A DNA stretch of 64,000 nucleotides from Hydrogenovibrio halophilus DSM 15072 (GTDB taxonomy: Bacteria > Pseudomonadota > Gammaproteobacteria > Thiomicrospirales > Thiomicrospiraceae), in the NCBI RefSeq assembly GCF_000384235.1, contig NZ_KB913033.1, forward strand, positions 434,001 to 498,000, in the 5' to 3' direction. Position 1 is the first letter of the stretch, and every line of letters starts with the position of its first letter. Positions 1 to 64,000 of this stretch are shown here, in pieces. The notes beneath the pieces are model-generated. The model saw only the letters and a program-made list of their open reading frames with translations. It was not told the origin of the DNA and ran no database searches. Position numbers and translations under genes: made by a program.

Positions 1-678
1 CAGGAACAGACACAACACCCCCATGAAAATTTCCTTGGTAAAAGGATACAAGGTTTTCATGGCTTCCGGCGGCACAATCGCGCCGATGATCAACGCCCCC
101 AGCAGCAACAGCACACTGCCGTTGGTAAAGGCCTCTTTGAGCAGCGGACTCCATTCGGTTTTGGGAACTTCCTGTGCGCCCATCGTCGCCGTGCCATCTG
201 CAGAAAGCTGATTCGCAGCCAGACGTTTGCGTGCCATGGCCGCCAGCACCAGGCCGATGATGATCGCAGGCGATTCCATCATCACCATCATGATGATCGG
301 ATAACTTTCGTGGCTGACCCCGGAAGCTTCCAGAAACGCAATCGCCGTCAAAAACGTGCCGGCACTGACCGAACCGTAATGCGCGGTAATGGCGGCGGCA
401 TTCAACGGGTCGATTTTATTGCGGAATCGCAACAGCGCATAACCAATGATCGGGATCACAAAGCCGAGGACAATGGCCCAGAAAATCGCATTCATCGCAA
501 TCATCAAATCCGACGTGGCCAATTCTGCCCCGCCTTTGAGGCCAATCGCCATCAGCAGGTACAATGACATCCCTTTGGACATGCCTTCCGGGAACTTCAG
601 ATCCGAATTCACAAGCTGGGCGATGGCCCCCAGCAGGAAAAACAAAACCGCCGGTATCAATAAACTGTCTAATCCCAT
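1..678 (-). CDS. sbtA: SbtA-family sodium-dependent bicarbonate transporter (DUF897), 3' end outside window
   Basis: The frame opens at ATG 678 and stays open to base 1, giving 226 codons of an incomplete gene. The translation begins MGLDSLLIPAVLFFLLGAIAQ and continues through hydrophobic helices with motifs such as FPEGMSKGMSLYLLMAIGLKG, ITAHYGSVSAGTF and MMVMMESPAIIIGLVLA. These are typical of the SbtA/DUF897 family of Na+/HCO3- symporters in the inner membrane. A charged cytoplasmic loop (around residues 155-180) precedes the second half of the fold. The RBS GGGAG lies 7 bases upstream. The gene lies downstream of the carboxysome operon on the same strand, beyond a terminator at 828-855, so it probably has its own promoter in 679-827. 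Role by family: cytoplasmic bicarbonate supply to the carboxysome. The C-terminal part cannot be assessed. Confidence 0.88.
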   Translation of the reverse strand, partial: MGLDSLLIPAVLFFLLGAIAQLVNSDLKFPEGMSKGMSLYLLMAIGLKGGAELATSDLMIAMNAIFWAIVLGFVIPIIGYALLRFRNKIDPLNAAAITAHYGSVSAGTFLTAIAFLEASGVSHESYPIIMMVMMESPAIIIGLVLAAMARKRLAANQLSADGTATMGAQEVPKTEWSPLLKEAFTNGSVLLLLGALIIGAIVPPEAMKTLYPFTKEIFMGVLCLFL

Positions 679-827
679 GACTCATCTCCCTGAAAATTGG
701 CTTTATTCAATCTTAGAGTGCCAACCATCAGAAATAAAATTGATATTTCAACTGGTACTCATAGAGCAAACCCAATGACAAAAAACCTTTATATTCAGAA
801 GGTTGCAACATCAAAACGGCCGAAGAT

Positions 828-855
828 AAAAAAAAGGCGCTGACTTTTCAGCGCC
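828..855 (-). terminator. Rho-independent terminator of the carboxysome operon
   Basis: Read on the minus strand, GGCGCTGA-AAAG-TCAGCGCC forms a perfect 8-bp stem with a 4-base loop, followed by eight T residues. It begins 25 bases after the stop of the last gene (881) and separates the cso operon from sbtA. Confidence 0.92.
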
Positions 856-880
856 AAATGGCTAAGACCTTCTCTGAATC

Positions 881-1147
881 CTAATCCGGCCAGACACGCG
901 ATTGCGTGGTCATCATCACCGGTGTTTCGGATCCCTTGCCAGCGTTTTCAGACACCGCTTTTTCCGGCGTCCTTTTTTGGGGCGCACGGGCTTGGCTCAC
1001 ACTCTGGCTTTTGGCCGGTGTTTTGCGTTCGCTTGTCTTTGACTTCGTCTCAGCGGTGGGTTTCTGAGTGGTCGTCGCCTGTTTCTGTGCACGAGCGGTC
1101 TGAGCGGGCTTTTGCCCGGTCGTCTCAGTGGGTTTTTCCTGGGCCAT
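881..1147 (-). CDS. Small intrinsically disordered carboxysome-operon protein, alpha-McdB-like
   Basis: This 88-residue protein has no Cys and almost no hydrophobic residues until its C-terminus. It is dominated by Lys, Thr, Gln, Ala and Ser (for example KPTETTGQKPAQTARAQKQ), so it should be disordered. It ends TTQSRVWPD, with a lone Trp three residues from the end. The start at 1147 is chosen for its AAGGAG RBS; a longer frame to 1231 would run into the upstream gene. Alpha-McdB proteins, which with the ParA-type ATPase McdA position alpha-carboxysomes, are short, disordered, encoded in cso operons and carry a conserved C-terminal Trp, so this is my best assignment. It is an inference from length, composition, position and the Trp. 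No mcdA-like ATPase gene lies in this operon or window. Confidence 0.6.
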   Translation of the reverse strand: MAQEKPTETTGQKPAQTARAQKQATTTQKPTAETKSKTSERKTPAKSQSVSQARAPQKRTPEKAVSENAGKGSETPVMMTTQSRVWPD

Positions 1148-1157
1148 GATCGACTCC

Positions 1158-1427
1158 TTATGCCTGTTTGACTTTCTGAAAACCGGCGTCAATGCGGTCC
1201 GCCAACTGGTAATCCACATCCGTGAGTTCACTCTCCTCGGAATAAATCACCAGTGACGCATAATCCCGCCCGAAACTGACATTGGGATGATGCGACAAGG
1301 CTTCGGCCTGTTCTGCCACCTCATCCAGAAAAGCACGCAAGTCGTCATAAGAATCGAACACAAACTTGGCTTCCATGCTTGCAGGTCGTTGCTTGACTTT
1401 CCATGGACTGATTTCGGAACGGGTCAT
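1158..1427 (-). CDS. acRAF, pterin-4a-carbinolamine dehydratase-like RuBisCO assembly factor
   Basis: This 89-residue protein belongs to the PCD-like family found in alpha-carboxysome operons, where it acts as a RuBisCO assembly chaperone rather than a dehydratase. HHPNVSFGRDYASLVIYS matches the PCD core (HHP...Y..V), and LTDVDYQLADRID matches its C-terminal helix. The TH dipeptide that normally follows the central strand is replaced by SEESE, consistent with lost enzyme activity. The start at 1427 has a GGAGG RBS and forms an ATGA overlap with the bacterioferritin-like stop; an upstream in-frame extension to 1523 would lie wholly within that gene. The overlap implies translational coupling. 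Confidence 0.85.
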   Translation of the reverse strand: MTRSEISPWKVKQRPASMEAKFVFDSYDDLRAFLDEVAEQAEALSHHPNVSFGRDYASLVIYSEESELTDVDYQLADRIDAGFQKVKQA

Positions 1428-2002
1428 ACAAAGCTCCTCCGATTCTGACTCATTGTCTGATTGTGCTGCTGCATCGGCTGTTGCATGGGTTGCGACATCG
1501 GTGGCTGATAAGCGGCCAACCATTGCTGGATTCGCTGCAGCTGTGCCTGCTCTTCCTGTAACAGTTGCGTAAACAAAGCCAGGTCATCCTGAGCTCCCAC
1601 ATTGGCACACCAGGCCTGACCCTGCACATACAAATCGATCAGACCCGCTTCGTGTTCGGCGCAGGTCTGCAGGGATTCGATCACATCCACAGCCGGCATC
1701 GCCGGTTGCAACACCGAACCTGCTGGCAAAGCACCATGCGCGACCAGACGGTCGGTCAGCATGGAAGCATGACGAAACTCCTCATTGGCCAATGTCAGAA
1801 AATCATCAGCGAACTGAGTTTCCTGACGTTGTCTGGCCAGTGAAGATTGCGCCATGTAATGCTGACCGGCACTGAACTCCAGGCTCATGGCCCGACCCAA
1901 AAAACCCAGGATACGAGGATCCATGTGTTGATTCTGCCGATGCCTTGGATGTTGACCGATGCCGGGCATCACGCTGCCCGGTGTTCGACTGAACGCTCTC
2001 AT
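1424..2002 (-). CDS. Bacterioferritin-like four-helix protein of the carboxysome operon
   Basis: This 192-residue ferritin-like protein is of the kind regularly found behind the csoS1 genes in sulfur-oxidiser carboxysome operons. Recognisable helices carry SLEFSAGQHY (first Glu), NEEFRHASML (the ExxH pair), AEHEAGLIDLY and QEEQAQLQRI. In the last helix the His expected in a bacterioferritin second ExxH is not present (EEQA or EQAQ), so the diiron site may be altered. The C-terminus is a Met/Gln-rich tail of about 30 residues (MSQPMQQPMQQHNQTM). The start at 2002 is preferred over 2035 because of a GGAG RBS 8 bases upstream. Its role in carboxysome biology is not established; iron or redox handling is the usual guess. 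Confidence 0.75.
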   Translation of the reverse strand: MRAFSRTPGSVMPGIGQHPRHRQNQHMDPRILGFLGRAMSLEFSAGQHYMAQSSLARQRQETQFADDFLTLANEEFRHASMLTDRLVAHGALPAGSVLQPAMPAVDVIESLQTCAEHEAGLIDLYVQGQAWCANVGAQDDLALFTQLLQEEQAQLQRIQQWLAAYQPPMSQPMQQPMQQHNQTMSQNRRSFV

Positions 2003-2047
2003 AATTGAGTCTCCATCATTTGGGCCGGTCTGCACCGACCCGATCGA

Positions 2048-2356
2048 TTACTGACGTTTGGTCGATAGTTGACTGGTGGTTAAAACGGGCTCCACTTCTT
2101 TGTGTGGACGCGCAATAATGTGGGCCGCCACCAAACCATCACCAACGCGTTCACACGCATCTGCCCCAGCTCGGACAGCGGCATTGACCGCGCCGGTTTC
2201 ACCGCGAACCATGACCGTCACATAGCCGCCGCCAACAAAATCTCTGCTGACAAGGCGCACTTCAGCGGACTTGGTCATCGCATCAGCCGCTTCAATCGCT
2301 GGCACTAAACCACGGGTTTCAATCATGCCTAACGCAATTCCATATTCCGTGCTCAT
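2048..2356 (-). CDS. csoS1B: Carboxysome hexameric shell protein CsoS1 (csoS1B position)
   Basis: This is a 102-residue single-BMC-domain protein that builds the flat facets of the alpha-carboxysome shell. The core IALGMIETRGLVPAIEAADA, the pore-region stretch FVGGGYVTVMVRGETGAVN and HIIARPHKEVEPVL are nearly identical to the two paralogues upstream. It differs by a short C-terminal extension (TTSQLSTKRQ), the trait that marks CsoS1B in Halothiobacillus; B is assigned from that and from being last of the three. At the DNA level it is clearly more diverged from the other two copies than they are from each other. Confidence 0.93.
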   Translation of the reverse strand: MSTEYGIALGMIETRGLVPAIEAADAMTKSAEVRLVSRDFVGGGYVTVMVRGETGAVNAAVRAGADACERVGDGLVAAHIIARPHKEVEPVLTTSQLSTKRQ

Positions 2357-2409
2357 GGTGTTTCTCCTAATTTAATGGCTGTCGCCCTTGATCATTACGT
2401 TTTAATGGA

Positions 2410-2703
2410 TTACTTTTCGATCGTTGCCAATACCGGCTCAACTTCTTTGTGTGGGCGTGCAATGATGTGCGCGGCAACCAGGCCGTCACCAACACGTTCA
2501 CAAGCGTCTGCACCGGCACGTACGGCCGCATTCACAGCACCGGTTTCACCACGGACCATCACAGTGACGTAACCGCCACCGACGAAGTCACGGCTGACCA
2601 GACGCACTTCAGCGGCCTTGGTCATCGCATCAGCGGCTTCAATCGCTGGTACCAGACCACGGGTTTCAATCATGCCCAAAGCAATTCCATATTCAGTACT
2701 CAT
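2410..2703 (-). CDS. csoS1A: Carboxysome hexameric shell protein CsoS1 (csoS1A position)
   Basis: This 97-residue BMC-domain facet protein is the middle of three tandem csoS1 genes. It differs from the upstream copy (2745-3041) only at a few residues (MSTEY for MSDNY, TKAAEV for TKASEV, one residue shorter at the end). A 56-base block at 2555-2610 is identical to 2893-2948 in that copy, pointing to recent duplication or gene conversion. The RBS AGGAGAG precedes ATG 2703. Hexamers tile the shell and their central pore is thought to pass bicarbonate and RuBP. The A/C naming follows gene order only. Confidence 0.93.
   Translation of the reverse strand: MSTEYGIALGMIETRGLVPAIEAADAMTKAAEVRLVSRDFVGGGYVTVMVRGETGAVNAAVRAGADACERVGDGLVAAHIIARPHKEVEPVLATIEK
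2555..2610. repeat. 56-base perfect repeat shared by csoS1A and csoS1C
   Basis: Bases 2555-2610 are identical to 2893-2948, starting ACCATCACAGTGACGTAACC and ending CAGACGCACTTC. The corresponding part of the third copy (2048-2356) has many silent changes although the protein is almost the same. Confidence 0.9.
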
Positions 2704-2744
2704 TGTTTACTCTCCTATCAATGCCGCCCTGTGGCGGCGCTAAA

Positions 2745-3041
2745 TTATTTGGTTTCAATCGTCGCCAATACTGGCTCAACTTCTTTGTGAGGACGTGCAA
2801 TGATGTGTGCGGCGACCAGACCATCACCCACGCGTTCGCAGGCATCGGCTCCGGCTCGCACGGCGGCGTTGACCGCCCCGGTTTCCCCACGCACCATCAC
2901 AGTGACGTAACCGCCACCGACGAAGTCACGGCTGACCAGACGCACTTCCGACGCCTTAGTCATGGCATCCGCCGCTTCAATGGCGGGTACCAGACCACGT
3001 GTTTCAATCATTCCCAACGCAATACCGTAGTTATCAGACAT
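2745..3041 (-). CDS. csoS1C: Carboxysome hexameric shell protein CsoS1 (csoS1C position)
   Basis: This 98-residue BMC-domain shell protein is the first of the three csoS1 genes in transcription order. It starts MSDNYGIALGMIETRGLV and ends EPVLATIETK. The whole BMC fold is present (three helices, four strands, FVGGGYV region). The AGGAGG RBS lies 7 bases before ATG 3041. The 41-base gap to csoS1A and 41-base gap from csoS4B leave room only for ribosome sites, so the genes are co-transcribed. Confidence 0.93.
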   Translation of the reverse strand: MSDNYGIALGMIETRGLVPAIEAADAMTKASEVRLVSRDFVGGGYVTVMVRGETGAVNAAVRAGADACERVGDGLVAAHIIARPHKEVEPVLATIETK

Positions 3042-3082
3042 AAATACCTCCTGCTACTCTTTACACTCTTACAAAAACCTGT

Positions 3083-3376
3083 CTAGCCGCCTGCCGGGCT
3101 TGTGCCAATCGGCGGCCAGGCACTTAAAAAATCGCACGATCTCCGGTCAATGATGCCGGCAATCGTCAAATCCGTTAATAATCGGTCATCGCCTGCGGCC
3201 GATCGGGCCGCGGAATTGGCGATGGTAAAAATCCAGTCTCCGGGCTTGACCCCAATCGGATCCATGGCCACAACCATTTCACCGTTGACACTGTGCAGCA
3301 CCTTGATCGACTGCTGCCCCAGCCCTTCCAGTCGCCGGGTCATCACCAGGGTCTGTTTTACCTGATGAATCATCAT
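3083..3376 (-). CDS. csoS4B: Carboxysome pentameric vertex protein CsoS4B
   Basis: This 97-residue CcmL/EutN-family (bacterial microcompartment vertex) protein caps shell vertices as a pentamer. VAMDPIGVKPGDWIFTIANSAAR and LLTDLTIAGIIDR are the family signatures. The start is set at 3376: it gives an ATGA overlap with the csoS4A stop and has GGGAG upstream; ATG 3373 directly follows. The C-terminus runs about 16 residues (SCDFLSAWPPIGTSPAGG region) beyond the usual end at IIDxW, so the protein is longer than typical for the family. Translational coupling to csoS4A would keep the two pentamers at similar low levels. Confidence 0.9.
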   Translation of the reverse strand: MMIHQVKQTLVMTRRLEGLGQQSIKVLHSVNGEMVVAMDPIGVKPGDWIFTIANSAARSAAGDDRLLTDLTIAGIIDRRSCDFLSAWPPIGTSPAGG

Positions 3377-3627
3377 GCTTCCGGCTCCCATCGGTCGATG
3401 ATGCCGACAATGGTGAGGTCGCTGGGATACCCCTTGACCCCACTGGCATCACGGGCCGCAGACGATCCGACACAGACCACCCAGTCACCGGGGGTGCAAC
3501 CGACCGGGTCCACGGCCACCTGGGGTGTGCCGCCTTCCTTGTCGGTGACCACCAGCAAAGGTTTGTGCTCCAGTGTGGCAATCCGGTTGGTCGAAACCAA
3601 TGTTTTCACGACTTTGAATATCTTCAT
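3373..3627 (-). CDS. csoS4A: Carboxysome pentameric vertex protein CsoS4A
   Basis: This 84-residue CcmL/EutN-family vertex protein starts MKIFKVVKTLVSTNRI and contains QVAVDPVGCTPGDWVVCVGSSAARDASG and DLTIVGIIDRW. Length and end match the family well. It starts one base after the csoSCA stop and overlaps csoS4B by 4 bases, so csoSCA, csoS4A and csoS4B form a tightly coupled block. Confidence 0.93.
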   Translation of the reverse strand: MKIFKVVKTLVSTNRIATLEHKPLLVVTDKEGGTPQVAVDPVGCTPGDWVVCVGSSAARDASGVKGYPSDLTIVGIIDRWEPEA

Positions 3628-3628
3628 G

Positions 3629-5176
3629 TCACACCTCGTACTGCTCTGCCCAGGTTGGTGACAGACGCATGGTTACCACTTCGCAGGGCACAGCTCGCTG
3701 ATGATCCCTCAGGGTACACAGACTGGTCAGATCCCCGCTGTTTGACAGATCGCTGTATCGTTGATGCAGCGCCTGTTCAATCCGCTTCGCTTTTTCCAGA
3801 GCCCGCGTTCGCGAGCCAGGTACCCGTCCGTCGTAATCACAGCGAATCACCACTGGCACTGGCAGGCCTTTGCCCACATTGAGACCTTTGAAAATCTTGA
3901 TCCCCACATCGACATCCGCCGCGCCTTCTTCCAGCGTGTCCAGAAACCCGTAATAACTAAGGTTTCGCAGCTGCACCTCTTCAAAGCCATTGCCCAGGCC
4001 GATGAAACGCTCCGCATGGCCAATATCCGGGTACAGACCCTTTTCAAACTGACGCACATAGGCAATCTGTGAAAAGTTCTGTGCCATCAACCAGACCAGC
4101 AAGTCGCGCATCGACGCTCTGGGCGGCGTACTTCCGGCCTGCTCGGCCTGCGCCACCAGAGCCTCTTTCAAATAGGCTCTGGCCTGCTCGGCCGACCAGC
4201 CCGCCGTCTGGTCAAACAACGTCTCGGTTTTGATGTAGCGGGCCAGACACAACCGACCGTCCTGATTGGGCAAATGCACCTTCAGGCTGTCATTGTCGGT
4301 ATTGAGACCCAGCAACATGGGCTCGACCCGCGAACCACAACCAAAGCGGTTTTCAATCGCCTGCTGAAAATCCTCAAGCTTTTGCAACGCCGCTGCTGCC
4401 GCTTTCTTTTCATCACTGCCATGAGCCGCGCAACCTTGATGCGTCGGGTCCTTGTCAGAGTAGTGATAGACCGCGATCTTCAGGTAGCGTGTCGATTCGG
4501 TCGCCGGGTTGGGAACCCCTTCCCGAAAACGGTCGTGCTCGACAAATACCCAATGACGCACGCTTTCACTCACATCAAACATCACCCCGGCATGGGCCTT
4601 GCGGCGCACCATGGCATAAGGCAGACGCAGCACATAACTGACGGTATGCGCCAGACGACCGTCTGCACAGGGCGCAATGCCCACCGCATGGAAACCGGCC
4701 GCCATAAAGGCTTGTCTGGCCACCGCTTCCCGGTCGTCTTTCAACGGATCCCGCTGATAAAAATCCTGCGACAGACGCTCAAATTGTTTAAAGATCCCAT
4801 AGGCGTACAACGCCTTGACGTTCAGCCCGGTTTTCCAGGCATCGGTCAGCAGTGCCTCTGGCCACGGCCAGCCAAATTCCGACTCGGCCAGCGCTTGCGC
4901 TCTGATCACAAAGTCGTCCTGAGTCTGCCAGCCTGCCAGACGTTTCAAAGTCGTTTCCAACTGGTCAAAACCGGTTTTGGTGCCAACCTCGTAGTCACGC
5001 AAAAGCTGATTGCGACGTGCGTCCACCAATGGATGGTCACTGCGACCAACCGCTTGGGGCACACCCGGCGCGTCAACCGATGCATTTTTGACCAGGCCTG
5101 GTGCCGTCCGGGTCTGTCCCGGTGCCGGCACTTTGCGCCAAAACATGGATCTTTGTCTGACTCTGCCTGGACTCAT
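3629..5176 (-). CDS. csoSCA: Carboxysomal carbonic anhydrase CsoSCA (epsilon class, CsoS3)
   Basis: This 515-residue shell-associated beta-type carbonic anhydrase converts bicarbonate to CO2 inside the carboxysome. Numbering from the start at 5176, the zinc ligands should be Cys170 (APCADGR), His238 (VYHYSD) and Cys249 (THQGCAAHGSD), with the Asp172-Arg174 dyad after Cys170. The spacing matches that known for the Halothiobacillus enzyme. The C-terminal domain is the degenerate second copy of the fold, with no ligand set. The start at 5176 has GGGAGCGG upstream and avoids overlap with csoS2; a GTG at 5224 is the alternative. The N-terminal 60 residues are Pro/Arg-rich and look disordered, consistent with the RuBisCO-binding tail of this family. 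One exact copy of the dispersed palindrome lies in that tail (5091-5102). Confidence 0.95.
   Translation of the reverse strand: MSPGRVRQRSMFWRKVPAPGQTRTAPGLVKNASVDAPGVPQAVGRSDHPLVDARRNQLLRDYEVGTKTGFDQLETTLKRLAGWQTQDDFVIRAQALAESEFGWPWPEALLTDAWKTGLNVKALYAYGIFKQFERLSQDFYQRDPLKDDREAVARQAFMAAGFHAVGIAPCADGRLAHTVSYVLRLPYAMVRRKAHAGVMFDVSESVRHWVFVEHDRFREGVPNPATESTRYLKIAVYHYSDKDPTHQGCAAHGSDEKKAAAAALQKLEDFQQAIENRFGCGSRVEPMLLGLNTDNDSLKVHLPNQDGRLCLARYIKTETLFDQTAGWSAEQARAYLKEALVAQAEQAGSTPPRASMRDLLVWLMAQNFSQIAYVRQFEKGLYPDIGHAERFIGLGNGFEEVQLRNLSYYGFLDTLEEGAADVDVGIKIFKGLNVGKGLPVPVVIRCDYDGRVPGSRTRALEKAKRIEQALHQRYSDLSNSGDLTSLCTLRDHQRAVPCEVVTMRLSPTWAEQYEV
5091..5102. repeat. ACCAGGCCTGGT palindrome, exact, inside csoSCA
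   Basis: Here it encodes Pro-Gly-Leu-Val in the disordered N-terminal tail of CsoSCA. Confidence 0.95.
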
Positions 5177-5207
5177 ACTGATTCCGCTCCCATTGCTTCC
5201 TGCCGGA

Positions 5208-7328
5208 TCAGGCTCGCGCCCCACCTGACAGAGTCACAGTTGCCCCGGATTCGAAATTGCCACTGGAACCGGTAATGGGACTGTTTTCCACTTCCGGTCC
5301 CATGGTCTTGCGATAGTCTGCGGCATGATTAAATGCCTGAGACTGATCGCCCCGAATCGACGCATTACGGTTGTTGGACCAGTGTCCTTCGGTACCGGAC
5401 ATACGCGGTCCACGTCCCCAGCCATCGCCTGTGATCGAAAATCCCTGATCACTGCCTTCCCCGGTCACCCCTGAGGCCGCACTCTGAGCCGCTGGGGCTT
5501 GAGAAGGCGTCCGCTTGGGCCGGATTGTGCGCGAACTGGAGTTTTCATTGTCACCGGTCACTTTGCCTTTGGCGCTCGAAAACGCGCCGGTAATCTGACC
5601 GCTGCCAGCGGGTTCCGATCCCACAGCGACCGCCTGAGGCTGCATCACTGTCGGGAAATCGGGGTCACCCGGTTCCGCCACAGCATTGACATCACACTGG
5701 GCAACGGTCTGGTCATGACCCTGGTAGGCCGTTCCCGAAACCGTCTGGCAAGCGCCTTTCTGGCCGCCGGTCACCCCTGAGACGCCAGGCTGAATGCCGC
5801 TGACCGCATGGCCGCCGAAAGGCGAACGTTCAGGCTGGCGTTGTGCCATCTGCGTCTGCTCATCGGTCGAACACACCTTGCGTGTCTGCAATGCATCCAT
5901 GTAAGGGGTGCCAGTCACCGTAGAACATTGCCCGGCTTCGGAACCGGTCGTCTGGGCGGTGCTACCGGCACGATCACCACTGACCGACTGGCCTTTCCCC
6001 GTCTGGCCGTACATCACTTTGTTGGCGGCCGCAGGCGGTTCCATCTGACAGACTTCGCGCACACTGCCCGAATCCTGATAACCGGTTCCGGTCACATTCG
6101 CACAGTAGCCGGTTTCTTCCCCCGTGACCGTTGGACGGGCACGGTCGTCTTCACGCGGCTTCACCGAAGACACATTCACTCCGGTCAGGGACGTGCCCTT
6201 GGCCGTGGTGGACTGGGTGACTTTTTGCGGTGCCTGAGCACGCGCAGCCCCCCCGCCATTGCAGAACAGATCACTCTGATCGGCCGGCAGGTAGTCGGTA
6301 CCAGTCACACCGGCACAAACGCCGCTCTCATTGCCGGTCACATCCTTGTCTTGCCCCATGGCGGTACCGCTGATGCTCAAACCACGCGTGGTCTGAGAAC
6401 GGCTGACCTTGGACGGTGCCGCCGAATAATCCGTGGCGCAATACTGCCCAAACTCTTCGGTTCCCAGATACTCGGTGCCACTGACTTTCTGGCAGTAACC
6501 CGAATCCATCCCAGTCACCGAGTCGGTTTTACCCGTCTGGGTGCCGGTCATGGTCTGACCGGCCCCCGTCTGGCTTTGGCCGACTTTGCTCGGGGCCACC
6601 GAAGACTTCATCGGCTGCTCTGAACGCGGTTTGGGACTCGCCTTGCAGGCGGTTTTGCCTTTGGTGCAGCGTTCGGCACGCACCTGTTTGGCAATCTCAC
6701 GGCTGCTGGCATCCGGGTTGGCCATACGGGCTTTGGATGCCGAATGACCGCTTTTATTGCGGAATGCCTGCTCCGAATTTTTGCCCTTGGCACATGCCTG
6801 ACGATGCGCCTTGGACATCAAGCGCCCCTGAGGTTGTTGCGCCGCATCAGGCTTGGTGGCCACACGCTTCTGGCGTGACTCCTTGCGCTGGCTCGGACGC
6901 ATCGCCCCCAGATCCGGTTTGGCCGAACTGGCGTCTGACGCCGCTTCCGCCTGCTGGGTTTGCAGGGTTTCTTCTGCCTGTTTGGCCATGGCCTTGGCTT
7001 TCGCTTTCGGGTGCCAGGTGGCCTGCATATTGTCCGCCTCCAGAGGTTGACCGCCCTGAGAAGTCTGACTGCGGGCTTTGCCCTTGATCAGCGCATCACG
7101 ACGCGCCTTGGACGCTTCGCGACCGCTGCCATTGGGGTCCACTGTCGGGGGCGTACTGGTTGCCTTGGCTCTTGACACCTGTGTTGTCGAAGAGGACACC
7201 GCACCGGGTTTCTGAGAAGGCGCTGCCGCCGCCGGGGCTGTCCCGGCACTGGCTTTGCCTTGAATCATCGACCGACGCCGCGCCAGGGCCTTTTCACGAC
7301 CACTGGAGACATTTGCCTGTTCACTCAT
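5208..7328 (-). CDS. csoS2: Carboxysome assembly scaffold CsoS2
   Basis: This 706-residue, largely disordered, basic scaffold links RuBisCO to the shell. The N-terminal region (1-250) has four short basic helical repeats (about 8-25, 68-85, 166-183 and 191-225; core SGREASKARRDALIKGK), which bind RuBisCO in the family. The middle region (about 247-545) has five repeats with spaced VTG/SGTxY triplets and Cys residues (GYCQKVSGTEY, GVCAGVTGTDY, GYCANVTGTGY, QCSTVTGTPY, ACQTVSGTAY); the fifth is degenerate. The C-terminal region (546-706) ends with the conserved ITGSSGNFESGATVTLSGG peptide that anchors to the shell. Programmed frameshifting produces a short form in some species; I could not pick out a convincing slippery heptamer here. 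The AGGAGG RBS precedes ATG 7328. Confidence 0.96.
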   Translation of the reverse strand: MSEQANVSSGREKALARRRSMIQGKASAGTAPAAAAPSQKPGAVSSSTTQVSRAKATSTPPTVDPNGSGREASKARRDALIKGKARSQTSQGGQPLEADNMQATWHPKAKAKAMAKQAEETLQTQQAEAASDASSAKPDLGAMRPSQRKESRQKRVATKPDAAQQPQGRLMSKAHRQACAKGKNSEQAFRNKSGHSASKARMANPDASSREIAKQVRAERCTKGKTACKASPKPRSEQPMKSSVAPSKVGQSQTGAGQTMTGTQTGKTDSVTGMDSGYCQKVSGTEYLGTEEFGQYCATDYSAAPSKVSRSQTTRGLSISGTAMGQDKDVTGNESGVCAGVTGTDYLPADQSDLFCNGGGAARAQAPQKVTQSTTAKGTSLTGVNVSSVKPREDDRARPTVTGEETGYCANVTGTGYQDSGSVREVCQMEPPAAANKVMYGQTGKGQSVSGDRAGSTAQTTGSEAGQCSTVTGTPYMDALQTRKVCSTDEQTQMAQRQPERSPFGGHAVSGIQPGVSGVTGGQKGACQTVSGTAYQGHDQTVAQCDVNAVAEPGDPDFPTVMQPQAVAVGSEPAGSGQITGAFSSAKGKVTGDNENSSSRTIRPKRTPSQAPAAQSAASGVTGEGSDQGFSITGDGWGRGPRMSGTEGHWSNNRNASIRGDQSQAFNHAADYRKTMGPEVENSPITGSSGNFESGATVTLSGGARA

Positions 7329-7369
7329 TTTGGCCTCCTGTATTCATTTCATTGGCCTCAAAACGTCGC

Positions 7370-7714
7370 TTACATGCCCCGCGGACGGTACACCACAAAG
7401 TTGTGCCCCTGGCACTGAGTGTAGTTGTCATAGCCGACCAGGCGGATCAAGTGATCCGGGTAGGCCTGACGACAGGCTTCGATCTCAGACAGCACTTCCA
7501 TCGGGTCGCGCATGCCAAAGAACGGCAGTTTCCACATGCCCCAGTAATGCGCGGCGGCATTTTCCGGCTTGTCATGTTCAATGGATGGCGTCCAGCCCTG
7601 GTTGATGATGTAAACCACCTGGTCAAAGATTTCATCCGCAGTCAAATCCGGCAAAAACGAAAACGTTTCCAGGGTGTATTGAGTGCGATAATCATCGGTT
7701 TGTAACGCTGACAT
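7370..7714 (-). CDS. cbbS: RuBisCO small subunit, form IA (carboxysomal)
   Basis: This 114-residue small subunit includes [27 protein letters not shown] and the C-terminal [23 protein letters not shown] motif. Eight copies cap the L8 core and, with CbbL, form the CsoS2 docking site. It lies 45 bases downstream of cbbL with a clear GGAG site; co-transcription is near certain. Confidence 0.97.
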
Positions 7715-7759
7715 AATTCTGCTCCTTTAAAAGTCAATCGATTAAGGTCTCACAAGGGA

Positions 7760-9172
7760 TTAGGCATCCAACTTGTCAACGGTGTCGAATTCAAACTTGA
7801 TCTCTTTCCAGGTTTCCAGCGCCACAGCCAGTTCCTTGCTGTGTCGGGCCGCATCACGCAGGATATCGCCACCTTCACGTTCCAGATCACGCCCTTCGTT
7901 ACGTGCCTTGACACACGCTTCCAGCGCCACACGGTTCGCGGCCGCACCCGCTGCGTTACCACCCGGGTGACCCTGAGTACCACCGCCGAACTGCAGAACG
8001 GAATCGTCACCGAAAATGTTGACCAGTGCCGGCATGTGCCATACGTGGATACCACCGGACGCGACCGCGAACACACCAGGCATGGAGCCCCAGTCCTGAT
8101 CGAAGAACACACCGCGCGAACGGTCTTCTGGAACAAACGCTTCACGCAACTGATCCACAAAACCAAGGGTGGAGGCGCGATCGCCTTCCAACTTACCGAC
8201 AACGGTACCGGTATGCAGGTGGTCACCACCGGACAGACGCAGACACTTCGCCAGCACACGGAAGTGAATACCGTGACGTGGGTTACGGTCGATGACCGCG
8301 TGCATGGCACGGTGAATGTGCAGCAGAACGCCGTTTTTGCGACACCATTTCGCCAATGAGGTATTGGCTGTGAAACCAGCGGTCAGGAAGTCGTGCATGA
8401 TGATCGGCATGCCCAGCTCTTTGGCGAACTCGGCGCGTTCAAGCATCTGCTCGGAATCCGGCGCGGTCACGTTCAGGTAATGCCCTTTACGCTCACCGGT
8501 TTCGTCCGTGGCTTTGTGTACCGCTTCGGCCACAAACTCAAAACGGTTCTGCCAGCGCATGAATGGCTGAGAGTTGACGTTTTCATCGTCCTTGGTCAAA
8601 TCCAGACCGCCACGCAAACACTCATAGACCGCACGGCCATAGTTTTTCGCAGACAGACCCAGTTTTGGCTTGATGGTCGCGCCCAGCATCGGACGACCGT
8701 ATTTGTTCAGCTTGTCACGCTCAACCTGAATCCCGCTTGGCGGCCCCATGCAGGTTTTGATGTAAGCCACCGGAAAGCGCAAGTCTTCCAGACGCAATGA
8801 ACGAACCGCCTTGAAACCGAACACGTTCCCGACCAGAGAGGTCAGAACATTGACCACCGACCCTTCTTCAAACAGGTCAAGCGGATAGGCGATGAAGGCA
8901 TAAAATGCTTCTTTGTCACCCGGAACGTCTTCAATTCGATAGGCGCGCCCTTTATAATATTCCATGTCGGTCAACAGATCGGTCCAGACCGTGGTCCAGG
9001 TACCGGTTGAAGATTCCGCCGCCACGGCCGCAGCCGCTTCTTCGCGTGGAACGCCCTCTTGTGGAACCACTTTAAAACAGGCCAGAAGATCTGTGTCCAA
9101 AGGCACATAATCCGGCACCCAGTAAGTGAGTTGATAGTCTTTTACACCCGCATCAAAGGTTTGATTTGCCAT
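7760..9172 (-). CDS. cbbL: RuBisCO large subunit, form IA (carboxysomal)
   Basis: This 470-residue form I large subunit fixes CO2 onto RuBP in the Calvin cycle. Catalytic elements are in place: [18 protein letters not shown], the carbamylated-Lys motif, [10 protein letters not shown], loop 6 [11 protein letters not shown], and [19 protein letters not shown]. In the carbamylation motif the sequence reads [11 protein letters not shown], so the Phe usual in the G-x-D-F-x-K-x-D-E signature is Leu; the Lys, Asp and Glu ligands are intact. The RBS AAGGAG lies 7 bases upstream. It is first in the operon, with a 414-base intergenic region ahead. No cbbR, cbbQ or cbbO is in the window. Confidence 0.98.
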
Positions 9173-9220
9173 AATGTTGCTCCTTTATGGTTAAAAGGGT
9201 CGTGTTGAATTACGGCCTCA

Positions 9221-9250
9221 ATCATAGGAAAAGCCATTCATCGTGACTAA
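9221..9250 (-). promoter_or_regulatory. Possible sigma-70 promoter of the carboxysome operon
   Basis: On the minus strand TTAGTC (9250-9245) and TATGAT (9226-9221) are 18 bases apart, 49 bases before the cbbL start. The -10 matches well (5 of 6), the -35 poorly, which would fit activator dependence. Confidence 0.35.
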
Positions 9251-9450
9251 TTGAAAGTCCCGATTAAAAAGATAGAGCCGACCCTATGGTTTGCCCGCAA
9301 CGCATCAGACATCCCTGTCCCCACGCGGGATTTCGCTTTCCGGTCACGATGGTTTTTTTCTGGAAAATGGCCGCTTTTTTATCAAAATAAACTGAAAACA
9401 CGGCCAGATTTGTTCTTGCTTTCCTTGTCATTTTCCGTCATCCGGTTTTT

Positions 9451-9462
9451 ACCAGGCCTGGT
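9451..9462. repeat. ACCAGGCCTGGT palindrome, exact, intergenic (cbbL / DUF4870)
   Basis: Lies in a divergent intergenic region, preceded by GGTTTTT on the plus strand. Confidence 0.95.
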
Positions 9463-9586
9463 CATTTGTCATTCCCTTTGCGAGCGCAGCCTGATAGAAT
9501 CGTAAAATTGCGGAGAGGAAACGTTCCATCAACCCATCGCGCAAACCAGAACAACCGACCCAGTCCAATCAAAGAGGATCGACGCC

Positions 9587-10000
9587 ATGAACGAAACGGA
9601 AACAAAAATGCAAACCCAAGCGGAGACCGGAACGGAAACCCAGACACGGCTGACCCCGCCGGATACGACTCTGGCCAAGGTGGTTTATATTCTTTATTTT
9701 GCGGGGCTGTTTACCGGCATTACCGCGTTCATCGGTCTGGTGATGGCGTATGTCAAAAAAGGCGAGGCCGACAATCCGGCGTGGTTGACGTCGCATTACC
9801 GCTTTCAGATCCATACCTTCTGGTTTGGGCTGGCGTATCTGATTATTGGCACGGTCCTGATGCCGGTGATAATGCTTGGATGGCTGGTGTTTCTGTGGTG
9901 GCTGGTGTGGTTGATCATCCGCTGTGTCAAGGGACTGACCGCGCTGGACAAAGGACAGCAGATTGAGGGCGGTTTTTTCAGTCTGGCCGAAGTACGCTAA
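9587..10000 (+). CDS. DUF4870-family small integral membrane protein
   Basis: This 137-residue protein has a charged, Thr/Glu-rich N-terminus (about 30 residues) followed by three or four hydrophobic segments (VVYILYFAGLFTGITAFIGLV, HTFWFGLAYLIIGTVLMPVIM, GWLVFLWWLVWLIIRCV). KGLTALDKGQQI near the end and WLTSHYRFQIHTFW in the middle are typical of this family of unknown function in proteobacterial inner membranes. The RBS GAGGATC lies upstream of ATG 9587. A second ATG at 9608 is possible. It is transcribed away from the carboxysome operon, and nothing ties it functionally to that operon. Confidence 0.75.
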   Translation: MNETETKMQTQAETGTETQTRLTPPDTTLAKVVYILYFAGLFTGITAFIGLVMAYVKKGEADNPAWLTSHYRFQIHTFWFGLAYLIIGTVLMPVIMLGWLVFLWWLVWLIIRCVKGLTALDKGQQIEGGFFSLAEVR

Positions 10001-10042
10001 GCGAGTAGGCTAACCAAGTGCGTGAACCGACTGAAAGCAGAC

Positions 10043-10079
10043 CAAAAAAAACCCGCTAACGGATAACCGATAGCGGGTT
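10043..10079 (-). terminator. Rho-independent terminator of the cold-shock gene
   Basis: On the minus strand AACCCGCTA pairs with TAGCGGGTT across a 12-base loop and is followed by a run of T. It lies about 36 bases after the csp stop. Confidence 0.9.
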
Positions 10080-10115
10080 CAATGCATTAGGTGTTTCGCT
10101 TTCGCGAATCAGTGT

Positions 10116-10328
10116 TTAAACAACTGACACGTTCTCTGCTTGTGGGCCTTTTTGACCTTGTGTCACTTCCATCGTGACCGTTTGCCCTTCCAGAAGGGTT
10201 TTACGGCCGCCAGTACCGTTGATCGCTGAGAAATGTACAAAGACGTCTTTGCCGCCTTCCTGCTCGATGAAACCGAAGCCTTTCTCATCGTTAAACCATT
10301 TTACGGTACCTTGCGTTAAATCAGACAT
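10116..10328 (-). CDS. CspA-family cold-shock protein
   Basis: This 70-residue single OB-fold RNA/DNA-binding protein carries both nucleic-acid motifs, RNP1 (KGFGFI) and RNP2 (VFVHF), and starts [14 protein letters not shown]. Such proteins melt RNA secondary structure, in cold or in stationary phase. It is monocistronic: it has its own terminator, and 209 bases separate it from the next gene upstream. That upstream region is AT-rich and could hold a structured 5' leader, as in E. coli cspA. I see no conserved cold box. Confidence 0.95.
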
Positions 10329-10537
10329 GCTTTTTCCTTATACTACTAAATAAATACCCTTGGATTCTGACCGGCTCAAAGCCCACAAGACTTCCTGCCT
10401 TTCAAAATTCAAGTGTCTTCATTATACCCATTTTTTTGATTTGTACAGACTATCTTTTGAATTTTTTATGACAACACAAGCAGTTAGCGTCGTTTTCCGC
10501 TCTCCCAAAGGACGTCAGAAGACGGCATAAGGCACTC

Positions 10538-11524
10538 TCAACGATACGCTTCCACTTTGGAGCGCAGGGCCAATTCCGCCGGATAAGGGTTCAAAAACAC
10601 CTGTTCCGCCAGATAATCCGAACCATAATGGCGCAAAAACTGTTGCAATACCTTGATCACCGCAATCATGGGCACAATGCCCTGACGGAATTCCTCACGG
10701 GTTTCCTGGTAATGGTTTTTTTCTTCTGCCATCAGCTCGTTTTTGAAAAAGCCGAAAAGGTGATCGAGCACATTGATCACCGCCCCGCGCTTGCTGTGCT
10801 CGCCCAGGGCCTGATGCAGCAAGCCTTCGTAGGTGTGCAGTGACGCTTTCAGGTCGCCCTTGCCGGCTGCGGCCACCACCGGCCCCATTTGCCGGAAAAT
10901 CGCCTCGGATTTGGATTGCAGCAGAAATTTGTGCTGACGGTGAAAGGTCTCAAACGCCTTGACGTCCGGCTGGTTTTGCAGAAATTCACGCCAGCGGGCC
11001 TGAGTAAACACGTGCATCACAAAATTTTCCCGCAGCCAGGCGTCTTTCAGACGGCCCTCTTCCTCGATCGCCAGCCAGGGCGCTTCTTTCTGCAACCGCG
11101 CGGTAAACAAGCCCTGACCCATTTTGTCCTGGGACCCGAACCACTCGCCCGTGGGCCGATAAAACTTGATCCGCTCCATGCCGCAGGTGGGCGAACGCGA
11201 CTTGACCACCGCGCCGTCCATGCCCTGACTGAGCAGCTTGGGAATCATTTTGCGATTGTAATCTTCGATCCCTTCGGTCACATCCTGCTCGGTGCGGGTG
11301 CCGCGCACACGCAAATCGCCATCAAAATTGACAATGCGGATGGTTTCCCGCGGCGTGCCCAGTACCGGCGCTTCGGGGCAGAACGGATAAAAGCGGGCGT
11401 AAGGGGCCAGATCGTGATTGAGAAAATCGTCCTGAGCATGACCGCCGTTGTAGCGGCATTCGGTGCCGCGCAGACAATCCGACACGGCAATGTGCACACG
11501 TGGAAATTGAGGTTGGCTCGTCAT
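10538..11524 (-). CDS. DUF523 + DUF1722 (YbgA-like) protein
   Basis: This 328-residue two-domain protein has an N-terminal DUF523 domain (about 1-165), with SDCLRGTECRYNGGHA, RFYPFCPE and VKSRSPTCGM carrying conserved Cys. The C-terminal DUF1722/YbgA domain (about 185-320) has FLLQSKSEAIFRQMG and NVLDHLFGFFKNELMAEEK. DUF523 enzymes include 2-thiouracil desulfidases; in many proteobacteria the fused form sits near photolyase or stress genes. The function here is not known. The start 11524 has an AAGGAG RBS, directly preceded by the dispersed palindrome at 11538-11549. Confidence 0.85.
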   Translation of the reverse strand: MTSQPQFPRVHIAVSDCLRGTECRYNGGHAQDDFLNHDLAPYARFYPFCPEAPVLGTPRETIRIVNFDGDLRVRGTRTEQDVTEGIEDYNRKMIPKLLSQGMDGAVVKSRSPTCGMERIKFYRPTGEWFGSQDKMGQGLFTARLQKEAPWLAIEEEGRLKDAWLRENFVMHVFTQARWREFLQNQPDVKAFETFHRQHKFLLQSKSEAIFRQMGPVVAAAGKGDLKASLHTYEGLLHQALGEHSKRGAVINVLDHLFGFFKNELMAEEKNHYQETREEFRQGIVPMIAVIKVLQQFLRHYGSDYLAEQVFLNPYPAELALRSKVEAYR

Positions 11525-11537
11525 AACGCTCCTTTTT

Positions 11538-11549
11538 ACCAGGCCTGGT
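11538..11549. repeat. ACCAGGCCTGGT palindrome, exact, in a 5' leader
   Basis: Sits only 13 bases before the start codon of the DUF523/DUF1722 gene, immediately upstream of its RBS, in the divergent region shared with hemH. Confidence 0.95.
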
Positions 11550-11739
11550 TATTAGGTGATGTTTCTGCTTCTACCACCGTGGCAGTCCCGTCGCCCCGAC
11601 CGAAACCGACGCAGAGACCACAGCAAGCTGGCATCAGATCAGAGATCAAGCTAACAGGTTGTATAACAATTGTACATCGAATTCCGTTACAATGCCGGGT
11701 AAGCCAAATTCCTTTCCCGAACAACAAAGAGACAGTCTC

Positions 11740-12912
11740 ATGCATTACAAAAACTTTACCGCTTACCAGCATGGCACCGAGCCGGCGGTCGGCGTGCTGC
11801 TGACCAATCTGGGCACGCCCGATGCGCCCACCAAAGAAGCGCTCAAGCCCTATCTCAAGGAATTTCTGGAAGACCCGCGTGTGGTCGAACCGCCACCGGC
11901 CCGCTGGCTGTGGAAACTGATTTTGAACGGGATCATTCTGAACACGCGTCCGGCCAAGTCGGCCGAAGCCTATCAGGAAGTCTGGGGCCATTACGGCGAC
12001 GGCTCTCCGCTTCTGGACATCGGCAACAAACAGCTGGAAGCGGTCAAAGAAAAAGTCTCTCAGCACTTCCAGGGACGCGTGGAATTCGCTTTGGGGATGC
12101 GCTATGGCAACCCATCGATTCCCGATGCGCTGAAGTCCCTGCAGGAGCGCCATGTGCAGAAACTGGTGGTCCTGCCCATGTACCCGCAATACGCCGGAGC
12201 CACCACCGCCTCCACCTTTGATGCGGTCACCGACGAATTGCGTCAGTGGCGCTGGGTGCCCGAGTTCCGCTTTATCAAAAGCTACCACAAGCATCCGGGC
12301 TACATCAAAGCGCTGGCCAACAGCATCCGCGAACACCAGGCCGAACATGGCCAACCCGACCTGCTGGTGATGTCCTACCACGGCATTCCGCAGCGTTATT
12401 ACAACAATGGCGACCCGTATGCCTGCGAATGTCGGGCCACCTCGCGACTGGTGGCCGAGGAGCTGGGACTGGGCGAAGACGATTATCTGGTCAGTTTCCA
12501 GTCACTGTTCGGGAAAGAAGAATGGATCAAACCCTACACCGATGCGACGCTGAAAAGTCTGCCGACCAAAGGAATCAAGCACGTGCAGGTGATCTGCCCC
12601 GGCTTTTCGGCCGACTGTCTGGAAACCATTGAAGAGATCGATCAGGAAAACCGGGAGTATTTCGAGGAAGCCGGTGGCGAACAGTACAGCTACATTCCCG
12701 CCCTCAACTTCCGCGACGATCATACTGACATGCTCTCAGAACTGGTTTTGCAGCACACTCAGGGCTGGCCGGAACGGGACGGTTTTGATGCCGAAGCGGC
12801 GAAAAAAGAACGGGCCATTCAGGCACAACGCGCGCAGGAAGTGGAACAAAGCCTGCTGGATCAGTTTGGCGAAGAGATCATCTACCCTCAAGGCAAAAAA
12901 CATTTGGGGTAA
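11740..12912 (+). CDS. hemH: Ferrochelatase
   Basis: This 390-residue enzyme inserts Fe2+ into protoporphyrin IX, the last step of haem synthesis. GVLLTNLGTPDAP opens the first domain, and LLVMSYHGIPQRYYNNGDPYACECRAT contains the catalytic His. Its C-terminal metal-site region (VICPGFSADCLETIEEI) and IPALN are also present. The start at 11740 is chosen by the family N-terminus (MHYKNFTAYQHGT); upstream in-frame starts at 11659 and 11695 would add unrelated residues. A charged extension of about 45 residues follows the canonical end. The gene is divergent from the DUF523/DUF1722 gene. Confidence 0.95.
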   Translation: MHYKNFTAYQHGTEPAVGVLLTNLGTPDAPTKEALKPYLKEFLEDPRVVEPPPARWLWKLILNGIILNTRPAKSAEAYQEVWGHYGDGSPLLDIGNKQLEAVKEKVSQHFQGRVEFALGMRYGNPSIPDALKSLQERHVQKLVVLPMYPQYAGATTASTFDAVTDELRQWRWVPEFRFIKSYHKHPGYIKALANSIREHQAEHGQPDLLVMSYHGIPQRYYNNGDPYACECRATSRLVAEELGLGEDDYLVSFQSLFGKEEWIKPYTDATLKSLPTKGIKHVQVICPGFSADCLETIEEIDQENREYFEEAGGEQYSYIPALNFRDDHTDMLSELVLQHTQGWPERDGFDAEAAKKERAIQAQRAQEVEQSLLDQFGEEIIYPQGKKHLG

Positions 12913-12949
12913 AAACCCGGGCTGAGTCCCTTCCGGAACCGGTCAGAAT

Positions 12950-13711
12950 TCAGCCTGTTTGACCGGGTTCCCCTTCTTCTGAGTCGTCACCCGACGCAAA
13001 ACATTCCTGCTGCAATTGCCCGACTTCCAGTCGGGTGCCGGTCACCACCGGGCTTTGCATCAGATAACACACACTGCGCCAGATTTGATCCAGTCCAATC
13101 GCTTCGGGCACCGCATTTTCCTGCAAACGCGCCTGCTTCAAGGCTTCGCTGTCCGCCTCATTGAAAATCACCAGACCGGGTGCCAGCGTATTGCATTTGA
13201 CCTCGGGCGCCCAGGCACGCGCCAGAGAGCGCATCATCGATTCCAGCCCGGCCTTGGAGGCCAAGTAAGCGGTGTAATCCGGGTGGCCCCGGCTGGCCTT
13301 GGCATCGCTGATCGCCATCACATCAGCACGTTCCGTGCTTTGTTGCAGCAAGGGAAAGCAGGCCTGGTTGATTTGGTAAGGGGCACGTACGTGTACGGCC
13401 CAAAGCGCGTCCAGATCGGCCACGCCAGACAGGTTTGACTCTTTTTTCCAGAGCGAGGCATTGTGGATCAGCGCGCGCAGACTCTGCACCCGTGTGTGCA
13501 ACCACTCGATCATGGCCGTGACCGCATCGGCATCGGCAAAATCCACCTGATAGCCGATGGCCCCGGCCTGGAGAAGTCGATCCACGCCCGGCTTGTGGCT
13601 GCGGTAGGTAAACACCACCGGATGCCCGGCCTGCAAAAAACGCAACCCCAGGTCCAGTCCGATGCGCTGGCCCGCGCCGGTAATGAGAATGGCGTCTTTG
13701 AGTCGGGTCAC
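12950..13711 (-). CDS. folM: FolM-like dihydromonapterin / pteridine reductase (SDR family)
   Basis: This 253-residue short-chain dehydrogenase has TGAGQRIGLDLG as its NADPH-binding loop; the Arg after the Gly-rich turn is typical of pteridine reductases. NAS (active-site region), the catalytic Tyr-Lys in YTAYLASK, and APGLVIFNEAD follow. Start GTG 13711 lies two bases after the leuS stop and gives the family N-terminus VTRLKDAILITGAG; longer frames to 13993 run inside leuS. The C-terminus ends in an acidic tail. FolM makes tetrahydromonapterin. folE2 (28210) is the other pterin gene in the window but is not linked. Confidence 0.82.
   Translation of the reverse strand: MTRLKDAILITGAGQRIGLDLGLRFLQAGHPVVFTYRSHKPGVDRLLQAGAIGYQVDFADADAVTAMIEWLHTRVQSLRALIHNASLWKKESNLSGVADLDALWAVHVRAPYQINQACFPLLQQSTERADVMAISDAKASRGHPDYTAYLASKAGLESMMRSLARAWAPEVKCNTLAPGLVIFNEADSEALKQARLQENAVPEAIGLDQIWRSVCYLMQSPVVTGTRLEVGQLQQECFASGDDSEEGEPGQTG
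13357..13368. repeat. Palindrome variant AGCAGGCCTGGT (one mismatch) inside the folM-like gene
   Basis: Differs from the consensus at position 2. On the coding strand it encodes Asn-Gln-Ala-Cys. Confidence 0.6.
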
Positions 13712-13713
13712 GC

Positions 13714-16398
<2,685 letters not shown>

Positions 16399-16408
16399 TT
16401 ATAACAAA

Positions 16409-16569
16409 GAGTCCTTTGCACGAGATCAAACACGGTGAAAAATGGCTAAAATTTCGCTGCTCTGCGTTGGAAAATTGGCCCATGGCCATGCCATGGCCTG
16501 CATTTTCCGCCTTGATCAGCAACATTTTTTCTTATTTTTATCCCGTCCCTGATCTCGTGCAAAGGACTC
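16409..16569. mobile_element. MITE-like foldback element, copy 1
   Basis: A 161-base non-coding element is bounded by perfect 20-base inverted repeats: GAGTCCTTTGCACGAGATCA at 16409-16428 and its reverse complement at 16550-16569. Inside, GAAAAATGGCTAAAATTTC on the left faces a similar reverse-complement tract on the right, and CCATGGCCATGCCATGG lies near the centre, so the whole element can fold back. No transposase is encoded. A related copy lies at 45338-45533. Confidence 0.75.
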
Positions 16570-16588
16570 AACAAAAAGGATGCGCATT

Positions 16589-16975
16589 ATGAGCGATAAC
16601 AAAATGCTGGCGGCCTACCGCCACCTGCTGGAACAGGCCAAAGACAGCCTGTGGAAAGCCGAGTTCAAAAGCTGGGATGCACTGAAAAAAGCGGTCTGGG
16701 AATTTGAACGCAAGGATTCACAGTTGCAGGCCTTGACCCAAAAGCAATGGCAACAGGTGCAGGAAGACGTCGAAGCCGACATTGAACAACTGGCCGAGTA
16801 TCTGGATGAGTTCAACCAAGGCGTGGATGCGTTTCTGGAAATGGACCTGCCGCTGATTGAATCCTATCTGGAAGAAAAAGCGCTGAGCCTGTCCGACCCA
16901 TCCGAAATCATGATTCTGCGCCTGCGCCTCAATGCGGCCATGAACGATGTTCACAAAGCGGCCAACGACCATTAG
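16589..16975 (+). CDS. DUF1451 / YbeL-like protein lacking the zinc ribbon
   Basis: This 128-residue, strongly acidic, helical protein starts MSDNKMLAAYRHLLEQAKDSL and includes KAVWEFERKDSQLQALTQKQWQQVQEDVEADI. The pattern and its position divergent from leuS match YbeL-type DUF1451 proteins. Those normally end in a four-Cys zinc ribbon, but this protein has no Cys at all, so it is either a shortened member or a look-alike. The start 16589 is favoured by AAGGA ten bases upstream; ATG 16580 is too close to that site. Function unknown. It lies immediately after the MITE-like element, which must supply or carry part of its promoter region. Confidence 0.55.
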   Translation: MSDNKMLAAYRHLLEQAKDSLWKAEFKSWDALKKAVWEFERKDSQLQALTQKQWQQVQEDVEADIEQLAEYLDEFNQGVDAFLEMDLPLIESYLEEKALSLSDPSEIMILRLRLNAAMNDVHKAANDH

Positions 16976-16980
16976 CCGCT

Positions 16981-17008
16981 GGTTTTTCACCAGGCCTGGT
17001 AAAAAACC
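16981..17008. terminator. Palindrome-based hairpin after the DUF1451 gene (contains exact ACCAGGCCTGGT 16989-17000)
   Basis: GGTTTTT and AAAAACC flank the 12-base palindrome, giving one long hairpin that starts 5 bases after the stop codon. It lacks a T run beyond the stem on the plus strand, so its terminator activity is inferred from position. Confidence 0.6.
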
Positions 17009-17052
17009 GGCCTAGCAGCCTGTCGGACTCTCAGACACAAAACCGCAGACAC

Positions 17053-17087
17053 AAAAAAACCCGCTGTGGCCGAAGCCAGAGCGGGTT
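17053..17087 (-). terminator. Rho-independent terminator of rplM-rpsI
   Basis: On the minus strand AACCCGCT pairs with AGCGGGTT, extended by a nearly matched inner stem around a TTCG loop and followed by seven T. It starts 30 bases after the rpsI stop. Confidence 0.92.
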
Positions 17088-17117
17088 GACAGTTCGCGGC
17101 ATCGCCGCTGAAACGGA

Positions 17118-17510
17118 TTAACGCTTCGAGAACTGTGGACGGCGACGCGCTTTGCGCAGGCCGATTTTCTTACGTTCAACCGCACGCGCATCACGGGTCA
17201 ACAGACCTCTGGCACGCAAGGCGGAACGGTTTTCTTCGTTGAACGCCAGCAGCGCTCGTGAAATACCGTGACGCACCGCACCGGCCTGACCGGTGGTACC
17301 ACCGCCCTGAACCGTGACGTTGATGTCAAACTGTTCCACGCTTTCGGTGGCTTCCAGCGGCTGGTTGATCACCATCAGATCGGTTTCACGGGCAAAATAG
17401 TCTTTGACCTCGCGACCGTTGACGGTGATTTTACCGGAGCCTGCACGAAGAAAGACACGTGCGACGGAGTTTTTACGGCGACCGGTTCCGTAGTGTTGTT
17501 CTACTGCCAT
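17118..17510 (-). CDS. rpsI: 30S ribosomal protein S9 (uS9)
   Basis: This 130-residue S9 begins [20 protein letters not shown] and ends in the basic tail [11 protein letters not shown], which reaches the ribosomal P site. [19 protein letters not shown] is the family signature. It is the second gene of the usual rplM-rpsI operon, 12 bases after rplM. Confidence 0.99.
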
Positions 17511-17522
17511 GTTACTTTCCCC

Positions 17523-17951
17523 TTACAATTCCAGTTCTTTCGGCTGCTGAGCGGTATGCGGGTGATCTTCACCGGCATAAACTTTCAACTTCTTCATCAT
17601 CGCACGCCCCAGAGGACCACGAGGCATCATGCCTTTAATGGCCAACTCAACCGGACGTGTCGGCTTGTTGCGCATCAGCGTCTCAAAATTACTGGACTTC
17701 AGGTTCCCGATGTAGCCGGTCACGTGATGATATATTTTATCCTGACGCTTACGGCCTGTGACCGCAATTTTGTCAGCATTGATGACCACAATGTAGTCGC
17801 CGCAATCAACGTGAGGCGTGAACTCGGGCTTGTGTTTACCGCGCAGACGGTAAGCGATTTCGGCAGCCATACGTCCCAGCGTTTTGCCTTCGGCATTGAC
17901 CACAAACCAGTCGCGTTTGACTTCTGCGGGTTTTGCAACAAATGTCTTCAT
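17523..17951 (-). CDS. rplM: 50S ribosomal protein L13 (uL13)
   Basis: This 142-residue L13 includes the start [22 protein letters not shown] and the motifs [29 protein letters not shown] and [21 protein letters not shown]. The start at 17951 fits the family and an AGGA site; an upstream extension to 18017 has no support. The promoter should lie in 17952-18131, together with any L13-binding autoregulatory leader. I see no obvious structure there. Confidence 0.98.
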
Positions 17952-18131
17952 TACTTTGTCCTGTTTTTTTTTGGCAAGACCGGCACAAACGTGTCCGGCC
18001 CTGACGATCCAATCCAATCGGTGACGGTCGGGGATTCCGAACCGTCACACGCACTTACTGTTTAACGGGCAATAAGGGGGATAAGGATTTAAAGCGTGAA
18101 TTTTAGTGATTTATAAAAACAAGTCAAGCAC

Positions 18132-18569
18132 TTAACCCATCTCTTTTTCAGAATCCGGTGTTGTTCCGTGGATTTCCTGCTGCAGACGCGCGCTTTTTTC
18201 GGCCATGAACCCGGCCAGTTCGGCTTCCAGACGGCGATAAGCCTCCATCACGCGCCGCCCCTGCTCGGTCACAAGCGTGCCGCCGCCGTCCTTGCCGCCA
18301 TGGGCTTTTTCCACCAACGGCTTGGCAAACATGGCATTCATCTCATCCACCAGTTTCCAGGCTTTTTTGTAGGACATGCGCATCGCCTTGGCGGCCTGAT
18401 TCATCGAGCCGGTGCGCTCGATCTGCTCCAGCAAGGTGATGCGGCCCACCCCGACATAGCCGCCGGAATCCTCGCTGTTCTCTCCGGTGATCCAGAAACG
18501 CGCACGCAGGTGCGGTGCAAAGGCATCACCGGGCAATTTTGTGGACGGGGTCTGTCTGGATTTGGGCAC
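18132..18569 (-). CDS. ModE-type winged-helix regulator (DNA-binding domain only)
   Basis: This 145-residue protein matches the N-terminal LysR-like domain of ModE: VGVGRITLLEQIERTGSMNQAAKAMRMSYKKAWKLVDEMN is the helix-turn-helix, and GGGTLVTEQGRRVMEAYRRLEAEL is the wing and dimer helix. The molybdate-binding (TOBE/MOP) domains of full ModE are absent, as in many single-domain relatives. The start is GTG 18569 with GAGG upstream. Targets are unknown; no mod transport or molybdopterin genes are nearby. It is divergent from the DUF2892 gene at 18710. Confidence 0.8.
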   Translation of the reverse strand: MPKSRQTPSTKLPGDAFAPHLRARFWITGENSEDSGGYVGVGRITLLEQIERTGSMNQAAKAMRMSYKKAWKLVDEMNAMFAKPLVEKAHGGKDGGGTLVTEQGRRVMEAYRRLEAELAGFMAEKSARLQQEIHGTTPDSEKEMG

Positions 18570-18709
18570 ACGCGCCTCGCAAGCAAAAACGGATCGAAAG
18601 CATTTGATTTCAGCGGTTTATTGCATTATAACGAAGTTGAAACAAAACTTGGTGACGCTGTCACCAAGCCCGAATGTTTTGACCTGAAAAATAATGAGGA
18701 GACGTTTTC

Positions 18710-18913
18710 ATGAACGACAACATCGGACAAGTGGATCGCTGGCTGCGTATTATCCTGGGCATCGCGCTGATTGCGGCGGCGGCCACCAACGTGCTGGGCA
18801 TGTGGGCCTATATCGGGATCATCCCGCTGGCCACCGGCCTGATTCGCTGGTGCCCGGTTTACAGCCTGCTGGGCATGCAGACCACGCCCAAAACGCCTTC
18901 GTCGGAGACCTGA
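18710..18913 (+). CDS. DUF2892 (YgaP transmembrane-domain) small membrane protein
   Basis: This 67-residue protein has two hydrophobic hairpin helices (WLRIILGIALIAAAATNVLG and WAYIGIIPLATGLIRWCPVYSLLGM). The family start NIGQVDRWLRIILG and the Cys in RWCPVYSLLG are typical. In YgaP this module anchors a rhodanese, and stand-alone copies are common in sulfur metabolism genomes. The GAGGAG RBS lies 10 bases upstream. Two more DUF2892 proteins are encoded in the arsenic island. Confidence 0.88.
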   Translation: MNDNIGQVDRWLRIILGIALIAAAATNVLGMWAYIGIIPLATGLIRWCPVYSLLGMQTTPKTPSSET

Positions 18914-18959
18914 AAGCAAAAAGCCGGTGAAGACAGAGTCAACACCGGCTTAAACGGTT

Positions 18960-18987
18960 AAAAACCGCTGGGATCAGCGGTTTTTTT
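18960..18987 (+). terminator. Rho-independent terminator downstream of the DUF2892 gene
   Basis: AAACCGCTG-GGAT-CAGCGGTTT is followed by T residues (18981-18987). A second hairpin, AAGCCGGTG...CACCGGCTT at 18921-18951, precedes it. The A-rich left side means it may also serve the convergent lipoprotein gene. Confidence 0.88.
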
Positions 18988-19030
18988 GTGCCCTTTGCAT
19001 TATGCCAGAGGGCGTTTTGGCTGCGTTTCT

Positions 19031-19600
19031 TCAGATGCCGTGGAAGGCCTTGAATTTTTCAATGGTCGCAACCGGTTTTTCTTTTTTGTTGGCGGGGTTC
19101 AGTACATAGACCACGGTTTCACCGTTCGGGCCAGCGCCGATGTCGGTGTAACGCAGGTTGTCAATGCCCAGGTCCACATAGCCTTTGAAATCGTCCCAGG
19201 TTGAGAACACATAAATGCGGTTTTCTTCGTCCTGATAGACTTCGCCGTAAAAATCCTCGGCTGCTTTCAGGTCGCCCGACATCATCTGTTCACCAATGGA
19301 CGGCGTGGTTTTCTTTTTGTCTTCTCCGGTCAGACCATACATCACGGTTTCGCCATTTGGACCGGCTCCGATAAAGGTACGACGGTAAGCGGTTTCACCC
19401 CGTTCGATGAATTCCTTGTACAGTGCGGCATCGTAAAACACATTCATACGCCCTTCGTGAAACGCCACGTACAAATCGTCGTTATTCGCCACGGATTGCG
19501 CCTGTTCGGTTTTCGCCGGTGCCGACGTCTGGGTTTTGGCTTCGTTTGCACAGCCAGCCAAAATGCCCGTCGCCAACATGGCCATCATCAATTTCTTCAT
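19031..19600 (-). CDS. Lipoprotein of unknown function with an internal duplication
   Basis: This 189-residue protein has a signal sequence MKKLMMAMLATGILAGC, with lipobox LAGC and Cys17 as the lipidation site. The mature part has two similar halves: RRTFIGAGPNGETVMYGLT and RYTDIGAGPNGETVVYVLN each carry the GAGPNGETV core, preceded by aromatic/acidic stretches (YDAALYKEF, FSTWDDFKGY). I do not recognise the family. The start at 19600 gives AAGGA 8-10 bases upstream and the normal signal peptide; longer frames to 20125 are antisense to the diguanylate cyclase gene. Confidence 0.7.
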   Translation of the reverse strand: MKKLMMAMLATGILAGCANEAKTQTSAPAKTEQAQSVANNDDLYVAFHEGRMNVFYDAALYKEFIERGETAYRRTFIGAGPNGETVMYGLTGEDKKKTTPSIGEQMMSGDLKAAEDFYGEVYQDEENRIYVFSTWDDFKGYVDLGIDNLRYTDIGAGPNGETVVYVLNPANKKEKPVATIEKFKAFHGI

Positions 19601-19759
19601 TTCGTTCATCCTTCTGAGGTCGTTTAAAAACAATGATATTTTAGAAAGCGGATATAACAACTCCGTGACGCCTGTGTGACAAAAAGATGAAAGCGTGTCG
19701 CCATTGCAATTGAGGGCCGCACACGCCAAAATAGCGAGAATCCTCAAAAAGACAAGCTC

Positions 19760-20806
19760 ATGAGCCATTCCCAGTACCCGCCATTGAACCGCTACCAAAT
19801 TCCGGACGACGAGGCCCGAACCCTGGCCCACCGGGTTCTGGAAGAACTGGAAGCCGCCGGATTTCATGCCGATCCGATCCACTTCACCCTGTTTTACGAA
19901 TGGCTGGGCCAGCTGGATCCGTCCATGGCCGAAGAAATTGAAACGGCCCTGCACACCCAGACCTATGACGAGCACACCGCCCACCAGTTGTTTCGCCATC
20001 TGTGGTCGGAAATGATCAGCGACACGCTGGAATCCAAGCAGTTCAGCGAAGCCATTCAGGCCCTGATGCAGTTCATTGAAACCTGGATGCAACAATCGCA
20101 GCAGAAGGCCCGGCAGTTGAACCAACAGGTGAATGCCCTATCACTGGACACGCCGCCGGAAACGCTTCTGGCGCAATTGAAAACCGAGATTCTGCCCACG
20201 CTCAACGATTACCAGCGCAACAATGAAGCGCTGCATGAACAGATCCAGAGTTCCAGCCAGGAAATCAAGACGCTGCGCAAGAAACTGGATGAAGCCAACA
20301 GCATGGCCAAAACCGATGAACTGACCAGCCTGCCCAACCGACGCGGCTTTCGCGAAACCATGCAGAGACTGATCCAAAACGCCATCGACACAGAAAGCAG
20401 CTTTGCCCTGCTGGTGCTCGACATTGACCATTTCAAGCAAATCAATGACGAACACGGCCACTTGGTGGGCGATGCCATTCTGCGCTATCTGGCCAAACTG
20501 CTGCACCACCAGACCAAAGGTCAGGACCACATTGCCCGGATCGGCGGGGAAGAATTTGTGGTGATGCTGCCCGACACCCTCTACAGCAGTGCTTTGAGTG
20601 TGGCCGACAGCATCCGCAAACAGGTGGCCGCCCGTTCCTTGCAAATGCGAAAGAATCACCACCCCATCCGCCTGACCATTTCCATCGGGGTGGCGATGTT
20701 CCAGCTCAATGAACAGTTCGAAGACCTGTTTGAGCGCGCGGACCAGAGCCTGTACCTGGCCAAGAACAGCGGGCGCAATCGTGTCAGAGGGGAAACCGAC
20801 CTGTGA
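19760..20806 (+). CDS. GGDEF-domain diguanylate cyclase, cytosolic
   Basis: This 348-residue protein has an N-terminal helical domain (about 1-140) without membrane segments, a coiled coil (about 140-185) and a GGDEF domain starting KTDELTSLPNRRGF. The active-site loop is RIGGEEF, which is active in this family. The upstream inhibitory RxxD site is absent (the residues before the loop read KGQDHIA). It should make c-di-GMP from two GTP. Its stop codon overlaps the GTG start of the CobW gene, so the two are translationally coupled. Confidence 0.92.
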   Translation: MSHSQYPPLNRYQIPDDEARTLAHRVLEELEAAGFHADPIHFTLFYEWLGQLDPSMAEEIETALHTQTYDEHTAHQLFRHLWSEMISDTLESKQFSEAIQALMQFIETWMQQSQQKARQLNQQVNALSLDTPPETLLAQLKTEILPTLNDYQRNNEALHEQIQSSSQEIKTLRKKLDEANSMAKTDELTSLPNRRGFRETMQRLIQNAIDTESSFALLVLDIDHFKQINDEHGHLVGDAILRYLAKLLHHQTKGQDHIARIGGEEFVVMLPDTLYSSALSVADSIRKQVAARSLQMRKNHHPIRLTISIGVAMFQLNEQFEDLFERADQSLYLAKNSGRNRVRGETDL

Positions 20807-21840
20807 CCACGGCCTTCAATCTGATTTGCGGCCCGCTCGGCTCGGGCAAAACCACCTTGATTCGGCATCTGCTGTCACAAAAACCCGAACACGAACACTG
20901 GCTGCTGGTGGTCAACGAATTCGGCGCGGTGGGCATTGATGGCGCGATTCTGCAAAGTCAAAACCACACCCGCGTCGCCCAGATTCCCGGCGGCTGCATC
21001 TGCTGCACCGCCAAGGGCGAAGTCGAAGCCACCTTGAAAAAACAAATCGCCAAACACAAGCCCGACCGGATTCTGCTCGAACCCACCGGCCTGGGCGAAC
21101 CGGACAATCTGGTGGATCTGATTCGCTTTGCCGATTTCAAAGACCGGATCGATATTCAGGCGGTGGTCACGGTGCTGGACAGCGCCCACACCGAAATCGC
21201 CGACATAGAGCGCATGACCATTTATCAGAGTTTGCTGAACATGGCCGATGTGATGGTATTGAATAAAACGGATCTGGCGGAACCGGCTCGGATTGACGCG
21301 CTGCAAAACCTTTGCCAGGCCTGCTTTCCGCCCAAGGAAGTGGTGGTTGAAACCACACAGGGACGCCTGCCGCTGGAAGCCATCCGGCGTGCGCATTTTA
21401 CCTCGCCCGGGTTCAGCTTTGCTCAGGGCGAGACGGAACCCTTTTCACCAGGCCTGGTCAAAACGCACTTCCACGCGCCCACTGCGGCCGACTTGCCACC
21501 CGTGCAGAATCTGCCAGGCCTGGTAGAGCGTCAGGGCAAGCATCAGGGCGACACCGTCGCGATTGGCTGGGTCTTTGAACCGGACGTGGCGTTCGACTGG
21601 CAGGCGTTGCGAACCCTGTTTGAACAACTGGCGACCAACGGACAAGTCAAACGGGCCAAAGGGGTGTTTGGCGTCGGTGCCAGCTCGCGGATGCTGTTTC
21701 AACTGGCACAGGGCGAAGTCACACGAGAGCTGATTGCCTACCGCAAAGACTCGCGTCTGGAATTGCTGCTGACCAATGCGGATGCGGGGTTAGTCACCCA
21801 ACTGGAGCGATCTCTGCAGGCAGCCATAACCGCTTCCTGA
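20803..21840 (+). CDS. COG0523 (CobW/P47K family) metal-chaperone GTPase
   Basis: This 345-residue G3E GTPase has Walker A GPLGSGKTT near the N-terminus, the metal-binding GGCICCTAKGE (CxCC) motif, EPTGLGEP and NKTDLAEP as the guanine motif, and a C-terminal CobW_C domain from about 230. The start GTG 20803 overlaps the upstream stop (GTGA). Family members deliver Zn, Co or Ni; the metal here cannot be told. Linkage to a diguanylate cyclase is unusual and may be incidental. Two palindrome copies (21447 exact, 21513 one mismatch) fall in the linker between the two domains, both encoding Pro-Gly-Leu-Val. Confidence 0.9.
   Translation: MTTAFNLICGPLGSGKTTLIRHLLSQKPEHEHWLLVVNEFGAVGIDGAILQSQNHTRVAQIPGGCICCTAKGEVEATLKKQIAKHKPDRILLEPTGLGEPDNLVDLIRFADFKDRIDIQAVVTVLDSAHTEIADIERMTIYQSLLNMADVMVLNKTDLAEPARIDALQNLCQACFPPKEVVVETTQGRLPLEAIRRAHFTSPGFSFAQGETEPFSPGLVKTHFHAPTAADLPPVQNLPGLVERQGKHQGDTVAIGWVFEPDVAFDWQALRTLFEQLATNGQVKRAKGVFGVGASSRMLFQLAQGEVTRELIAYRKDSRLELLLTNADAGLVTQLERSLQAAITAS
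21447..21458. repeat. ACCAGGCCTGGT palindrome, exact, inside the CobW gene
   Basis: Encodes Ser-Pro-Gly-Leu-Val at the domain boundary; a second copy lies 66 bases on. Confidence 0.95.
21513..21524. repeat. Palindrome variant GCCAGGCCTGGT (one mismatch) inside the CobW gene
   Basis: Encodes Leu-Pro-Gly-Leu-Val; only the first base departs from the consensus. Confidence 0.8.
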
Positions 21841-21858
21841 TCCACGTCCGTTCCTATT

Positions 21859-23058
21859 TCAGGCCGGGCTCACCGTCTGGGGTTCGGCCTTGAGCACCAA
21901 CAATGCCGCCAGCGCCACAAACAGCGCCGACACCAGCAAGGTCGCTTCCATGCCCGCCATCTGATAGACCCAGCCCGACAGAATGGTGCCGATCAAACGG
22001 CCACCGGCATTGGCCATGTAATAAAAGCCCACGTCTTTGGACGTGCCATCGGCGTCGGCATAAGACACAATCAGATACGAATGCACCGCCGAGTTGAGCG
22101 CAAACAGAATGCCAAAAATCACCAGGCCTGCCATCAAAACGGTCTGCGGTGACGCATCCAGCCACCACGCCATGGCCATCGGCACCAGCGCCAACGGCAG
22201 CGCCAGTTTCATCGCCGTATGCCGTGTCGGCATGGTTTTATTCGGGTTTCGTATCCCGGTCAATTTGGGCGCGGCGGCCTGCACCACCCCATAACCGATC
22301 ACCCACAATGCCATAAAGGTACCCACCTGTATGTGCGACCAGTCCAGCATCACTTGCAGAAACACCGGCAGGGCCACCACAAACCAGACATCGCGTGCGC
22401 CGAACAGGAAAAACCGGGCCGCCGACAGCCAGTTGATCGCCGCCGACTTGGAAAACACTTCCTGAAATTTGGGCTTGGTTTTGGCCCGGCCCATGGCCCC
22501 GTCCAGCAGAAACAGCGACAGAATCAGCGGCACCACAATGATCGCCACCAGCACATACAAAGCGCCAACAAACCCAAGCCAGGCCAACAGCGCCGCCCCC
22601 ACAAAAAAGCCCACGCCTTTGAGCGCGTTTTTGGAGCCGGTCAGCAACGCCACCCAGCGATAAAGCTGGCCGGAGGCCTCATCGGCCAGCGACTTGATCG
22701 CGCTTTTGGCCGACATTTTGTTCAGGTCCTTGGCGATGCCGGACAGGGCCTGCGCCGCCATCACATAGGCCACGCTCAGCATCTCGGCGGGCACGGTCAG
22801 CATCATCAGCGCCACCACCTGCAGGCCGAGTCCGATGTTCATGGTCACATTCAGCCCCAGGCGTGCGCCCAGATACCCGCCGACCAGATTGGTGACAATG
22901 CCGAAAAACTCGTAAAACAGAAACAGCATCGCAATTTCAATCGGGGTGTAACCCAACTGGTGAAAATGCAGCAGCACCAGCATCCGGATCGCGCCATCGG
23001 TAATGGTAAACGACCAGTAATTGAATGTGACCAGACCATACTGTTTCAGCGGATTCAT
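21859..23058 (-). CDS. arsJ: ArsJ, organoarsenical (1-arseno-3-phosphoglycerate) efflux MFS transporter
   Basis: This 399-residue protein has about twelve membrane helices and a start typical of ArsJ (QYGLVTFNYWSFTITDGAIRMLVLLHFHQLGYTP). IAKDLNKMSAKSAIKSL is another family-specific stretch. ArsJ exports the unstable arseno-sugar made when GAPDH uses arsenate in place of phosphate. The partner GAPDH gene lies directly upstream in the same operon, 31 bases away, which supports the call strongly. It is last of five minus-strand genes starting at 26082. Confidence 0.92.
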   Translation of the reverse strand: MNPLKQYGLVTFNYWSFTITDGAIRMLVLLHFHQLGYTPIEIAMLFLFYEFFGIVTNLVGGYLGARLGLNVTMNIGLGLQVVALMMLTVPAEMLSVAYVMAAQALSGIAKDLNKMSAKSAIKSLADEASGQLYRWVALLTGSKNALKGVGFFVGAALLAWLGFVGALYVLVAIIVVPLILSLFLLDGAMGRAKTKPKFQEVFSKSAAINWLSAARFFLFGARDVWFVVALPVFLQVMLDWSHIQVGTFMALWVIGYGVVQAAAPKLTGIRNPNKTMPTRHTAMKLALPLALVPMAMAWWLDASPQTVLMAGLVIFGILFALNSAVHSYLIVSYADADGTSKDVGFYYMANAGGRLIGTILSGWVYQMAGMEATLLVSALFVALAALLVLKAEPQTVSPA

Positions 23059-23089
23059 CCGAATTCCTTTACGATTGCGCCAACCGCGT

Positions 23090-24100
23090 TCAGTTCGCGG
23101 CGTTGCCTTTTCCGGCTTTCAGCGCCAGATCCATCATCTGACGCACATAGCCTATTTCATTGTCGTACCAGGCGTACACCTTGACCTGGGTGTCGTTGAT
23201 CACCATGGTCGAAGGCGCATCAATCACACTTGAACGGCGCTCGCCTTCGAAATCCACCGACACCAACGGGCGTTCTTCAAAGCCCAGAATGCCTTTCAGT
23301 TCGCCTTCTGCCGCTTCCTTGAACAGGGCGTTCACTTCCTCGGCTGTGGTGGGACGCTCGACCTCCATCACCAGGTCGGTCAGGGACGCATTCATAAACG
23401 GCACACGCACCGCCAACCCATTCAAGCGCCCGGAAAGTTCGGGAAAAATGTCGGCAATCGCTTTGGCCGAACCAGTGGTGGTCGGAATCAACGACTCAAA
23501 ACTGGCGCGGGCCCGACGCAAATCCTTGTGGCCGTGATCGACCACTTTCTGGGTATTGGTCCGGTCATGCATGGTGGTAATGCTGCCATGCTTGATGCCG
23601 ATGTTTTCATGCAGCACCTTGATCACCGGGGCAATGCAATTGGTGGTGCAGGAGGCCGCCGACAGAATCGGGTCTTCGCCGGGCGTGAGGATGTGATCGT
23701 TCACCCCCATGATCACGTTTTTGACGCCTTCCTTGACCGGGGCCGCGACCACGACCTGCGCCACGCCCTGATCCAGATACGGCTGCAATGCGGCCCGCGT
23801 GCGAAATTCGCCGGTGGCTTCAATCACAATGTCCGCGCCCGACCAATCGGTGTCCGCGATGGCCTGATTGGAGGTATACGGAATCAGGCTGTCATTGATC
23901 ACGATATTGCGGCCATCGGTACCGGTTTCGTGATGCCAGCGCCCGTGCGCCGAGTCAAAATGCAGCAGATGCGCCGACCCCGCCGCATCGGTCGCGGTTT
24001 CATTGATGTGCACAAATTCCAACTCGGGCCAGTCAAAGGCCTCGCGCAAGGCCAGACGACCCATGCGCCCGAACCCGTTAATGGCGACTTTGATTTTCAT
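23090..24100 (-). CDS. gapdh: ArsJ-associated glyceraldehyde-3-phosphate dehydrogenase
   Basis: This 336-residue GAPDH has the NAD-binding INGFGRMGR near the N-terminus, the catalytic Cys in [17 protein letters not shown]-type phosphate loops and the C-terminal [16 protein letters not shown]. With arsenate it would make 1-arseno-3-phosphoglycerate, the substrate of ArsJ. The start at 24100 has AGGAGCG upstream; the longer frame to 24163 runs into the preceding gene. It starts two bases after the upstream stop. It may also work in ordinary glycolysis or the Calvin cycle, but the context argues for arsenate resistance. Confidence 0.92.
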
Positions 24101-24102
24101 GG

Positions 24103-24798
24103 TCACGCTCCTGCTTTGTCTGAGGATTGTTTTTCCGATGTTCCGGGCGCATCCGACAGCCATTGTTCGATCTGGGCCACACTGGGCATGCCACCGGAAT
24201 GCACCACCGTATCGTCAATGACCACACCCGGTGTCGCGGTCACGCCGAAGCTGGCAATCTCGGCCACGTCTTCCACTTTCTGCACCGACACTTGAGCGCC
24301 CATTTTGCCAGCCGTTTCTTCAATGCGTGTGACCGTATTGTGACATGTCTTACACCCGGTCCCGAGCACCTGAACCACCAGGCCTGGTGATTTTTCACTG
24401 TCTCCGCCACAACAGCCAGCACTGGACGGAGCCGAATCAGAACAACAGCCAGACGATTCGCGTTTTTCTTCTTCGTCACCACCGCAACAGGCGCTGGCTT
24501 TGGCGTTTTCATCGGCGCTTCCATCGATATTTGCTTCCGATTTCGGCGTCGCCTTTTGCGGCGCAGGGGCTGTCCCGCAGCTGCCACCGGGACAGCACTC
24601 ACCGCTTTTGGACAATTTGCCAATCAATTCCGCCGGGCACCAGCCGGTAAACGTGGCCTGAAACCCCATCAACGCGGGCAACACCGCCAGCCACAACCAG
24701 TTCGCCGACATCAAATCCGTCTGTCCTGAGAACTGTGCCAGTGCGATGCCGATCAGAATCAGCCCTGTCATCAGACGTACCATTAAATTGCCTTTCAT
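24103..24798 (-). CDS. DUF2892 membrane module fused through a Cys-rich linker to a thioredoxin-fold domain
   Basis: This 231-residue protein has three parts. Residues 1-60 form a DUF2892 membrane hairpin ([26 protein letters not shown]). Residues about 65-140 form a low-complexity linker packed with Cys pairs ([24 protein letters not shown]), more than ten Cys in all. Residues about 143-215 form a small thioredoxin/glutaredoxin-like domain ([15 protein letters not shown] with CKTC active site; [20 protein letters not shown] with cis-Pro loop). Position in the ars operon suggests the Cys cluster binds arsenite or feeds a dithiol relay; that is inference. The linker contains an exact dispersed palindrome. 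It overlaps the upstream gene by 4 bases. Confidence 0.82.
24377..24388. repeat. ACCAGGCCTGGT palindrome, exact, inside the DUF2892-thioredoxin gene
   Basis: The symmetry extends to 14 bases (CACCAGGCCTGGTG). It encodes Ser-Pro-Gly-Leu-Val exactly where the linker meets the thioredoxin domain. Confidence 0.95.
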
Positions 24799-25100
24799 TT
24801 TTCACTCTCCTTTGAGGGGTCATTGTCTGTTTTTTCATGGGGGGGCCGGGTCGCATCGCAGGCCTCGCTGTCACACACGACACCACACGCCACACATTCG
24901 CCGCGCGCGTTTTTGAACATGGGGCAAAAGCCGGTAAACGTGGCCTGAATCGCATTGATCGCCATCGCAATCATCAGCCACAAAAAACTGAGCCGGGTCA
25001 AATCCACCTGACCCATAAAATGCGACACCGCCAGCAACACCAACATCATGCCAGCAAAATAACGCAAAGGCTTATTGCCCTTCACCACAATCTGATTCAT
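24795..25100 (-). CDS. DUF2892 membrane protein with a Cys-rich tail
   Basis: This 101-residue protein has two membrane segments (LRYFAGMMLVLLAVSHFMGQ, LSFLWLMIAMAINAIQATFTGF) followed by CPMFKNARGECVACGVVCDSEACDATRPP, which has six Cys, then an acidic tail. The IQATFTGFCP stretch matches [10 protein letters not shown] in the next gene, so the pair looks like a tandem duplication of the module. The last codons overlap the next start (ATGA). Probably part of the arsenic-responsive operon. Confidence 0.82.
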   Translation of the reverse strand: MNQIVVKGNKPLRYFAGMMLVLLAVSHFMGQVDLTRLSFLWLMIAMAINAIQATFTGFCPMFKNARGECVACGVVCDSEACDATRPPHEKTDNDPSKESEK

Positions 25101-25110
25101 TGATCGTTCC

Positions 25111-26082
25111 TCACAAAGTTAACCAGTTAAACCCATACCCGACCAGTATAAACGCCACGGTTAAGACGCCCACAAACAACGCCAGCGCCGGCCAGCGAAT
25201 CACTTTGCGCAAAATCAGCAGTTCCGGCAATGAGAGCGCGGCAATGCTCATCATCAACGCCAGACTGGTGCCAATGGGCACGCCTTTGGCCAGCATCGCC
25301 TCAATCACCGGGATCACGCCCACCGCATTGGAATACAAAGGCACGCCCAGCAACACCGCCACCGGCACACTCCACCAGCTGGCCGCATCGGCCAGATAGG
25401 TGCTGACCCAGGCTTCGGGCACAAACCCGTGAAAGGCCGCGCCCAGACCGATCCCGATCAACACCCAGTGCCAGATGCGTTTGACGATCACCATCACTTC
25501 CTGCCAGGCAAAGGCATGACGGGCTCTGAAGCCACCCGTCTGCGCCTGGACTTCGGCCTGTTGACGTCGCTTGATGTCCCACACATAGGCTTCGACCCAG
25601 CGTTCCGGTTTGAACCATTCGATCACCATGGATCCCACGTAAGCGACCACCAGCCCGGCCAGCACATACAGCAACGCAATTTCCCAGCCCAGAATCCCGA
25701 TCAGCAACACCACCGCCACTTCATTGATCATGGGGCTGGCGATCAGAAAGGCAAACGTAATCCCCACCGGAATCCGCGCTTCCACAAACCCGATAAACAG
25801 CGGCACGGACGAACAGGAACAAAACGGCGTCACCGACCCCAAAGTAATTGCCAGAGACCGTGCCTGCCATTTGGGTCGCCCCGCCACCACCTGACGGACT
25901 TTCTCGGTGGACACAAACGCGCGCAGCAACCCCATCAGATAAATCACAATGACCAGCAGCGCAAAAATCTTGGCCACATCCATCACAAAGAATTGCACCG
26001 CCGCGCCCAGCTGGGAGTCGGGGGACAATCCCAGAAGCGTGAAAGCGACCCAGTTGCCCAACTCATCAAATACGGAAAACAT
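25111..26082 (-). CDS. ArsP-like permease (COG0701/DUF318)
   Basis: This 323-residue membrane protein has about eight to ten helices. TPFCSCSSVPLFIGF carries the paired Cys motif of the family, ASPMINEVAVVLL follows, and the second half repeats the fold (GVPLYSNAVGVIPVIEAML). Family members include ArsP, an exporter of trivalent organoarsenicals; others are uncharacterised permeases, and the substrate here is not certain. The start 26082 has an AAGGAG RBS; a frame to 26109 lacks one. First gene of the operon, divergent from arsR. Confidence 0.85.
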   Translation of the reverse strand: MFSVFDELGNWVAFTLLGLSPDSQLGAAVQFFVMDVAKIFALLVIVIYLMGLLRAFVSTEKVRQVVAGRPKWQARSLAITLGSVTPFCSCSSVPLFIGFVEARIPVGITFAFLIASPMINEVAVVLLIGILGWEIALLYVLAGLVVAYVGSMVIEWFKPERWVEAYVWDIKRRQQAEVQAQTGGFRARHAFAWQEVMVIVKRIWHWVLIGIGLGAAFHGFVPEAWVSTYLADAASWWSVPVAVLLGVPLYSNAVGVIPVIEAMLAKGVPIGTSLALMMSIAALSLPELLILRKVIRWPALALFVGVLTVAFILVGYGFNWLTL

Positions 26083-26119
26083 ACACGGCTCCTTGCCAGG
26101 CCAATCCAAAATATCTTTA

Positions 26120-26137
26120 TATCTGCTTATGCAGATA
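26120..26137. promoter_or_regulatory. Putative ArsR operator in the arsR / permease divergent promoter
   Basis: TATCTGCTTATGCAGATA is an 18-base, nearly perfect inverted repeat. Its reverse complement TATCTGCATAAGCAGATA differs at one base from the site at 30408-30425. It lies between possible -35 and -10 elements (TTTGTT, TATAAA) for the minus-strand operon. Confidence 0.75.
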
Positions 26138-26222
26138 CTAACAAAGTTTTTTTGCCCTGACCATCTTTTTTCATGCCCGGTTTACGGTAAAATAAGCGTT
26201 TTTGAAATCACTGGTTCCGTTT

Positions 26223-26570
26223 ATGTCACTGGATGCTCTGGCCCAAACATTCAAAGCCCTTTCCGAGCCGCTTCGACTGCGCATAGTGCACCTGCTGATG
26301 CAACGCGACAGTCTGTGTGTGTGCGACCTGATGAGCATTCTGGATCAGGGGCAGAGCACCATTTCACGGCACCTGACTTATCTGAAAAACGCCGGTCTGG
26401 TTCATCACTGGCGTGAAGGAACCTGGATGCACTATGCGCTGGTCCGGGACGGCCTGGTGCCCCTGCGCCCGGACGATTTGCAACAATGCCTGCAGCAGTT
26501 GTCCGACCTGGAAGCCGACCGGGAGGCGCTGGCACACTACGAGCAGACACCCCGTCAGTGCGCACGCTGA
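26223..26570 (+). CDS. arsR: ArsR-family As(III)-responsive repressor
   Basis: This 115-residue winged-helix protein carries DSLCVCDLMSIL, the CxC arsenite-sensing motif (ELCVCDL type), at the start of the recognition region, then STISRHLTYLKNAGLVHHWREG as the recognition helix and wing. When As(III) binds the thiols the repressor leaves DNA. ATG 26223 gives the family N-terminus (MSLDALAQTFKALSEPLRLRI); TTG 26202 in the same frame is possible, and neither has a good RBS. It is divergent from the ars operon with the palindromic operator between them. Confidence 0.93.
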   Translation: MSLDALAQTFKALSEPLRLRIVHLLMQRDSLCVCDLMSILDQGQSTISRHLTYLKNAGLVHHWREGTWMHYALVRDGLVPLRPDDLQQCLQQLSDLEADREALAHYEQTPRQCAR

Positions 26571-26600
26571 AGCACAGAAGATTTTTGATTAAAAAGCGCG

Positions 26601-26606
26601 TATAAT
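26601..26606 (+). promoter_or_regulatory. Possible -10 element of mqo
   Basis: A consensus TATAAT lies 61 bases before the mqo start in an AT-rich stretch. No matching -35 at 17 bases is convincing. Confidence 0.4.
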
Positions 26607-26667
26607 TAAACGCTTATATTTTTTGAACCTTTGTGCATAAGGTTCGCAGATTGCAAGGCAGACACTC

Positions 26668-28011
26668 ATGGAAAATCGCGTATTTGATGTCGTCATTGTT
26701 GGCGGCGGGGTCACTGGGACCGCGCTGGCCTATACGCTGGCCAAATACACCAACATCAAATCCACCGCCATTCTGGAAAAATACGGGTCGCTGGCACCGT
26801 TGAACTCCAATGCGCGCAGCAACAGCCAGACGCTGCACTGCGGCGACATCGAAACCAACTACACGCTGGAAAAAGCCAAATCGGTCAAACACACCGCCAA
26901 CATGCTGGTGCGTTATGCCGAGCAAACCAGCAAAAACGACTTTCTGTACAAATACCCGAAAATGATTCTGGCCGTGGGCGAAGACGAGTGCGAACGGCTG
27001 GAAAAGCGCCACCATGAATTTGCCGAAGCCTTCCCCTATATGCAACTGTGGGACGCCGCGAAAATCGCCGAAGTCGAACCCAATGTGGCACTCAAGGACG
27101 GCCAGATGCGCCCGGAAAAAATTCTGGCCAGCGGCTGCACCGATGAGTACTCGGCGGTCAATTACGGCACCCTGTGCAAATCCTTTATTGAATCCGCACG
27201 CAAGACCGGCAAGGACGTGCGCGTCTCACTCAGCTCCAAAGTCGATCGCATTCTCAAATTTGACGACCACTACGAGCTGCAGACCGCCCACGGCACCTAC
27301 ATGGCCAAATTTGTGGTGGTCGCCGCCGGCGCGCACAGCCTGCTGCTGGCGCACCAGATGGGCCACGGGCTCAATCTGTCGACCCTGCCAATGGCCGGGA
27401 GCTTTTATTTTGCCCCGCAAATGCTCAATGGCAAAGTCTATACCATGCAGAACGACAAACTGCCCTTTGCCGCCCTGCACGGCGACCCGGACCTGACCGA
27501 ACCGGGCAAAACCCGTCTGGGTCCGACGGCCCTGGCATTGCCCAAGCTGGAACGCTACACAGGCGGCACCTATCTGGACTTCTGGCGCACCCTGAAACTG
27601 GATCGCAAGGTTCTGAAAGTCTTCTGGGATCTGATGAAGGATGGCACCATTCGCAATTACATTCTGCGCAACATGCTGTTTGAAATCCCCTGGCTCAACA
27701 AGAAGCTGTTCGTCAAAGACGCCCGCAAAATTCTGCCAGGCTTGACCACCGACGAACTCACCTACGCCCAGGGTTATGGTGGCGTACGCCCGCAGGTGAT
27801 TGACAAGACCACCCGCGAACTGAAACTGGGCGAAGCCAGCATTGTGCCCGACAACGACAATGTGATATTCAATATGACCCCGTCGCCCGGGGCGACCACC
27901 TGTCTGGGCAATGCCTATCGCGATGCGCAAATCATTTGTGAACGTCTGGGCATGGAACTCAAGCGGGACGAGCTGATCCACGACCTGCTTGATGGTGAAG
28001 ACCTGTCCTGA
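26668..28011 (+). CDS. mqo: FAD-dependent malate:quinone oxidoreductase, Helicobacter-like type
   Basis: This 447-residue flavoprotein has the N-terminal dinucleotide-binding motif VVIVGGGVTGTALAYTLAKY, followed by LNSNARSNSQTLHCGDIETNYTLEKA and, near the C-terminus, YGGVRPQVIDK and SPGATTCLGNAYRDA. These features match the shorter Mqo of epsilonproteobacteria and Thiomicrospira relatives, which oxidise malate and pass electrons to quinone in place of NAD-malate dehydrogenase. The closest alternatives are L-2-hydroxyglutarate oxidase-like enzymes. AAGGC lies upstream of ATG 26668. It appears monocistronic. Confidence 0.8.
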   Translation: MENRVFDVVIVGGGVTGTALAYTLAKYTNIKSTAILEKYGSLAPLNSNARSNSQTLHCGDIETNYTLEKAKSVKHTANMLVRYAEQTSKNDFLYKYPKMILAVGEDECERLEKRHHEFAEAFPYMQLWDAAKIAEVEPNVALKDGQMRPEKILASGCTDEYSAVNYGTLCKSFIESARKTGKDVRVSLSSKVDRILKFDDHYELQTAHGTYMAKFVVVAAGAHSLLLAHQMGHGLNLSTLPMAGSFYFAPQMLNGKVYTMQNDKLPFAALHGDPDLTEPGKTRLGPTALALPKLERYTGGTYLDFWRTLKLDRKVLKVFWDLMKDGTIRNYILRNMLFEIPWLNKKLFVKDARKILPGLTTDELTYAQGYGGVRPQVIDKTTRELKLGEASIVPDNDNVIFNMTPSPGATTCLGNAYRDAQIICERLGMELKRDELIHDLLDGEDLS

Positions 28012-28209
28012 TCGGGCAGGCAATAACCATTCAACTCAGTCAGAAATCACGCCCGGCCCGACCTGGTGTGATAAAATGACTCTCTCAATTTTTTGGCGTC
28101 AAGACCGTTTTTGCGCCCAAGCTCACAAAGCGTCCTTTGCTTAACATCGGTATCCGTTCCCCACAGGGGCATACGAACCTCACAGGACGCAAAAGTCGAA
28201 GGAAATTGC

Positions 28210-29160
28210 ATGACCAAGCACATGCCCGATATCGCCTGCCAGCCGCATAAAAACCCACAAGGCAAACTCAACTGGGTTGGAATGAGTGGCATCGAACTGC
28301 CCGTTCAAATCCAGCAAACACCGAACACACACCTCACACTTTCGTCTCAGGTTCAGGCGTATGTCAGCCTGGAAGACCCGTTAAGCAAAGGCATTCACAT
28401 GTCTCGGCTCTACCTGATTCTGGACGAGGAAGGCGCCAAAGAACCCCTGACCCCCAAGCGCTTGCAGCACCTTCTGCAAGCCTTTATTTCTTCGCATGAG
28501 GGGCTCAGTCACAACGCATTTCTGGAATTTCGCTTTGACTATTACGAGCGTCGCCGTTCACTCAAATCCGACAACGCCGGGTGGAAGCATTACCCCTGCA
28601 CCCTGCGCGGAGAAATCCGCGACGGGCAGTTTGAGTGCGAAGTCAGCCTCACCGTGCCCTACTCCTCCACCTGCCCCTGCTCGGCCGCCCTGTCACGTCA
28701 ACTGATTCAGGAAGCGTTTGAGCAGCGGTTTCAAAATGGCGAACTGGACTTTGACGCCGTGCATGAATGGCTGGGCACGTCCGAGGGCATCAGCGCAACG
28801 CCGCACAGCCAGCGTTCCTACGCCCAGGTCAAACTCAAGGTCAGCGCCCAGCACAAACTGAGCCTTTCCAGCGTGATCAATCAAATCGAAGACAGCCTGA
28901 AAACGCCGGTCCAGGCCACCGTCAAACGTGCAGACGAACAGGAATTCGCCCGGCTCAATGCCAGCAATCTGATGTTCTGCGAAGACGCCGCGCGCCGTCT
29001 GCAAAAAACCCTGGACACTCAGCCCGATTTCCTCGATTTCTGGGTACGCGTCAATCATCTGGAAAGTCTGCACCCGCATGATGCCGTCGCCATTGTCACC
29101 AAAGACATCGAAAATGGCTATTCAGACGAACCCAACTTCATGGACCGGTTTGAATACTGA
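28210..29160 (+). CDS. folE2: GTP cyclohydrolase FolE2 (type IB)
   Basis: This 316-residue enzyme makes dihydroneopterin triphosphate from GTP, the first step of folate and related pterin synthesis. The active-site Cys lies in TVPYSSTCPCSAALSRQL; GMSGIELPVQI opens the fold and AQVKLKV follows. FolE2 is the zinc-independent form that many bacteria use under zinc limitation. I see no clear Zur box in 28012-28209. The start 28210 has AAGGA 8 bases upstream and the family start (MPDIACQPHKNPQGKLNWVGM follows a short MTKH). Confidence 0.95.
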   Translation: MTKHMPDIACQPHKNPQGKLNWVGMSGIELPVQIQQTPNTHLTLSSQVQAYVSLEDPLSKGIHMSRLYLILDEEGAKEPLTPKRLQHLLQAFISSHEGLSHNAFLEFRFDYYERRRSLKSDNAGWKHYPCTLRGEIRDGQFECEVSLTVPYSSTCPCSAALSRQLIQEAFEQRFQNGELDFDAVHEWLGTSEGISATPHSQRSYAQVKLKVSAQHKLSLSSVINQIEDSLKTPVQATVKRADEQEFARLNASNLMFCEDAARRLQKTLDTQPDFLDFWVRVNHLESLHPHDAVAIVTKDIENGYSDEPNFMDRFEY

Positions 29161-29189
29161 TCGGTTCTAAACCAACCCGTTTCACTGCC

Positions 29190-29217
29190 GGAAATTGCAA
29201 TGCCTTTTGCAATTTCC
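29190..29217. repeat. Perfect 11-base inverted repeat downstream of folE2
   Basis: GGAAATTGCAA-TGCCTT-TTGCAATTTCC can form a strong hairpin 30 bases past the folE2 stop but lacks a T run. A second small hairpin (TCCCA-GCC-TGGGA, 29222-29234) follows. It may be a transcript-end stabiliser or a regulator site for the rhodanese gene. Confidence 0.6.
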
Positions 29218-29379
29218 AACATCCCAGCCTGGGACCATTCCGACCCTTTGTTTTTTTCACTGATTTTTCAATCACTTGAAAACCGCTGTCTTTGGCACAC
29301 ATCTTCCTATGTTTCCATGAAAATTTAAGGAAACCGCGTTTTTTGCAGCAACGAAAAACGCCAATCAAAAGGATACGCC

Positions 29380-30294
29380 ATGAAAGCATGTTTCAAAGGG
29401 CTTTTTACTCTGGTATTAATCGCATTCAGTCTGCAGGCCCACGCCCAGGGACGGGATTTTCTGGTCAACTCCGACTGGCTGGCTGAAAACATGGACGACG
29501 TCAAGGTCCTGGAAGTACGGTACCATCCGCACCGCTATCTGACGGTCGGCCACATCCCCGGTGCGATACAGGTCAAGCGCTTCTCCGACCTGGGCGACAA
29601 CCAGGCCAACCCTCTGATGCGTCTGCCGCCCAAGGCACAGTTTCAGAACACCCTGCGTCAATGGGGCCTTGAATATGATGACACCATTGTCATTTATGAC
29701 GATTCGGCCACTGCACTGGCCTCGCGCGTGTATTTTCTGCTGGATTATTACGGCTTGGACATGAACAAAGTCAAGTTACTGGATGGCGGCATTCGCGAAT
29801 GGAGTGTGTTCGAGGAAACCACCCAGACCGCGACCCAACCCTCACCCAGCAAGATCGTTCTCAAGGACCCCGATCCCAAACTGTCTGTGGAGTGGACAGC
29901 CGTCTACAACGATGTCGTCAGTCAGCGTCGGGACAACGTCACTTTGCTCGATGCCCGACCAACCGACATGTACACAGGGGAAGTCATCAAACATTCCATT
30001 ATGGGTGGTCACATCCCTGGGGCGGTCAATGTGGTCAGCCTGAACGGCATCACCGGCCAGAACTGGAAATCGGCGGAAGACCTTGCCGCGATGTATGCCG
30101 ACATTCCCAAAAGCGACACTGTGTATGTGTACTGTCACGACGGCTTTCGCATGAGTCTGGCCTATATGCAGCTCAAAAGCCTGGGTTATGAGGACGTGCG
30201 ACTTTACAATGGGGGCTGGTCACACTGGGGCAACTCTTTGACTCTGCCGGTCATTGATGGCAAAACGCCCTATTCCGGCGATTTCGATCTCTGA
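29380..30294 (+). CDS. Periplasmic tandem-rhodanese thiosulfate sulfurtransferase
   Basis: This 304-residue protein begins with a signal peptide (MKACFKGLFTLVLIAFSLQAHA). Two rhodanese domains follow: an inactive N-terminal one (about 30-150, YDDSATALASRV without the catalytic Cys) and an active C-terminal one (about 170-285) with the catalytic loop VYVYCHDGFRMSLAY. It should move sulfane sulfur from thiosulfate to an acceptor outside the cytoplasm, fitting a sulfur oxidiser. AAAAGGA lies 7 bases before ATG 29380. A terminator follows at 30317. Confidence 0.92.
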   Translation: MKACFKGLFTLVLIAFSLQAHAQGRDFLVNSDWLAENMDDVKVLEVRYHPHRYLTVGHIPGAIQVKRFSDLGDNQANPLMRLPPKAQFQNTLRQWGLEYDDTIVIYDDSATALASRVYFLLDYYGLDMNKVKLLDGGIREWSVFEETTQTATQPSPSKIVLKDPDPKLSVEWTAVYNDVVSQRRDNVTLLDARPTDMYTGEVIKHSIMGGHIPGAVNVVSLNGITGQNWKSAEDLAAMYADIPKSDTVYVYCHDGFRMSLAYMQLKSLGYEDVRLYNGGWSHWGNSLTLPVIDGKTPYSGDFDL

Positions 30295-30316
30295 TTTCGA
30301 GTGCGGTTTTCGCCTG

Positions 30317-30351
30317 ATGCCTGCCTGGCCATGTGGTCAGGCATTTTTTTT
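30317..30351 (+). terminator. Rho-independent terminator of the rhodanese gene
   Basis: ATGCCTG pairs with CAGGCAT around an inner CC/GG stem, and eight T follow. It starts 23 bases after the stop. Confidence 0.9.
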
Positions 30352-30375
30352 GCACGTTTGTGGCGCAATTTTCGC

Positions 30376-30405
30376 TTGAGATCATGAAACAAGCAGAGTT
30401 ATACT
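30376..30405 (+). promoter_or_regulatory. Sigma-70 promoter of the MBL-fold gene
   Basis: TTGAGA (30376-30381) and TATACT (30400-30405) are 18 bases apart, each 5 of 6 to consensus. Transcription would start within the operator that follows. Confidence 0.65.
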
Positions 30406-30407
30406 TA

Positions 30408-30425
30408 TATCTGCATAAACAGATA
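30408..30425 (+). promoter_or_regulatory. Second copy of the putative ArsR operator
   Basis: TATCTGCATAAACAGATA matches the arsR-region site (reverse complement) at 17 of 18 bases. It covers the expected transcription start, the classical place for a repressor site. Confidence 0.7.
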
Positions 30426-30446
30426 AACAACGAAAAAGGATCCGTA

Positions 30447-31382
30447 ATGAAATCAGTCTTACTCTTTCTCCTCACATTGGGCTTGAGCGTCCAAGCCTGG
30501 GCTGGTCAGGGCAAGGACCTGTTTGCCGCCGAAAAAGTCACCGACGGCATTTACGCCTATGTAGGCCCGATTGATGACCGTTCGCCCGAAAATCTGGGTC
30601 TGAACAACAACATCGGCTTGATCGACACCTCCGAGGGCTGGGTACTGGTGGACGCTGGTGGCGGTGACGCCGCCGCCAGAAAAATCGAAGCCATGGCCAA
30701 AGCGGTCAAGGACCAGCCCATCACCGCCGTGATCAACCTTGGCTCACAGGATCACCGCTGGCTGGGCAATGACTACTTTTCTCGCCAGGGCGCGACCATT
30801 TACGCTTACGAAGGCACCGTCGACACCCAGAAGCGCATGTATGACAATGTCACCAACCGCATGTTTTCAGCGGTTCCGGCCAACAAAGGCGCCAAGCAGA
30901 AAACCGCAGACAAGGTTTTGCAGGGGGACAAAAACACCCTGACCATTGGCGGCGTGGAAATGCAGTTGAACTTCTATGGCGACGCCCACTTTCCGGGCGA
31001 TGCGGCCCTGTGGCTGCCCGGCAAAAAGGTGCTGTTCACCGGCGACATTGTCTATCTGGACAGAATGCTGGGCGTTCATCCCTGGTCCGACCCAATGGCC
31101 TGGCACGAAGCCTATCAGGCCATGCGTGATCTGCCAGCGTCATACATTGTACCGGGGCACGGACAAGTGGCCGAAGGCTGGGACCGTGTGGACCGTGATA
31201 CCGGGGATTACCTGAAAAAACTGACCCGGAAAATGTATGACGCCGCCGATGCCTTTATGGGCGTGGGGTCCGCCGTCAGTGACAACAAGAATTGGCCCGA
31301 ATTCAAACACCTGAAACACTACGATTCCTGGCATTCCACCAACCTGAACCGCACCTACCTGAAACTGGAATCGAGCATGTGA
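30447..31382 (+). CDS. Periplasmic metallo-beta-lactamase-fold protein with incomplete metal site
   Basis: This 311-residue protein has a signal peptide (MKSVLLFLLTLGLSVQAWA). The MBL fold is clear: VTDGIYAYVG, NIGLIDTSEGWVLVDAGG, YGDAHFPGDAALWLPGKKVLFTGDIVY and YIVPGHGQV. The canonical HxHxDH metal motif reads LGSQDH (in INLGSQDHRWLGN), so the first two His are missing while DH and the later His and Asp remain. It may bind one metal or act non-catalytically. The nearest families are the SoxH-like and quinoprotein-relay MBL proteins of sulfur oxidisers. The start 30447 has AAGGA upstream. Promoter and operator placement suggest arsenic-responsive control. Confidence 0.82.
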   Translation: MKSVLLFLLTLGLSVQAWAGQGKDLFAAEKVTDGIYAYVGPIDDRSPENLGLNNNIGLIDTSEGWVLVDAGGGDAAARKIEAMAKAVKDQPITAVINLGSQDHRWLGNDYFSRQGATIYAYEGTVDTQKRMYDNVTNRMFSAVPANKGAKQKTADKVLQGDKNTLTIGGVEMQLNFYGDAHFPGDAALWLPGKKVLFTGDIVYLDRMLGVHPWSDPMAWHEAYQAMRDLPASYIVPGHGQVAEGWDRVDRDTGDYLKKLTRKMYDAADAFMGVGSAVSDNKNWPEFKHLKHYDSWHSTNLNRTYLKLESSM

Positions 31383-31416
31383 CCTGCGCGATCCGTCGCG
31401 CGCATTCAGCGACCTG

Positions 31417-31441
31417 AAAAAAGCCTCTCTGAGGCTTTTTC
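31417..31441 (+). terminator. Terminator between the MBL-fold gene and the response regulator
   Basis: AAAAAAGCCTC-TCT-GAGGCTTTTT is symmetrical and may work in both directions for these convergent genes. Confidence 0.88.
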
Positions 31442-31482
31442 TGTTTCTGCCTGACCGTCAGCAAACCCCAACGGCAAAAACC

Positions 31483-31494
31483 ACCAGGCCTGGT
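31483..31494. repeat. ACCAGGCCTGGT palindrome, exact, between convergent genes
   Basis: On the minus strand it starts 45 bases after the response-regulator stop and is followed by GGTTTTTG, so it looks like a terminator for that operon. Confidence 0.95.
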
Positions 31495-31538
31495 CAAAAT
31501 CCGTTCTGGCAGCCGATTGGCTTAAGTCCGACAGACGG

Positions 31539-32906
31539 CTAAGATTGATAGGTTTGCAGCTTTCGATACAGGGTGGACGCATCGATCCCCAGTTTGTCTG
31601 CCGCCAGGCGCTTATTGCCTTCACACACGGTCAGCACATGCTCAATCCAGAAACGTTCCATGTCCGCCAGGGTGGCGTCTTCCGGCAAGGCCTGTTCGCC
31701 GGTTTCGGTCAGCAACTGCGGCACCTGAATGCTCAGCAGTTCCTTGGGCAGATGATGCATTTCGATTTCCGCCCCCTTGGCCAGCACCACCGCGCGCTGA
31801 ATGATGTTTTCCAGCTCCCGGATATTGCCCGGCCAGTGATAACGCTTGAGCGCTTCAACCACGCGAGGCGACAGCTCCCGCACCGATTTGCCGAACTTTT
31901 TGGCGTATTGATGCACAAACGCACGCGCCAGCGCTTCGATGTCGGCCTCACGGTGACGCAAGGCCGGCAATTCCACCGGAAACACATGAATGCGATAATA
32001 CAGATCCGAACGGAATTGACCTTTTTCCACCAGCGCTTTCAACGACTGGTTGCTGGCAAACAATAAGCGGACATCCACCTGAATCGCGCTTTGGCCGCCG
32101 ACCCGCACCAACGTCTGATCCTGCAGAAAATGCAACAGCTTGGCCTGCACGTCGGGCTGAGTGGAATTGATTTCGTCCAGCAACAGGGTGCCGCCATGGG
32201 CCAGTTCCAACAGTCCGGCTTTGCGCTGGGTCGCGCCGGTAAAAGCCCCCTTCTCATAGCCAAACAATTCCGATTCGATCAGGTTCTCAGGCACCGCCGC
32301 ACAGTTGAGCGAAAAAAACGGGCCTTGCGCCCGGTGACTGATCTGATGAATCTGACGTGCCAGCACGCCTTTACCCACCCCGGTTTCACCGTTGATCAGC
32401 ACCGGCACATCCAGCGGTGCGGCCTGTGCCACTTCCGCCATCACCGTCTGCATGGTTTTGGATTGGGATGCCACCGGTGCCGATTCGGTCTCCAGCTGCG
32501 TCAGCCGCGCTTCCAGTTGTTGAAGCTTGTGACGCTGAGCCAGCTGCTGGTGCACCCGTTCCAGTAAATTCGCCACCTGACGGGTTTCAAAGGGCTTGGT
32601 GATCAGGTCGTAGAGACCCAGTTTGAACCCTTCAATCGCATCTTCCATGGACGCATAGCCGGTGATCATCACCACCAGCACCTCTTCGTTCAGAGTTTTG
32701 ACCTGATCCAGAAGTGTCAGGCCTGAGCCGTCCGGCAGACGCAGATCGGTCAGCAATACCTCCGGCAGAAAGCGCTGACATTCCTTCAGGCCGTCTTGCG
32801 CACTCAAGCTCACCCGCGTATCAAACCCGGCGGTTCTGGCCAGTTCGGCCAGCAACTCCGCCATGTCCTCATCGTCTTCAATGATCAGCAGATTCAGTGT
32901 TTTCAT
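31539..32906 (-). CDS. NtrC-family sigma-54 response regulator
   Basis: This 455-residue protein has a receiver domain (1-120) with the acidic pair EDD, phospho-acceptor Asp in LLTDLRLPDGSG and Lys in LITKPFE. An AAA+ domain (about 145-380) has Walker A GETGVGKG, the sigma-54 contact loop GAFTGA and Walker B GGTLLLDEI. A Fis-type HTH ends the protein (CEGNKRLAADKLGIDASTLYRKL). It would activate sigma-54 promoters when phosphorylated by the kinase encoded just upstream, whose gene overlaps it by 29 bases. Target genes are not evident; I found no good sigma-54 site near the adjacent porin. Confidence 0.95.
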   Translation of the reverse strand: MKTLNLLIIEDDEDMAELLAELARTAGFDTRVSLSAQDGLKECQRFLPEVLLTDLRLPDGSGLTLLDQVKTLNEEVLVVMITGYASMEDAIEGFKLGLYDLITKPFETRQVANLLERVHQQLAQRHKLQQLEARLTQLETESAPVASQSKTMQTVMAEVAQAAPLDVPVLINGETGVGKGVLARQIHQISHRAQGPFFSLNCAAVPENLIESELFGYEKGAFTGATQRKAGLLELAHGGTLLLDEINSTQPDVQAKLLHFLQDQTLVRVGGQSAIQVDVRLLFASNQSLKALVEKGQFRSDLYYRIHVFPVELPALRHREADIEALARAFVHQYAKKFGKSVRELSPRVVEALKRYHWPGNIRELENIIQRAVVLAKGAEIEMHHLPKELLSIQVPQLLTETGEQALPEDATLADMERFWIEHVLTVCEGNKRLAADKLGIDASTLYRKLQTYQS

Positions 32907-34374
32907 AAGCGTTCAGTTCAATCCGAAATTGGGTGCCTTCGGTCACGCTGTCATCCAGCGTGATCCGGGCCTGCATTTTTTCCAGTAAGGTGCGGGTCAG
33001 ATACAACCCCAGACCGGTCCCGGCATTGTCATTGCGAAAGCTGCCGGCTTCTTTGGTGGTGAAAAAAGGTTCAAACACCTGATCGCGCTTTTCGGCCTCG
33101 ATCCCTTTGCCGTTATCACAGACCCACAAATACCAGGCCTGGTGGTTTTCTGCTGGCGTCAGAGACAGCGTCACCCGGCTGGCACCGGCCTCGGCGCTGT
33201 TGCTGATCAGATTATACAGCACTTGCTCCAGCGCGGAAGGATCGCCCTTGACCCAGGCGGTTGCCTCGGCGTCAAACACAATCTCCACCGGCGCATCGCG
33301 TTTGAGCACCGGTCGAATCATCGTCAGAATGCCGTCGATCAATTGATTCAGATTCACGGCCTGCGCCACCACTCTGGGTTCCCGCGCCGCCGAGAGCAGA
33401 TCCTTGACCGAGGCGGCGCATTGCTTGGCCTGCTTTTCGATGGTCTGCAAACGCTTTTGCATCGCATCGTCCCGGGTTTGCTGAGTCGCCATCTGGGCAT
33501 AGCCGATGATGTTGGCCAGTGGCGTGTTGAGATTATGCGCCAGACCGGCCGCCAATTGCCCGATGGCCACCATGCGTTGGTTCTGACACAGGTTTTGCGT
33601 CGCTTTCTGGCGAAACTGGTGCGCCTCCTGCAGGGAATCAATGTGGTTCTGCAACGCCACCTGCAAATCGAAAATGGCGTAGTTGAGCACCTGCAGTTCC
33701 TGAGGCAGATTCTGCCGAACTGGCACCGGCTGTTGAAACAGGGCAGGCATGTCGTTCAGTCGTTCGGACAGATCCCGCACCGGGGCCAGAAGATGCCGAT
33801 CCAGCAACCGCCGTACGATCACAAACACCAACATCAGCAACAGCGCAAACAACACCAGCCCAATCCCAAACAGTTGCATAAATGTGGTCCGAATCGATTG
33901 TCGGGAAAACCCCAGGGTGACCTCCCCCAACGACTGCCCGAAAAAGGCCATCGGCGCGGTGTAGTGCAAATGGGTCTTGAAAGGGTCACTGCCGGTCTCG
34001 CGCTGCTTCTGCACCTCGCTCAAGATCTCGCCCTGGGCATTGACCACCTGAATGTGATGCAAGTCTTGGGTCTGCGCCAGCAGATCACTGGTAATGCGGT
34101 CAATCACGCTGTATTCCTGCAACATCACCGCATCCTTGGCCACGGTCGCGACTTGCGAGGCCAGTGCTTTGGCTTTCTGCTCCATCGCCTGTTCCAAGGT
34201 GTGGGAAATAAACGCATAACCGGCCAGACTCAATGCCAGCATCATGCCCAGCAGCGCCGAAGCCAGATACAGATTCAAACGCCCGGCCAGGGTTCTGGGG
34301 CGTAAGCGCTCAAACCACCCCCTTCTATGACGGAAGAAGGTGGGGAACCCGGATTTTTCAGTGGCCACTGCCAT
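32878..34374 (-). CDS. Membrane sensor histidine kinase
   Basis: This 498-residue kinase has two membrane helices (about 30-58 and 165-190; LFGIGLVLFALLLMLVFVIV) enclosing a periplasmic sensor segment of about 105 residues. The dimerisation/phospho-acceptor motif is GLAHNLNTPLANIIGYAQ with its His. The ATPase core carries NLISNSAEAG, DNGKGI, FEPFFTTK and AGTGLGLYL. It forms a pair with the overlapping NtrC-type regulator downstream. The signal is unknown. An exact palindrome copy at 33132-33143 encodes His-Gln-Ala-Trp within the ATPase domain. Confidence 0.94.
   Translation of the reverse strand: MAVATEKSGFPTFFRHRRGWFERLRPRTLAGRLNLYLASALLGMMLALSLAGYAFISHTLEQAMEQKAKALASQVATVAKDAVMLQEYSVIDRITSDLLAQTQDLHHIQVVNAQGEILSEVQKQRETGSDPFKTHLHYTAPMAFFGQSLGEVTLGFSRQSIRTTFMQLFGIGLVLFALLLMLVFVIVRRLLDRHLLAPVRDLSERLNDMPALFQQPVPVRQNLPQELQVLNYAIFDLQVALQNHIDSLQEAHQFRQKATQNLCQNQRMVAIGQLAAGLAHNLNTPLANIIGYAQMATQQTRDDAMQKRLQTIEKQAKQCAASVKDLLSAAREPRVVAQAVNLNQLIDGILTMIRPVLKRDAPVEIVFDAEATAWVKGDPSALEQVLYNLISNSAEAGASRVTLSLTPAENHQAWYLWVCDNGKGIEAEKRDQVFEPFFTTKEAGSFRNDNAGTGLGLYLTRTLLEKMQARITLDDSVTEGTQFRIELNAYENTESADH
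33132..33143. repeat. ACCAGGCCTGGT palindrome, exact, inside the sensor kinase gene
   Basis: Read in the Gln-Ala-Trp frame, unlike the other exact coding copies, and placed between the N box and the DNGKG box. Confidence 0.95.
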
Positions 34375-34469
34375 GTTGTTTTCCTTTCATCCGTCAAGTC
34401 AATCGGCGTATTCCAAAGCTCGCCCAAAAGCAAGCGAACTTTAGAATAGACCCCAACAGGGATTCGGTC

Positions 34470-34497
34470 AAAAAAAAGCCAGTGCAAGACTGGCTTT
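34470..34497 (-). terminator. Rho-independent terminator of the porin gene
   Basis: On the minus strand AAAGCCAGT-CTTGC-ACTGGCTTT is followed by a run of T. A further hairpin, AGCGCCG...CGGCGCT near 34534-34557, lies closer to the stop. Confidence 0.9.
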
Positions 34498-34575
34498 CAA
34501 AATTCACAAAGATAAAGAGAACGAATACATTCCAGCGCCGCTCACAACAACGGCGCTTTGGATCAGGTTTGCGAA

Positions 34576-35688
34576 TTAATAACCAAACTTGGCATCAATC
34601 CCCACTGTGAACGCCATGGCTTCGGCATCCCCACGCTCATACTGGTTCCAGCCCGCAATCAAAGCCGACTTATCAGTCAACTTGTACTTGGCACCCAGTG
34701 CATAATGCAGAGAGTCATCATCCTGGCTGTAAGCATTGTCATCACTCGCCTTGTTTGTACCAATGCTGGCTGTCAGTAGACCGTACTTGCCAACTTTTTG
34801 CGAGACAACGGCAAACATATTCTCACCAAGGTTAATGTCAGTCACATCTTCGTAGAAGCCAGCCAGTGTGGTACCGGTTTTGAACTTGTATTGCGCACTG
34901 GTTGAGTAAGCCGTGCCATTTTTGGCCTTGCCATTATTAACACCCGCTGCCCCGGTTACACCAAGATCATTTTCACTGTCCAACGTAACGGTATCCGCTG
35001 TCAGACGAAGTCCGCCGTTGAAATACTTCACCCCAAAACCATGCGCGCTGCCACCTGCCATGTCTTTCAACTTACCGGAGTTATGCAGGCTGTCCTGGCT
35101 CTCATCGGCCAACACCGAGTAATGGGCATTGACCTGAAATCCGTTCATTTTGGGCGAGGTGTAATCCACCGCATAGTTGAAGTAATTGGAGTTCAAGTTG
35201 GACGCGCCCTGCTGCCCTTTGTCACGCGCTTGCAGAATGTGATCCGTCCAAGGATCGATCTTGGTATAACTGGATTTATACCCGACCGTAAAACGCCCCA
35301 TACGAATGCGACCATATTGTTTATTGTCCAGTCCCGCATAAGCGTCACGCATGTACAAAGCACCATCACCTGTATCGCCTTCGCCAGCGGCGTCCGAGTT
35401 ATTGCCCACAGCGGTGTATTGAACATCGGCTTTGTAAATCAGCTTTGTGTTTTCAAGCGTGGTGTCCAACGAACCGGAAAAACCAAAACGAGAGGCGTTG
35501 CTTTTCAACTCTGTGCCTTCCATGCGTTCCAGCACATTATCCTTTCCTGCCAGAGGGGTGATATCGACCATATCGGCTGACACATTGATTTGACCGTGAA
35601 CCGACAGTTTGTCTTCGGCCATCACAGGGTTCATTGCCAGGCCACAAGCAAGTGCCACTGGGGTCAGTTTTGCAAAGGTATGTTTCAT
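34576..35688 (-). CDS. Gram-negative trimeric-type porin
   Basis: This 370-residue outer-membrane protein has a signal peptide (MKHTFAKLTPVALACGLAMNPVMA) followed by KLSVHGQINVSADMVD, the usual first strand of the 16-strand general porins. SRFGFSGSLDTTLENTKLIYKADVQY, YAGLDNKQYGRIRMGR and the last strand AMAFTVGIDAKFGY, with a C-terminal aromatic, complete the pattern. The start 35688 has AGAGGA upstream; the frame to 35781 is unsupported. Base composition is less GC-rich than the neighbours, as for many highly expressed surface proteins. It has its own terminator. Confidence 0.92.
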   Translation of the reverse strand: MKHTFAKLTPVALACGLAMNPVMAEDKLSVHGQINVSADMVDITPLAGKDNVLERMEGTELKSNASRFGFSGSLDTTLENTKLIYKADVQYTAVGNNSDAAGEGDTGDGALYMRDAYAGLDNKQYGRIRMGRFTVGYKSSYTKIDPWTDHILQARDKGQQGASNLNSNYFNYAVDYTSPKMNGFQVNAHYSVLADESQDSLHNSGKLKDMAGGSAHGFGVKYFNGGLRLTADTVTLDSENDLGVTGAAGVNNGKAKNGTAYSTSAQYKFKTGTTLAGFYEDVTDINLGENMFAVVSQKVGKYGLLTASIGTNKASDDNAYSQDDDSLHYALGAKYKLTDKSALIAGWNQYERGDAEAMAFTVGIDAKFGY

Positions 35689-35965
35689 AAGGTTTCCTCT
35701 TATCCTCTTTTGTTTTCGTTCGTGGTCGCGCCAGTCGCACACCACAAGACCGAGTACAGAGAGGAATAAGCGTGCCAACACCTAACTTACTGTTTTTTAT
35801 AGTATTACAGATAAACGAACTCTTGCAGGCTGCGAACTCTTTGCAATCTGCAATGCATTTCAGAACTTCATGATATAAGCGTTTTTTAGCACCTGGCTGC
35901 TGGATTTTATCCGCCCCTGGCCAGAAAGCACTAAAATGACCCCATTTTGTGGCAGGAGAGATGGT

Positions 35966-36829
35966 GTGCACTCAGGAATGCGAATGCTACTGGCGGGATT
36001 GCTTGGCTGGATGCTGATCAGCGGCTGCGACCGTCCTGACCAGCCGGACAAGATGGCCGAAACAAGCGAGGTCGAGCCGCTGGTGCTGGCGGTGCAGCCG
36101 TTTGATCTGCCCTCCAGTGTGCAACAGCATTTTGCCCCCCTGCAGAGCTATCTGTCAGACGTGCTCAAACGCCCGGTCAAACTCTATATCGCAACCAGCT
36201 ATGAAGACCAGATTCAAAAGATACTCAATAACAAGGCCGACCTGGCCTATATGGGTCCGACCATTTACGTCAAAACCCAGAAAATTCAGAAACGGGCCCA
36301 AAAACCCCTCAAACCGATCGTCACCGAACACCCCTATCGCGGCGTGGTGGTGGTGCATGAACAGTCGGACATTGAAACGCTGTCACAACTGCGACACAAA
36401 CGCCTGGCACTGGGGGCCTATTTTTCCTACGCCGGGCATTTTGCTGCCAGAGAGGCGCTGAATCAGGCCGGTGTGCGGTTGGCAGACTTGTCTCTGTACA
36501 GTTTTCTGCAACGCCATCATCGCGCGGCCATGTCCGTGGTCTATCGCCACTTTGATGCGGCGGCCACCACCGAAGGCATTGCCCGACGCATGATTTCACA
36601 AGGGCACCCATTGCGCATCATTCACAGCACGAAACCGCTCGCGCCCATCGTGCTCGCAGCCAACCATCACCTGTCCGATGCATTGGTGGAAACACTTCAA
36701 ATTGCCTTGCTCAACCCGAACTTTGATCAGGAATTGACGCTGTCCCTGTTCAGCCCCCAGGGCTACCAGGCTTATCAGGGACAGCACTACCGCGAAGTCG
36801 AACGGGTCATGACCCATTTTGAACGCTGA
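35966..36829 (+). CDS. PhnD-like periplasmic substrate-binding lipoprotein
   Basis: This protein of about 287 residues has a lipoprotein signal (LLAGLLGWMLISGC, lipid Cys near residue 21). The body matches the phosphate/phosphite/phosphonate-binding family: LAVQPFDLPSSVQQHFAPLQSYLSDVLKRPV, ADLAYMGPTIYV and RGVVVVHEQSDIETLSQLRHKRLALG. No ABC permease or ATPase gene is adjacent, so it may act as a sensor subunit or orphan binding protein. The start is uncertain: GTG 35966 has AGGAG upstream; ATG 35984 is an alternative. Confidence 0.78.
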   Translation: MHSGMRMLLAGLLGWMLISGCDRPDQPDKMAETSEVEPLVLAVQPFDLPSSVQQHFAPLQSYLSDVLKRPVKLYIATSYEDQIQKILNNKADLAYMGPTIYVKTQKIQKRAQKPLKPIVTEHPYRGVVVVHEQSDIETLSQLRHKRLALGAYFSYAGHFAAREALNQAGVRLADLSLYSFLQRHHRAAMSVVYRHFDAAATTEGIARRMISQGHPLRIIHSTKPLAPIVLAANHHLSDALVETLQIALLNPNFDQELTLSLFSPQGYQAYQGQHYREVERVMTHFER

Positions 36830-36862
36830 CCCTTTCTCTTAACCCCAATATTTACCTTCGGG

Positions 36863-37333
36863 TTAAACGCTTTCCATGGGCAAAGCGGTTTTGTCCACGA
36901 CCTTGCGCAACACAAAACTGGTATGGACACCGCTGACACCGGGAATCTGGGTAATGTGATTGAGCAGCAGGGCCTGATAAGCGTCCAGGTCTTTCACGAT
37001 CACTTTGAGCTGGTAATCGGCGTTCTGCCCGGTGACCAGCAAACACTCCATCACCTGCGGCAATGCCTTCACGGCCGTTTCGAAACCATCAAACCGCTCT
37101 TGCGTGTGGCGATCCATCGCAATGTGAATCAGCGCCATCAGATCCAGGTCCAGTTGTCTGGCATCCAGCAGGGTGCGATAACCCAAAATCAAGCCGGATT
37201 TCTCCAGCGTTTTAAAGCGACGCAAACAGGCCGAAGGCGACAAACCAATCTGGTCGGCCAATTCCTGATTACTCAAACGCGCATTGTCCTGCAAGGCCGC
37301 AAGCATGGCCCGATCATAGCGATCCAGCTTCAT
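36863..37333 (-). CDS. Lrp/AsnC-family transcriptional regulator
   Basis: This 156-residue protein has an N-terminal helix-turn-helix ([35 protein letters not shown]) and a C-terminal RAM ligand domain ([52 protein letters not shown]). It is divergent from leuA, so leucine-pathway control is plausible but unproven. Length and order are standard for Lrp. Confidence 0.93.
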
Positions 37334-37428
37334 TGACTTTCCCCCATAATGTGCAGATAAAACATCATAAAACCTACCCTGTGCAACAAACTGCCAACAT
37401 TCACAATATTACAGCAATTTTAAACCAT

Positions 37429-37452
37429 AAAACCACCAGGCCTGGTGGTTTT
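37429..37452. repeat. 24-base perfect palindrome centred on ACCAGGCCTGGT (37435-37446) upstream of leuA
   Basis: AAAACC flanks the extended core on the left and GGTTTT on the right, and one more T follows on the plus strand. It resembles a terminator hairpin but sits 76 bases before the leuA start in a divergent intergenic region. Confidence 0.93.
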
Positions 37453-37453
37453 T

Positions 37454-37475
37454 GCAATCGGATTGCGCTCGCAAT
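37454..37475 (+). promoter_or_regulatory. Two overlapping alternative stems in the leuA leader
   Basis: GCAAT(37454-37458)-CGG-ATTGC(37462-37466) and ATTGC(37462-37466)-GCTC-GCAAT(37471-37475) share the same middle arm, so only one can form. Directly after the 24-base palindrome this looks like an attenuator-type switch. No leader peptide rich in Leu codons is visible. Confidence 0.35.
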
Positions 37476-37527
37476 GGCCTACACTAAGCCTGACTCAAAC
37501 AAAGCAGGCAAACATTCAGGAGAGCCA

Positions 37528-39165
37528 ATGATGACCCCTCGTAAATACCGCCCCACGGTCACGCCCGATTTACCCAATCGTCAGTGGCCGAATCAGCGCT
37601 TAACCCGAGCGCCGATCTGGGCCAGTGTGGATTTACGCGATGGCAATCAGGCGCTCGCCACCCCCATGAGCGTCGAACAAAAGCTGCAACTCTGGCAGGT
37701 ACTGGTGGAGATGGGGTTCAAGACGATTGAAATCGGCTTTCCTTCTGCCAGCCAGCCGGAATTTGAGTTCACCCGTCGTCTGATTGATGACGGCCTGATT
37801 CCCGAAGATGTGAACGTGCAGGTGTTGGTGCAGGCACGCGAGCATCTGATCGAAAAAACGTTTGAGGCTCTAAAAGGGGTCAAACGCGCGGTGGTGCACG
37901 TCTACAACACCACCTCCACCATTCAGCGCGAGCGGGTGTTTGAAAAATCCCAGTCCGAGATTCTGGGCATGGCCGTGCAAGGCGCTCAATGGGTCCGGCA
38001 CTACGCAGCCCAACACCCGGACACGGACTGGACCTTTCAATACTCGCCCGAGAGCTTTTCGCAGACCGAAACCGACTATGCGCTCGACGTGTGCAAAGCG
38101 GTGATGGACGTGTGGCAACCCACGCCCGAGCATCGCTGCATTCTGAACCTGCCGGCCACGGTGGAAAGCACCTCGCCCAATCGCTTTGCCGACCAGATCG
38201 AATATTTTATTCGTCATCTGCCCAACCGCGACAGTGCCATCATCTCTGTCCACACTCACAATGACCGTGGCTGTGCCGTGGCAGCGGCCGAACTGGCACT
38301 GCTGGCCGGTGCCGATCGGGTCGAAGGCACCTTGCTCGGCAATGGCGAACGCACCGGCAATATGGACATGGTCACCCTGGCGATGAACCTATACAGCGAA
38401 GGCATTGACCCGGAGCTGGATTTATCGCGCCCGGACGACTGGGTGCCGGTACTGGAAGACGTCACCAAAATCCCCACCCACCTGCGTCATCCTTGGGTGG
38501 GCGAGGCGGTTTACACGGCTTATTCCGGCAGCCATCAGGATGCGATTCGCAAATGCCTGTTGCGCCAGCAACCGCAAGAGCCTTGGCAAGTCGCCTATCT
38601 GCCGATTGATCCAAAAGACCTCGGGCGCGACTACGAAGCCATTATCCGGGTCAACAGCCAATCGGGCAAAGCCGGCACCGCGTTTTTGCTGAGCCAGCAT
38701 TACGGATTGAATCTGCCCAAATGGGTGCAGCAGGATTTTGCCCCCGTGGCGCAACAGATCGCCGAAGCCGGCGGCGGCGTGGTCAGCCACGCCCAGCTCT
38801 ATGAAGCCTTTGCCCAGCATTACCGGCTGGACCAGGCGTCGAACCTGCGCCACTATCAGCTCGACCGCCAGGCCAGTGCCGATTCACTGGTGGTGCAATG
38901 GCAGGACCACCGTCTGCAAGGCCAGGGTCGCGGCACCTTAAGCGCCTTGTGCCAGGCCTGGCAAAACGCCACCGGGGAAACACTGGACATCATTGACTAT
39001 CATGAACATGCTCTGCATCCGGCACAAACGCCTGTGGTTGGCAAGCAGGCCCAGGCCATCGCCTATGTCTATGTGCAACACAACCAGCAAAACCGAATCG
39101 GCATCGCCACCGCCGAAGACACCGTCAGCGCCATGATCGAAGCCACATTGAAAGCACTGGGATAG
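37528..39165 (+). CDS. leuA: 2-isopropylmalate synthase (LeuA2-type, Pfam HMGL-like plus LeuA dimer domain)
   Basis: This 545-residue enzyme condenses acetyl-CoA with 2-oxoisovalerate in leucine synthesis. [17 protein letters not shown] holds the catalytic Arg-Asp, [16 protein letters not shown] the metal-binding HxH, and [14 protein letters not shown] the family signature. The C-terminal regulatory domain follows from about residue 425 ([23 protein letters not shown] ... [15 protein letters not shown]). This is the longer form (about 550 residues) found in yeast and some bacteria. The start ATG 37528 has AGGAG 5 bases upstream; ATG 37531 follows at once. A palindrome-like terminator lies directly after the stop. 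Confidence 0.95.
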
Positions 39166-39191
39166 AAAAACCACCAGGGCTGGTGGTTTTT
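39166..39191 (+). terminator. Palindrome-variant terminator of leuA (ACCAGGGCTGGT, 39173-39184)
   Basis: AAAAACCACCAG pairs with CTGGTGGTTTTT directly after the stop codon, with an extra T at the end. One central base differs from the dispersed 12-mer. Confidence 0.85.
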
Positions 39192-39222
39192 GGGGCCGTG
39201 ACAAGCCGTTTATGACCGACAC

Positions 39223-39259
39223 AAAAAAGCCGCAACGATGGATCTCGTTGCGGCTTTTT
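39223..39259. terminator. Bidirectional terminator between leuA and the second MBL-fold gene
   Basis: AAAAAAGCCGCAACGA pairs with TCGTTGCGGCTTTTTC across a six-base loop; A and T runs on either side suit both directions. Confidence 0.9.
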
Positions 39260-39286
39260 CATTGGGTGTCGACTGGAATCCGGCGA

Positions 39287-40384
39287 TCAGAAACTGCCGA
39301 AATCGCCGCCGCTCATTTCACGATAAATACGACGCGCATTGTTTTCCGCGGCCTGATCGAACACCGGGCGGTCTTTATACATCGACTGATCAATCGCTTC
39401 GGCGTCAGACTCATCGCCATCATTGTCTACCACTTTGCGTACCTCGGCGCGCAGATACTTGAAATAGTCCAATGTCTGCTCGGTAATGGTCTCCAGATCG
39501 GCCGGTGTGCCATGTCCCGGAATCACATCCACATCATCGGGTATCTCGTTGAGCATGCGTTCAAAAGACGCCACCCACTGGGCACTGTTGGTGTAGGGGA
39601 ACATCACCGGCATCCGCTCGTTGAACCCAAGATCGCCAGTCATCAATACCTTGCGTGAAGGAATGTAGGCACTGGTGGACGCAGGCGTGTGTCCGGGACC
39701 GAAATCAATCAACTCCACCGTTTCGCCGCCGCCGACATCAATGGTGTGGCGGCTTTCAAAAGTAGTGAATTCGCCACTGACATTGCGCGAAGGCTGGGTA
39801 ATGGCCGTGCCGACCCGCATCGACCATTCTTCTTTGATGGCTTCAAACGCCTGATCAAACTGGAAATTGGCCATGTCGCTGGAATACAGGTTTTTCACGC
39901 CCACATCCACCCAGTAACTGGCCCCCAGATAGGCGTGACCCTGGTTGTTTTCCACTGCGACCCACTTGACGGGTTTGGTGGTCACGCGCTTGATCTGACG
40001 ATGCACACTGTAGGCAATCGCCGTGTTGGCCCCGGCATTGAACACAAACACACCATCGTCAAACACCACAAACGAGATGTTGTTGTTGAGGCCATAGTTG
40101 GAGGGATTGTGCCAGATCTGTGAACCGACAATGGTATAGACTCCGTCGGTGACCTGGACTGCCTGCGGCAGGGGCAGTTCCGGCCCGATGTACCCGGCCT
40201 TCTTGAGCGTCGATTCCAAACTGTCGGCATAGGTGGTGACCGAAGGCGCCATTTGCTGGTCGCCCTCGATCGATTTCAGTTCGTTGGCATACGCCTCAAA
40301 CCCGGCCACATAGGGGTCTTCGGCCGCCTGGGCCAAGCCGGCAGTTGCGGCAAGCAATGCACTGATCAGCAAACGTTTTTTCAT
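39287..40384 (-). CDS. Second periplasmic MBL-fold protein with degenerate metal motif
   Basis: This 365-residue protein has a signal peptide (MKKRLLISALLAATAGLAQA), a helical N-terminal extension of about 60 residues, then the MBL fold (VTDGVYTIVGSQIW, NNISFVVFDDGVFVFNAG, FGPGHTPASTSAYIPSRKVLMTGDLGF, VIPGHGTPADLE). The HxHxDH position reads ENNQGH (in VAVENNQGHAYLG), so the first two His and the Asp are lost. It shares fold, secretion and site loss with the product of 30447-31382 but is too different to be a recent copy. A half-site TATCTGCGTAA (40409-40419) of the putative ArsR operator lies upstream. Confidence 0.82.
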   Translation of the reverse strand: MKKRLLISALLAATAGLAQAAEDPYVAGFEAYANELKSIEGDQQMAPSVTTYADSLESTLKKAGYIGPELPLPQAVQVTDGVYTIVGSQIWHNPSNYGLNNNISFVVFDDGVFVFNAGANTAIAYSVHRQIKRVTTKPVKWVAVENNQGHAYLGASYWVDVGVKNLYSSDMANFQFDQAFEAIKEEWSMRVGTAITQPSRNVSGEFTTFESRHTIDVGGGETVELIDFGPGHTPASTSAYIPSRKVLMTGDLGFNERMPVMFPYTNSAQWVASFERMLNEIPDDVDVIPGHGTPADLETITEQTLDYFKYLRAEVRKVVDNDGDESDAEAIDQSMYKDRPVFDQAAENNARRIYREMSGGDFGSF

Positions 40385-40529
40385 AGAAGGCCTCCTTCTG
40401 TCTTGAAATATCTGCGTAACTTTTTCATCGTAACACGAACCGGGGTGGCGTAAATCAGGTTGTTTTTTGGGCTGTCCTTAAGTTTTTTTATATGAACACG
40501 TCACGCGAACGCAACCACCATTCATTCCA

Positions 40530-41633
40530 TCAGGTCCGGTCCAGCCAGTCACCGCTTTTGTGCTCGTACACATCAAACACCGTAATCGCCATCGCCGCGA
40601 TCACCGGCCCGAAAAACAGACCGATGATGCCAAAATGAATCAGCCCGGCAAAGGTCGAAAGCACGGTGATCAAGGTGTGATTGGCCACCGCCAGATCATC
40701 GGCGTTGCCCCCAATGGAGCGGGCGATCTTCTGGATCATAAGCGGGCGGGCCAGATTGTCAATCAGAAACCCATTGACCACGGCACCCACAAACACCACC
40801 AGTCCGGCGCTCATGTAATCGCCCTGAGCCGCCAGAATAATGGCCAGCGGAATCCAGACCAGGGCCGCCCCCACGATCGGAATGAACGAAGTGATGGCAA
40901 TGGCGGTACCAATAAACAGTCCCGGCAGACCCAGAAACCAGGCCAGCACCGCAAACACCGCCCCTTGCATCAGCGCGATGCCCAGCACAGAAAGCAACAG
41001 GATGGTGGAAAGGTTGGAAAACCGGTTCATGATCATGTGATCGTAAAAGTTTTCCAATGGCGAAAGCACCTTCAAATGATGCGCAATCTTGTCGCCATCG
41101 CGATAGAAAAAGTAGAGCGCAAACACCGCCAGCAGCAAAAAGGTCAAAAACGACGTGGTGCTGCCAAACACACCCTGCACCAGAAACACGGCCGTGTTTT
41201 TGGCAAACGCGATGATGGTGTCGGCATTCTGCTCCAGTTGCTGAGCGACCTGGGCCTGCGTGCTTTCAGGCACCGGCAAGGCGTCGATCAGGTTTTCCGA
41301 CATCTGGGCAAAGCTCTCGGCATTCTGCTGTGCCAGCCAACTCTGGGCCTGACCGAACACCTGCCCCACCTGCAATCCCACCTCCAGGAGCAGGTAACTG
41401 ACCGGTGCGATCACCACCACAAACACCAATGAACTCATGATACCGGCGGCAATGTCTTTGTTGCCTTTGACCCTTGCCAGAATCTTGTGAAAATACGCAT
41501 AGGTGGCGGTCGCCAGAATCACCGCAAAAAACAGGGCTTCCAGAAAGGGAGAAAACAGCCAGAACAACCCAACCACGGCCAGCAACAACAGCAACATCAA
41601 GAAACCGTCTTCGTATGGGGCATTCGATCGCAT
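40530..41633 (-). CDS. AI-2E family transporter (PerM/YdiK-like)
   Basis: This 367-residue inner-membrane protein has about eight helices. VGLFWLFSPFLEALFFAVILATATYAYF opens the family pattern, and GLPGLFIGTAIAITSFIPIVGAALVWIPLAIIL and IGLFFGPVIAAMAITVFDVY are its core motifs. Family members export small molecules or ions (autoinducer-2, Na+/H+); the substrate here is unknown. A soluble segment of about 70 residues lies between helices 3 and 4 (AQSWLAQQNAESFAQM...). No operon partner. Confidence 0.88.
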   Translation of the reverse strand: MRSNAPYEDGFLMLLLLLAVVGLFWLFSPFLEALFFAVILATATYAYFHKILARVKGNKDIAAGIMSSLVFVVVIAPVSYLLLEVGLQVGQVFGQAQSWLAQQNAESFAQMSENLIDALPVPESTQAQVAQQLEQNADTIIAFAKNTAVFLVQGVFGSTTSFLTFLLLAVFALYFFYRDGDKIAHHLKVLSPLENFYDHMIMNRFSNLSTILLLSVLGIALMQGAVFAVLAWFLGLPGLFIGTAIAITSFIPIVGAALVWIPLAIILAAQGDYMSAGLVVFVGAVVNGFLIDNLARPLMIQKIARSIGGNADDLAVANHTLITVLSTFAGLIHFGIIGLFFGPVIAAMAITVFDVYEHKSGDWLDRT

Positions 41634-41707
41634 AAGCTTTACCTTGATTGTGTAAAATACGTTCTATTATACATGCCCGACAACCACCAACACACTGATC
41701 CGAATTT

Positions 41708-43090
41708 ATGACAGAGCACCCAAACCGCACCACCATTCGTCCTTCCGGTTCCTTGCAGATATTGTCCTACAAGGAAGCCACCCAGCTTTGCGACCAGACC
41801 CAGGAAGGGCTCAACGACCTGTTTCGCCAGTGCGCGCTGGCGGTGCTGAACACAGGGCTGGTGGACGACAATGGCCTGGCGCTGATCGAAGCCCACCCGG
41901 ATTTTCAGATTCGGGTTCAGGTCAAAGGCCGCGGCCTGCAGATCGAAATTGAAAACGCGCCGAATAATGCGTTTCTGGAAGACGACATGATTGTGGGCCT
42001 GCAGGAACATTTGTCCGCGGTGATCCGCGACCTGATCTACGCCAAAAACGAAATCGTCGACAACGGCGAGTTTGATCTGGAAGACACCTTTGGCATCACC
42101 AATGCGGTGTTTCATCTGGCTCGCAATGCCGAGCTGATGCAACCCAATCGCGAACCCAATGTTGTGATCTGCTGGGGCGGGCACAGCATCTCGCGCGTCG
42201 AATACAAATACACCAAACAGGTCGGCTACCATCTGGGCCTGCGTCAGCTCGACATCTGTACCGGCTGCGGTCCCGGTGCAATGAAAGGCCCGATGAAAGG
42301 CGCGGTGGTCGGGCACGGCAAACAGCGTTATCAAGACGGGCGCTTTATCGGCCTGACCGAACCGGGCATCATTGCGGCGGAAGCGCCCAATGCCATTGTC
42401 AACCAGCTGGCCATTCTGCCCGACATTGAAAAACGACTGGAAGCCTTTCTGCGCCTGGGCCACGGCATCATCATCTTCCCCGGTGGGGCTGGCACCATGG
42501 AAGAAATCCTGTATCTTCTGAGTGTGATCATGCACCCCCAGAACAACAACATTCCTTTCCCGGTGGTACTCACCGGCCCCGAATGCAGTCGCGCCTATTT
42601 TGATGCGGTGCTGGAATTCATCGAATTCACCCTGGGGCGCAAAGCCAGTGACAAACTGACCGTGTTGATCGACGAACCGATTGAAACCGCGCTGTTTCTC
42701 AAAAAAGGTCTGGGTCATGTCAAAGCCTACCGCGAGGCCACCTCGGACGCCTATTATTTCAACTGGAACCTGCACATTCCGTTTGAACTGCAAAAACCGT
42801 TTGAACCGACCCATGATAACATTGCCCAGCTGCGCATTCACAGAGACCAGCCCGAACACCAACTGGCATCACAATTGCGCCAGGTGTTTTCGGCCATTGT
42901 CGCCGGCAATGTCAAGCGCGAAGGCATGGCCCAGATCGAAGCCCATGGGCCTTTTCAGATTCAGGGCGACCCCGAAATCATGCGGCGCATGGACAAACTG
43001 CTGCGCGCCTTTGTCGAACAGCGCCGCATGAAGCTGGGCACCGAAAACTATGTGCCCTGCTACCACATTGTGACCGACATGTCGGCCTGA
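41708..43090 (+). CDS. ppnN: Pyrimidine/purine nucleotide 5'-monophosphate nucleosidase (YgdH/PpnN, LOG family)
   Basis: This 460-residue protein has the N-terminal DUF4478-like domain, a central LOG-type Rossmann domain with PGGAGTMEEILYLL and the Arg-rich CTGCGPGAMKGPMKGAVVGH region, and a C-terminal DUF3412-like domain (YHIVTDMSA end). In E. coli PpnN cleaves nucleotide monophosphates to base plus ribose-5-phosphate and is stimulated by (p)ppGpp. Length agrees with the family. No clear RBS precedes ATG 41708, but the family N-terminus (LQILSYKEATQL) fits. Confidence 0.93.
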   Translation: MTEHPNRTTIRPSGSLQILSYKEATQLCDQTQEGLNDLFRQCALAVLNTGLVDDNGLALIEAHPDFQIRVQVKGRGLQIEIENAPNNAFLEDDMIVGLQEHLSAVIRDLIYAKNEIVDNGEFDLEDTFGITNAVFHLARNAELMQPNREPNVVICWGGHSISRVEYKYTKQVGYHLGLRQLDICTGCGPGAMKGPMKGAVVGHGKQRYQDGRFIGLTEPGIIAAEAPNAIVNQLAILPDIEKRLEAFLRLGHGIIIFPGGAGTMEEILYLLSVIMHPQNNNIPFPVVLTGPECSRAYFDAVLEFIEFTLGRKASDKLTVLIDEPIETALFLKKGLGHVKAYREATSDAYYFNWNLHIPFELQKPFEPTHDNIAQLRIHRDQPEHQLASQLRQVFSAIVAGNVKREGMAQIEAHGPFQIQGDPEIMRRMDKLLRAFVEQRRMKLGTENYVPCYHIVTDMSA

Positions 43091-43110
43091 CCGCATCCAC
43101 CTTAAAAACA

Positions 43111-43122
43111 ACCAGGCCTGGT
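43111..43122. repeat. ACCAGGCCTGGT palindrome, exact, after ppnN
   Basis: Starts 21 bases after the ppnN stop and is followed by GATTTTG. A partial copy, ACCAGGCCTGAC, lies at 43146-43157, just before the RBS of the helicase gene. Confidence 0.95.
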
Positions 43123-43171
43123 GATTTTGTGTGCCAATCGGCTCCACCAGGCCTGACGACGGAGACTTCAC

Positions 43172-44491
43172 ATGACCCCCACGGACACAGACCTGTCTGA
43201 ACAGCTCGAACCGATTGACCGCATTGACAGTTTTGAAGCGCTGGATCTGGACCCGTCCCTGCTGGCGGCGCTGGAAGCCCAGCATTTTCATCGCCCGACC
43301 GCTGTGCAAGCCGCCACGATCCCAGTAATGATGGAACAGCGTGACCTGCTTGCCGGTGCCGCCACCGGCACCGGCAAAACCGCCGCGTTTGTCTTGCCTG
43401 CCCTGCAGCGCCTGCTGGACGACCCCAGGCCGACCAGACACCCCAGGGTGTTGATATTGGCGCCGACCCGGGAACTGGCGTTTCAGACCCACAAGGTGGT
43501 CAAACAGCTCGGCCATTTCTGTGAATTTTCGTCGCAAGTGATCACGGGCGGCATCGCCGCCAACCAGCAGCTGTCACGCTTGAAACAGCCGCTGGACATT
43601 CTGGTGGCCACGCCGGGACGATTGCTCAAGCTGATGGCCGACGCCTTTCTGGATTTGTCCGACTTGGAGCTGGTGATCATCGACGAAGCCGACCGCATGC
43701 TGGACATGGGTCAGGGACCGGACGTACTGGCTTTGCTGGAAGCCATCCCCCGCGAATTTCAGGGCGGGTGTTTTTCCGCGACCCTGGCGGGAAAAGGACT
43801 GGAAGACTTTGCCCAACAAGTACTGGACGAACCCGAGGTCATTCACATTGACGCGCCCAACCAGCAATCCCGACAGGTTCAGCAAAGCCTTTATCTGGCC
43901 AAAGACCGCGATCACAAAGGCCAGTTGTTGCAGGCGATCATTCGCGACCCGGCCTGTCAACGCGCCCTGATTTTCTGCAACAAAAAAGAGCGGGCCATCG
44001 AATGGCAAGCCTGGTTACAGGCTCAGGACATTGACAGCCTGTTACTGCATGGCGACATGATTCAAGCCAAACGCTTACAGATTCTCAAACGTTTCCGTCA
44101 GGGCCAGCCGCCGGTGATGGTCGCCACCGATGTGGCCGCGCGCGGTCTGGATGTGGACGGCATCACCCATGTGATCAATGCCGACATGCCGTTTCGCGGC
44201 GACCAGTACATTCACCGCATCGGCCGCACCGGGCGCGGCCATCAGGCGGGTGTGGCCATCAGTCTGATCGAACGCCACGACCTGCCCAATCTGCAGCGGA
44301 TTGAATACCATCTGCAACAGACCCTGCCCACCGAGGTGATCAAAGGGCTGGAACCCGGATTCAGCCGCAAGGATCTGGACAAGCGCGCCAAAAAACCGAA
44401 AAAGAAAGCCAAGGCCAAAAAGAAAGTCTCCGCCAAAAAGTCAGGTAAGGCCAAAAAACCGGGCACCCGACCCAAACGCCCCAATCGTTAA
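43172..44491 (+). CDS. srmB: DEAD-box RNA helicase, SrmB-like
   Basis: This 439-residue helicase has a Q motif (FHRPTAVQAATIP), Walker A ATGTGKT, PTRELA, DEAD in IIDEADRML, SAT in CFSATLAGKG, and C-terminal ATDVAARGLD and HRIGRTGRG. The stretch SATLAGKGLEDFAQQVLDEP resembles SrmB, which helps early 50S assembly. A Lys-rich tail (about 395-439, KKPKKKAKAKKKVSAKKSGKA) probably adds RNA binding. GGAG lies 9 bases before ATG 43172. Confidence 0.88.
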   Translation: MTPTDTDLSEQLEPIDRIDSFEALDLDPSLLAALEAQHFHRPTAVQAATIPVMMEQRDLLAGAATGTGKTAAFVLPALQRLLDDPRPTRHPRVLILAPTRELAFQTHKVVKQLGHFCEFSSQVITGGIAANQQLSRLKQPLDILVATPGRLLKLMADAFLDLSDLELVIIDEADRMLDMGQGPDVLALLEAIPREFQGGCFSATLAGKGLEDFAQQVLDEPEVIHIDAPNQQSRQVQQSLYLAKDRDHKGQLLQAIIRDPACQRALIFCNKKERAIEWQAWLQAQDIDSLLLHGDMIQAKRLQILKRFRQGQPPVMVATDVAARGLDVDGITHVINADMPFRGDQYIHRIGRTGRGHQAGVAISLIERHDLPNLQRIEYHLQQTLPTEVIKGLEPGFSRKDLDKRAKKPKKKAKAKKKVSAKKSGKAKKPGTRPKRPNR

Positions 44492-44503
44492 GTTTCCGAC
44501 ATT

Positions 44504-45322
44504 TCAGGGGGTGGGTTCGGAAGGCGATTGAGAAGACGGTTCAGCGGGTTCGGCCGATTTCGCGGTCTCCGGCTCCAGCGACAACCGGTCAAAATAATAA
44601 TGCGCCAGCGTAATCACCCCCAGGACCGGTGCAAAAAAGCTCAGAATCGGCAGCACACTGAGCAGATACCAGAGCGCCAACGGCATGGTGCCCGTCCAGT
44701 CTGTCACCGACTTGACCCGGTCAAACAGGGGTTTGGGCAAAATGACCTGACCCACGTCCAATACCAGCGCATACCGAAAAAACAGAAACCCGATCAGCCA
44801 GAACCAGAGGATATTGACCAGAGGAATAAACAGCAGCGGCAAGGTCACCAGCAGCAACAGCAGCATGCCCAATGCGTATTTCACAATTTTCCAGGTCAGC
44901 CCCCAGAAATGCCCGTGCCCGGCATAATCGGTATAAGGGTAATGCTTGTCATGCACCGCCTTGACCAGAGAATCGGTCATAAAGGCGGTGACAATCATCG
45001 CAAACAACAGCACCAGGTAGCTGCCCAGAATGATCCCCAACACCCCGGCGACGATGGTGACCAGAAAGCCGACCAGCCACAACAGAAAGCCCCCGATCAG
45101 TGGAATCGAAGCCAGGGTCTGCTCCGCCGAGTTCTCCCAGTCTTCGATCATGGCCATCCACGGGTTGTTCCAAAGCAGATCGGAAGACACCGCCCAGCCA
45201 AACACGGCATACCCCAACACCGACACCGCAATCAGCCCCACCACAAACGGGACAAACAATCGCACCAGTATGGCCGGTTCTTTCAGGTCAACCAGTGTTT
45301 TCCAGAGATAAGTGACGCCCAC
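44504..45322 (-). CDS. EI24-domain (CysZ-like) membrane protein
   Basis: This 272-residue protein has about five membrane helices (LFVPFVVGLIAVSVLGYAVF, LLWLVGFLVTIVAGVLGIILGSYL, MLLLLLVTLPLLFIPLVNILWFWLIGFLFF) and a Pro/Ser/Glu-rich cytosolic tail. The FFRYALVLDV and conserved Asn-Trp positions fit the EI24/CysZ family, which includes sulfate channels. Whether this one moves sulfate cannot be read from sequence. It is convergent with the helicase gene, 12 bases apart. The second MITE-like element lies 16 bases upstream of its start, so the element occupies its promoter region. Confidence 0.8.
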   Translation of the reverse strand: MGVTYLWKTLVDLKEPAILVRLFVPFVVGLIAVSVLGYAVFGWAVSSDLLWNNPWMAMIEDWENSAEQTLASIPLIGGFLLWLVGFLVTIVAGVLGIILGSYLVLLFAMIVTAFMTDSLVKAVHDKHYPYTDYAGHGHFWGLTWKIVKYALGMLLLLLVTLPLLFIPLVNILWFWLIGFLFFRYALVLDVGQVILPKPLFDRVKSVTDWTGTMPLALWYLLSVLPILSFFAPVLGVITLAHYYFDRLSLEPETAKSAEPAEPSSQSPSEPTP

Positions 45323-45337
45323 GCTTCCGCCTTAATT

Positions 45338-45533
45338 GAGTCCTGTGCACGAGATAGAGACACGGACAAAAATGGTTAAAATTTCCCATATTTTCGTTGA
45401 AAAACTTCCGAATAGCCAGCTATTCGCTGCGTTTTTCGCCTCAAACGAAGAACTCGACGCCCGAAAAGGTAAGTCGAGAACCTGGAAAATTTTTCCTCAT
45501 TTTTTCCTCGCGCTCTACCCGTGCAAAGAACTC
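45338..45533. mobile_element. MITE-like foldback element, copy 2
   Basis: This 196-base element is bounded by GAGTCCTGTGCACGAGAT (45338-45355) and an imperfect inverted copy ending 45533 (reverse complement GAGTTCTTTGCACGGGTA). Left internal CAAAAATGGTTAAAATTTC nearly matches copy 1 at 16409-16569 and faces a similar inverted tract on the right, and GAATAGCCAGCTATTC forms a small hairpin. The right end abuts the stop codon of the aldehyde dehydrogenase gene. Confidence 0.72.
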
Positions 45534-46904
45534 TTAATGAATGTAAATGGTTTTGATATTGGTGAATTCGCGAATGCCTTCGCGTGACAGTTCACGTCCG
45601 TAACCGGAGTGACGAATGCCGCCGAATGGCAGACGCGGGTCGGAAAAGGTGATGCTGTTGACATAACTGGCCCCGGATTCGATGTTGCGGGCGATGGTCT
45701 CACAAGTGGCGGCATCTTTGCCCCAGACACTGCCGCCCAGCCCGAAGTCGGTGGCGTTGGCCAGTCCGACCGCATGCGCCGGTTCACTGGCCTTCAGCAC
45801 CGTGGCCACCGGACCGAACATCTCTTCATGGTAAGCCGGCATGGCCGAAGTCACATCGGTCAGGATGGTGGGCGCATAATAACTGCCGGGACAATCCAGC
45901 TGATAACCGCCCGTCACCAGCGTCGCGCCCATCTGCACCGACTTCTGTACCTGAGCGTCCAGTTCTTCCAGCAGATCCTGACGCGCCATCGGCGCCAGAG
46001 TCGTGTCGGCGTCCATCGGATCGCCCGCCTGCAACTGGCTTTCCACCGCTTCCTTGAATTGGGCCACAAATTCATCATGACGGTAGGCGTCCACAATAAA
46101 GCGTTTGGCAGCGATGCAACTCTGGCCGCAATTCTGGAAACGTCCCTTGACCGCACCGGCCACCACCGTGGCCATGTCGACATCATCCAAAATGACAAAG
46201 GCGTCGGAGCCGCCCAGTTCCAGCACGCATTTTTTGAGTTCGCTGCCCGCCACCGCGGCGACTTTGCGCCCGGCGGGCTCGCTGCCGGTCAGGGAAACGG
46301 CTTTGATCACTTTGTTGCGAATCACCGGCTCCACTTGCGAGGCGCTGATCAGCATGTGCTGGTACACGCCTTCCGGGTAACCGGCTTTGCGAAAGACTTC
46401 TTCGATCGCCAGCGCGCATTGCGGCACATTGGAAGCATGCTTGACCAGTGCGATGTTGCCCGCGGTAATGGTGGGCACCGCAAACCGGAACACCTGCCAC
46501 AGCGGAAAATTCCAAGGCATGACACCCAGTACCACCCCCAGCGGCTTGTAGGTGAGGTAACTGCGGGAGCCGCCGGATTCCAGCGGCTCGTCGGCCAAAA
46601 ACTCCGGGGCCTTTTCGGCATAATAATCACACAGTTGGGCGCATTTATCGACCTCCGCCAACGCTTCCTTGTAAAGCTTGCCCATCTCCAGCGTAATCAG
46701 TTCGGCCAGGGGTTCGCGATCGTCCAGCAGCACATCGCCCAATCGTTTCAACAACTGACAACGGTGCTCCAAAGGCACTTCTTTGGCCCACTGCGTCCAC
46801 AGCATGCCAGCATCGGTCACTGTCTGCTCAATCGTGGCCTCGTCCCAGAGGTCAAATTCCGCATTGTGGGCCCCGGTCGCCGGGTTCATTGATTGCATCG
46901 CCAT
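45534..46904 (-). CDS. NAD(P)-dependent succinate-semialdehyde dehydrogenase-like aldehyde dehydrogenase
   Basis: This 456-residue ALDH has VLGVMPWNFPLWQVFRFAVP, LELGGSDAFVILDDVD (general base Glu), FQNCGQSCIAAKRF (catalytic Cys) and EMFGPV. The end SDPRLPFGGIRHSGYGRELS is typical of the succinate-semialdehyde dehydrogenase subfamily. In an obligate autotroph with an incomplete TCA cycle it could make succinate from succinate semialdehyde, or detoxify aldehydes. The start MAMQSMNPATG has GGGATGG upstream. No operon partner: the MITE-like element is at its 3' end and a palindrome hairpin is upstream of it. Confidence 0.88.
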   Translation of the reverse strand: MAMQSMNPATGAHNAEFDLWDEATIEQTVTDAGMLWTQWAKEVPLEHRCQLLKRLGDVLLDDREPLAELITLEMGKLYKEALAEVDKCAQLCDYYAEKAPEFLADEPLESGGSRSYLTYKPLGVVLGVMPWNFPLWQVFRFAVPTITAGNIALVKHASNVPQCALAIEEVFRKAGYPEGVYQHMLISASQVEPVIRNKVIKAVSLTGSEPAGRKVAAVAGSELKKCVLELGGSDAFVILDDVDMATVVAGAVKGRFQNCGQSCIAAKRFIVDAYRHDEFVAQFKEAVESQLQAGDPMDADTTLAPMARQDLLEELDAQVQKSVQMGATLVTGGYQLDCPGSYYAPTILTDVTSAMPAYHEEMFGPVATVLKASEPAHAVGLANATDFGLGGSVWGKDAATCETIARNIESGASYVNSITFSDPRLPFGGIRHSGYGRELSREGIREFTNIKTIYIH

Positions 46905-46965
46905 GATTCCATCCCTTTTTATTCATGCCATACGTCGTTCGCAGTCGGCTGGCTGACGTTCGACT

Positions 46966-46995
46966 GGTTTTTTACCAGGCTTGGTAAAAAACCAC
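46966..46995 (-). terminator. Hairpin with palindrome variant ACCAGGCTTGGT (46974-46985) after the EAL/HDOD gene
   Basis: TGGTTTTTTACCA and TGGTAAAAAACCA form a 13-bp stem starting about 10 bases past the stop of the minus-strand gene at 47005. One base of the 12-mer is changed. Confidence 0.75.
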
Positions 46996-47004
46996 TTTCA
47001 CCGC

Positions 47005-48228
47005 TCAGGGTTCACTGAGCCCTTCTGCCGGGTTTTGTTCTATTCTATGCGCCCAGGCACACGCCGCCAAATAAATTCGGTTGAGGTAGGCGATGTCGTT
47101 TTCAAAAAACGTCATGCTGACATCGGGCAGCTGGCCCCGCTCAAAACTCCGGCACCAGCCCAATACCTGCCCCATCAGCCCTTCGCCTTCGAGGATGGCT
47201 CGGGTAATCGCATCTGCCAACACCATCTGTTCCAGCAATCCCGATTCCGGCTGGCGGAAATAAGCCTCCAGCAGAGAAAAAAGCCCGCCCAGAAAAAACT
47301 CGTCTTTCTGATCCGGCATGTGCATCACAAACGCCGCCTGCTCACAGAACCGGGCTCGGGTCAGAGCGGTAATGGTCAATTCCGGTGGTGTCTGTTCTTC
47401 CGGCAGTGCTTCCACTTCTTCGATCAGGGATTCCAGATGCCCCATACCGGTGTAATGCAATGCCTGATGCAGGTCATCCAGTTTCAGGTTGTGCGCCTGA
47501 GCCAGATCGTTGAGACTGTGTACCAGTTTGAACGCCAGGGACGGCACCTGTGACAGCAACACGCCGATGGGTTCAAAACTGGTGCCTGGCCGTTGCATTT
47601 CCTGCTTGAGAGACTGCAAGGCACTGTGATTGACACCCGGTTCATAGCCGGGCTCCGCAGGTAAGTGCTGCCAGAACAATCCCTGAAAATTTTCCACACC
47701 CTGCTGGCGGAGCGCATCAAACTGTTCTGAGGTTTCGACCGGATGGGCCACCGCCTGAGCGTCGCTTTGATGAATGCGCGCCACCCGGCTTTTCAGAGTG
47801 GTTTCGTCCAGCTGAGCGGTCTCAAGCCGTGCCCAGTGCGAAATGGGCAGCAGCTTGTCGGCCACCTCCGAGCCATCGTAATCGCCCAATGCCAACAAAG
47901 TGCCGTCCGCACGCAGCGTTTTCAGACGTTTCAGGATCGCCACATCCTTGACCATGGACAGGGGCAACTCCAGAATCAGCTGATCGGGCGATGCCATCTC
48001 AGGCAAGGGCGCGTCGGCCAGCAGAGCATGTGGCAACGCCAGCCAGAGCGGCGCCCCCGCCACCACTTTGGCAAAACCGGTGTTCTGCTCGACCGTCTCA
48101 ATCAGACGAATCGCAGCGTCCAGATCGTTCTGAGTGGGCTCCGGCGGCAAATGCAGGCACAGGCGCACGGCCTGGGTCTGCAAATTGGCATCCAGAATGG
48201 GCTGTCGTTCAAAAAACACCTCGGCCAT
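47005..48228 (-). CDS. EAL/HDOD (YuxH-family) signalling protein with degenerate EAL domain
   Basis: This 407-residue protein starts FFERQPILDANLQTQAVRLCLH, the usual start of YuxH-type EAL-HDOD proteins. The EAL domain (1-200) lacks the ELTE, DDFGTG and Lys-Glu catalytic motifs, so it should not hydrolyse c-di-GMP. The HDOD domain (about 205-400) has LSQVPSLAFKLVHSLNDL. Such proteins act as binding partners in c-di-GMP or stress signalling. It begins 24 bases after pyrC, so it may be co-transcribed with it. Confidence 0.85.
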   Translation of the reverse strand: MAEVFFERQPILDANLQTQAVRLCLHLPPEPTQNDLDAAIRLIETVEQNTGFAKVVAGAPLWLALPHALLADAPLPEMASPDQLILELPLSMVKDVAILKRLKTLRADGTLLALGDYDGSEVADKLLPISHWARLETAQLDETTLKSRVARIHQSDAQAVAHPVETSEQFDALRQQGVENFQGLFWQHLPAEPGYEPGVNHSALQSLKQEMQRPGTSFEPIGVLLSQVPSLAFKLVHSLNDLAQAHNLKLDDLHQALHYTGMGHLESLIEEVEALPEEQTPPELTITALTRARFCEQAAFVMHMPDQKDEFFLGGLFSLLEAYFRQPESGLLEQMVLADAITRAILEGEGLMGQVLGWCRSFERGQLPDVSMTFFENDIAYLNRIYLAACAWAHRIEQNPAEGLSEP

Positions 48229-48252
48229 CGTCGACCTCCTGCCAGGTTTTAA

Positions 48253-49593
48253 TCATGTTCCATCACGCGAAAAGGTTAAGCGCTGCCCCGGCTGAAACGG
48301 CGCAAACTGCCCCCGTTCGTAAATCAGGTGACCGTTTACCAGGGTGGCGGTGACCGAGCTTTGAAAACGCTGGCCCGACCAGGGCGACCAGCCACAATGA
48401 TACAACACGTCTTCGGGGTCATCGGTATGAGGACGGTTGGGATCGACCAGCACCAGATCGGCGGCATAGCCTTCGCGAATGAACCCACGGTTGGCAATCT
48501 GATAGCGAATGGCCACATTGTGTGCGGTTTTCTGCACCACCGTTTCCAGATCAAACACGCCCTGATGCACCAATTCCAGTAGGGAAACCAGCGATTTCTG
48601 TACCTGTGGCAGACCGGCCGGTGCCTGGAAGTAGCGGTTCTGTTTCTCGTCCCAGGTGTGCGGTGCGTGATCGGTGGCAATGATGTCAATGCGCCCGTCC
48701 CTGACCGCCTGACGAATCGCGTCACGGTCGGCACGGGATTTGATCGCCGGATTGCATTTGATCAAGGTGCCCAAACGCTCATAGTCTTCGTCGCAAAACC
48801 ACAGATGATGGGTGCAGGCCTCGGCGGTGATCTGCTTGCCGGCCACCGGACCTGGCTCGAACAACGCCATTTCGTCGGCGGTGGTCAAATGCAGCACATG
48901 CAGATTGGCACCGGTTTTTCGGGCCAGATCGACCGCAAACGAAGACGATTTGTAGCAGGCCTCACGGCAACGGATCTCGGGATGGGCCGACATGGGCACG
49001 TCCTCGCCATACTTTTCACGGTACAAGGCTTCCTGCGCCTGAATCATCGGTGTGTCTTCGCAATGAGTGGTAATCAAGGTCGGGCTGTGGGTGAAAATCT
49101 GCTCCAGGGCCACTTCGCGATCCACCAGCATGTTTCCGGTTGAGGCCCCCATGAAAATCTTGACCCCGCAGGCCGCATTCGGGTCCAGCGCCTTGACCTG
49201 TTCGATGTTGTCATTGGTCGCGCCCAGGTAAAACGAATAATTGGCCCAGGCATTTTGCGCCGCATGGGCGTGCTTGACTTCCAGCGCTTCCAGCGAAGTG
49301 GTGGCGGGCTTGACGTTGGGCATGTCCATAAAGGTGGTGGTGCCACCGGCCACCGCCGCTTTGGATTCGGTCGCAATCGAACCTTTGTGGGTCAGTCCCG
49401 GATCACGAAAATGCACCTGATCGTCAATCATGCCCGGCAATAGCCACTGGCCGGGGGCTTCGATCACCTTGTCCGCCTTGCCGGTCAAATCCGGACCGAT
49501 CTCCGCGATCAGGCCATCCCGAATCAGAACATCCTGCTGATGGCGCTGACCCTCATTAATCACCGTCGCCTGCGTAATCACCGTGGCCGTCAT
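48253..49593 (-). CDS. pyrC: Dihydroorotase (type I, COG0044)
   Basis: This 446-residue amidohydrolase closes carbamoyl-aspartate to dihydroorotate in pyrimidine synthesis. Metal ligands lie in MIDDQVHFRDPGLTHKG; the carbamylated Lys is in CGVKIFMGASTG, and further ligands are in THCED, LHVLHLTTADE and IIATDHAPHT. The form is the longer one found in several gammaproteobacteria and Bacteroidetes rather than the E. coli PyrC type. The start 49593 has AGAGGA upstream; the frame to 49617 lacks a site. It is divergent from the GGDEF-EAL gene. Confidence 0.93.
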   Translation of the reverse strand: MTATVITQATVINEGQRHQQDVLIRDGLIAEIGPDLTGKADKVIEAPGQWLLPGMIDDQVHFRDPGLTHKGSIATESKAAVAGGTTTFMDMPNVKPATTSLEALEVKHAHAAQNAWANYSFYLGATNDNIEQVKALDPNAACGVKIFMGASTGNMLVDREVALEQIFTHSPTLITTHCEDTPMIQAQEALYREKYGEDVPMSAHPEIRCREACYKSSSFAVDLARKTGANLHVLHLTTADEMALFEPGPVAGKQITAEACTHHLWFCDEDYERLGTLIKCNPAIKSRADRDAIRQAVRDGRIDIIATDHAPHTWDEKQNRYFQAPAGLPQVQKSLVSLLELVHQGVFDLETVVQKTAHNVAIRYQIANRGFIREGYAADLVLVDPNRPHTDDPEDVLYHCGWSPWSGQRFQSSVTATLVNGHLIYERGQFAPFQPGQRLTFSRDGT

Positions 49594-49792
49594 ACTCTGT
49601 CCTCTCGTCGTTTCCATCTCTACTCAGCATTCTAACCCGTCCGGCTCAGCGATAACAAAAAATCCCTCAGCGAAGACGGCACCCGACCAGGGTCGAGACA
49701 AACCCCTGATCAGACTGGGGAAACTTTTTGTCTTCTCGCTTCGTTTCTGCCAAAATAGCTGCAAATTATTATTTAACAAACCGTGTTGCCTC

Positions 49793-52219
49793 TTGAAACG
49801 ATTATTGACCCACATTTTGAACGGCTCCATTTTCCAGGGCGGTCTGCTTTTGGCAACTGGCCTATTGATCGGTCTGAGCTGGTGGGCCGATGCCCGTGAG
49901 CAACAACGACTTTCCCAGAATTGGCAGGCCGCACTGAATCAGGCCGTGTCCGAGCTGAAATCGGATCGTCGGCGTTTGCAACCCTTGCTGGCCGCCACGG
50001 GCGATCTCAGCGAGCCACAACGTCAGACACTGGCGCAGGCACTGTCACAACAGCCCGGGGTCAGGGTTGTTTTTCAGGATACCCTGCCAGCGAAGGCCGA
50101 ATCGCAGCCGTTTCAGCTGGTTTGGGCAACGCCCATTCAAAACCGCTCTCAATGGGGCGTGATCACGGTGGATCTACCCGAATGGCTCAAGGCGTCTTTC
50201 CGCCACTTGCCCGCTTCCAACCTGACTCTGACCGAAACCCACAGCGACACAAGCGAACCACTGTTCCAGTCCAGCGCCCTCGATTCTGCCTGGCGGACCC
50301 ACCGACTGACGTTTTCACTCAACGACCATTTTCGCCAGCTGACACCAGCACAGGCCCACTATGCGCTGACACTGACCACCGCGGCACGCTGGCCAACCGG
50401 CCAGCTTCCCTGGATTGCGCTGATGACGGTATTGATCATCGTGCTCTATGTCTGGTTGCTTGGCCGCTATCGGCGTCATTCCGATCAGCGCAGGGAGTGG
50501 GGACTGAATCAGCGGCGCTTTAGCCAATATGTGAAAAATGCCCACGAAGCCATCATTCTGTGTGACCCCAATGGCCTGATCCGCCACTGGAACCCGGCCG
50601 CCGAAACCCTGTTCGGTTATCGCAAGACCGAGGTACTGGGCAAGCCGCTTCAAAGCTTTCTGACCGATGGCGACAGCCGACCGCACAATATGTTCCGCCT
50701 GCTGGCCCAGGAAAACGAAAAACATTACGAAATCGCCTTTATCCGCAAAAATTTTGAGACCGTTCGCTGCGAAGTCACCGCCACACGGTTTGACCAGGGC
50801 GACGAGTACGAATACGCGCTGTTCATTGACGACATCACCCAACACAAACGCCGTGAGGCCGAAATCGAACAGCTGGCCTATTACGACCCCCTGACCGGCC
50901 TCGAAAACCGGCACTTTTTCAGCCAGAACGTTGACAGTTATCTGGCGCAGTCGCCACTGGACCCAAGCGTGGTCTTTCTGATCGATCTGGACGGCTTCAA
51001 ACAGATCAATGACACGCTCGGTCACGAATTCGGGGACGAACTGCTCAAGGTCATCGGCAGCCGCTTGAACCACTCCATCCGCAGTGCCTTTCCGCCCCCA
51101 CGCCTGTGTCGGTTCGGCGGTGACGAGTTTCTGGTATTGCTGAGCAGCATTGAGCCGGACGAAGCCATCGCCACCGCCCGACGTTTGCTGGAAACCCTGC
51201 ACAAACCCATCAAAATCGAAAAAGAGGAAGTGCACATCACCGCCAGTCTGGGCATCGCCTTTTATCCGGAACACGGTCACAACCTGAGCGATCTGTTGCG
51301 TCACGCCGACAGCGCCATGTACGAAGCCAAGGCCAAAGGCAAAAACACCCTGGCCATCTACGACAACACCATTGAAGCCCGACTGTCCGAACGCCTGAAA
51401 ATCGAGCGTGGCTTGAGGCGCGCTCTGGACGACAACGAACTGGATCTGTATTACCAGCCGCAAATCGACGTGCGCAGCCAGCAGGTCAATGCGGTTGAGG
51501 CCCTTTTGCGCTGGGAACATCCCGAGATCGGCCCGGTTTCCCCCGACCGTTTCATTGCCATTGCCGAACAGAGCAGCCTGATTCTGGAGGTGGGGCACTG
51601 GGTATTGCAGACCGCAGTCAATCAGCTCAAGGTCTGGCAGGGCACCCCGTTTGAATCGCTGCATATCGCCATCAATGTCAGCAGTCATCAACTGGAAGAT
51701 CCGACGTTTCTGGATCAGGTGCATGAGATGATGGCAAAGGAAAAGGTGCCGTTTGAGAAGCTGGAAATCGAACTGACCGAACGCTCGATCATGTCCAATG
51801 CCCAGGACAATGTCGACATGCTCTACCAGATTCGGGAACGCGGACTGACCATTTCTGTGGACGACTTCGGTACTGGCTATTCGTCTCTGAGTTATCTCAA
51901 GCGATTCCCACTGAACATCCTCAAAGTGGACAAGTCGTTTGTCGATGGTCTGCCCGATGACGAAGACGATGCCGCCATCTCCCGGGCCATCATCAAACTG
52001 GCCCAGAGCCTGAACATGAAAGTGATTGCCGAAGGCGTGGAAAACCAGGCCCAGTTTGACTTTCTGCTCCAGGCCGGCTGCGACATGGTGCAGGGCTACC
52101 ATTATTGCAAACCCCTGCCCGTTCACGCCCTGGAAGCCTGGATGCATCATTACGACCCGGTGCACGCTGTCGCCGAACCCTTATTGACCGATCCCCAGAC
52201 CCACGAGCAACCGAAATGA
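49793..52219 (+). CDS. Membrane PAS-GGDEF-EAL cyclic-di-GMP enzyme
   Basis: This protein of about 808 residues has an N-terminal membrane helix ([16 protein letters not shown]), a periplasmic region of about 170 residues, a second helix ([20 protein letters not shown]), a PAS domain ([32 protein letters not shown]), a GGDEF domain with intact RFGGDEF and no RxxD inhibitory site, and an EAL domain with [28 protein letters not shown] and AEGVEN, so both activities look possible. The start is unclear: TTG 49793 gives a sensible short N-terminus but has no good RBS, and the frame is open to 49583. It overlaps yidD by 4 bases. Confidence 0.9.
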
Positions 52220-52515
52220 CCCCGTTGAAATGGTTGCTGATTGGGCCCCTGCGCTTCTACCAGTGGTTTATCAGCCCACTGCTCGGACCGCGTTGCCGTT
52301 TTTACCCCACCTGCTCGCATTATTCGATTGAAGCCATCGAAACACATGGCATTCTTTGCGGCAGCTGGCTGAGCATACGACGCGTATTGCGCTGCCATCC
52401 GGGCAACCCAGGCGGCGTGGACCCGGTTCCCGAGTGCGGTTGCCACCGCTCTCCTTCGTCTGACTCTGACCCGGATCAAAACGACGCTTCTTCGGACCCC
52501 GCTTCGCGTTCCTGA
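52216..52515 (+). CDS. yidD: YidD membrane-protein insertion efficiency factor
   Basis: This 99-residue protein has the family core [39 protein letters not shown] and [13 protein letters not shown]. It assists YidC/Sec membrane insertion at the inner face of the membrane. The C-terminal 25 residues are a Ser/Asp-rich tail. It normally lies in the rpmH-rnpA-yidD-yidC cluster; here it is coupled by an ATGA overlap to a GGDEF-EAL gene, which is unusual. Confidence 0.92.
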
Positions 52516-52659
52516 CTTTCCTGTCATCCAGACGTCATCTGTCCGTGATAGACTTGGCGGCGGAATAGCGTCTTTAAAAGCCTCTGAAAAGGCGCTAAAA
52601 TGCTGATTCTGCCTCCGGCCATCTCGGCCGGCCACGACGCGCAAGGGAGTGCCGCACCG

Positions 52660-54774
52660 ATGAACGACCAGAAAAACCCCTATATCAACCGTGAACGCAG
52701 CCTGATGGAGTTCAATCGCCGAGTGCTGGCCCAGGCCAAGAACCCCAACATTCCCCTGCTGGAACGTTTGAAGTTTCTGTGCATTTCCAGCAGCAATATG
52801 GACGAGTTTTTCGAGGTGCGCCTGGCCAGCCTTTATGAGTTACAGAGCGATCCCGGTGCGCGCACCAAGCCCGACAACATGGTGCCGGAGCAGGCAGTCG
52901 ACATGCTGCATGAAGTGGCACGGGAACTGGTCGAAGACCAATATGACACCCTCAACCACACCCTGATTCCAGAACTGGAAAAAGAAGGCATTCGTTTTCT
53001 GCGCCGCAACCGCTGGAACGACAAGCAAAAGGAATGGATACGCCAGTTTTTCATAGATTCCCTGCAGCCGGTCATGAGCCCGATGGGACTGGACCCGTCC
53101 CACCCTTTCCCACGCCTGCTCAACAAAAGTCTGAACTTCATTGTGTCGCTGGAGGGCAAGGACGCTTTTGGCCGCACCAACGGCCTGGCCATTGTTCAGG
53201 TGCCGCGCTCCCTGCCACGTTTGATCAAACTGCCGCCTGAAGCCACCGACGGCGACAACGATTTTGTGTTTCTGTCCTCGGTGCTGCATTCCAATGTGTC
53301 CAACCTGTTCCCGGGCATGACCGTCACCGGCTGTCACCAGTTCCGCCTGACCCGCAACACCAATCTGTTCATCGACGAAGAAGAAGTCGATGACATCATG
53401 CAGGCCATTCAGGGGGAACTTTCCAGCCGTGATTACGGCGGGGCCATCCGTCTGGAGGTGTCGGACCGCTGTCCACCCGACATGTACCGTTACCTGCTCA
53501 ATCAGTTTGATCTGGACGAATCCCAGCTGTATCAGGTCAATGGCCCGGTCAACCTGCATCGTCTGGACGCCGTGCCGGACATGGCCCGTCGCCCCGATTT
53601 GCTGTTTCCGCCGTTTTCGGCACGCAAGCTGACCGCGCCCAAAGCCAAACAGAGTTCGTTCAAGCTGTTCAATCGCAAACAGGAACCCGAAAGCCTGTTT
53701 GAACAGATTCAACGCAAGGACATTCTGCTGCACCACCCATACGATTCTTTCAGCCCGGTGATTGAGTTTCTGCAACAGGCTGCCAACGACCCCAACGTGC
53801 TGGCGATCCGCATGACCCTTTATCGCACTGGCGAGAAATCGGCGATCATCGATGCGCTGGAAAAAGCCGCGCATAACGGCAAGGAAGTGACCGCAGTGGT
53901 GGAATTGCGCGCCCGTTTTGATGAGGACAACAACATTGCCCAGGCCAACCGCCTGCAGGACGCCGGGGTCAATGTGGTCTACGGTGTGGTCGGATACAAA
54001 ACCCACGCCAAAATGATTCTGGTGGTGCGCCGTGAAAAACAGCAGCTGCGCCAGTATGTGCATTTGGGCACCGGCAACTACCATCACGTTACCACCCGTT
54101 TCTACACCGACTTCGGTCTTTTGACCGCCAATCCGCGCATTGCTCAGGATGTGGCCAAAATTTTCCAGCAGCTGACCAGTCTGGGCGACACCAAGAATCT
54201 GGGCATTTTGCTGCAATCGCCTTTCACTCTGCAGCAGGGCATGGTCGAACGGATTCAGCGCGAAGCCGAAAACGCCCGCAATGGCCGTCCGGCCCGCATC
54301 ATCGCCAAGATGAACGGTCTGCAGGAGCAGGGCATTATTGACGCCCTCTACCATGCCTCCCAGGCCGGAGTGAAAATCGACCTGATCGTGCGCGGCATCT
54401 GCAGCCTGCGCCCAGGCATCGAAGGCATGTCGGAAAACATCCGCGTCATCAGCATCATCGGGCGTTTTCTGGAACACCATCGCGTTTATTACTTCGAAAA
54501 CGCGGATGGCAAACCCGAACTCTACTGTTCCAGTGCCGACTGGATGCGGCGCAATCTCTTTTCTCGCGTGGAAACCTGTTTTCCGATCGAAGACAAGGCG
54601 CACTTCCAGCAGGTGTTTACCGAAGGACTGGCCATTTATCTGCAGGACACCGTCGGTGCCTGGGAACTTCAACCGGATGGCAGCTACGTGCAGCGCCAAC
54701 CTGATGAAAGCGCGCCCCCTTTCAGTGCCCAGCAATGGCTGATCGACAAATATTCCGAAACCGAAGAAGGCTGA
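52660..54774 (+). CDS. ppk1: Polyphosphate kinase 1
   Basis: This 704-residue enzyme makes polyphosphate from ATP. It opens with YINRERSLMEFNRRVLAQA, contains SSNMDEFFEVR, and has the autophosphorylated His in YKTHAKMILVVRRE, followed by LGTGNYHHVTTRFYTDFGLLT. The PLD-type second motif lies near residue 585 (VRGICSLRPG). Length is standard. The start 52660 has GGGAG 10 bases upstream. It is followed after 3 bases by ppx, so synthesis and breakdown genes form one operon. Confidence 0.97.
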   Translation: MNDQKNPYINRERSLMEFNRRVLAQAKNPNIPLLERLKFLCISSSNMDEFFEVRLASLYELQSDPGARTKPDNMVPEQAVDMLHEVARELVEDQYDTLNHTLIPELEKEGIRFLRRNRWNDKQKEWIRQFFIDSLQPVMSPMGLDPSHPFPRLLNKSLNFIVSLEGKDAFGRTNGLAIVQVPRSLPRLIKLPPEATDGDNDFVFLSSVLHSNVSNLFPGMTVTGCHQFRLTRNTNLFIDEEEVDDIMQAIQGELSSRDYGGAIRLEVSDRCPPDMYRYLLNQFDLDESQLYQVNGPVNLHRLDAVPDMARRPDLLFPPFSARKLTAPKAKQSSFKLFNRKQEPESLFEQIQRKDILLHHPYDSFSPVIEFLQQAANDPNVLAIRMTLYRTGEKSAIIDALEKAAHNGKEVTAVVELRARFDEDNNIAQANRLQDAGVNVVYGVVGYKTHAKMILVVRREKQQLRQYVHLGTGNYHHVTTRFYTDFGLLTANPRIAQDVAKIFQQLTSLGDTKNLGILLQSPFTLQQGMVERIQREAENARNGRPARIIAKMNGLQEQGIIDALYHASQAGVKIDLIVRGICSLRPGIEGMSENIRVISIIGRFLEHHRVYYFENADGKPELYCSSADWMRRNLFSRVETCFPIEDKAHFQQVFTEGLAIYLQDTVGAWELQPDGSYVQRQPDESAPPFSAQQWLIDKYSETEEG

Positions 54775-54777
54775 AGC

Positions 54778-56334
54778 ATGAGTTTTTTTGACAGCCTTTT
54801 ACCGGGCCACCGACCCGAGGGCGCCCAGAGCATGTATGCCGCGATTGATCTGGGGTCCAACAGTTTCCACCTGGTCATCGCCCGCGAACTGCATGGACAG
54901 GTTCAGATTGTGGACAAACACAAGGAAATGATTCGCCTGCGTTCGGGTCTGGACAAAAAAGGTTATCTGACCGAAACCGCCTTTGATAACGGCATTGCCT
55001 GCTTGGAACGCTTCGGCCAGCTGATCAAAAACCTGCCCCCCAATCACGTTCGTGCCGTCGGCACCAACACTTTGCGCAACGCCCGCAACAGCCAGGCGTT
55101 TCTGGCGCAGGCCAAGCAGGCGCTGGGGCATGACATTCAGATCATCGGCGGGCAGGAGGAAGCCCGCCTGATCTATCTGGGCGTGGCCCACGACCTGCCA
55201 CAGACCGATGAACAGCGTCTGGTCATGGACATCGGCGGGGGCAGCACCGAATACATCATCGGCAAGGCGTTTGAGCATGAGCATCTGACCAGTACTGAAA
55301 TGGGCTGCGTCAGCATTACCCAGCGCTTTTTCCACAAGCCTGAAATCAGTGAAAAAAGAATGAGCAAGGCCATCAGTCGTTGTCGCCAGGTACTGCGTCC
55401 GCATTACCGGAAGCTGACGCGTATGGGCTGGGACAATGCCTATGGCGCGTCCGGGTCGATCAAGGCGCTGGGCAACATTCTGGTCGAAAATGGCTGGGAT
55501 GGGGCCGAAGACGGTTCCCAGCCGGGCAGCATTACCCTGAAGGGTCTCTATCAGATTCGCGATGCCATCCTCAAAGGCGGCAGCGTGGCCAAAGCCGATC
55601 TGAAGGGACTCAAAGAAGAGCGGGTGCCGGTGCTGGCAGGCGGTCTTGCGATTCTGATCGCGACGTTTGAAGAACTCAAGATTGCCCAAATGCTGGTCTC
55701 AAGCAACGCCTTGCGGGAAGGTCTGATTTACGACACGCTGGGAAGACTCTATGATGCCGATGTGCGTGAAACCAGTGTGGCCGCAGCCCAGGCCTGGTTA
55801 AAAGTGGATCAGCCACAGGCCGATGCCGTGGCCGAAACCAGTCTGGATCTGTACCAGCAGGCCAGTGAGGTCTGGGAACTTCAGAACACGGAATACGACT
55901 ACGACAAACTGTTGAAGTGGGCCGCGCAATTGCACGAAGCCGGCATCGCCCTCAGCTACAAGCGCTACCGTTACCACAGTGCCTATCTGATCGAAAATTT
56001 TGACATGGCCGGATTCACCCAACAGGAAAAACAGATGCTCGGGGCCCTGTTGCTCAATCACCGCGGCAAGTTTCTGGTAGAGCCTTTTGCCCGTCTGGAT
56101 ACGCCCCATGACACCAGATTACAACGCCTGACGGTGCTGTTGCGATTGGCCGTTCGCCTGCACAGGGGGCGTGAAACCGAACGTCCATCAATGCAACTGA
56201 ACGTCTTTCACCAGACCGGGCTGGCCATCCGGTTTGAATCCGGGTGGCTGGCCAACCACCCGCTGACCCAACTGGACCTCGAAACCGAAGCCCAACACAT
56301 GGCCGCGGCCGGATTTGAATTGATCTTCGAATAA
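54778..56334 (+). CDS. ppx: Exopolyphosphatase / guanosine pentaphosphatase family (Ppx/GppA)
   Basis: This 518-residue ASKHA-fold enzyme has IDLGSNSFHLVIAREL as its phosphate-binding loop, DIGGGSTEYIIG as the second loop, and a C-terminal HD-like helical domain (LLKWAAQLHEAGIALSYKRYRYHSAYLIEN). It removes terminal phosphate from polyphosphate or pppGpp. Length is close to E. coli Ppx (513). A palindrome variant with one mismatch (55787-55798) encodes Ala-Gln-Ala-Trp near residue 338. Confidence 0.94.
   Translation: MSFFDSLLPGHRPEGAQSMYAAIDLGSNSFHLVIARELHGQVQIVDKHKEMIRLRSGLDKKGYLTETAFDNGIACLERFGQLIKNLPPNHVRAVGTNTLRNARNSQAFLAQAKQALGHDIQIIGGQEEARLIYLGVAHDLPQTDEQRLVMDIGGGSTEYIIGKAFEHEHLTSTEMGCVSITQRFFHKPEISEKRMSKAISRCRQVLRPHYRKLTRMGWDNAYGASGSIKALGNILVENGWDGAEDGSQPGSITLKGLYQIRDAILKGGSVAKADLKGLKEERVPVLAGGLAILIATFEELKIAQMLVSSNALREGLIYDTLGRLYDADVRETSVAAAQAWLKVDQPQADAVAETSLDLYQQASEVWELQNTEYDYDKLLKWAAQLHEAGIALSYKRYRYHSAYLIENFDMAGFTQQEKQMLGALLLNHRGKFLVEPFARLDTPHDTRLQRLTVLLRLAVRLHRGRETERPSMQLNVFHQTGLAIRFESGWLANHPLTQLDLETEAQHMAAAGFELIFE
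55787..55798. repeat. Palindrome variant CCCAGGCCTGGT (one mismatch) inside ppx
   Basis: Only the first base departs from the consensus; read in the Gln-Ala-Trp frame. Confidence 0.75.
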
Positions 56335-56346
56335 GCAGACAGGCTG

Positions 56347-57807
56347 CTAGCGACGAGGTTTCTGGGTCCGTTTGCGTTGTTTTTTGTGGCGTTTCAGTTC
56401 GTTGTTTTCGGCTTGTGCAAGCGACTTTCCACGACGCTGCACAAAATTGGACGCCCGATCTTTATAAGGGTTGCTGGAGACACGGTATTCGATGCGCACC
56501 GGTGTCCCCACCCACTTGAAGGCTTTTCGGAACACATTCATCAGGTATTTGGTGTAAGCGGCCGGTAATTTGTCGACCTGATTGCCGTGAATGATCACCG
56601 TCGGCGGATTGACCCCGCCCAGATGCGCATAACGGCATTTTATGCGGCGGCCCCCAACCAGAGGCGGTTGATGATCGGCCACGGCCTGGGTCAGCACGCG
56701 ATTCAAATCGGCGGTGGACACCGACTGCACCGACGCCTGATACACCGCATTCACGGTTTTGAACAGCGTGCCCACACCGGTACCATGCAACGCCGAAATC
56801 AAATGGCGCTCGGCATAATCCACAAACGAAAAACGGTGGCTGAGTTCGTGTTTAACCTTCTGGCGCTGTTCATGACTCAGATGGTCCCATTTATTGATCG
56901 CCAGAATCAAACCGCGTCCGGATTCAATCGCCAGTCCCAACAGGGTCAAGTCCTGATCGGTCACGCCTTCGGAACCATCCATCACCAGAATCACCACATG
57001 GCTCGATTCCATGGCCTCAATGGCCTTGACGATGCTGAATTTCTCGATTTTTTCCTTAATGTTTTTGCGACGCCGAATCCCGGCGGTATCGATCAGGGTA
57101 TAGGCCTGACCGTCCCGCTCAAACGGCACAAAAATGCTGTCACGAGTGGTTCCCGGCAAATCAAACGCCACCACCCGTTCTTCCCCGATCATTCGGTTGA
57201 TCAGGGTGGACTTGCCCACATTGGGCCGCCCTACGATCGCCACGCGCGTCCCTGGTTGCTCATCCAGAGACATTTCCGAGTCGGACTCGGTCGTCTCCAG
57301 GGCTTGCGACGCCTGTTCAATCGAGGCCAATGCCGTCTCCAGCAGATCGTTCACCCGGTCACCGTGCGCAGATGAGATGGCAAAGGGCATGCCCAATCCC
57401 AGCGCATAAAACTCGCTGCCGACCAGATCGGGGTTCTGACCTTCGGCTTTGTTCACCACCAACGTCACCGGCTTGCCAAATTCACGCAACTGCTGGGCAA
57501 TGGTCTCATCCGCCGGAATCAAACCGGTGCGGGCATCCACCAGAAACAGCACAGCATCGGCTTCCTTGATCGCTTGCACCGCCTGGGACGCCATCAGTGG
57601 ATCGACACCGGCCTGTTCACCGCTGAGTCCGCCCGTGTCGACGACGATAAAAGGATCGTCGCCGTACCGACCGCGACCGTACTGACGGTCGCGCGTCAAC
57701 CCCGGGTAATCGGCCACAATGGCATCACGGGTGCGTGTCAGCCGGTTAAACAAGGTGGATTTACCGACATTGGGCCGTCCAACCAGTGCAATGATCGGTT
57801 TTTTCAT
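56347..57807 (-). CDS. der: GTPase Der (EngA)
   Basis: This 486-residue double-GTPase needed for 50S ribosome assembly has two G domains, each starting GRPNVGKST (near residues 9 and 204), with DTGG and DTAG switch motifs and NKAE and NKWD specificity motifs, then a C-terminal KH-like domain (RIKCRYAHLGGVNPPTVIIHGN). A basic tail ends the protein. Its start overlaps the bamB stop (ATGA). It is last in a minus-strand block that begins near ndk. Confidence 0.97.
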   Translation of the reverse strand: MKKPIIALVGRPNVGKSTLFNRLTRTRDAIVADYPGLTRDRQYGRGRYGDDPFIVVDTGGLSGEQAGVDPLMASQAVQAIKEADAVLFLVDARTGLIPADETIAQQLREFGKPVTLVVNKAEGQNPDLVGSEFYALGLGMPFAISSAHGDRVNDLLETALASIEQASQALETTESDSEMSLDEQPGTRVAIVGRPNVGKSTLINRMIGEERVVAFDLPGTTRDSIFVPFERDGQAYTLIDTAGIRRRKNIKEKIEKFSIVKAIEAMESSHVVILVMDGSEGVTDQDLTLLGLAIESGRGLILAINKWDHLSHEQRQKVKHELSHRFSFVDYAERHLISALHGTGVGTLFKTVNAVYQASVQSVSTADLNRVLTQAVADHQPPLVGGRRIKCRYAHLGGVNPPTVIIHGNQVDKLPAAYTKYLMNVFRKAFKWVGTPVRIEYRVSSNPYKDRASNFVQRRGKSLAQAENNELKRHKKQRKRTQKPRR

Positions 57808-59048
57808 TTCTGTGCGTCATCTTTGTGTTGTGCAAACAATCCCTGCGGATCGTTCGGGTGTTCAAACGCATACCAATCGGAAGCTTGTACCTGGTACGAC
57901 TTCACATACCCGTCCGCATCCAGAGTGTAAAGCGTGTGATCTTCGGACCAGAGTCGGGAAATGGCATTGCCGGTGCCCAAATCGTTGCTGATTTTGACAC
58001 GGGCCGTCAAGGCCCCATCCACACGGTCCAGCCAGTGTACGAAGCCAAAACGGTCCGCCGTGACCAACTGGTTCGAATCAAACGTCAGCACATCGATCAG
58101 GTAGCGCCCCTCCAGGCTGGTCTGTTCCCACAGAACGGTGCCATTCATCTTATCCAGCGCCTGCACCCGACTTTCATCATTGACCAGATACAACGCCTGA
58201 TCGTCCAGCGCCATACCGCGGTAGCCGGAAACATCGCGCGTCCAGTAAAAAGCCCCGGTCTCGGGATTCAGAGCCGCCACTTTGCCCTGGTAACCCAGTG
58301 CAAACAGGCGACCGTCCTGGTAACGCAGGCCAGCTTGAATGTCGACCAGCCGTTCCAGATCGGTGCGGCCGGATGGCACCAGAAATTGTGTCTCCCATTG
58401 ACGCTCACCCGTACGGGCATCCAGAGCCTCAATCCGACCGTTTTCCCAGCCGACAAAAAGGGTGCCGTCGGCAAAGGTCACCGGGGCCACGCCGCGCAAT
58501 GACAGATTCGGCAGACTGCGCTCGATCACCCAGTTGACCTGACCGTTCTGAGGATTGATGGCGTAAAGCTTGCCATCCACTGTGCGCACAAACAGTTGAC
58601 TGTGACCGATGACCGGTCGACTCAACACTTCACTGGACAAAGCCACCTGCCAGCGAACCTCACCGGTTTTTTCCGACAAACCGATCAGTTGCCCTTTTCC
58701 GGTGCCCACAAAAATCTGATGATCCAGCCGGGTCGGGCCAGCGGTCAGAGACGCCGCCATTTTTTTCTGCCAGATGACCTGATCCGTCCAGCGGCCCTGA
58801 GGCGTTTTGCTGGCTTTGGTCACATAACCACCCGGTACCCCGAAGAAAACGGCTGAATCCGTAGACTCAAAATAAAGCCCTTCAGCCTGAGCCGGAATAA
58901 AGGCCGACAGTTGCAGCTGCCATTGTTTGTCCAACGCATAAGGCGACGAGAGAGTCGGCAAAGGCGCTGGCGGCGTCAGTTCTTTCGAGGTGGAACACCC
59001 ACCGAACACCAGAGCGGCCAGACTCAAACCGATCATTTTTGTCGTCAT
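57804..59048 (-). CDS. bamB: Outer-membrane assembly lipoprotein BamB
   Basis: This 414-residue lipoprotein has the signal MTTKMIGLSLAALVFGGC (Cys18) and repeated beta-propeller blades with the PQQ-like pattern (GEVRWQVALSSEVLSRPVIGHSQLFVRTVDGKLYAIN, GAFYWTRDVSGYRGMALDDQALYLVNDESRVQALD). It is part of the BAM complex that inserts outer-membrane proteins. The start at 59048 has GGAAG upstream; ATG 59081 (MMDFRVAFWKP...) is an alternative directly after yfgM. The gene order yfgM-bamB-der matches other gammaproteobacteria. Confidence 0.94.
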   Translation of the reverse strand: MTTKMIGLSLAALVFGGCSTSKELTPPAPLPTLSSPYALDKQWQLQLSAFIPAQAEGLYFESTDSAVFFGVPGGYVTKASKTPQGRWTDQVIWQKKMAASLTAGPTRLDHQIFVGTGKGQLIGLSEKTGEVRWQVALSSEVLSRPVIGHSQLFVRTVDGKLYAINPQNGQVNWVIERSLPNLSLRGVAPVTFADGTLFVGWENGRIEALDARTGERQWETQFLVPSGRTDLERLVDIQAGLRYQDGRLFALGYQGKVAALNPETGAFYWTRDVSGYRGMALDDQALYLVNDESRVQALDKMNGTVLWEQTSLEGRYLIDVLTFDSNQLVTADRFGFVHWLDRVDGALTARVKISNDLGTGNAISRLWSEDHTLYTLDADGYVKSYQVQASDWYAFEHPNDPQGLFAQHKDDAQK

Positions 59049-59081
59049 CGGCTTCCAAAATGCAACACGGAAATCCATCAT

Positions 59082-59726
59082 TTAAATGCCTGCCAAGTCC
59101 GAAAGTTTGAGACGTGTCAGATTTTCCAGCCCGTCCGTGAGACCGGATACCGACAGCACTTTTTGATAGTGGGTTTTGGCCTCTTCGTGCGCTTCATGCT
59201 GCATCGCAACGTCACCGGCCACAAAATGGTAGTTGGCTTGCTCCAACGGGGCCAGCTCATCCACCGGGATCGCCGCCAGGAAACCCTCCGCCTCGGACAG
59301 ACGCCCTTGCTGCAAAGCCACCTTGGCCGAACGCAATGCGGCCACCAGTTTCAAGGAAGCATCCTCACTGTGGGTTTGGATCCAGTCGTATTGCGCCAGT
59401 GCCTGATCGTACGCCTGCTGGTCGAAATGGTACTTTGCCAGAATCAGTGCAATCCCGGTTGAATAAGGGCTTTGCGGCTGTTCGGCCACAAAGCTTTTGG
59501 CTTCCCGCAGGACTTCTCCCACCTGGTTTTGCTGGGCCTGAGCCTGAACCATTTCAAACATGGCCGAACCCTGCATGGCTTTGGAAAGCTGATGATTCTG
59601 CCAATAGGTCCAGCCAGACCAAGCGATCACCACCACCAGCACGCCACTGAGCAGCCAGGTTCCATTTTTCTGCCACCAGGCCTTCAGGGCCTGAAGTTGC
59701 TCATCGTCGTCGTTATAGCGACTCAT
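59082..59726 (-). CDS. yfgM: YfgM-like ancillary SecYEG translocon subunit
   Basis: This 214-residue protein has a short cytosolic N-terminus with [17 protein letters not shown], one membrane helix ([19 protein letters not shown]), then a periplasmic TPR domain ([46 protein letters not shown]). YfgM links periplasmic chaperones to the Sec translocon. The start overlaps the end of hisS by 14 bases. Confidence 0.93.
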
Positions 59727-61020
59727 AGGTTTTCCTCGCTTTTTCTGAATCGGTCGTCATTTGGGTCAAATAAGGCATCAGCCGATCCCAATCGATGGTT
59801 TCCTGCTCGCGTTCTTCGCGCAGGAACTTGATCGCCACCCGCTGCTGCGCCACTTCCTCTTCACCCAGAATCAGTGCCATTTTCGCACCCGATTTATCGG
59901 CTTTCTTGAACTGACTTTTGAAACTGCCACCGCCGCAATGCATCTGCACTTTCAACTGCGGAAAAGCTTCACGAATCTGCTCGGCCAGAACCAGGCCTGG
60001 TCGATGTGCTGTTTCACCCGCCAGAATCAGATACAGGTCGGCATTCACTCGGGGAGGAACACAGTGTTTTTCCTGCAAAAGCACCATCAGGCGCTCGACG
60101 CCCATTGCAAAACCGACCGCTGGCGTGTGGCGGCCACCGATCTGTTCCACCAGGCCGTCATAACGCCCGCCGGCACAGACGGTGCCTTGCGCACCCAGGT
60201 CCTGGGTGATCCATTCAAACACGGTGCGGTTGTAGTAATCGAGGCCGCGCACCAGATTGGGGTTGATTTCATACTCAATGCCCAGATCATCCAGATAAGC
60301 CAACAAAGCTTCGAAATGCTGGCGCGATGCGTCATCGAGATGATCGGCAAGCTTGGGCGCTGCCGCAATCAAATCGGCCATATCAGGGTTTTTGGAATCC
60401 AGAATCCGCATCGGATTGGTATTCAGGCGCCGCTGACTGTCTTCGTCCAGTTGGCTGGCGTGTTCCTGGAAATAGGCAACCAGAATATCACGATAGGCGG
60501 CCCTGGCCGCTTGCGAGCCCAGAGAATTCACCTGCAGAGTCAGGTTTTCCAGTCCCAGCGTTTCCCAGAGGCGGGCCGTCATCGCAATCAATTCGGCATC
60601 GGCATCCGGAGTTTCCAGTCCAAACACCTCAACGCCCAATTGATGAAACTGACGATACCGGCCCTTCTGCGGACGTTCATGACGAAACATGGGCCCGGTG
60701 TAAAACAGCTTTTGCACCTGATTGTGCACCAGCCCATTTTGTATCACCGCCCGGACACATCCCGCTGTCCCTTCCGGGCGCAGACTGAGCGAATCGCCAT
60801 TGCGATCCTCAAAGGTGTACATTTCTTTTTCCACAATGTCGGTGACTTCGCCGATACTGCGGGCAAACAAAGCGGTTTTCTCGACCGCAGGCAGTGAAAT
60901 GCTCTCGTAACCGTACTGGCGTAAAACACGGCGGGCGCTATTGAGCAGGTAGTCCATGGCCCAGGCCGCATCACCGTGGACATCGTTCATGCCACGGACA
61001 GCAGAAATTGAATTCGACAT
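59713..61020 (-). CDS. hisS: Histidyl-tRNA synthetase
   Basis: This 435-residue class II synthetase starts [18 protein letters not shown]. Motif 2 lies in [43 protein letters not shown] is the His-binding loop and GFAMGVERL is motif 3. An anticodon-binding domain follows from about residue 335. An exact palindrome at 59990-60001 encodes Arg-Pro-Gly-Leu-Val at the start of that domain. Confidence 0.98.
59990..60001. repeat. ACCAGGCCTGGT palindrome, exact, inside hisS
   Basis: Falls in the Pro-Gly-Leu-Val frame in the first helix of the anticodon-binding domain. Confidence 0.95.
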
Positions 61021-61087
61021 AGTCTCTTTTAAGCGTGTTGATTCATTCGATTGAAAAATGTTGTTTGGGTTTGACTGAACGGATCCG

Positions 61088-61522
61088 TTACAGATTCATC
61101 CACACCAGAAAAGCCGCCAGAACCAGAATCACCAGCGTAATCAGACCCTTGAGCATGCCGATGGAAATCAAAGGTCTGGCATGTTCTTCTTCCAGATCCA
61201 CCGCCTGAAGGGTCGCGCCCACATCGGTGACTTTGGGGAAAAAGGTGGCATAAGGGCTCAGATCCACTTCCAGCATCTCGGCGTAATTGCGGATATAGCC
61301 CCGCTGAAAAGGGTCCAGCTCGGCGAATTCAAACGCCCCGCTCTCAAACAATTCCAGATGTTCGGCACTGATGCGCAATGACTCCGCCGCATGGGTGAGG
61401 CTCATCCGCTTGCGCTCACGCGCCTGCCTGAGCTCGTGACTGAGCGCCTGAATCAGGGATTGCTCGGATTCGGCCGCAGCCGGTGTGGATGTTTCCGCGG
61501 GATCGCGTTCATTTTCAGCCAT
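61088..61522 (-). CDS. rodZ: Short RodZ-like HTH membrane protein
   Basis: This 144-residue protein has an N-terminal Xre-like HTH of the RodZ type ([57 protein letters not shown]) and a C-terminal membrane helix ([19 protein letters not shown]). Full RodZ proteins carry a periplasmic DUF4115 domain after the helix; this one stops there, which is shorter than usual. RodZ ties MreB to the cell wall machinery. Its place between rlmN and hisS agrees with gammaproteobacteria, but ispG, which usually lies between rodZ and hisS, is absent. It overlaps rlmN by 8 bases. Confidence 0.82.
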
Positions 61523-62657
61523 GGAGTCTTTCCAGATTCACGGTATTCAGGGTTCGTTTGGTACGATCTTTGACCTTACCGGCCAACTGACCACAAGCGG
61601 CATCGATGTCATCGCCACGTGTGCGTCTGACGGTACAGTTTACACCAGCCGCCATCAGTTGTTGCTGAAATTTATGCACCGCGTTGTTGGACGAGCGCCG
61701 ATAAGGCGCACCATCAAACGGATTAAACGGTATCAGGTTGACTTTACAAGGCAAATCTCCCAGCAGCGCAATCAATTCCTGCGCATGCTGAGGCCGGTCA
61801 TTGACCTGATCCAGCATCACATACTCAACGGTCACATGTTTTTTGCTGTGCCCGCCTTCCACAAAACGGTGCAAGGCCGGCATCAACACTTCCAACGGGT
61901 ATTTTTGATTGATGGGCACCAGTTCATCGCGCAACGCATTATTGGGCGCGTGCAGAGAAATGGCCAGAGAAACGTCCAGCGCCTGTTTGATTTTATCGAT
62001 CGCCGGCACCACCCCGGCGGTACTGATGGTCACCCGACGCTTGGACAAGCCATACGCGTTGTCGTCCATCAGAATGCGCGCGGCCGGAAAGGTGTGAGTG
62101 ACGTTCAGCAGTGGTTCGCCCATGCCCATAAACACCACATTGGAAATCACTCGCTCTTCCTTGGGTAAGCAACCCAGCGCTTTGTTGGCCACCCATACCT
62201 GAGCCACGATTTCCCAGTTTTCCAGATTGCGATTGAACCCCTGGCGCGCCGTGGCGCAGAAACTGCAATCCAATGCACAGCCAACCTGCGACGAAATGCA
62301 CAGGGTGCCGCGGCTTTTCTCGGGAATAAACACCACTTCCACCGAGTTATGGTGGTCCACTTCCAGCAGCCATTTGCGGGTACCGTCTTCCGAAACCTGC
62401 TCCGAGACAATTTTGGGCGTGCGAATCAAAGCCACCTGCGACAGTTTCTCACGCAGAGCCTTGCTCAGATTGGTCATTTCCTCAAAATCGCTGACGCCGT
62501 GCTGGTGAATCCACTTCATCACCTGAGCGGCACGAAACGGCTTCTCACCAATGTCGGCAAAAAACGCCTTGAGCGCGTCCAGATCCATGCCCAGCAGATC
62601 GGTTTTGTCCTGACGGGGCGTTGTTGGTGTCAGCTCAGTTGGCACTGTCGGCTCCAT
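61515..62657 (-). CDS. rlmN: Dual-specificity 23S rRNA/tRNA adenosine-2 methyltransferase RlmN
   Basis: This 380-residue radical-SAM enzyme has the cluster motif [44 protein letters not shown], and the C-terminal [16 protein letters not shown] with the resolving Cys. It methylates A2503 of 23S rRNA and A37 of some tRNAs. The start at 62657 is the first good N-terminus and overlaps the end of ndk by 23 bases; the RBS is weak. A longer frame to 62702 is not supported. Confidence 0.95.
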
Positions 62658-63069
62658 GCAGTTCCAGACGGGGAAAGAAAAAACCGATCTCTCGCGCCGC
62701 ACTCTCAGGCGAATCCGACCCGTGCACCGAATTCTGCTGCATCGACACGGCGTAAAGTTTGCGCAAAGTGCCTGGATCGGCCTTGTCCGGGTCGGTTGTC
62801 CCCATCAGGCAACGGTATTGTTCGATCGCCTGATCGCCTTCCAGCACCATAACCACAATCGGCCCGGCGGTCATATTGGTCACCAGGGTTTCAAAAAAGG
62901 GTTTGCCCTGATGCTCACCATAAAACGCCTGAGCCTGATCGACGGTGAGATGCAGCATTTTAACCGCCACCACCGTCAAGCCGTTCTCTTCAATGCGTTG
63001 AATGATTTCGCCGATCAGGTTTCTTTTGACCGCGTCCGGCTTGATGATTGCAAACGTTTTCTCTAACAC
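62635..63069 (-). CDS. ndk: Nucleoside-diphosphate kinase
   Basis: This 144-residue kinase opens [21 protein letters not shown]. The catalytic His is in [21 protein letters not shown], and nucleotide contacts lie in [14 protein letters not shown] and [21 protein letters not shown] 63069 is preferred as the start because AGGAAAAAG precedes it and the length then fits the family; GTG 63081 is possible. It is first of the ndk-rlmN-rodZ-hisS-yfgM-bamB-der block. Confidence 0.96.
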
Positions 63070-63257
63070 CTTTTTCCTCACAACTGGTTTGGCTGTTCTG
63101 TTGCGCAGAGCCCGGAAAAATCACTGAAAAACACCGTCTTTCAGTCACCCGCGCCAACAAAAAGCCTTCGAATTTTCAATATTTTAACAATCTGCACTCA
63201 GAATGTCAGAAAAAGCATCCTTCAACCTTCTGACCTTGTGTGCTGAGGTCTTCAAAC

Positions 63258-63280
63258 AAAAAACCCCGGCCGGGCCGGGG
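63258..63280 (-). terminator. Rho-independent terminator of the IscA/ErpA-type gene
   Basis: On the minus strand CCCCGGC-CCG-GCCGGGG is followed by a T run. It starts 33 bases after the stop. Confidence 0.9.
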
Positions 63281-63312
63281 TGAATGGGTGTGTTTGCAGA
63301 AAGCCAGGTCGA

Positions 63313-63639
63313 TCAGACGCTGAACGACTCCCCACAACCACAACTGTCTTTGACATTGGGGTTGTGGAATTCAAAGCCTTCATTGAGCAGGCTTTCCTTG
63401 ACGTAATCCAGTTCCAGTCCGTCCAACTTGTCCAGCGCGTCCTGAGACACCACCACTTTGACGCCATGGCTTTCAAACACCGTGTCCGCGTCCGAGATCT
63501 CATCGGCGTAATCCACCACATAAGCAAACCCGGCGCACCCGCTCACTTTTGCGCCCACTCGCAGGCCAACGCCATGACCGCGTTTGTCGAGCATGGTTTC
63601 CACACGATTCGCTGCCGCTTGTGTCAGAGTGACTGCCAT
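63313..63639 (-). CDS. A-type iron-sulfur carrier (IscA/ErpA family)
   Basis: This 108-residue protein has the three conserved Cys of the family: one in [11 protein letters not shown] and two in [26 protein letters not shown] is a typical start, with AAGGAG 8 bases upstream of ATG 63639. It carries Fe-S clusters to target enzymes. It follows iscR by 39 bases on the same strand, without iscS or iscU between, so the local order differs from the standard isc operon; IscA or ErpA cannot be told apart safely here. Confidence 0.92.
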
Positions 63640-63678
63640 AGGATTCTCCTTCCGTTGTGAGCACCGCATTGTAACCGA

Positions 63679-64000
63679 TCAGGCCGATGCGGTTTTGCTA
63701 TCAAATTGCACCGGCTTGGAACCGCAGCGTTTGTCAATGATGGTTTGCAGACTGACATCGCTCAAAAACTGATTGATCATCTCGCTCAAATCGGCCCAGA
63801 GCGCATGTGACAGGCATTCCTCACCTTGTTGACAGTTGGATTCACCCCGACAACGGCGTGGTTCCAGGTCTTCGTTAACCGCCAGAATCACTTCATTGAC
63901 CTTGATCTCACCCGCCGGGCGGCTGAGTCGGTAGCCGCCACCCGGTCCGCGTGCGCTCAATACCAGGTCGGCTTTTTTCAGTCTGGAAAAAATCTGCTCC
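63679..64000 (-). CDS. iscR: IscR, Rrf2-family Fe-S cluster regulator (5' end outside window)
   Basis: The frame enters at the right edge as EQIFSRLKKADLVLSARGPGGGYRLSRPAGEIKVNEVILAVNE, the second half of the Rrf2 winged helix. The cluster-binding Cys lie in RRCRGESNCQQGEECLSHALW, with the three-Cys spacing of IscR. The C-terminus (TIIDKRCGSKPVQFDSKTASA) is short. IscR represses isc genes when it carries a [2Fe-2S] cluster. The ATG in the visible part (63960) is internal; the true start lies beyond the window. Confidence 0.93.
   Translation of the reverse strand, partial: EQIFSRLKKADLVLSARGPGGGYRLSRPAGEIKVNEVILAVNEDLEPRRCRGESNCQQGEECLSHALWADLSEMINQFLSDVSLQTIIDKRCGSKPVQFDSKTASA

Follow-up and report, generated by a model that had tools for sequence, protein, structure and literature searches.

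Why is the palindrome between arsR and the divergent ars operon found a second time, 4 kb away, ahead of a gene that encodes a secreted MBL-fold protein, and does the copy place this gene under the control of ArsR? ArsR/SmtB-family repressors have dyad operators in ars promoters. A first-pass annotation of the window, i.e. of the whole stretch of 64,000 nucleotides that was analysed, had reported that the two sites agree at 17 of 18 bases, and the sequence confirms this. Operator 1 (Table 1) reads TATCTGCTTATGCAGATA, and its reverse complement TATCTGCATAAGCAGATA differs from TATCTGCATAAACAGATA of operator 2 at a single position; both 18-bp sites are palindromes.

Table 1. Features of the ars region and of the MBL gene, with window coordinates.
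Feature	Coordinates	Strand	Basis or remark
ArsJ, organoarsenical efflux MFS transporter	21859..23058	-	NF033734 above cut-off
ArsJ-associated glyceraldehyde-3-phosphate dehydrogenase	23090..24163	-	NF033735 above cut-off
YgaP-TM + ArsE-type thioredoxin protein	24103..24798	-	TIGR00412 above cut-off
Small YgaP-TM-like membrane protein, ars operon	24795..25100	-	Pfam search
arsP-like permease (Pfam ArsP_1), leading the divergent ars operon	25111..26082	-	start is the ATG read
ars operator 1 (predicted)	26120..26137		arsR/arsP intergenic; arsP ATG 37 bp away, arsR ATG 85 bp
arsR, ArsR/SmtB repressor with CVC motif	26223..26570	+	start is the ATG read; Pfam, NCBIfam, alignment
Secreted double-rhodanese protein	29380..30294	+	directly 5' of the MBL gene; relatives found in ars clusters of other families
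Terminator-like hairpin, rhodanese/MBL gap	30322..30343	+	scan; stem kept in WB1
Sigma-70-like MBL promoter, TTGAGA-18-TATACT	30376..30405	+	-10 box and spacing kept in WB1
ars operator 2 (predicted)	30408..30425		over the expected MBL transcription start; kept in WB1
Predicted secreted MBL-fold protein, GxQDHxWxGN clade	30447..31382	+	311 aa without cysteine; signal-like stretch at the N-terminus
Terminator-like hairpin 3' of the MBL gene	31418..31440	+	scan only

With up to three mismatches allowed, the window contains the operator at these two places only (four rows, both strands), a count that none of 100 dinucleotide shuffles reached (mean 0.01, largest 1). The genome scan suggested in the annotation restricted the pattern TATCTG-N6-CAGATA to the same two places in all 2,356,686 bases, with no occurrence of the reversed-pattern control. 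A search with TATCTGCNTANGCAGATA at up to three mismatches returned ten places in the genome (control: four), the two operators at zero and one mismatch and the other eight all at three. Further, a weight matrix scored the two operators at 24.2 and 23.7 bits in the window, where the next best match reached 8.0. A chance repeat of the 18-mer is excluded by the shuffles, the genome-wide scan, the matrix scores and the controls.

The matrix was trained on 14 sites picked by eye in arsR promoters of relatives, nine of them from promoters common to arsR and the MBL gene. The sites of the window and of Thiomicrospira sp. WB1 were deliberately kept out of the training, as were L131 and L132, which repeat the L129 site, and L128, in whose arsR promoter no site was seen. 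Apart from L128, the dyad TATCYG-N6-CRGATA (18 bp) is visible in the arsR promoter regions of the relatives, i.e. in 16 of 17, WB1 not counted. Applied to related loci of 626,010 bases in total, the matrix gave 26 matches of at least 18 bits, training sites included, compared to none in six simulated sets. The exact consensus occurs at 24 sites in 62 genomes of the family (reversed-pattern control: 1), and 23 of these precede arsR, arsP, acr3 or an MBL gene; the exception, L234 in genome G040, lies upstream of an apparent SulP-type transporter. By these counts the 18-bp dyad is a conserved, predicted ars operator of the host family. A widespread motif unrelated to arsenic, which the annotation had named as the finding that would speak against its proposal, is excluded for the exact consensus in these 62 genomes.

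The motif loses this specificity once one mismatch is allowed: the scan of the genus then gave 25 sites compared to 9 in the control, and of 15 one-mismatch sites in the genus 3 were at located ars genes and 12 were not at located ars loci. Among the matrix matches, L112 1335 (17.7 bits) falls within a coding frame, and two others, L106 17299 and L121 2799, lie away from ars genes. At split ars loci the operator stands before arsP units with the MBL gene (L101 11177, L047 7490, L104 10434) or before arsP (L130, position 2948). Both operators of WB1 differ in sequence from those of the window, yet score 25.6 and 28.0 bits, the latter at the MBL gene. There, three positions differ from the site in the window, two of them symmetrically across the half-sites, and the 6+6 palindrome is perfect in both genomes.

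The second operator follows on TTGAGA (30376-30381), an 18-nt spacer and TATACT (30400-30405). In WB1 TATACT is retained; TTGATC precedes it at a distance of 18 nt, and the operator follows it after 2 bp. Because it sits directly after the -10 box, at a spacing kept in WB1, operator 2 covers the point where transcription of the MBL gene is expected to begin, and the position given to it in the first reading is borne out. The promoter had also been called good; its boxes are present and conserved in WB1, but the scan found three promoter-like sites in the region compared to 3.2 in shuffles, i.e. no excess. We regard the conservation in WB1 as better support for the predicted promoter than the scan counts. 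Terminator-like sites in the region were fewer than in shuffles (5 vs. 7.7); since such hairpins flank the MBL gene on both sides, it looks monocistronic.

MBL genes of the family are frequently accompanied by ars genes. Among the 33 family loci, 24 have one or more ars genes within 8 kb, 19 of them two or more kinds, and in other families of the class 11 of 31 MBL loci had ars genes within this distance, 9 of them two or more. These counts rest on tblastn matches to few proteins (five queries), with GAPDH matches left out and L189 and L197 included on an ArsR match alone; the class search had returned 34 places, of which three belong to the host family and were counted there. In nine of the family loci the divergent ars operon starts with the MBL gene, behind the arsR operator, and ten further families of the class have MBL genes near ars genes. 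Judged by these similarity searches, the presence of MBL genes near ars genes recurs across lineages. In the lineage of the window the gene lies 4 kb from the ars genes and has its own operator.

A matrix match of at least 14 bits precedes the MBL transcription unit at 16 of the 33 family loci, nine of these being training sites; the 17 loci without such a match include seven of genus g6 and five of g2. Weaker sites were found just 5' of the MBL gene at L102 (15.4 bits) and L043 (14.4 bits), both of which lack an ars gene within 8 kb. At six family loci the gene is without ars neighbour but with at least two members of a set of PhnD-like protein, porin, kinase and regulator, and there it may respond to this system instead. 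No ars gene was detected by the five-query test at 20 of the 31 loci of other families, and the neighbours of twelve MBL genes (ten ars-less ones of other families, two of the family) showed no common theme by eye.

The gene directly upstream in the window, for the double-rhodanese protein, has no ars operator in front according to the matrix scan, and its control by ArsR in the window was rejected. Of twelve other relatives of this rhodanese found in the class (E up to 1e-60), seven are near ars genes; L220, L222, L225, L227 and L228 are not, some of them lying on short contigs. On its other side the MBL gene is adjoined by genes for a PhnD-like binding protein, a histidine kinase and a sigma-54 regulator (31539-36829). 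Among solved relatives the PhnD-like protein matches PtxB (2.6e-12), a phosphonate-binding protein (2.8e-12) and ArrX (1.3e-11).

The winged helix of ArsR was recognized by PF01022 (58.9 bits, cut-off 22) and NF033788 (89.2 bits, cut-off 55). C31, V32, C33, Q43, S44, S47, R48, H49 and L50 are invariant in all 18 aligned sequences, that of the window included, and the CVC motif is presumably the As(III) site. Four HTH_5 places were found in the genome, and only this ArsR carries a CxC motif. With 36.1 bits it stays far from the 155 required by the BigR model. ACR3 was rejected as the efflux pump here: in the 11 genomes of the genus no match exceeded the cut-off, the two weak ones reaching 39.7 and 38.2 of 282.8 bits.

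The sequence itself shows the two operators and how they are conserved, the linkage of the genes and the pattern of the active site; from this we infer the following course of regulation. Without arsenite, ArsR would bind operator 1 and repress both arsR and the operon arsP-YgaP-arsE-GAPDH-arsJ, and from operator 2 it would keep the monocistronic MBL transcript from being started. Binding of As(III) at the CVC motif would release the repressor from both palindromes, and the secreted MBL protein would therefore be made alongside the efflux proteins. The MBL gene would be an old ars gene, situated inside the ars operon in many relatives and apart from it in the lineage of the window, with the operator kept. 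Its membership in the local ArsR regulon is very probable. The original prediction of an arsenic regulon is supported by the family operator, the ars linkage, the sites in WB1 and the specificity of the motif; its alternative, thiol stress, has become less likely because ArsR has the CVC motif and falls short of the BigR model.

Alternatively, a different regulator, either another ArsR-family protein or a thiol or persulfide sensor, could act at operator 2 and place the MBL gene in a sulfur-stress regulon. The nearest named relatives belong to Thiomicrospira and Thiomicrorhabdus, which are sulfur oxidisers, the rhodanese gene lies immediately 5' of the MBL gene, and the MBL gene of the outgroup locus L203 adjoins a frame that appears TusA-like by eye. 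The genome also encodes three further HTH_5 proteins, and part of one of them looks rhodanese-like by eye. However, neither genomic site is near their genes, which therefore lack this operator at their own promoters; without a CxC motif as well, these proteins are unlikely to control the MBL gene. Across the family the motif tracks the promoters of arsR, arsP and acr3, and MBL genes are found inside ars operons. Altogether we consider a sulfur-stress regulon quite unlikely.

Operator 2 could also be a relic of an old ars operon moved by rearrangement, with ArsR control useless today. Since the MBL gene follows the arsR operator in nine relatives, the site can indeed have travelled with the gene. 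Against this, the symmetric changes between window and WB1 and the perfect 6+6 palindromes fit selection on the dyad better than decay, and both the -10 box and the gap between it and the operator are retained; with two genomes compared this is modest evidence, and a relic appears to us more improbable still than control by another regulator. As the MBL transcript is expected to start at the palindrome, this could further be a cis element of the leader, in the RNA or otherwise, and no operator at all. The distance to the start codon varies in the relatives, however, and the dyad also occurs between divergent genes, as for an operator, which makes a leader element hardly credible. Control by ArsR remains the preferred reading.

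The MBL protein belongs to its superfamily by PF00753 (61.3 bits, cut-off 22.7) and departs from the canonical HxHxDH motif. All 64 aligned MBL sequences have GxQDH instead, with T/I/L/V/S and S/G/A/V/I where the motif has its first two histidines, and GxQDHxWxGN is invariant in the clade. D102, H103, H181, D200 and H238 are likewise conserved in all 64; we take them to be the D and H of DH and the equivalents of H196, D221 and H263 in MBL numbering. A beta-lactamase was ruled out, the protein being below the cut-offs of 25 NCBIfam families among the matches listed (30 matched) and two motif histidines being absent. Direct binding of As(III) by cysteines was discarded as well: 40 of the 64 aligned proteins, that of the window included, have none. 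The protein is most likely a metallohydrolase of the periplasm, with a single complete metal site and with an arsenical beyond the cytoplasmic membrane as its target; as a guess, this putative substrate could be sulfur-bound. Tentatively, and with more doubt than confidence, we suggest that this secreted, one-metal clade is an undescribed arsenic-detoxification enzyme which might work with the secreted rhodanese outside the cytoplasmic membrane to process thioarsenates or arsenic-thiol adducts.

Efflux, reduction, methylation and the GAPDH/ArsJ route are known ars functions, and to our knowledge none of them resembles that of the MBL protein. The secreted metallohydrolase-like protein is a probable, as yet undescribed component of the arsenic defence of bacteria, and its gene a candidate addition to the ars repertoire. 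As several families of the class have this gene near ars genes, a periplasmic role of the MBL protein in arsenic resistance becomes a general question. The locus also presents a gene parted from its operon that has apparently retained the repressor site, and the exact operator makes the regulon claim directly testable. A search of open-licence PMC literature found no description of an MBL protein as ars component, which does not prove its absence. The words 'lactamase', 'hydrolase' and 'rhodanese' do not occur in the accessible part of the survey of ars-operon transporters PMC4435449, nor does 'lactamase' in the main text of PMC7965956.

In comparison with described proteins, the best NCBIfam models among the matches listed are those of the SoxH-related 'quinoprotein relay system zinc metallohydrolase', TIGR04558 (114.8 bits, cut-off 300) and TIGR04559 (109.7 bits, cut-off 280), and the MBL protein is far below both cut-offs. 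The fold is that of 8d2z from Burkholderia cenocepacia, of the chlorothalonil dehalogenase 6uxu and of the B2 carbapenemase CphA (1x8i), with TM scores by query length of 0.76, 0.78 and 0.62 at 20 to 23% identity. A beta-lactamase or dehalogenase function of the MBL protein is not supported.

AioX, ArxX and ArrX belong to three-component arsenic-sensing systems, according to PMC5908839. Similar to these, a PhnD-like protein, a histidine kinase and a sigma-54 regulator are encoded next to the MBL gene, and ArrX is among the solved relatives; in contrast to them, PtxB and the phosphonate-binding protein match the PhnD-like protein slightly better. As in other ArsR/SmtB systems, a CVC-type repressor is divergent from an efflux operon and a dyad lies beside the promoter, whereas here a second copy of the dyad stands before a separate gene 4 kb off. 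ArsR1 of Agrobacterium tumefaciens, as described in PMC7965956, controls a stimulon beyond the ars operon, with a wide functional range and several motifs. Compared to the stimulon outlined there, the regulon proposed here would comprise two sites only, and its target is a recurrent gene of ars clusters.

The duplication of the arsR operator in front of the MBL gene, claimed in the first-pass annotation, was confirmed. The site in the arsR/arsP intergenic region (26120-26137) and that preceding the MBL gene (30408-30425) are identical at 17 of 18 bases, one being inverted. In the source genome, a single contig of 2,356,686 bases with the window at 434001-498000, the pattern TATCTG-N6-CAGATA occurs at these two operators only, and its reversed control does not occur. 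A fuller pattern with up to three mismatches adds eight places in the genome, each with exactly three mismatches, compared to four for the reversed-pattern control. The MBL promoter TTGAGA-18-TATACT proposed by the same annotation is present at its position, but such a scan finds no more than chance there. Terminator-like hairpins are found before and after the MBL gene, so that it is probably transcribed as a single gene; a hairpin scan of this region likewise gives no more than chance.

Coordinates of the ars locus and the MBL gene in the window
Feature	Position	Strand
arsJ	21859-23058	minus
ArsJ-associated GAPDH	23090-24163	minus
YgaP-TM + ArsE-type thioredoxin protein	24103-24798	minus
Small YgaP-TM protein	24795-25100	minus
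ArsP_1 permease	25111-26082	minus
arsR	26223-26570	plus
Secreted double-rhodanese gene	29380-30294	
MBL gene	30447-31382	plus

To the right of arsR the genes are ordered FAD oxidoreductase, folE2, double-rhodanese gene and MBL gene. Within the ars operon, 24103-25100 holds an adjacent YgaP-TM-like pair; in one of the two proteins a linker rich in cysteine and then an ArsE thioredoxin domain follow. ACR3 scored over the cut-off in none of the 11 genus genomes (weak matches in two), and therefore the ArsP_1 permease or another pump may carry out arsenite efflux in the genus.

Comparison with relatives shows that the operator form is shared across the family. Eighteen arsR promoter regions were examined, including one from Thiomicrospira sp. 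WB1. Judged by eye, a dyad of the same form is present in 16 of the 17 others, with the consensus TATCCG-N6-CGGATA and a central TA; it is weaker at four of these loci (L108, L109, L112, L127), and none was seen at the locus L128. A weight matrix was built from 14 distinct sites of relatives chosen by eye, nine of them in promoters common to arsR and MBL, with the window and WB1 sites excluded. In the 64-kb window its sole good matches are the two operators (24.2 and 23.7 bits; next best 8.0). In 626,010 bases of related loci it yielded 31 matches of at least 14 bits, including the training sites, compared to a mean of 0.7 in six first-order Markov simulations. Twelve of the 15 non-training matches precede arsR, arsP, acr3 or MBL units. 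Two others lie within a coding frame (L112, 1335) and upstream of an HTH gene (L121, 2799). The last, an operator-like site of 21.2 bits (L106, 17299), precedes a small rhodanese gene and has a PhnD-like gene on its other side; no ars genes were found near it.

Of the 62 family genomes searched, 22 carry the exact consensus TATCYGNNTANNCRGATA, with 24 sites in all; the reversed pattern gives a single site. Twenty-one sites were inspected as loci, the others being the window's two and G004:204195. Since 23 of the 24 precede arsR, arsP, acr3 or an MBL gene, a widespread motif unrelated to arsenic does not apply to the exact consensus; the lone exception (L234, 760, in genome G040) lies about 280 bp upstream of a frame resembling a SulP-type transporter. 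The relation becomes looser with one mismatch. Allowing up to one, the genus contains 25 sites versus 9 control sites. Each of the ten exact sites falls at an ars gene or MBL, whereas only three of the 15 one-mismatch sites (in genomes G005, G007 at 35142 and G009 on C58) are at located ars loci, the surroundings of the other 12 having been inspected for three (L141, L142, L146). Three loci of genus g6 (L118, 12179; L120, 12211; L121, 5576) have the ars operator in front of acr3, immediately 3' of MBL, kinase and regulator genes.

Among the genomes compared, the nearest named relative is WB1, with an MBL protein 93% identical over residues 16-311 (locus L001). WB1 retains the -10 box of the MBL promoter and its spacing, as well as the operator two bases further on and the stem of the upstream hairpin. 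Both WB1 operators, TATCTGCTTATACGGATA at arsR/arsP (25.6 bits) and TATCCGCATAAGCGGATA at MBL (28.0 bits), differ from the window's yet still match the matrix. Changes between the two MBL operators are symmetric across the half-sites, which fits selection for the dyad.

MBL relatives (E ≤1e-50) were found at 33 places in 31 of the 62 family genomes, and their neighbours were identified by tblastn with window proteins as queries. At least one match to ArsR, ArsP, ArsE, ACR3 or ArsJ lies within 8 kb at 24 of the 33 loci and two or more kinds at 19; these five queries miss other ars gene types, and some loci are truncated by contig ends. Nine loci share the order arsR / MBL-arsP-arsE-GAPDH-arsJ (L042, L045, L108-L114), three carry arsP-(arsE)-MBL units (L047, L101, L104), and in two (L122, L123) arsE is followed by MBL and then GAPDH-arsJ. 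Among the family loci without ars genes, six have at least two genes of the sensor set (PhnD-like, porin, kinase, regulator) and three have neither. A sample of 369 genomes of the class, Gammaproteobacteria, contained MBL relatives in 33 genomes at 34 places. Outside the family, an ars gene is near 11 of 31 places, spanning ten families (two or more kinds in 9), for example as ArsR-MBL-ACR3 (L187) or ArsJ-GAPDH-ArsE-ArsP-MBL-ArsR (L182); the remaining 20 have none of the five.

In a maximum-likelihood tree of 64 MBL proteins a group of 50 is split from 14 others with support 100/100. In the larger group 34 have ars genes nearby, another 6 have just the sensor set and 10 have neither; an ArsR match occurs in one of the 14. 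The ars label requires 13 changes on the tree versus 21.5 in shuffles, none of 500 being as low. After WB1, the closest kin of the window protein is L101, where MBL is last in an arsP-arsE-MBL unit behind an operator. The window MBL gene therefore was probably an ars gene earlier and later came to stand alone.

The MBL protein (PF00753, 311 aa) carries an N-terminal signal-like stretch; 48 of the 64 proteins pass a simple hydropathy test for it, and several of those failing possibly have start codons assigned too far in. The nearest structures to its AlphaFold model (mean pLDDT 94.9) are 8d2z from Burkholderia cenocepacia (TM 0.76), alkylsulfatases, chlorothalonil dehalogenase and CphA. G99, Q101, D102, H103, W105, G107, N108, H181, D185, D200, R206 and H238 (window numbering) are invariant in all 64 sequences, which were picked for similarity to the window protein. 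In these, other residues take the place of the first two HxHxDH histidines, and hence presumably only the second metal site is complete, similar to CphA. Direct thiolate binding of As(III) is disfavoured, as the window protein has no cysteines. A second SoxH-related MBL-fold protein (39287-40384) scores below the cut-off of each of the 22 NCBIfam families that it matches and barely exceeds the Pfam Lactamase_B score.

Judging by its family and by the conserved CVC motif, ArsR would hold down both the ars and the MBL promoter and leave them upon As(III) binding. The secreted MBL protein would then act on arsenic outside the membrane. Our guess for its substrate is a sulfur-bound arsenical, because the named relatives are sulfur oxidisers, thio-compounds are common substrates of MBL-fold enzymes, and relatives of the adjacent secreted rhodanese (56-64% identical) have ars genes nearby in 7 of 12 cases in other class genomes. 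Another protein of the ArsR family, encoded elsewhere in the source genome (G000:C1:976852-976983, L008), has a C-terminal part that looks rhodanese-like by eye and lacks a CxC motif.

In the open-licence PMC literature searched, no description of an MBL component of ars systems was found. Established components include ArsJ, the GAPDH associated with it, and ArsP (PMC4435449), and ArsR control reaching past the ars operon is reported for A. tumefaciens (PMC7965956). Adjoining the MBL gene, 31539-36829 encodes four proteins: a sigma-54 response regulator, a histidine kinase, a porin and a lipoprotein of PhnD-like type. In 14 of the 33 family loci the MBL gene is found with two or more of them. 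Together they are reminiscent of AioXSR-type arsenic sensing, but the binding protein fits PtxB and a phosphonate binder no less well than it does ArrX.
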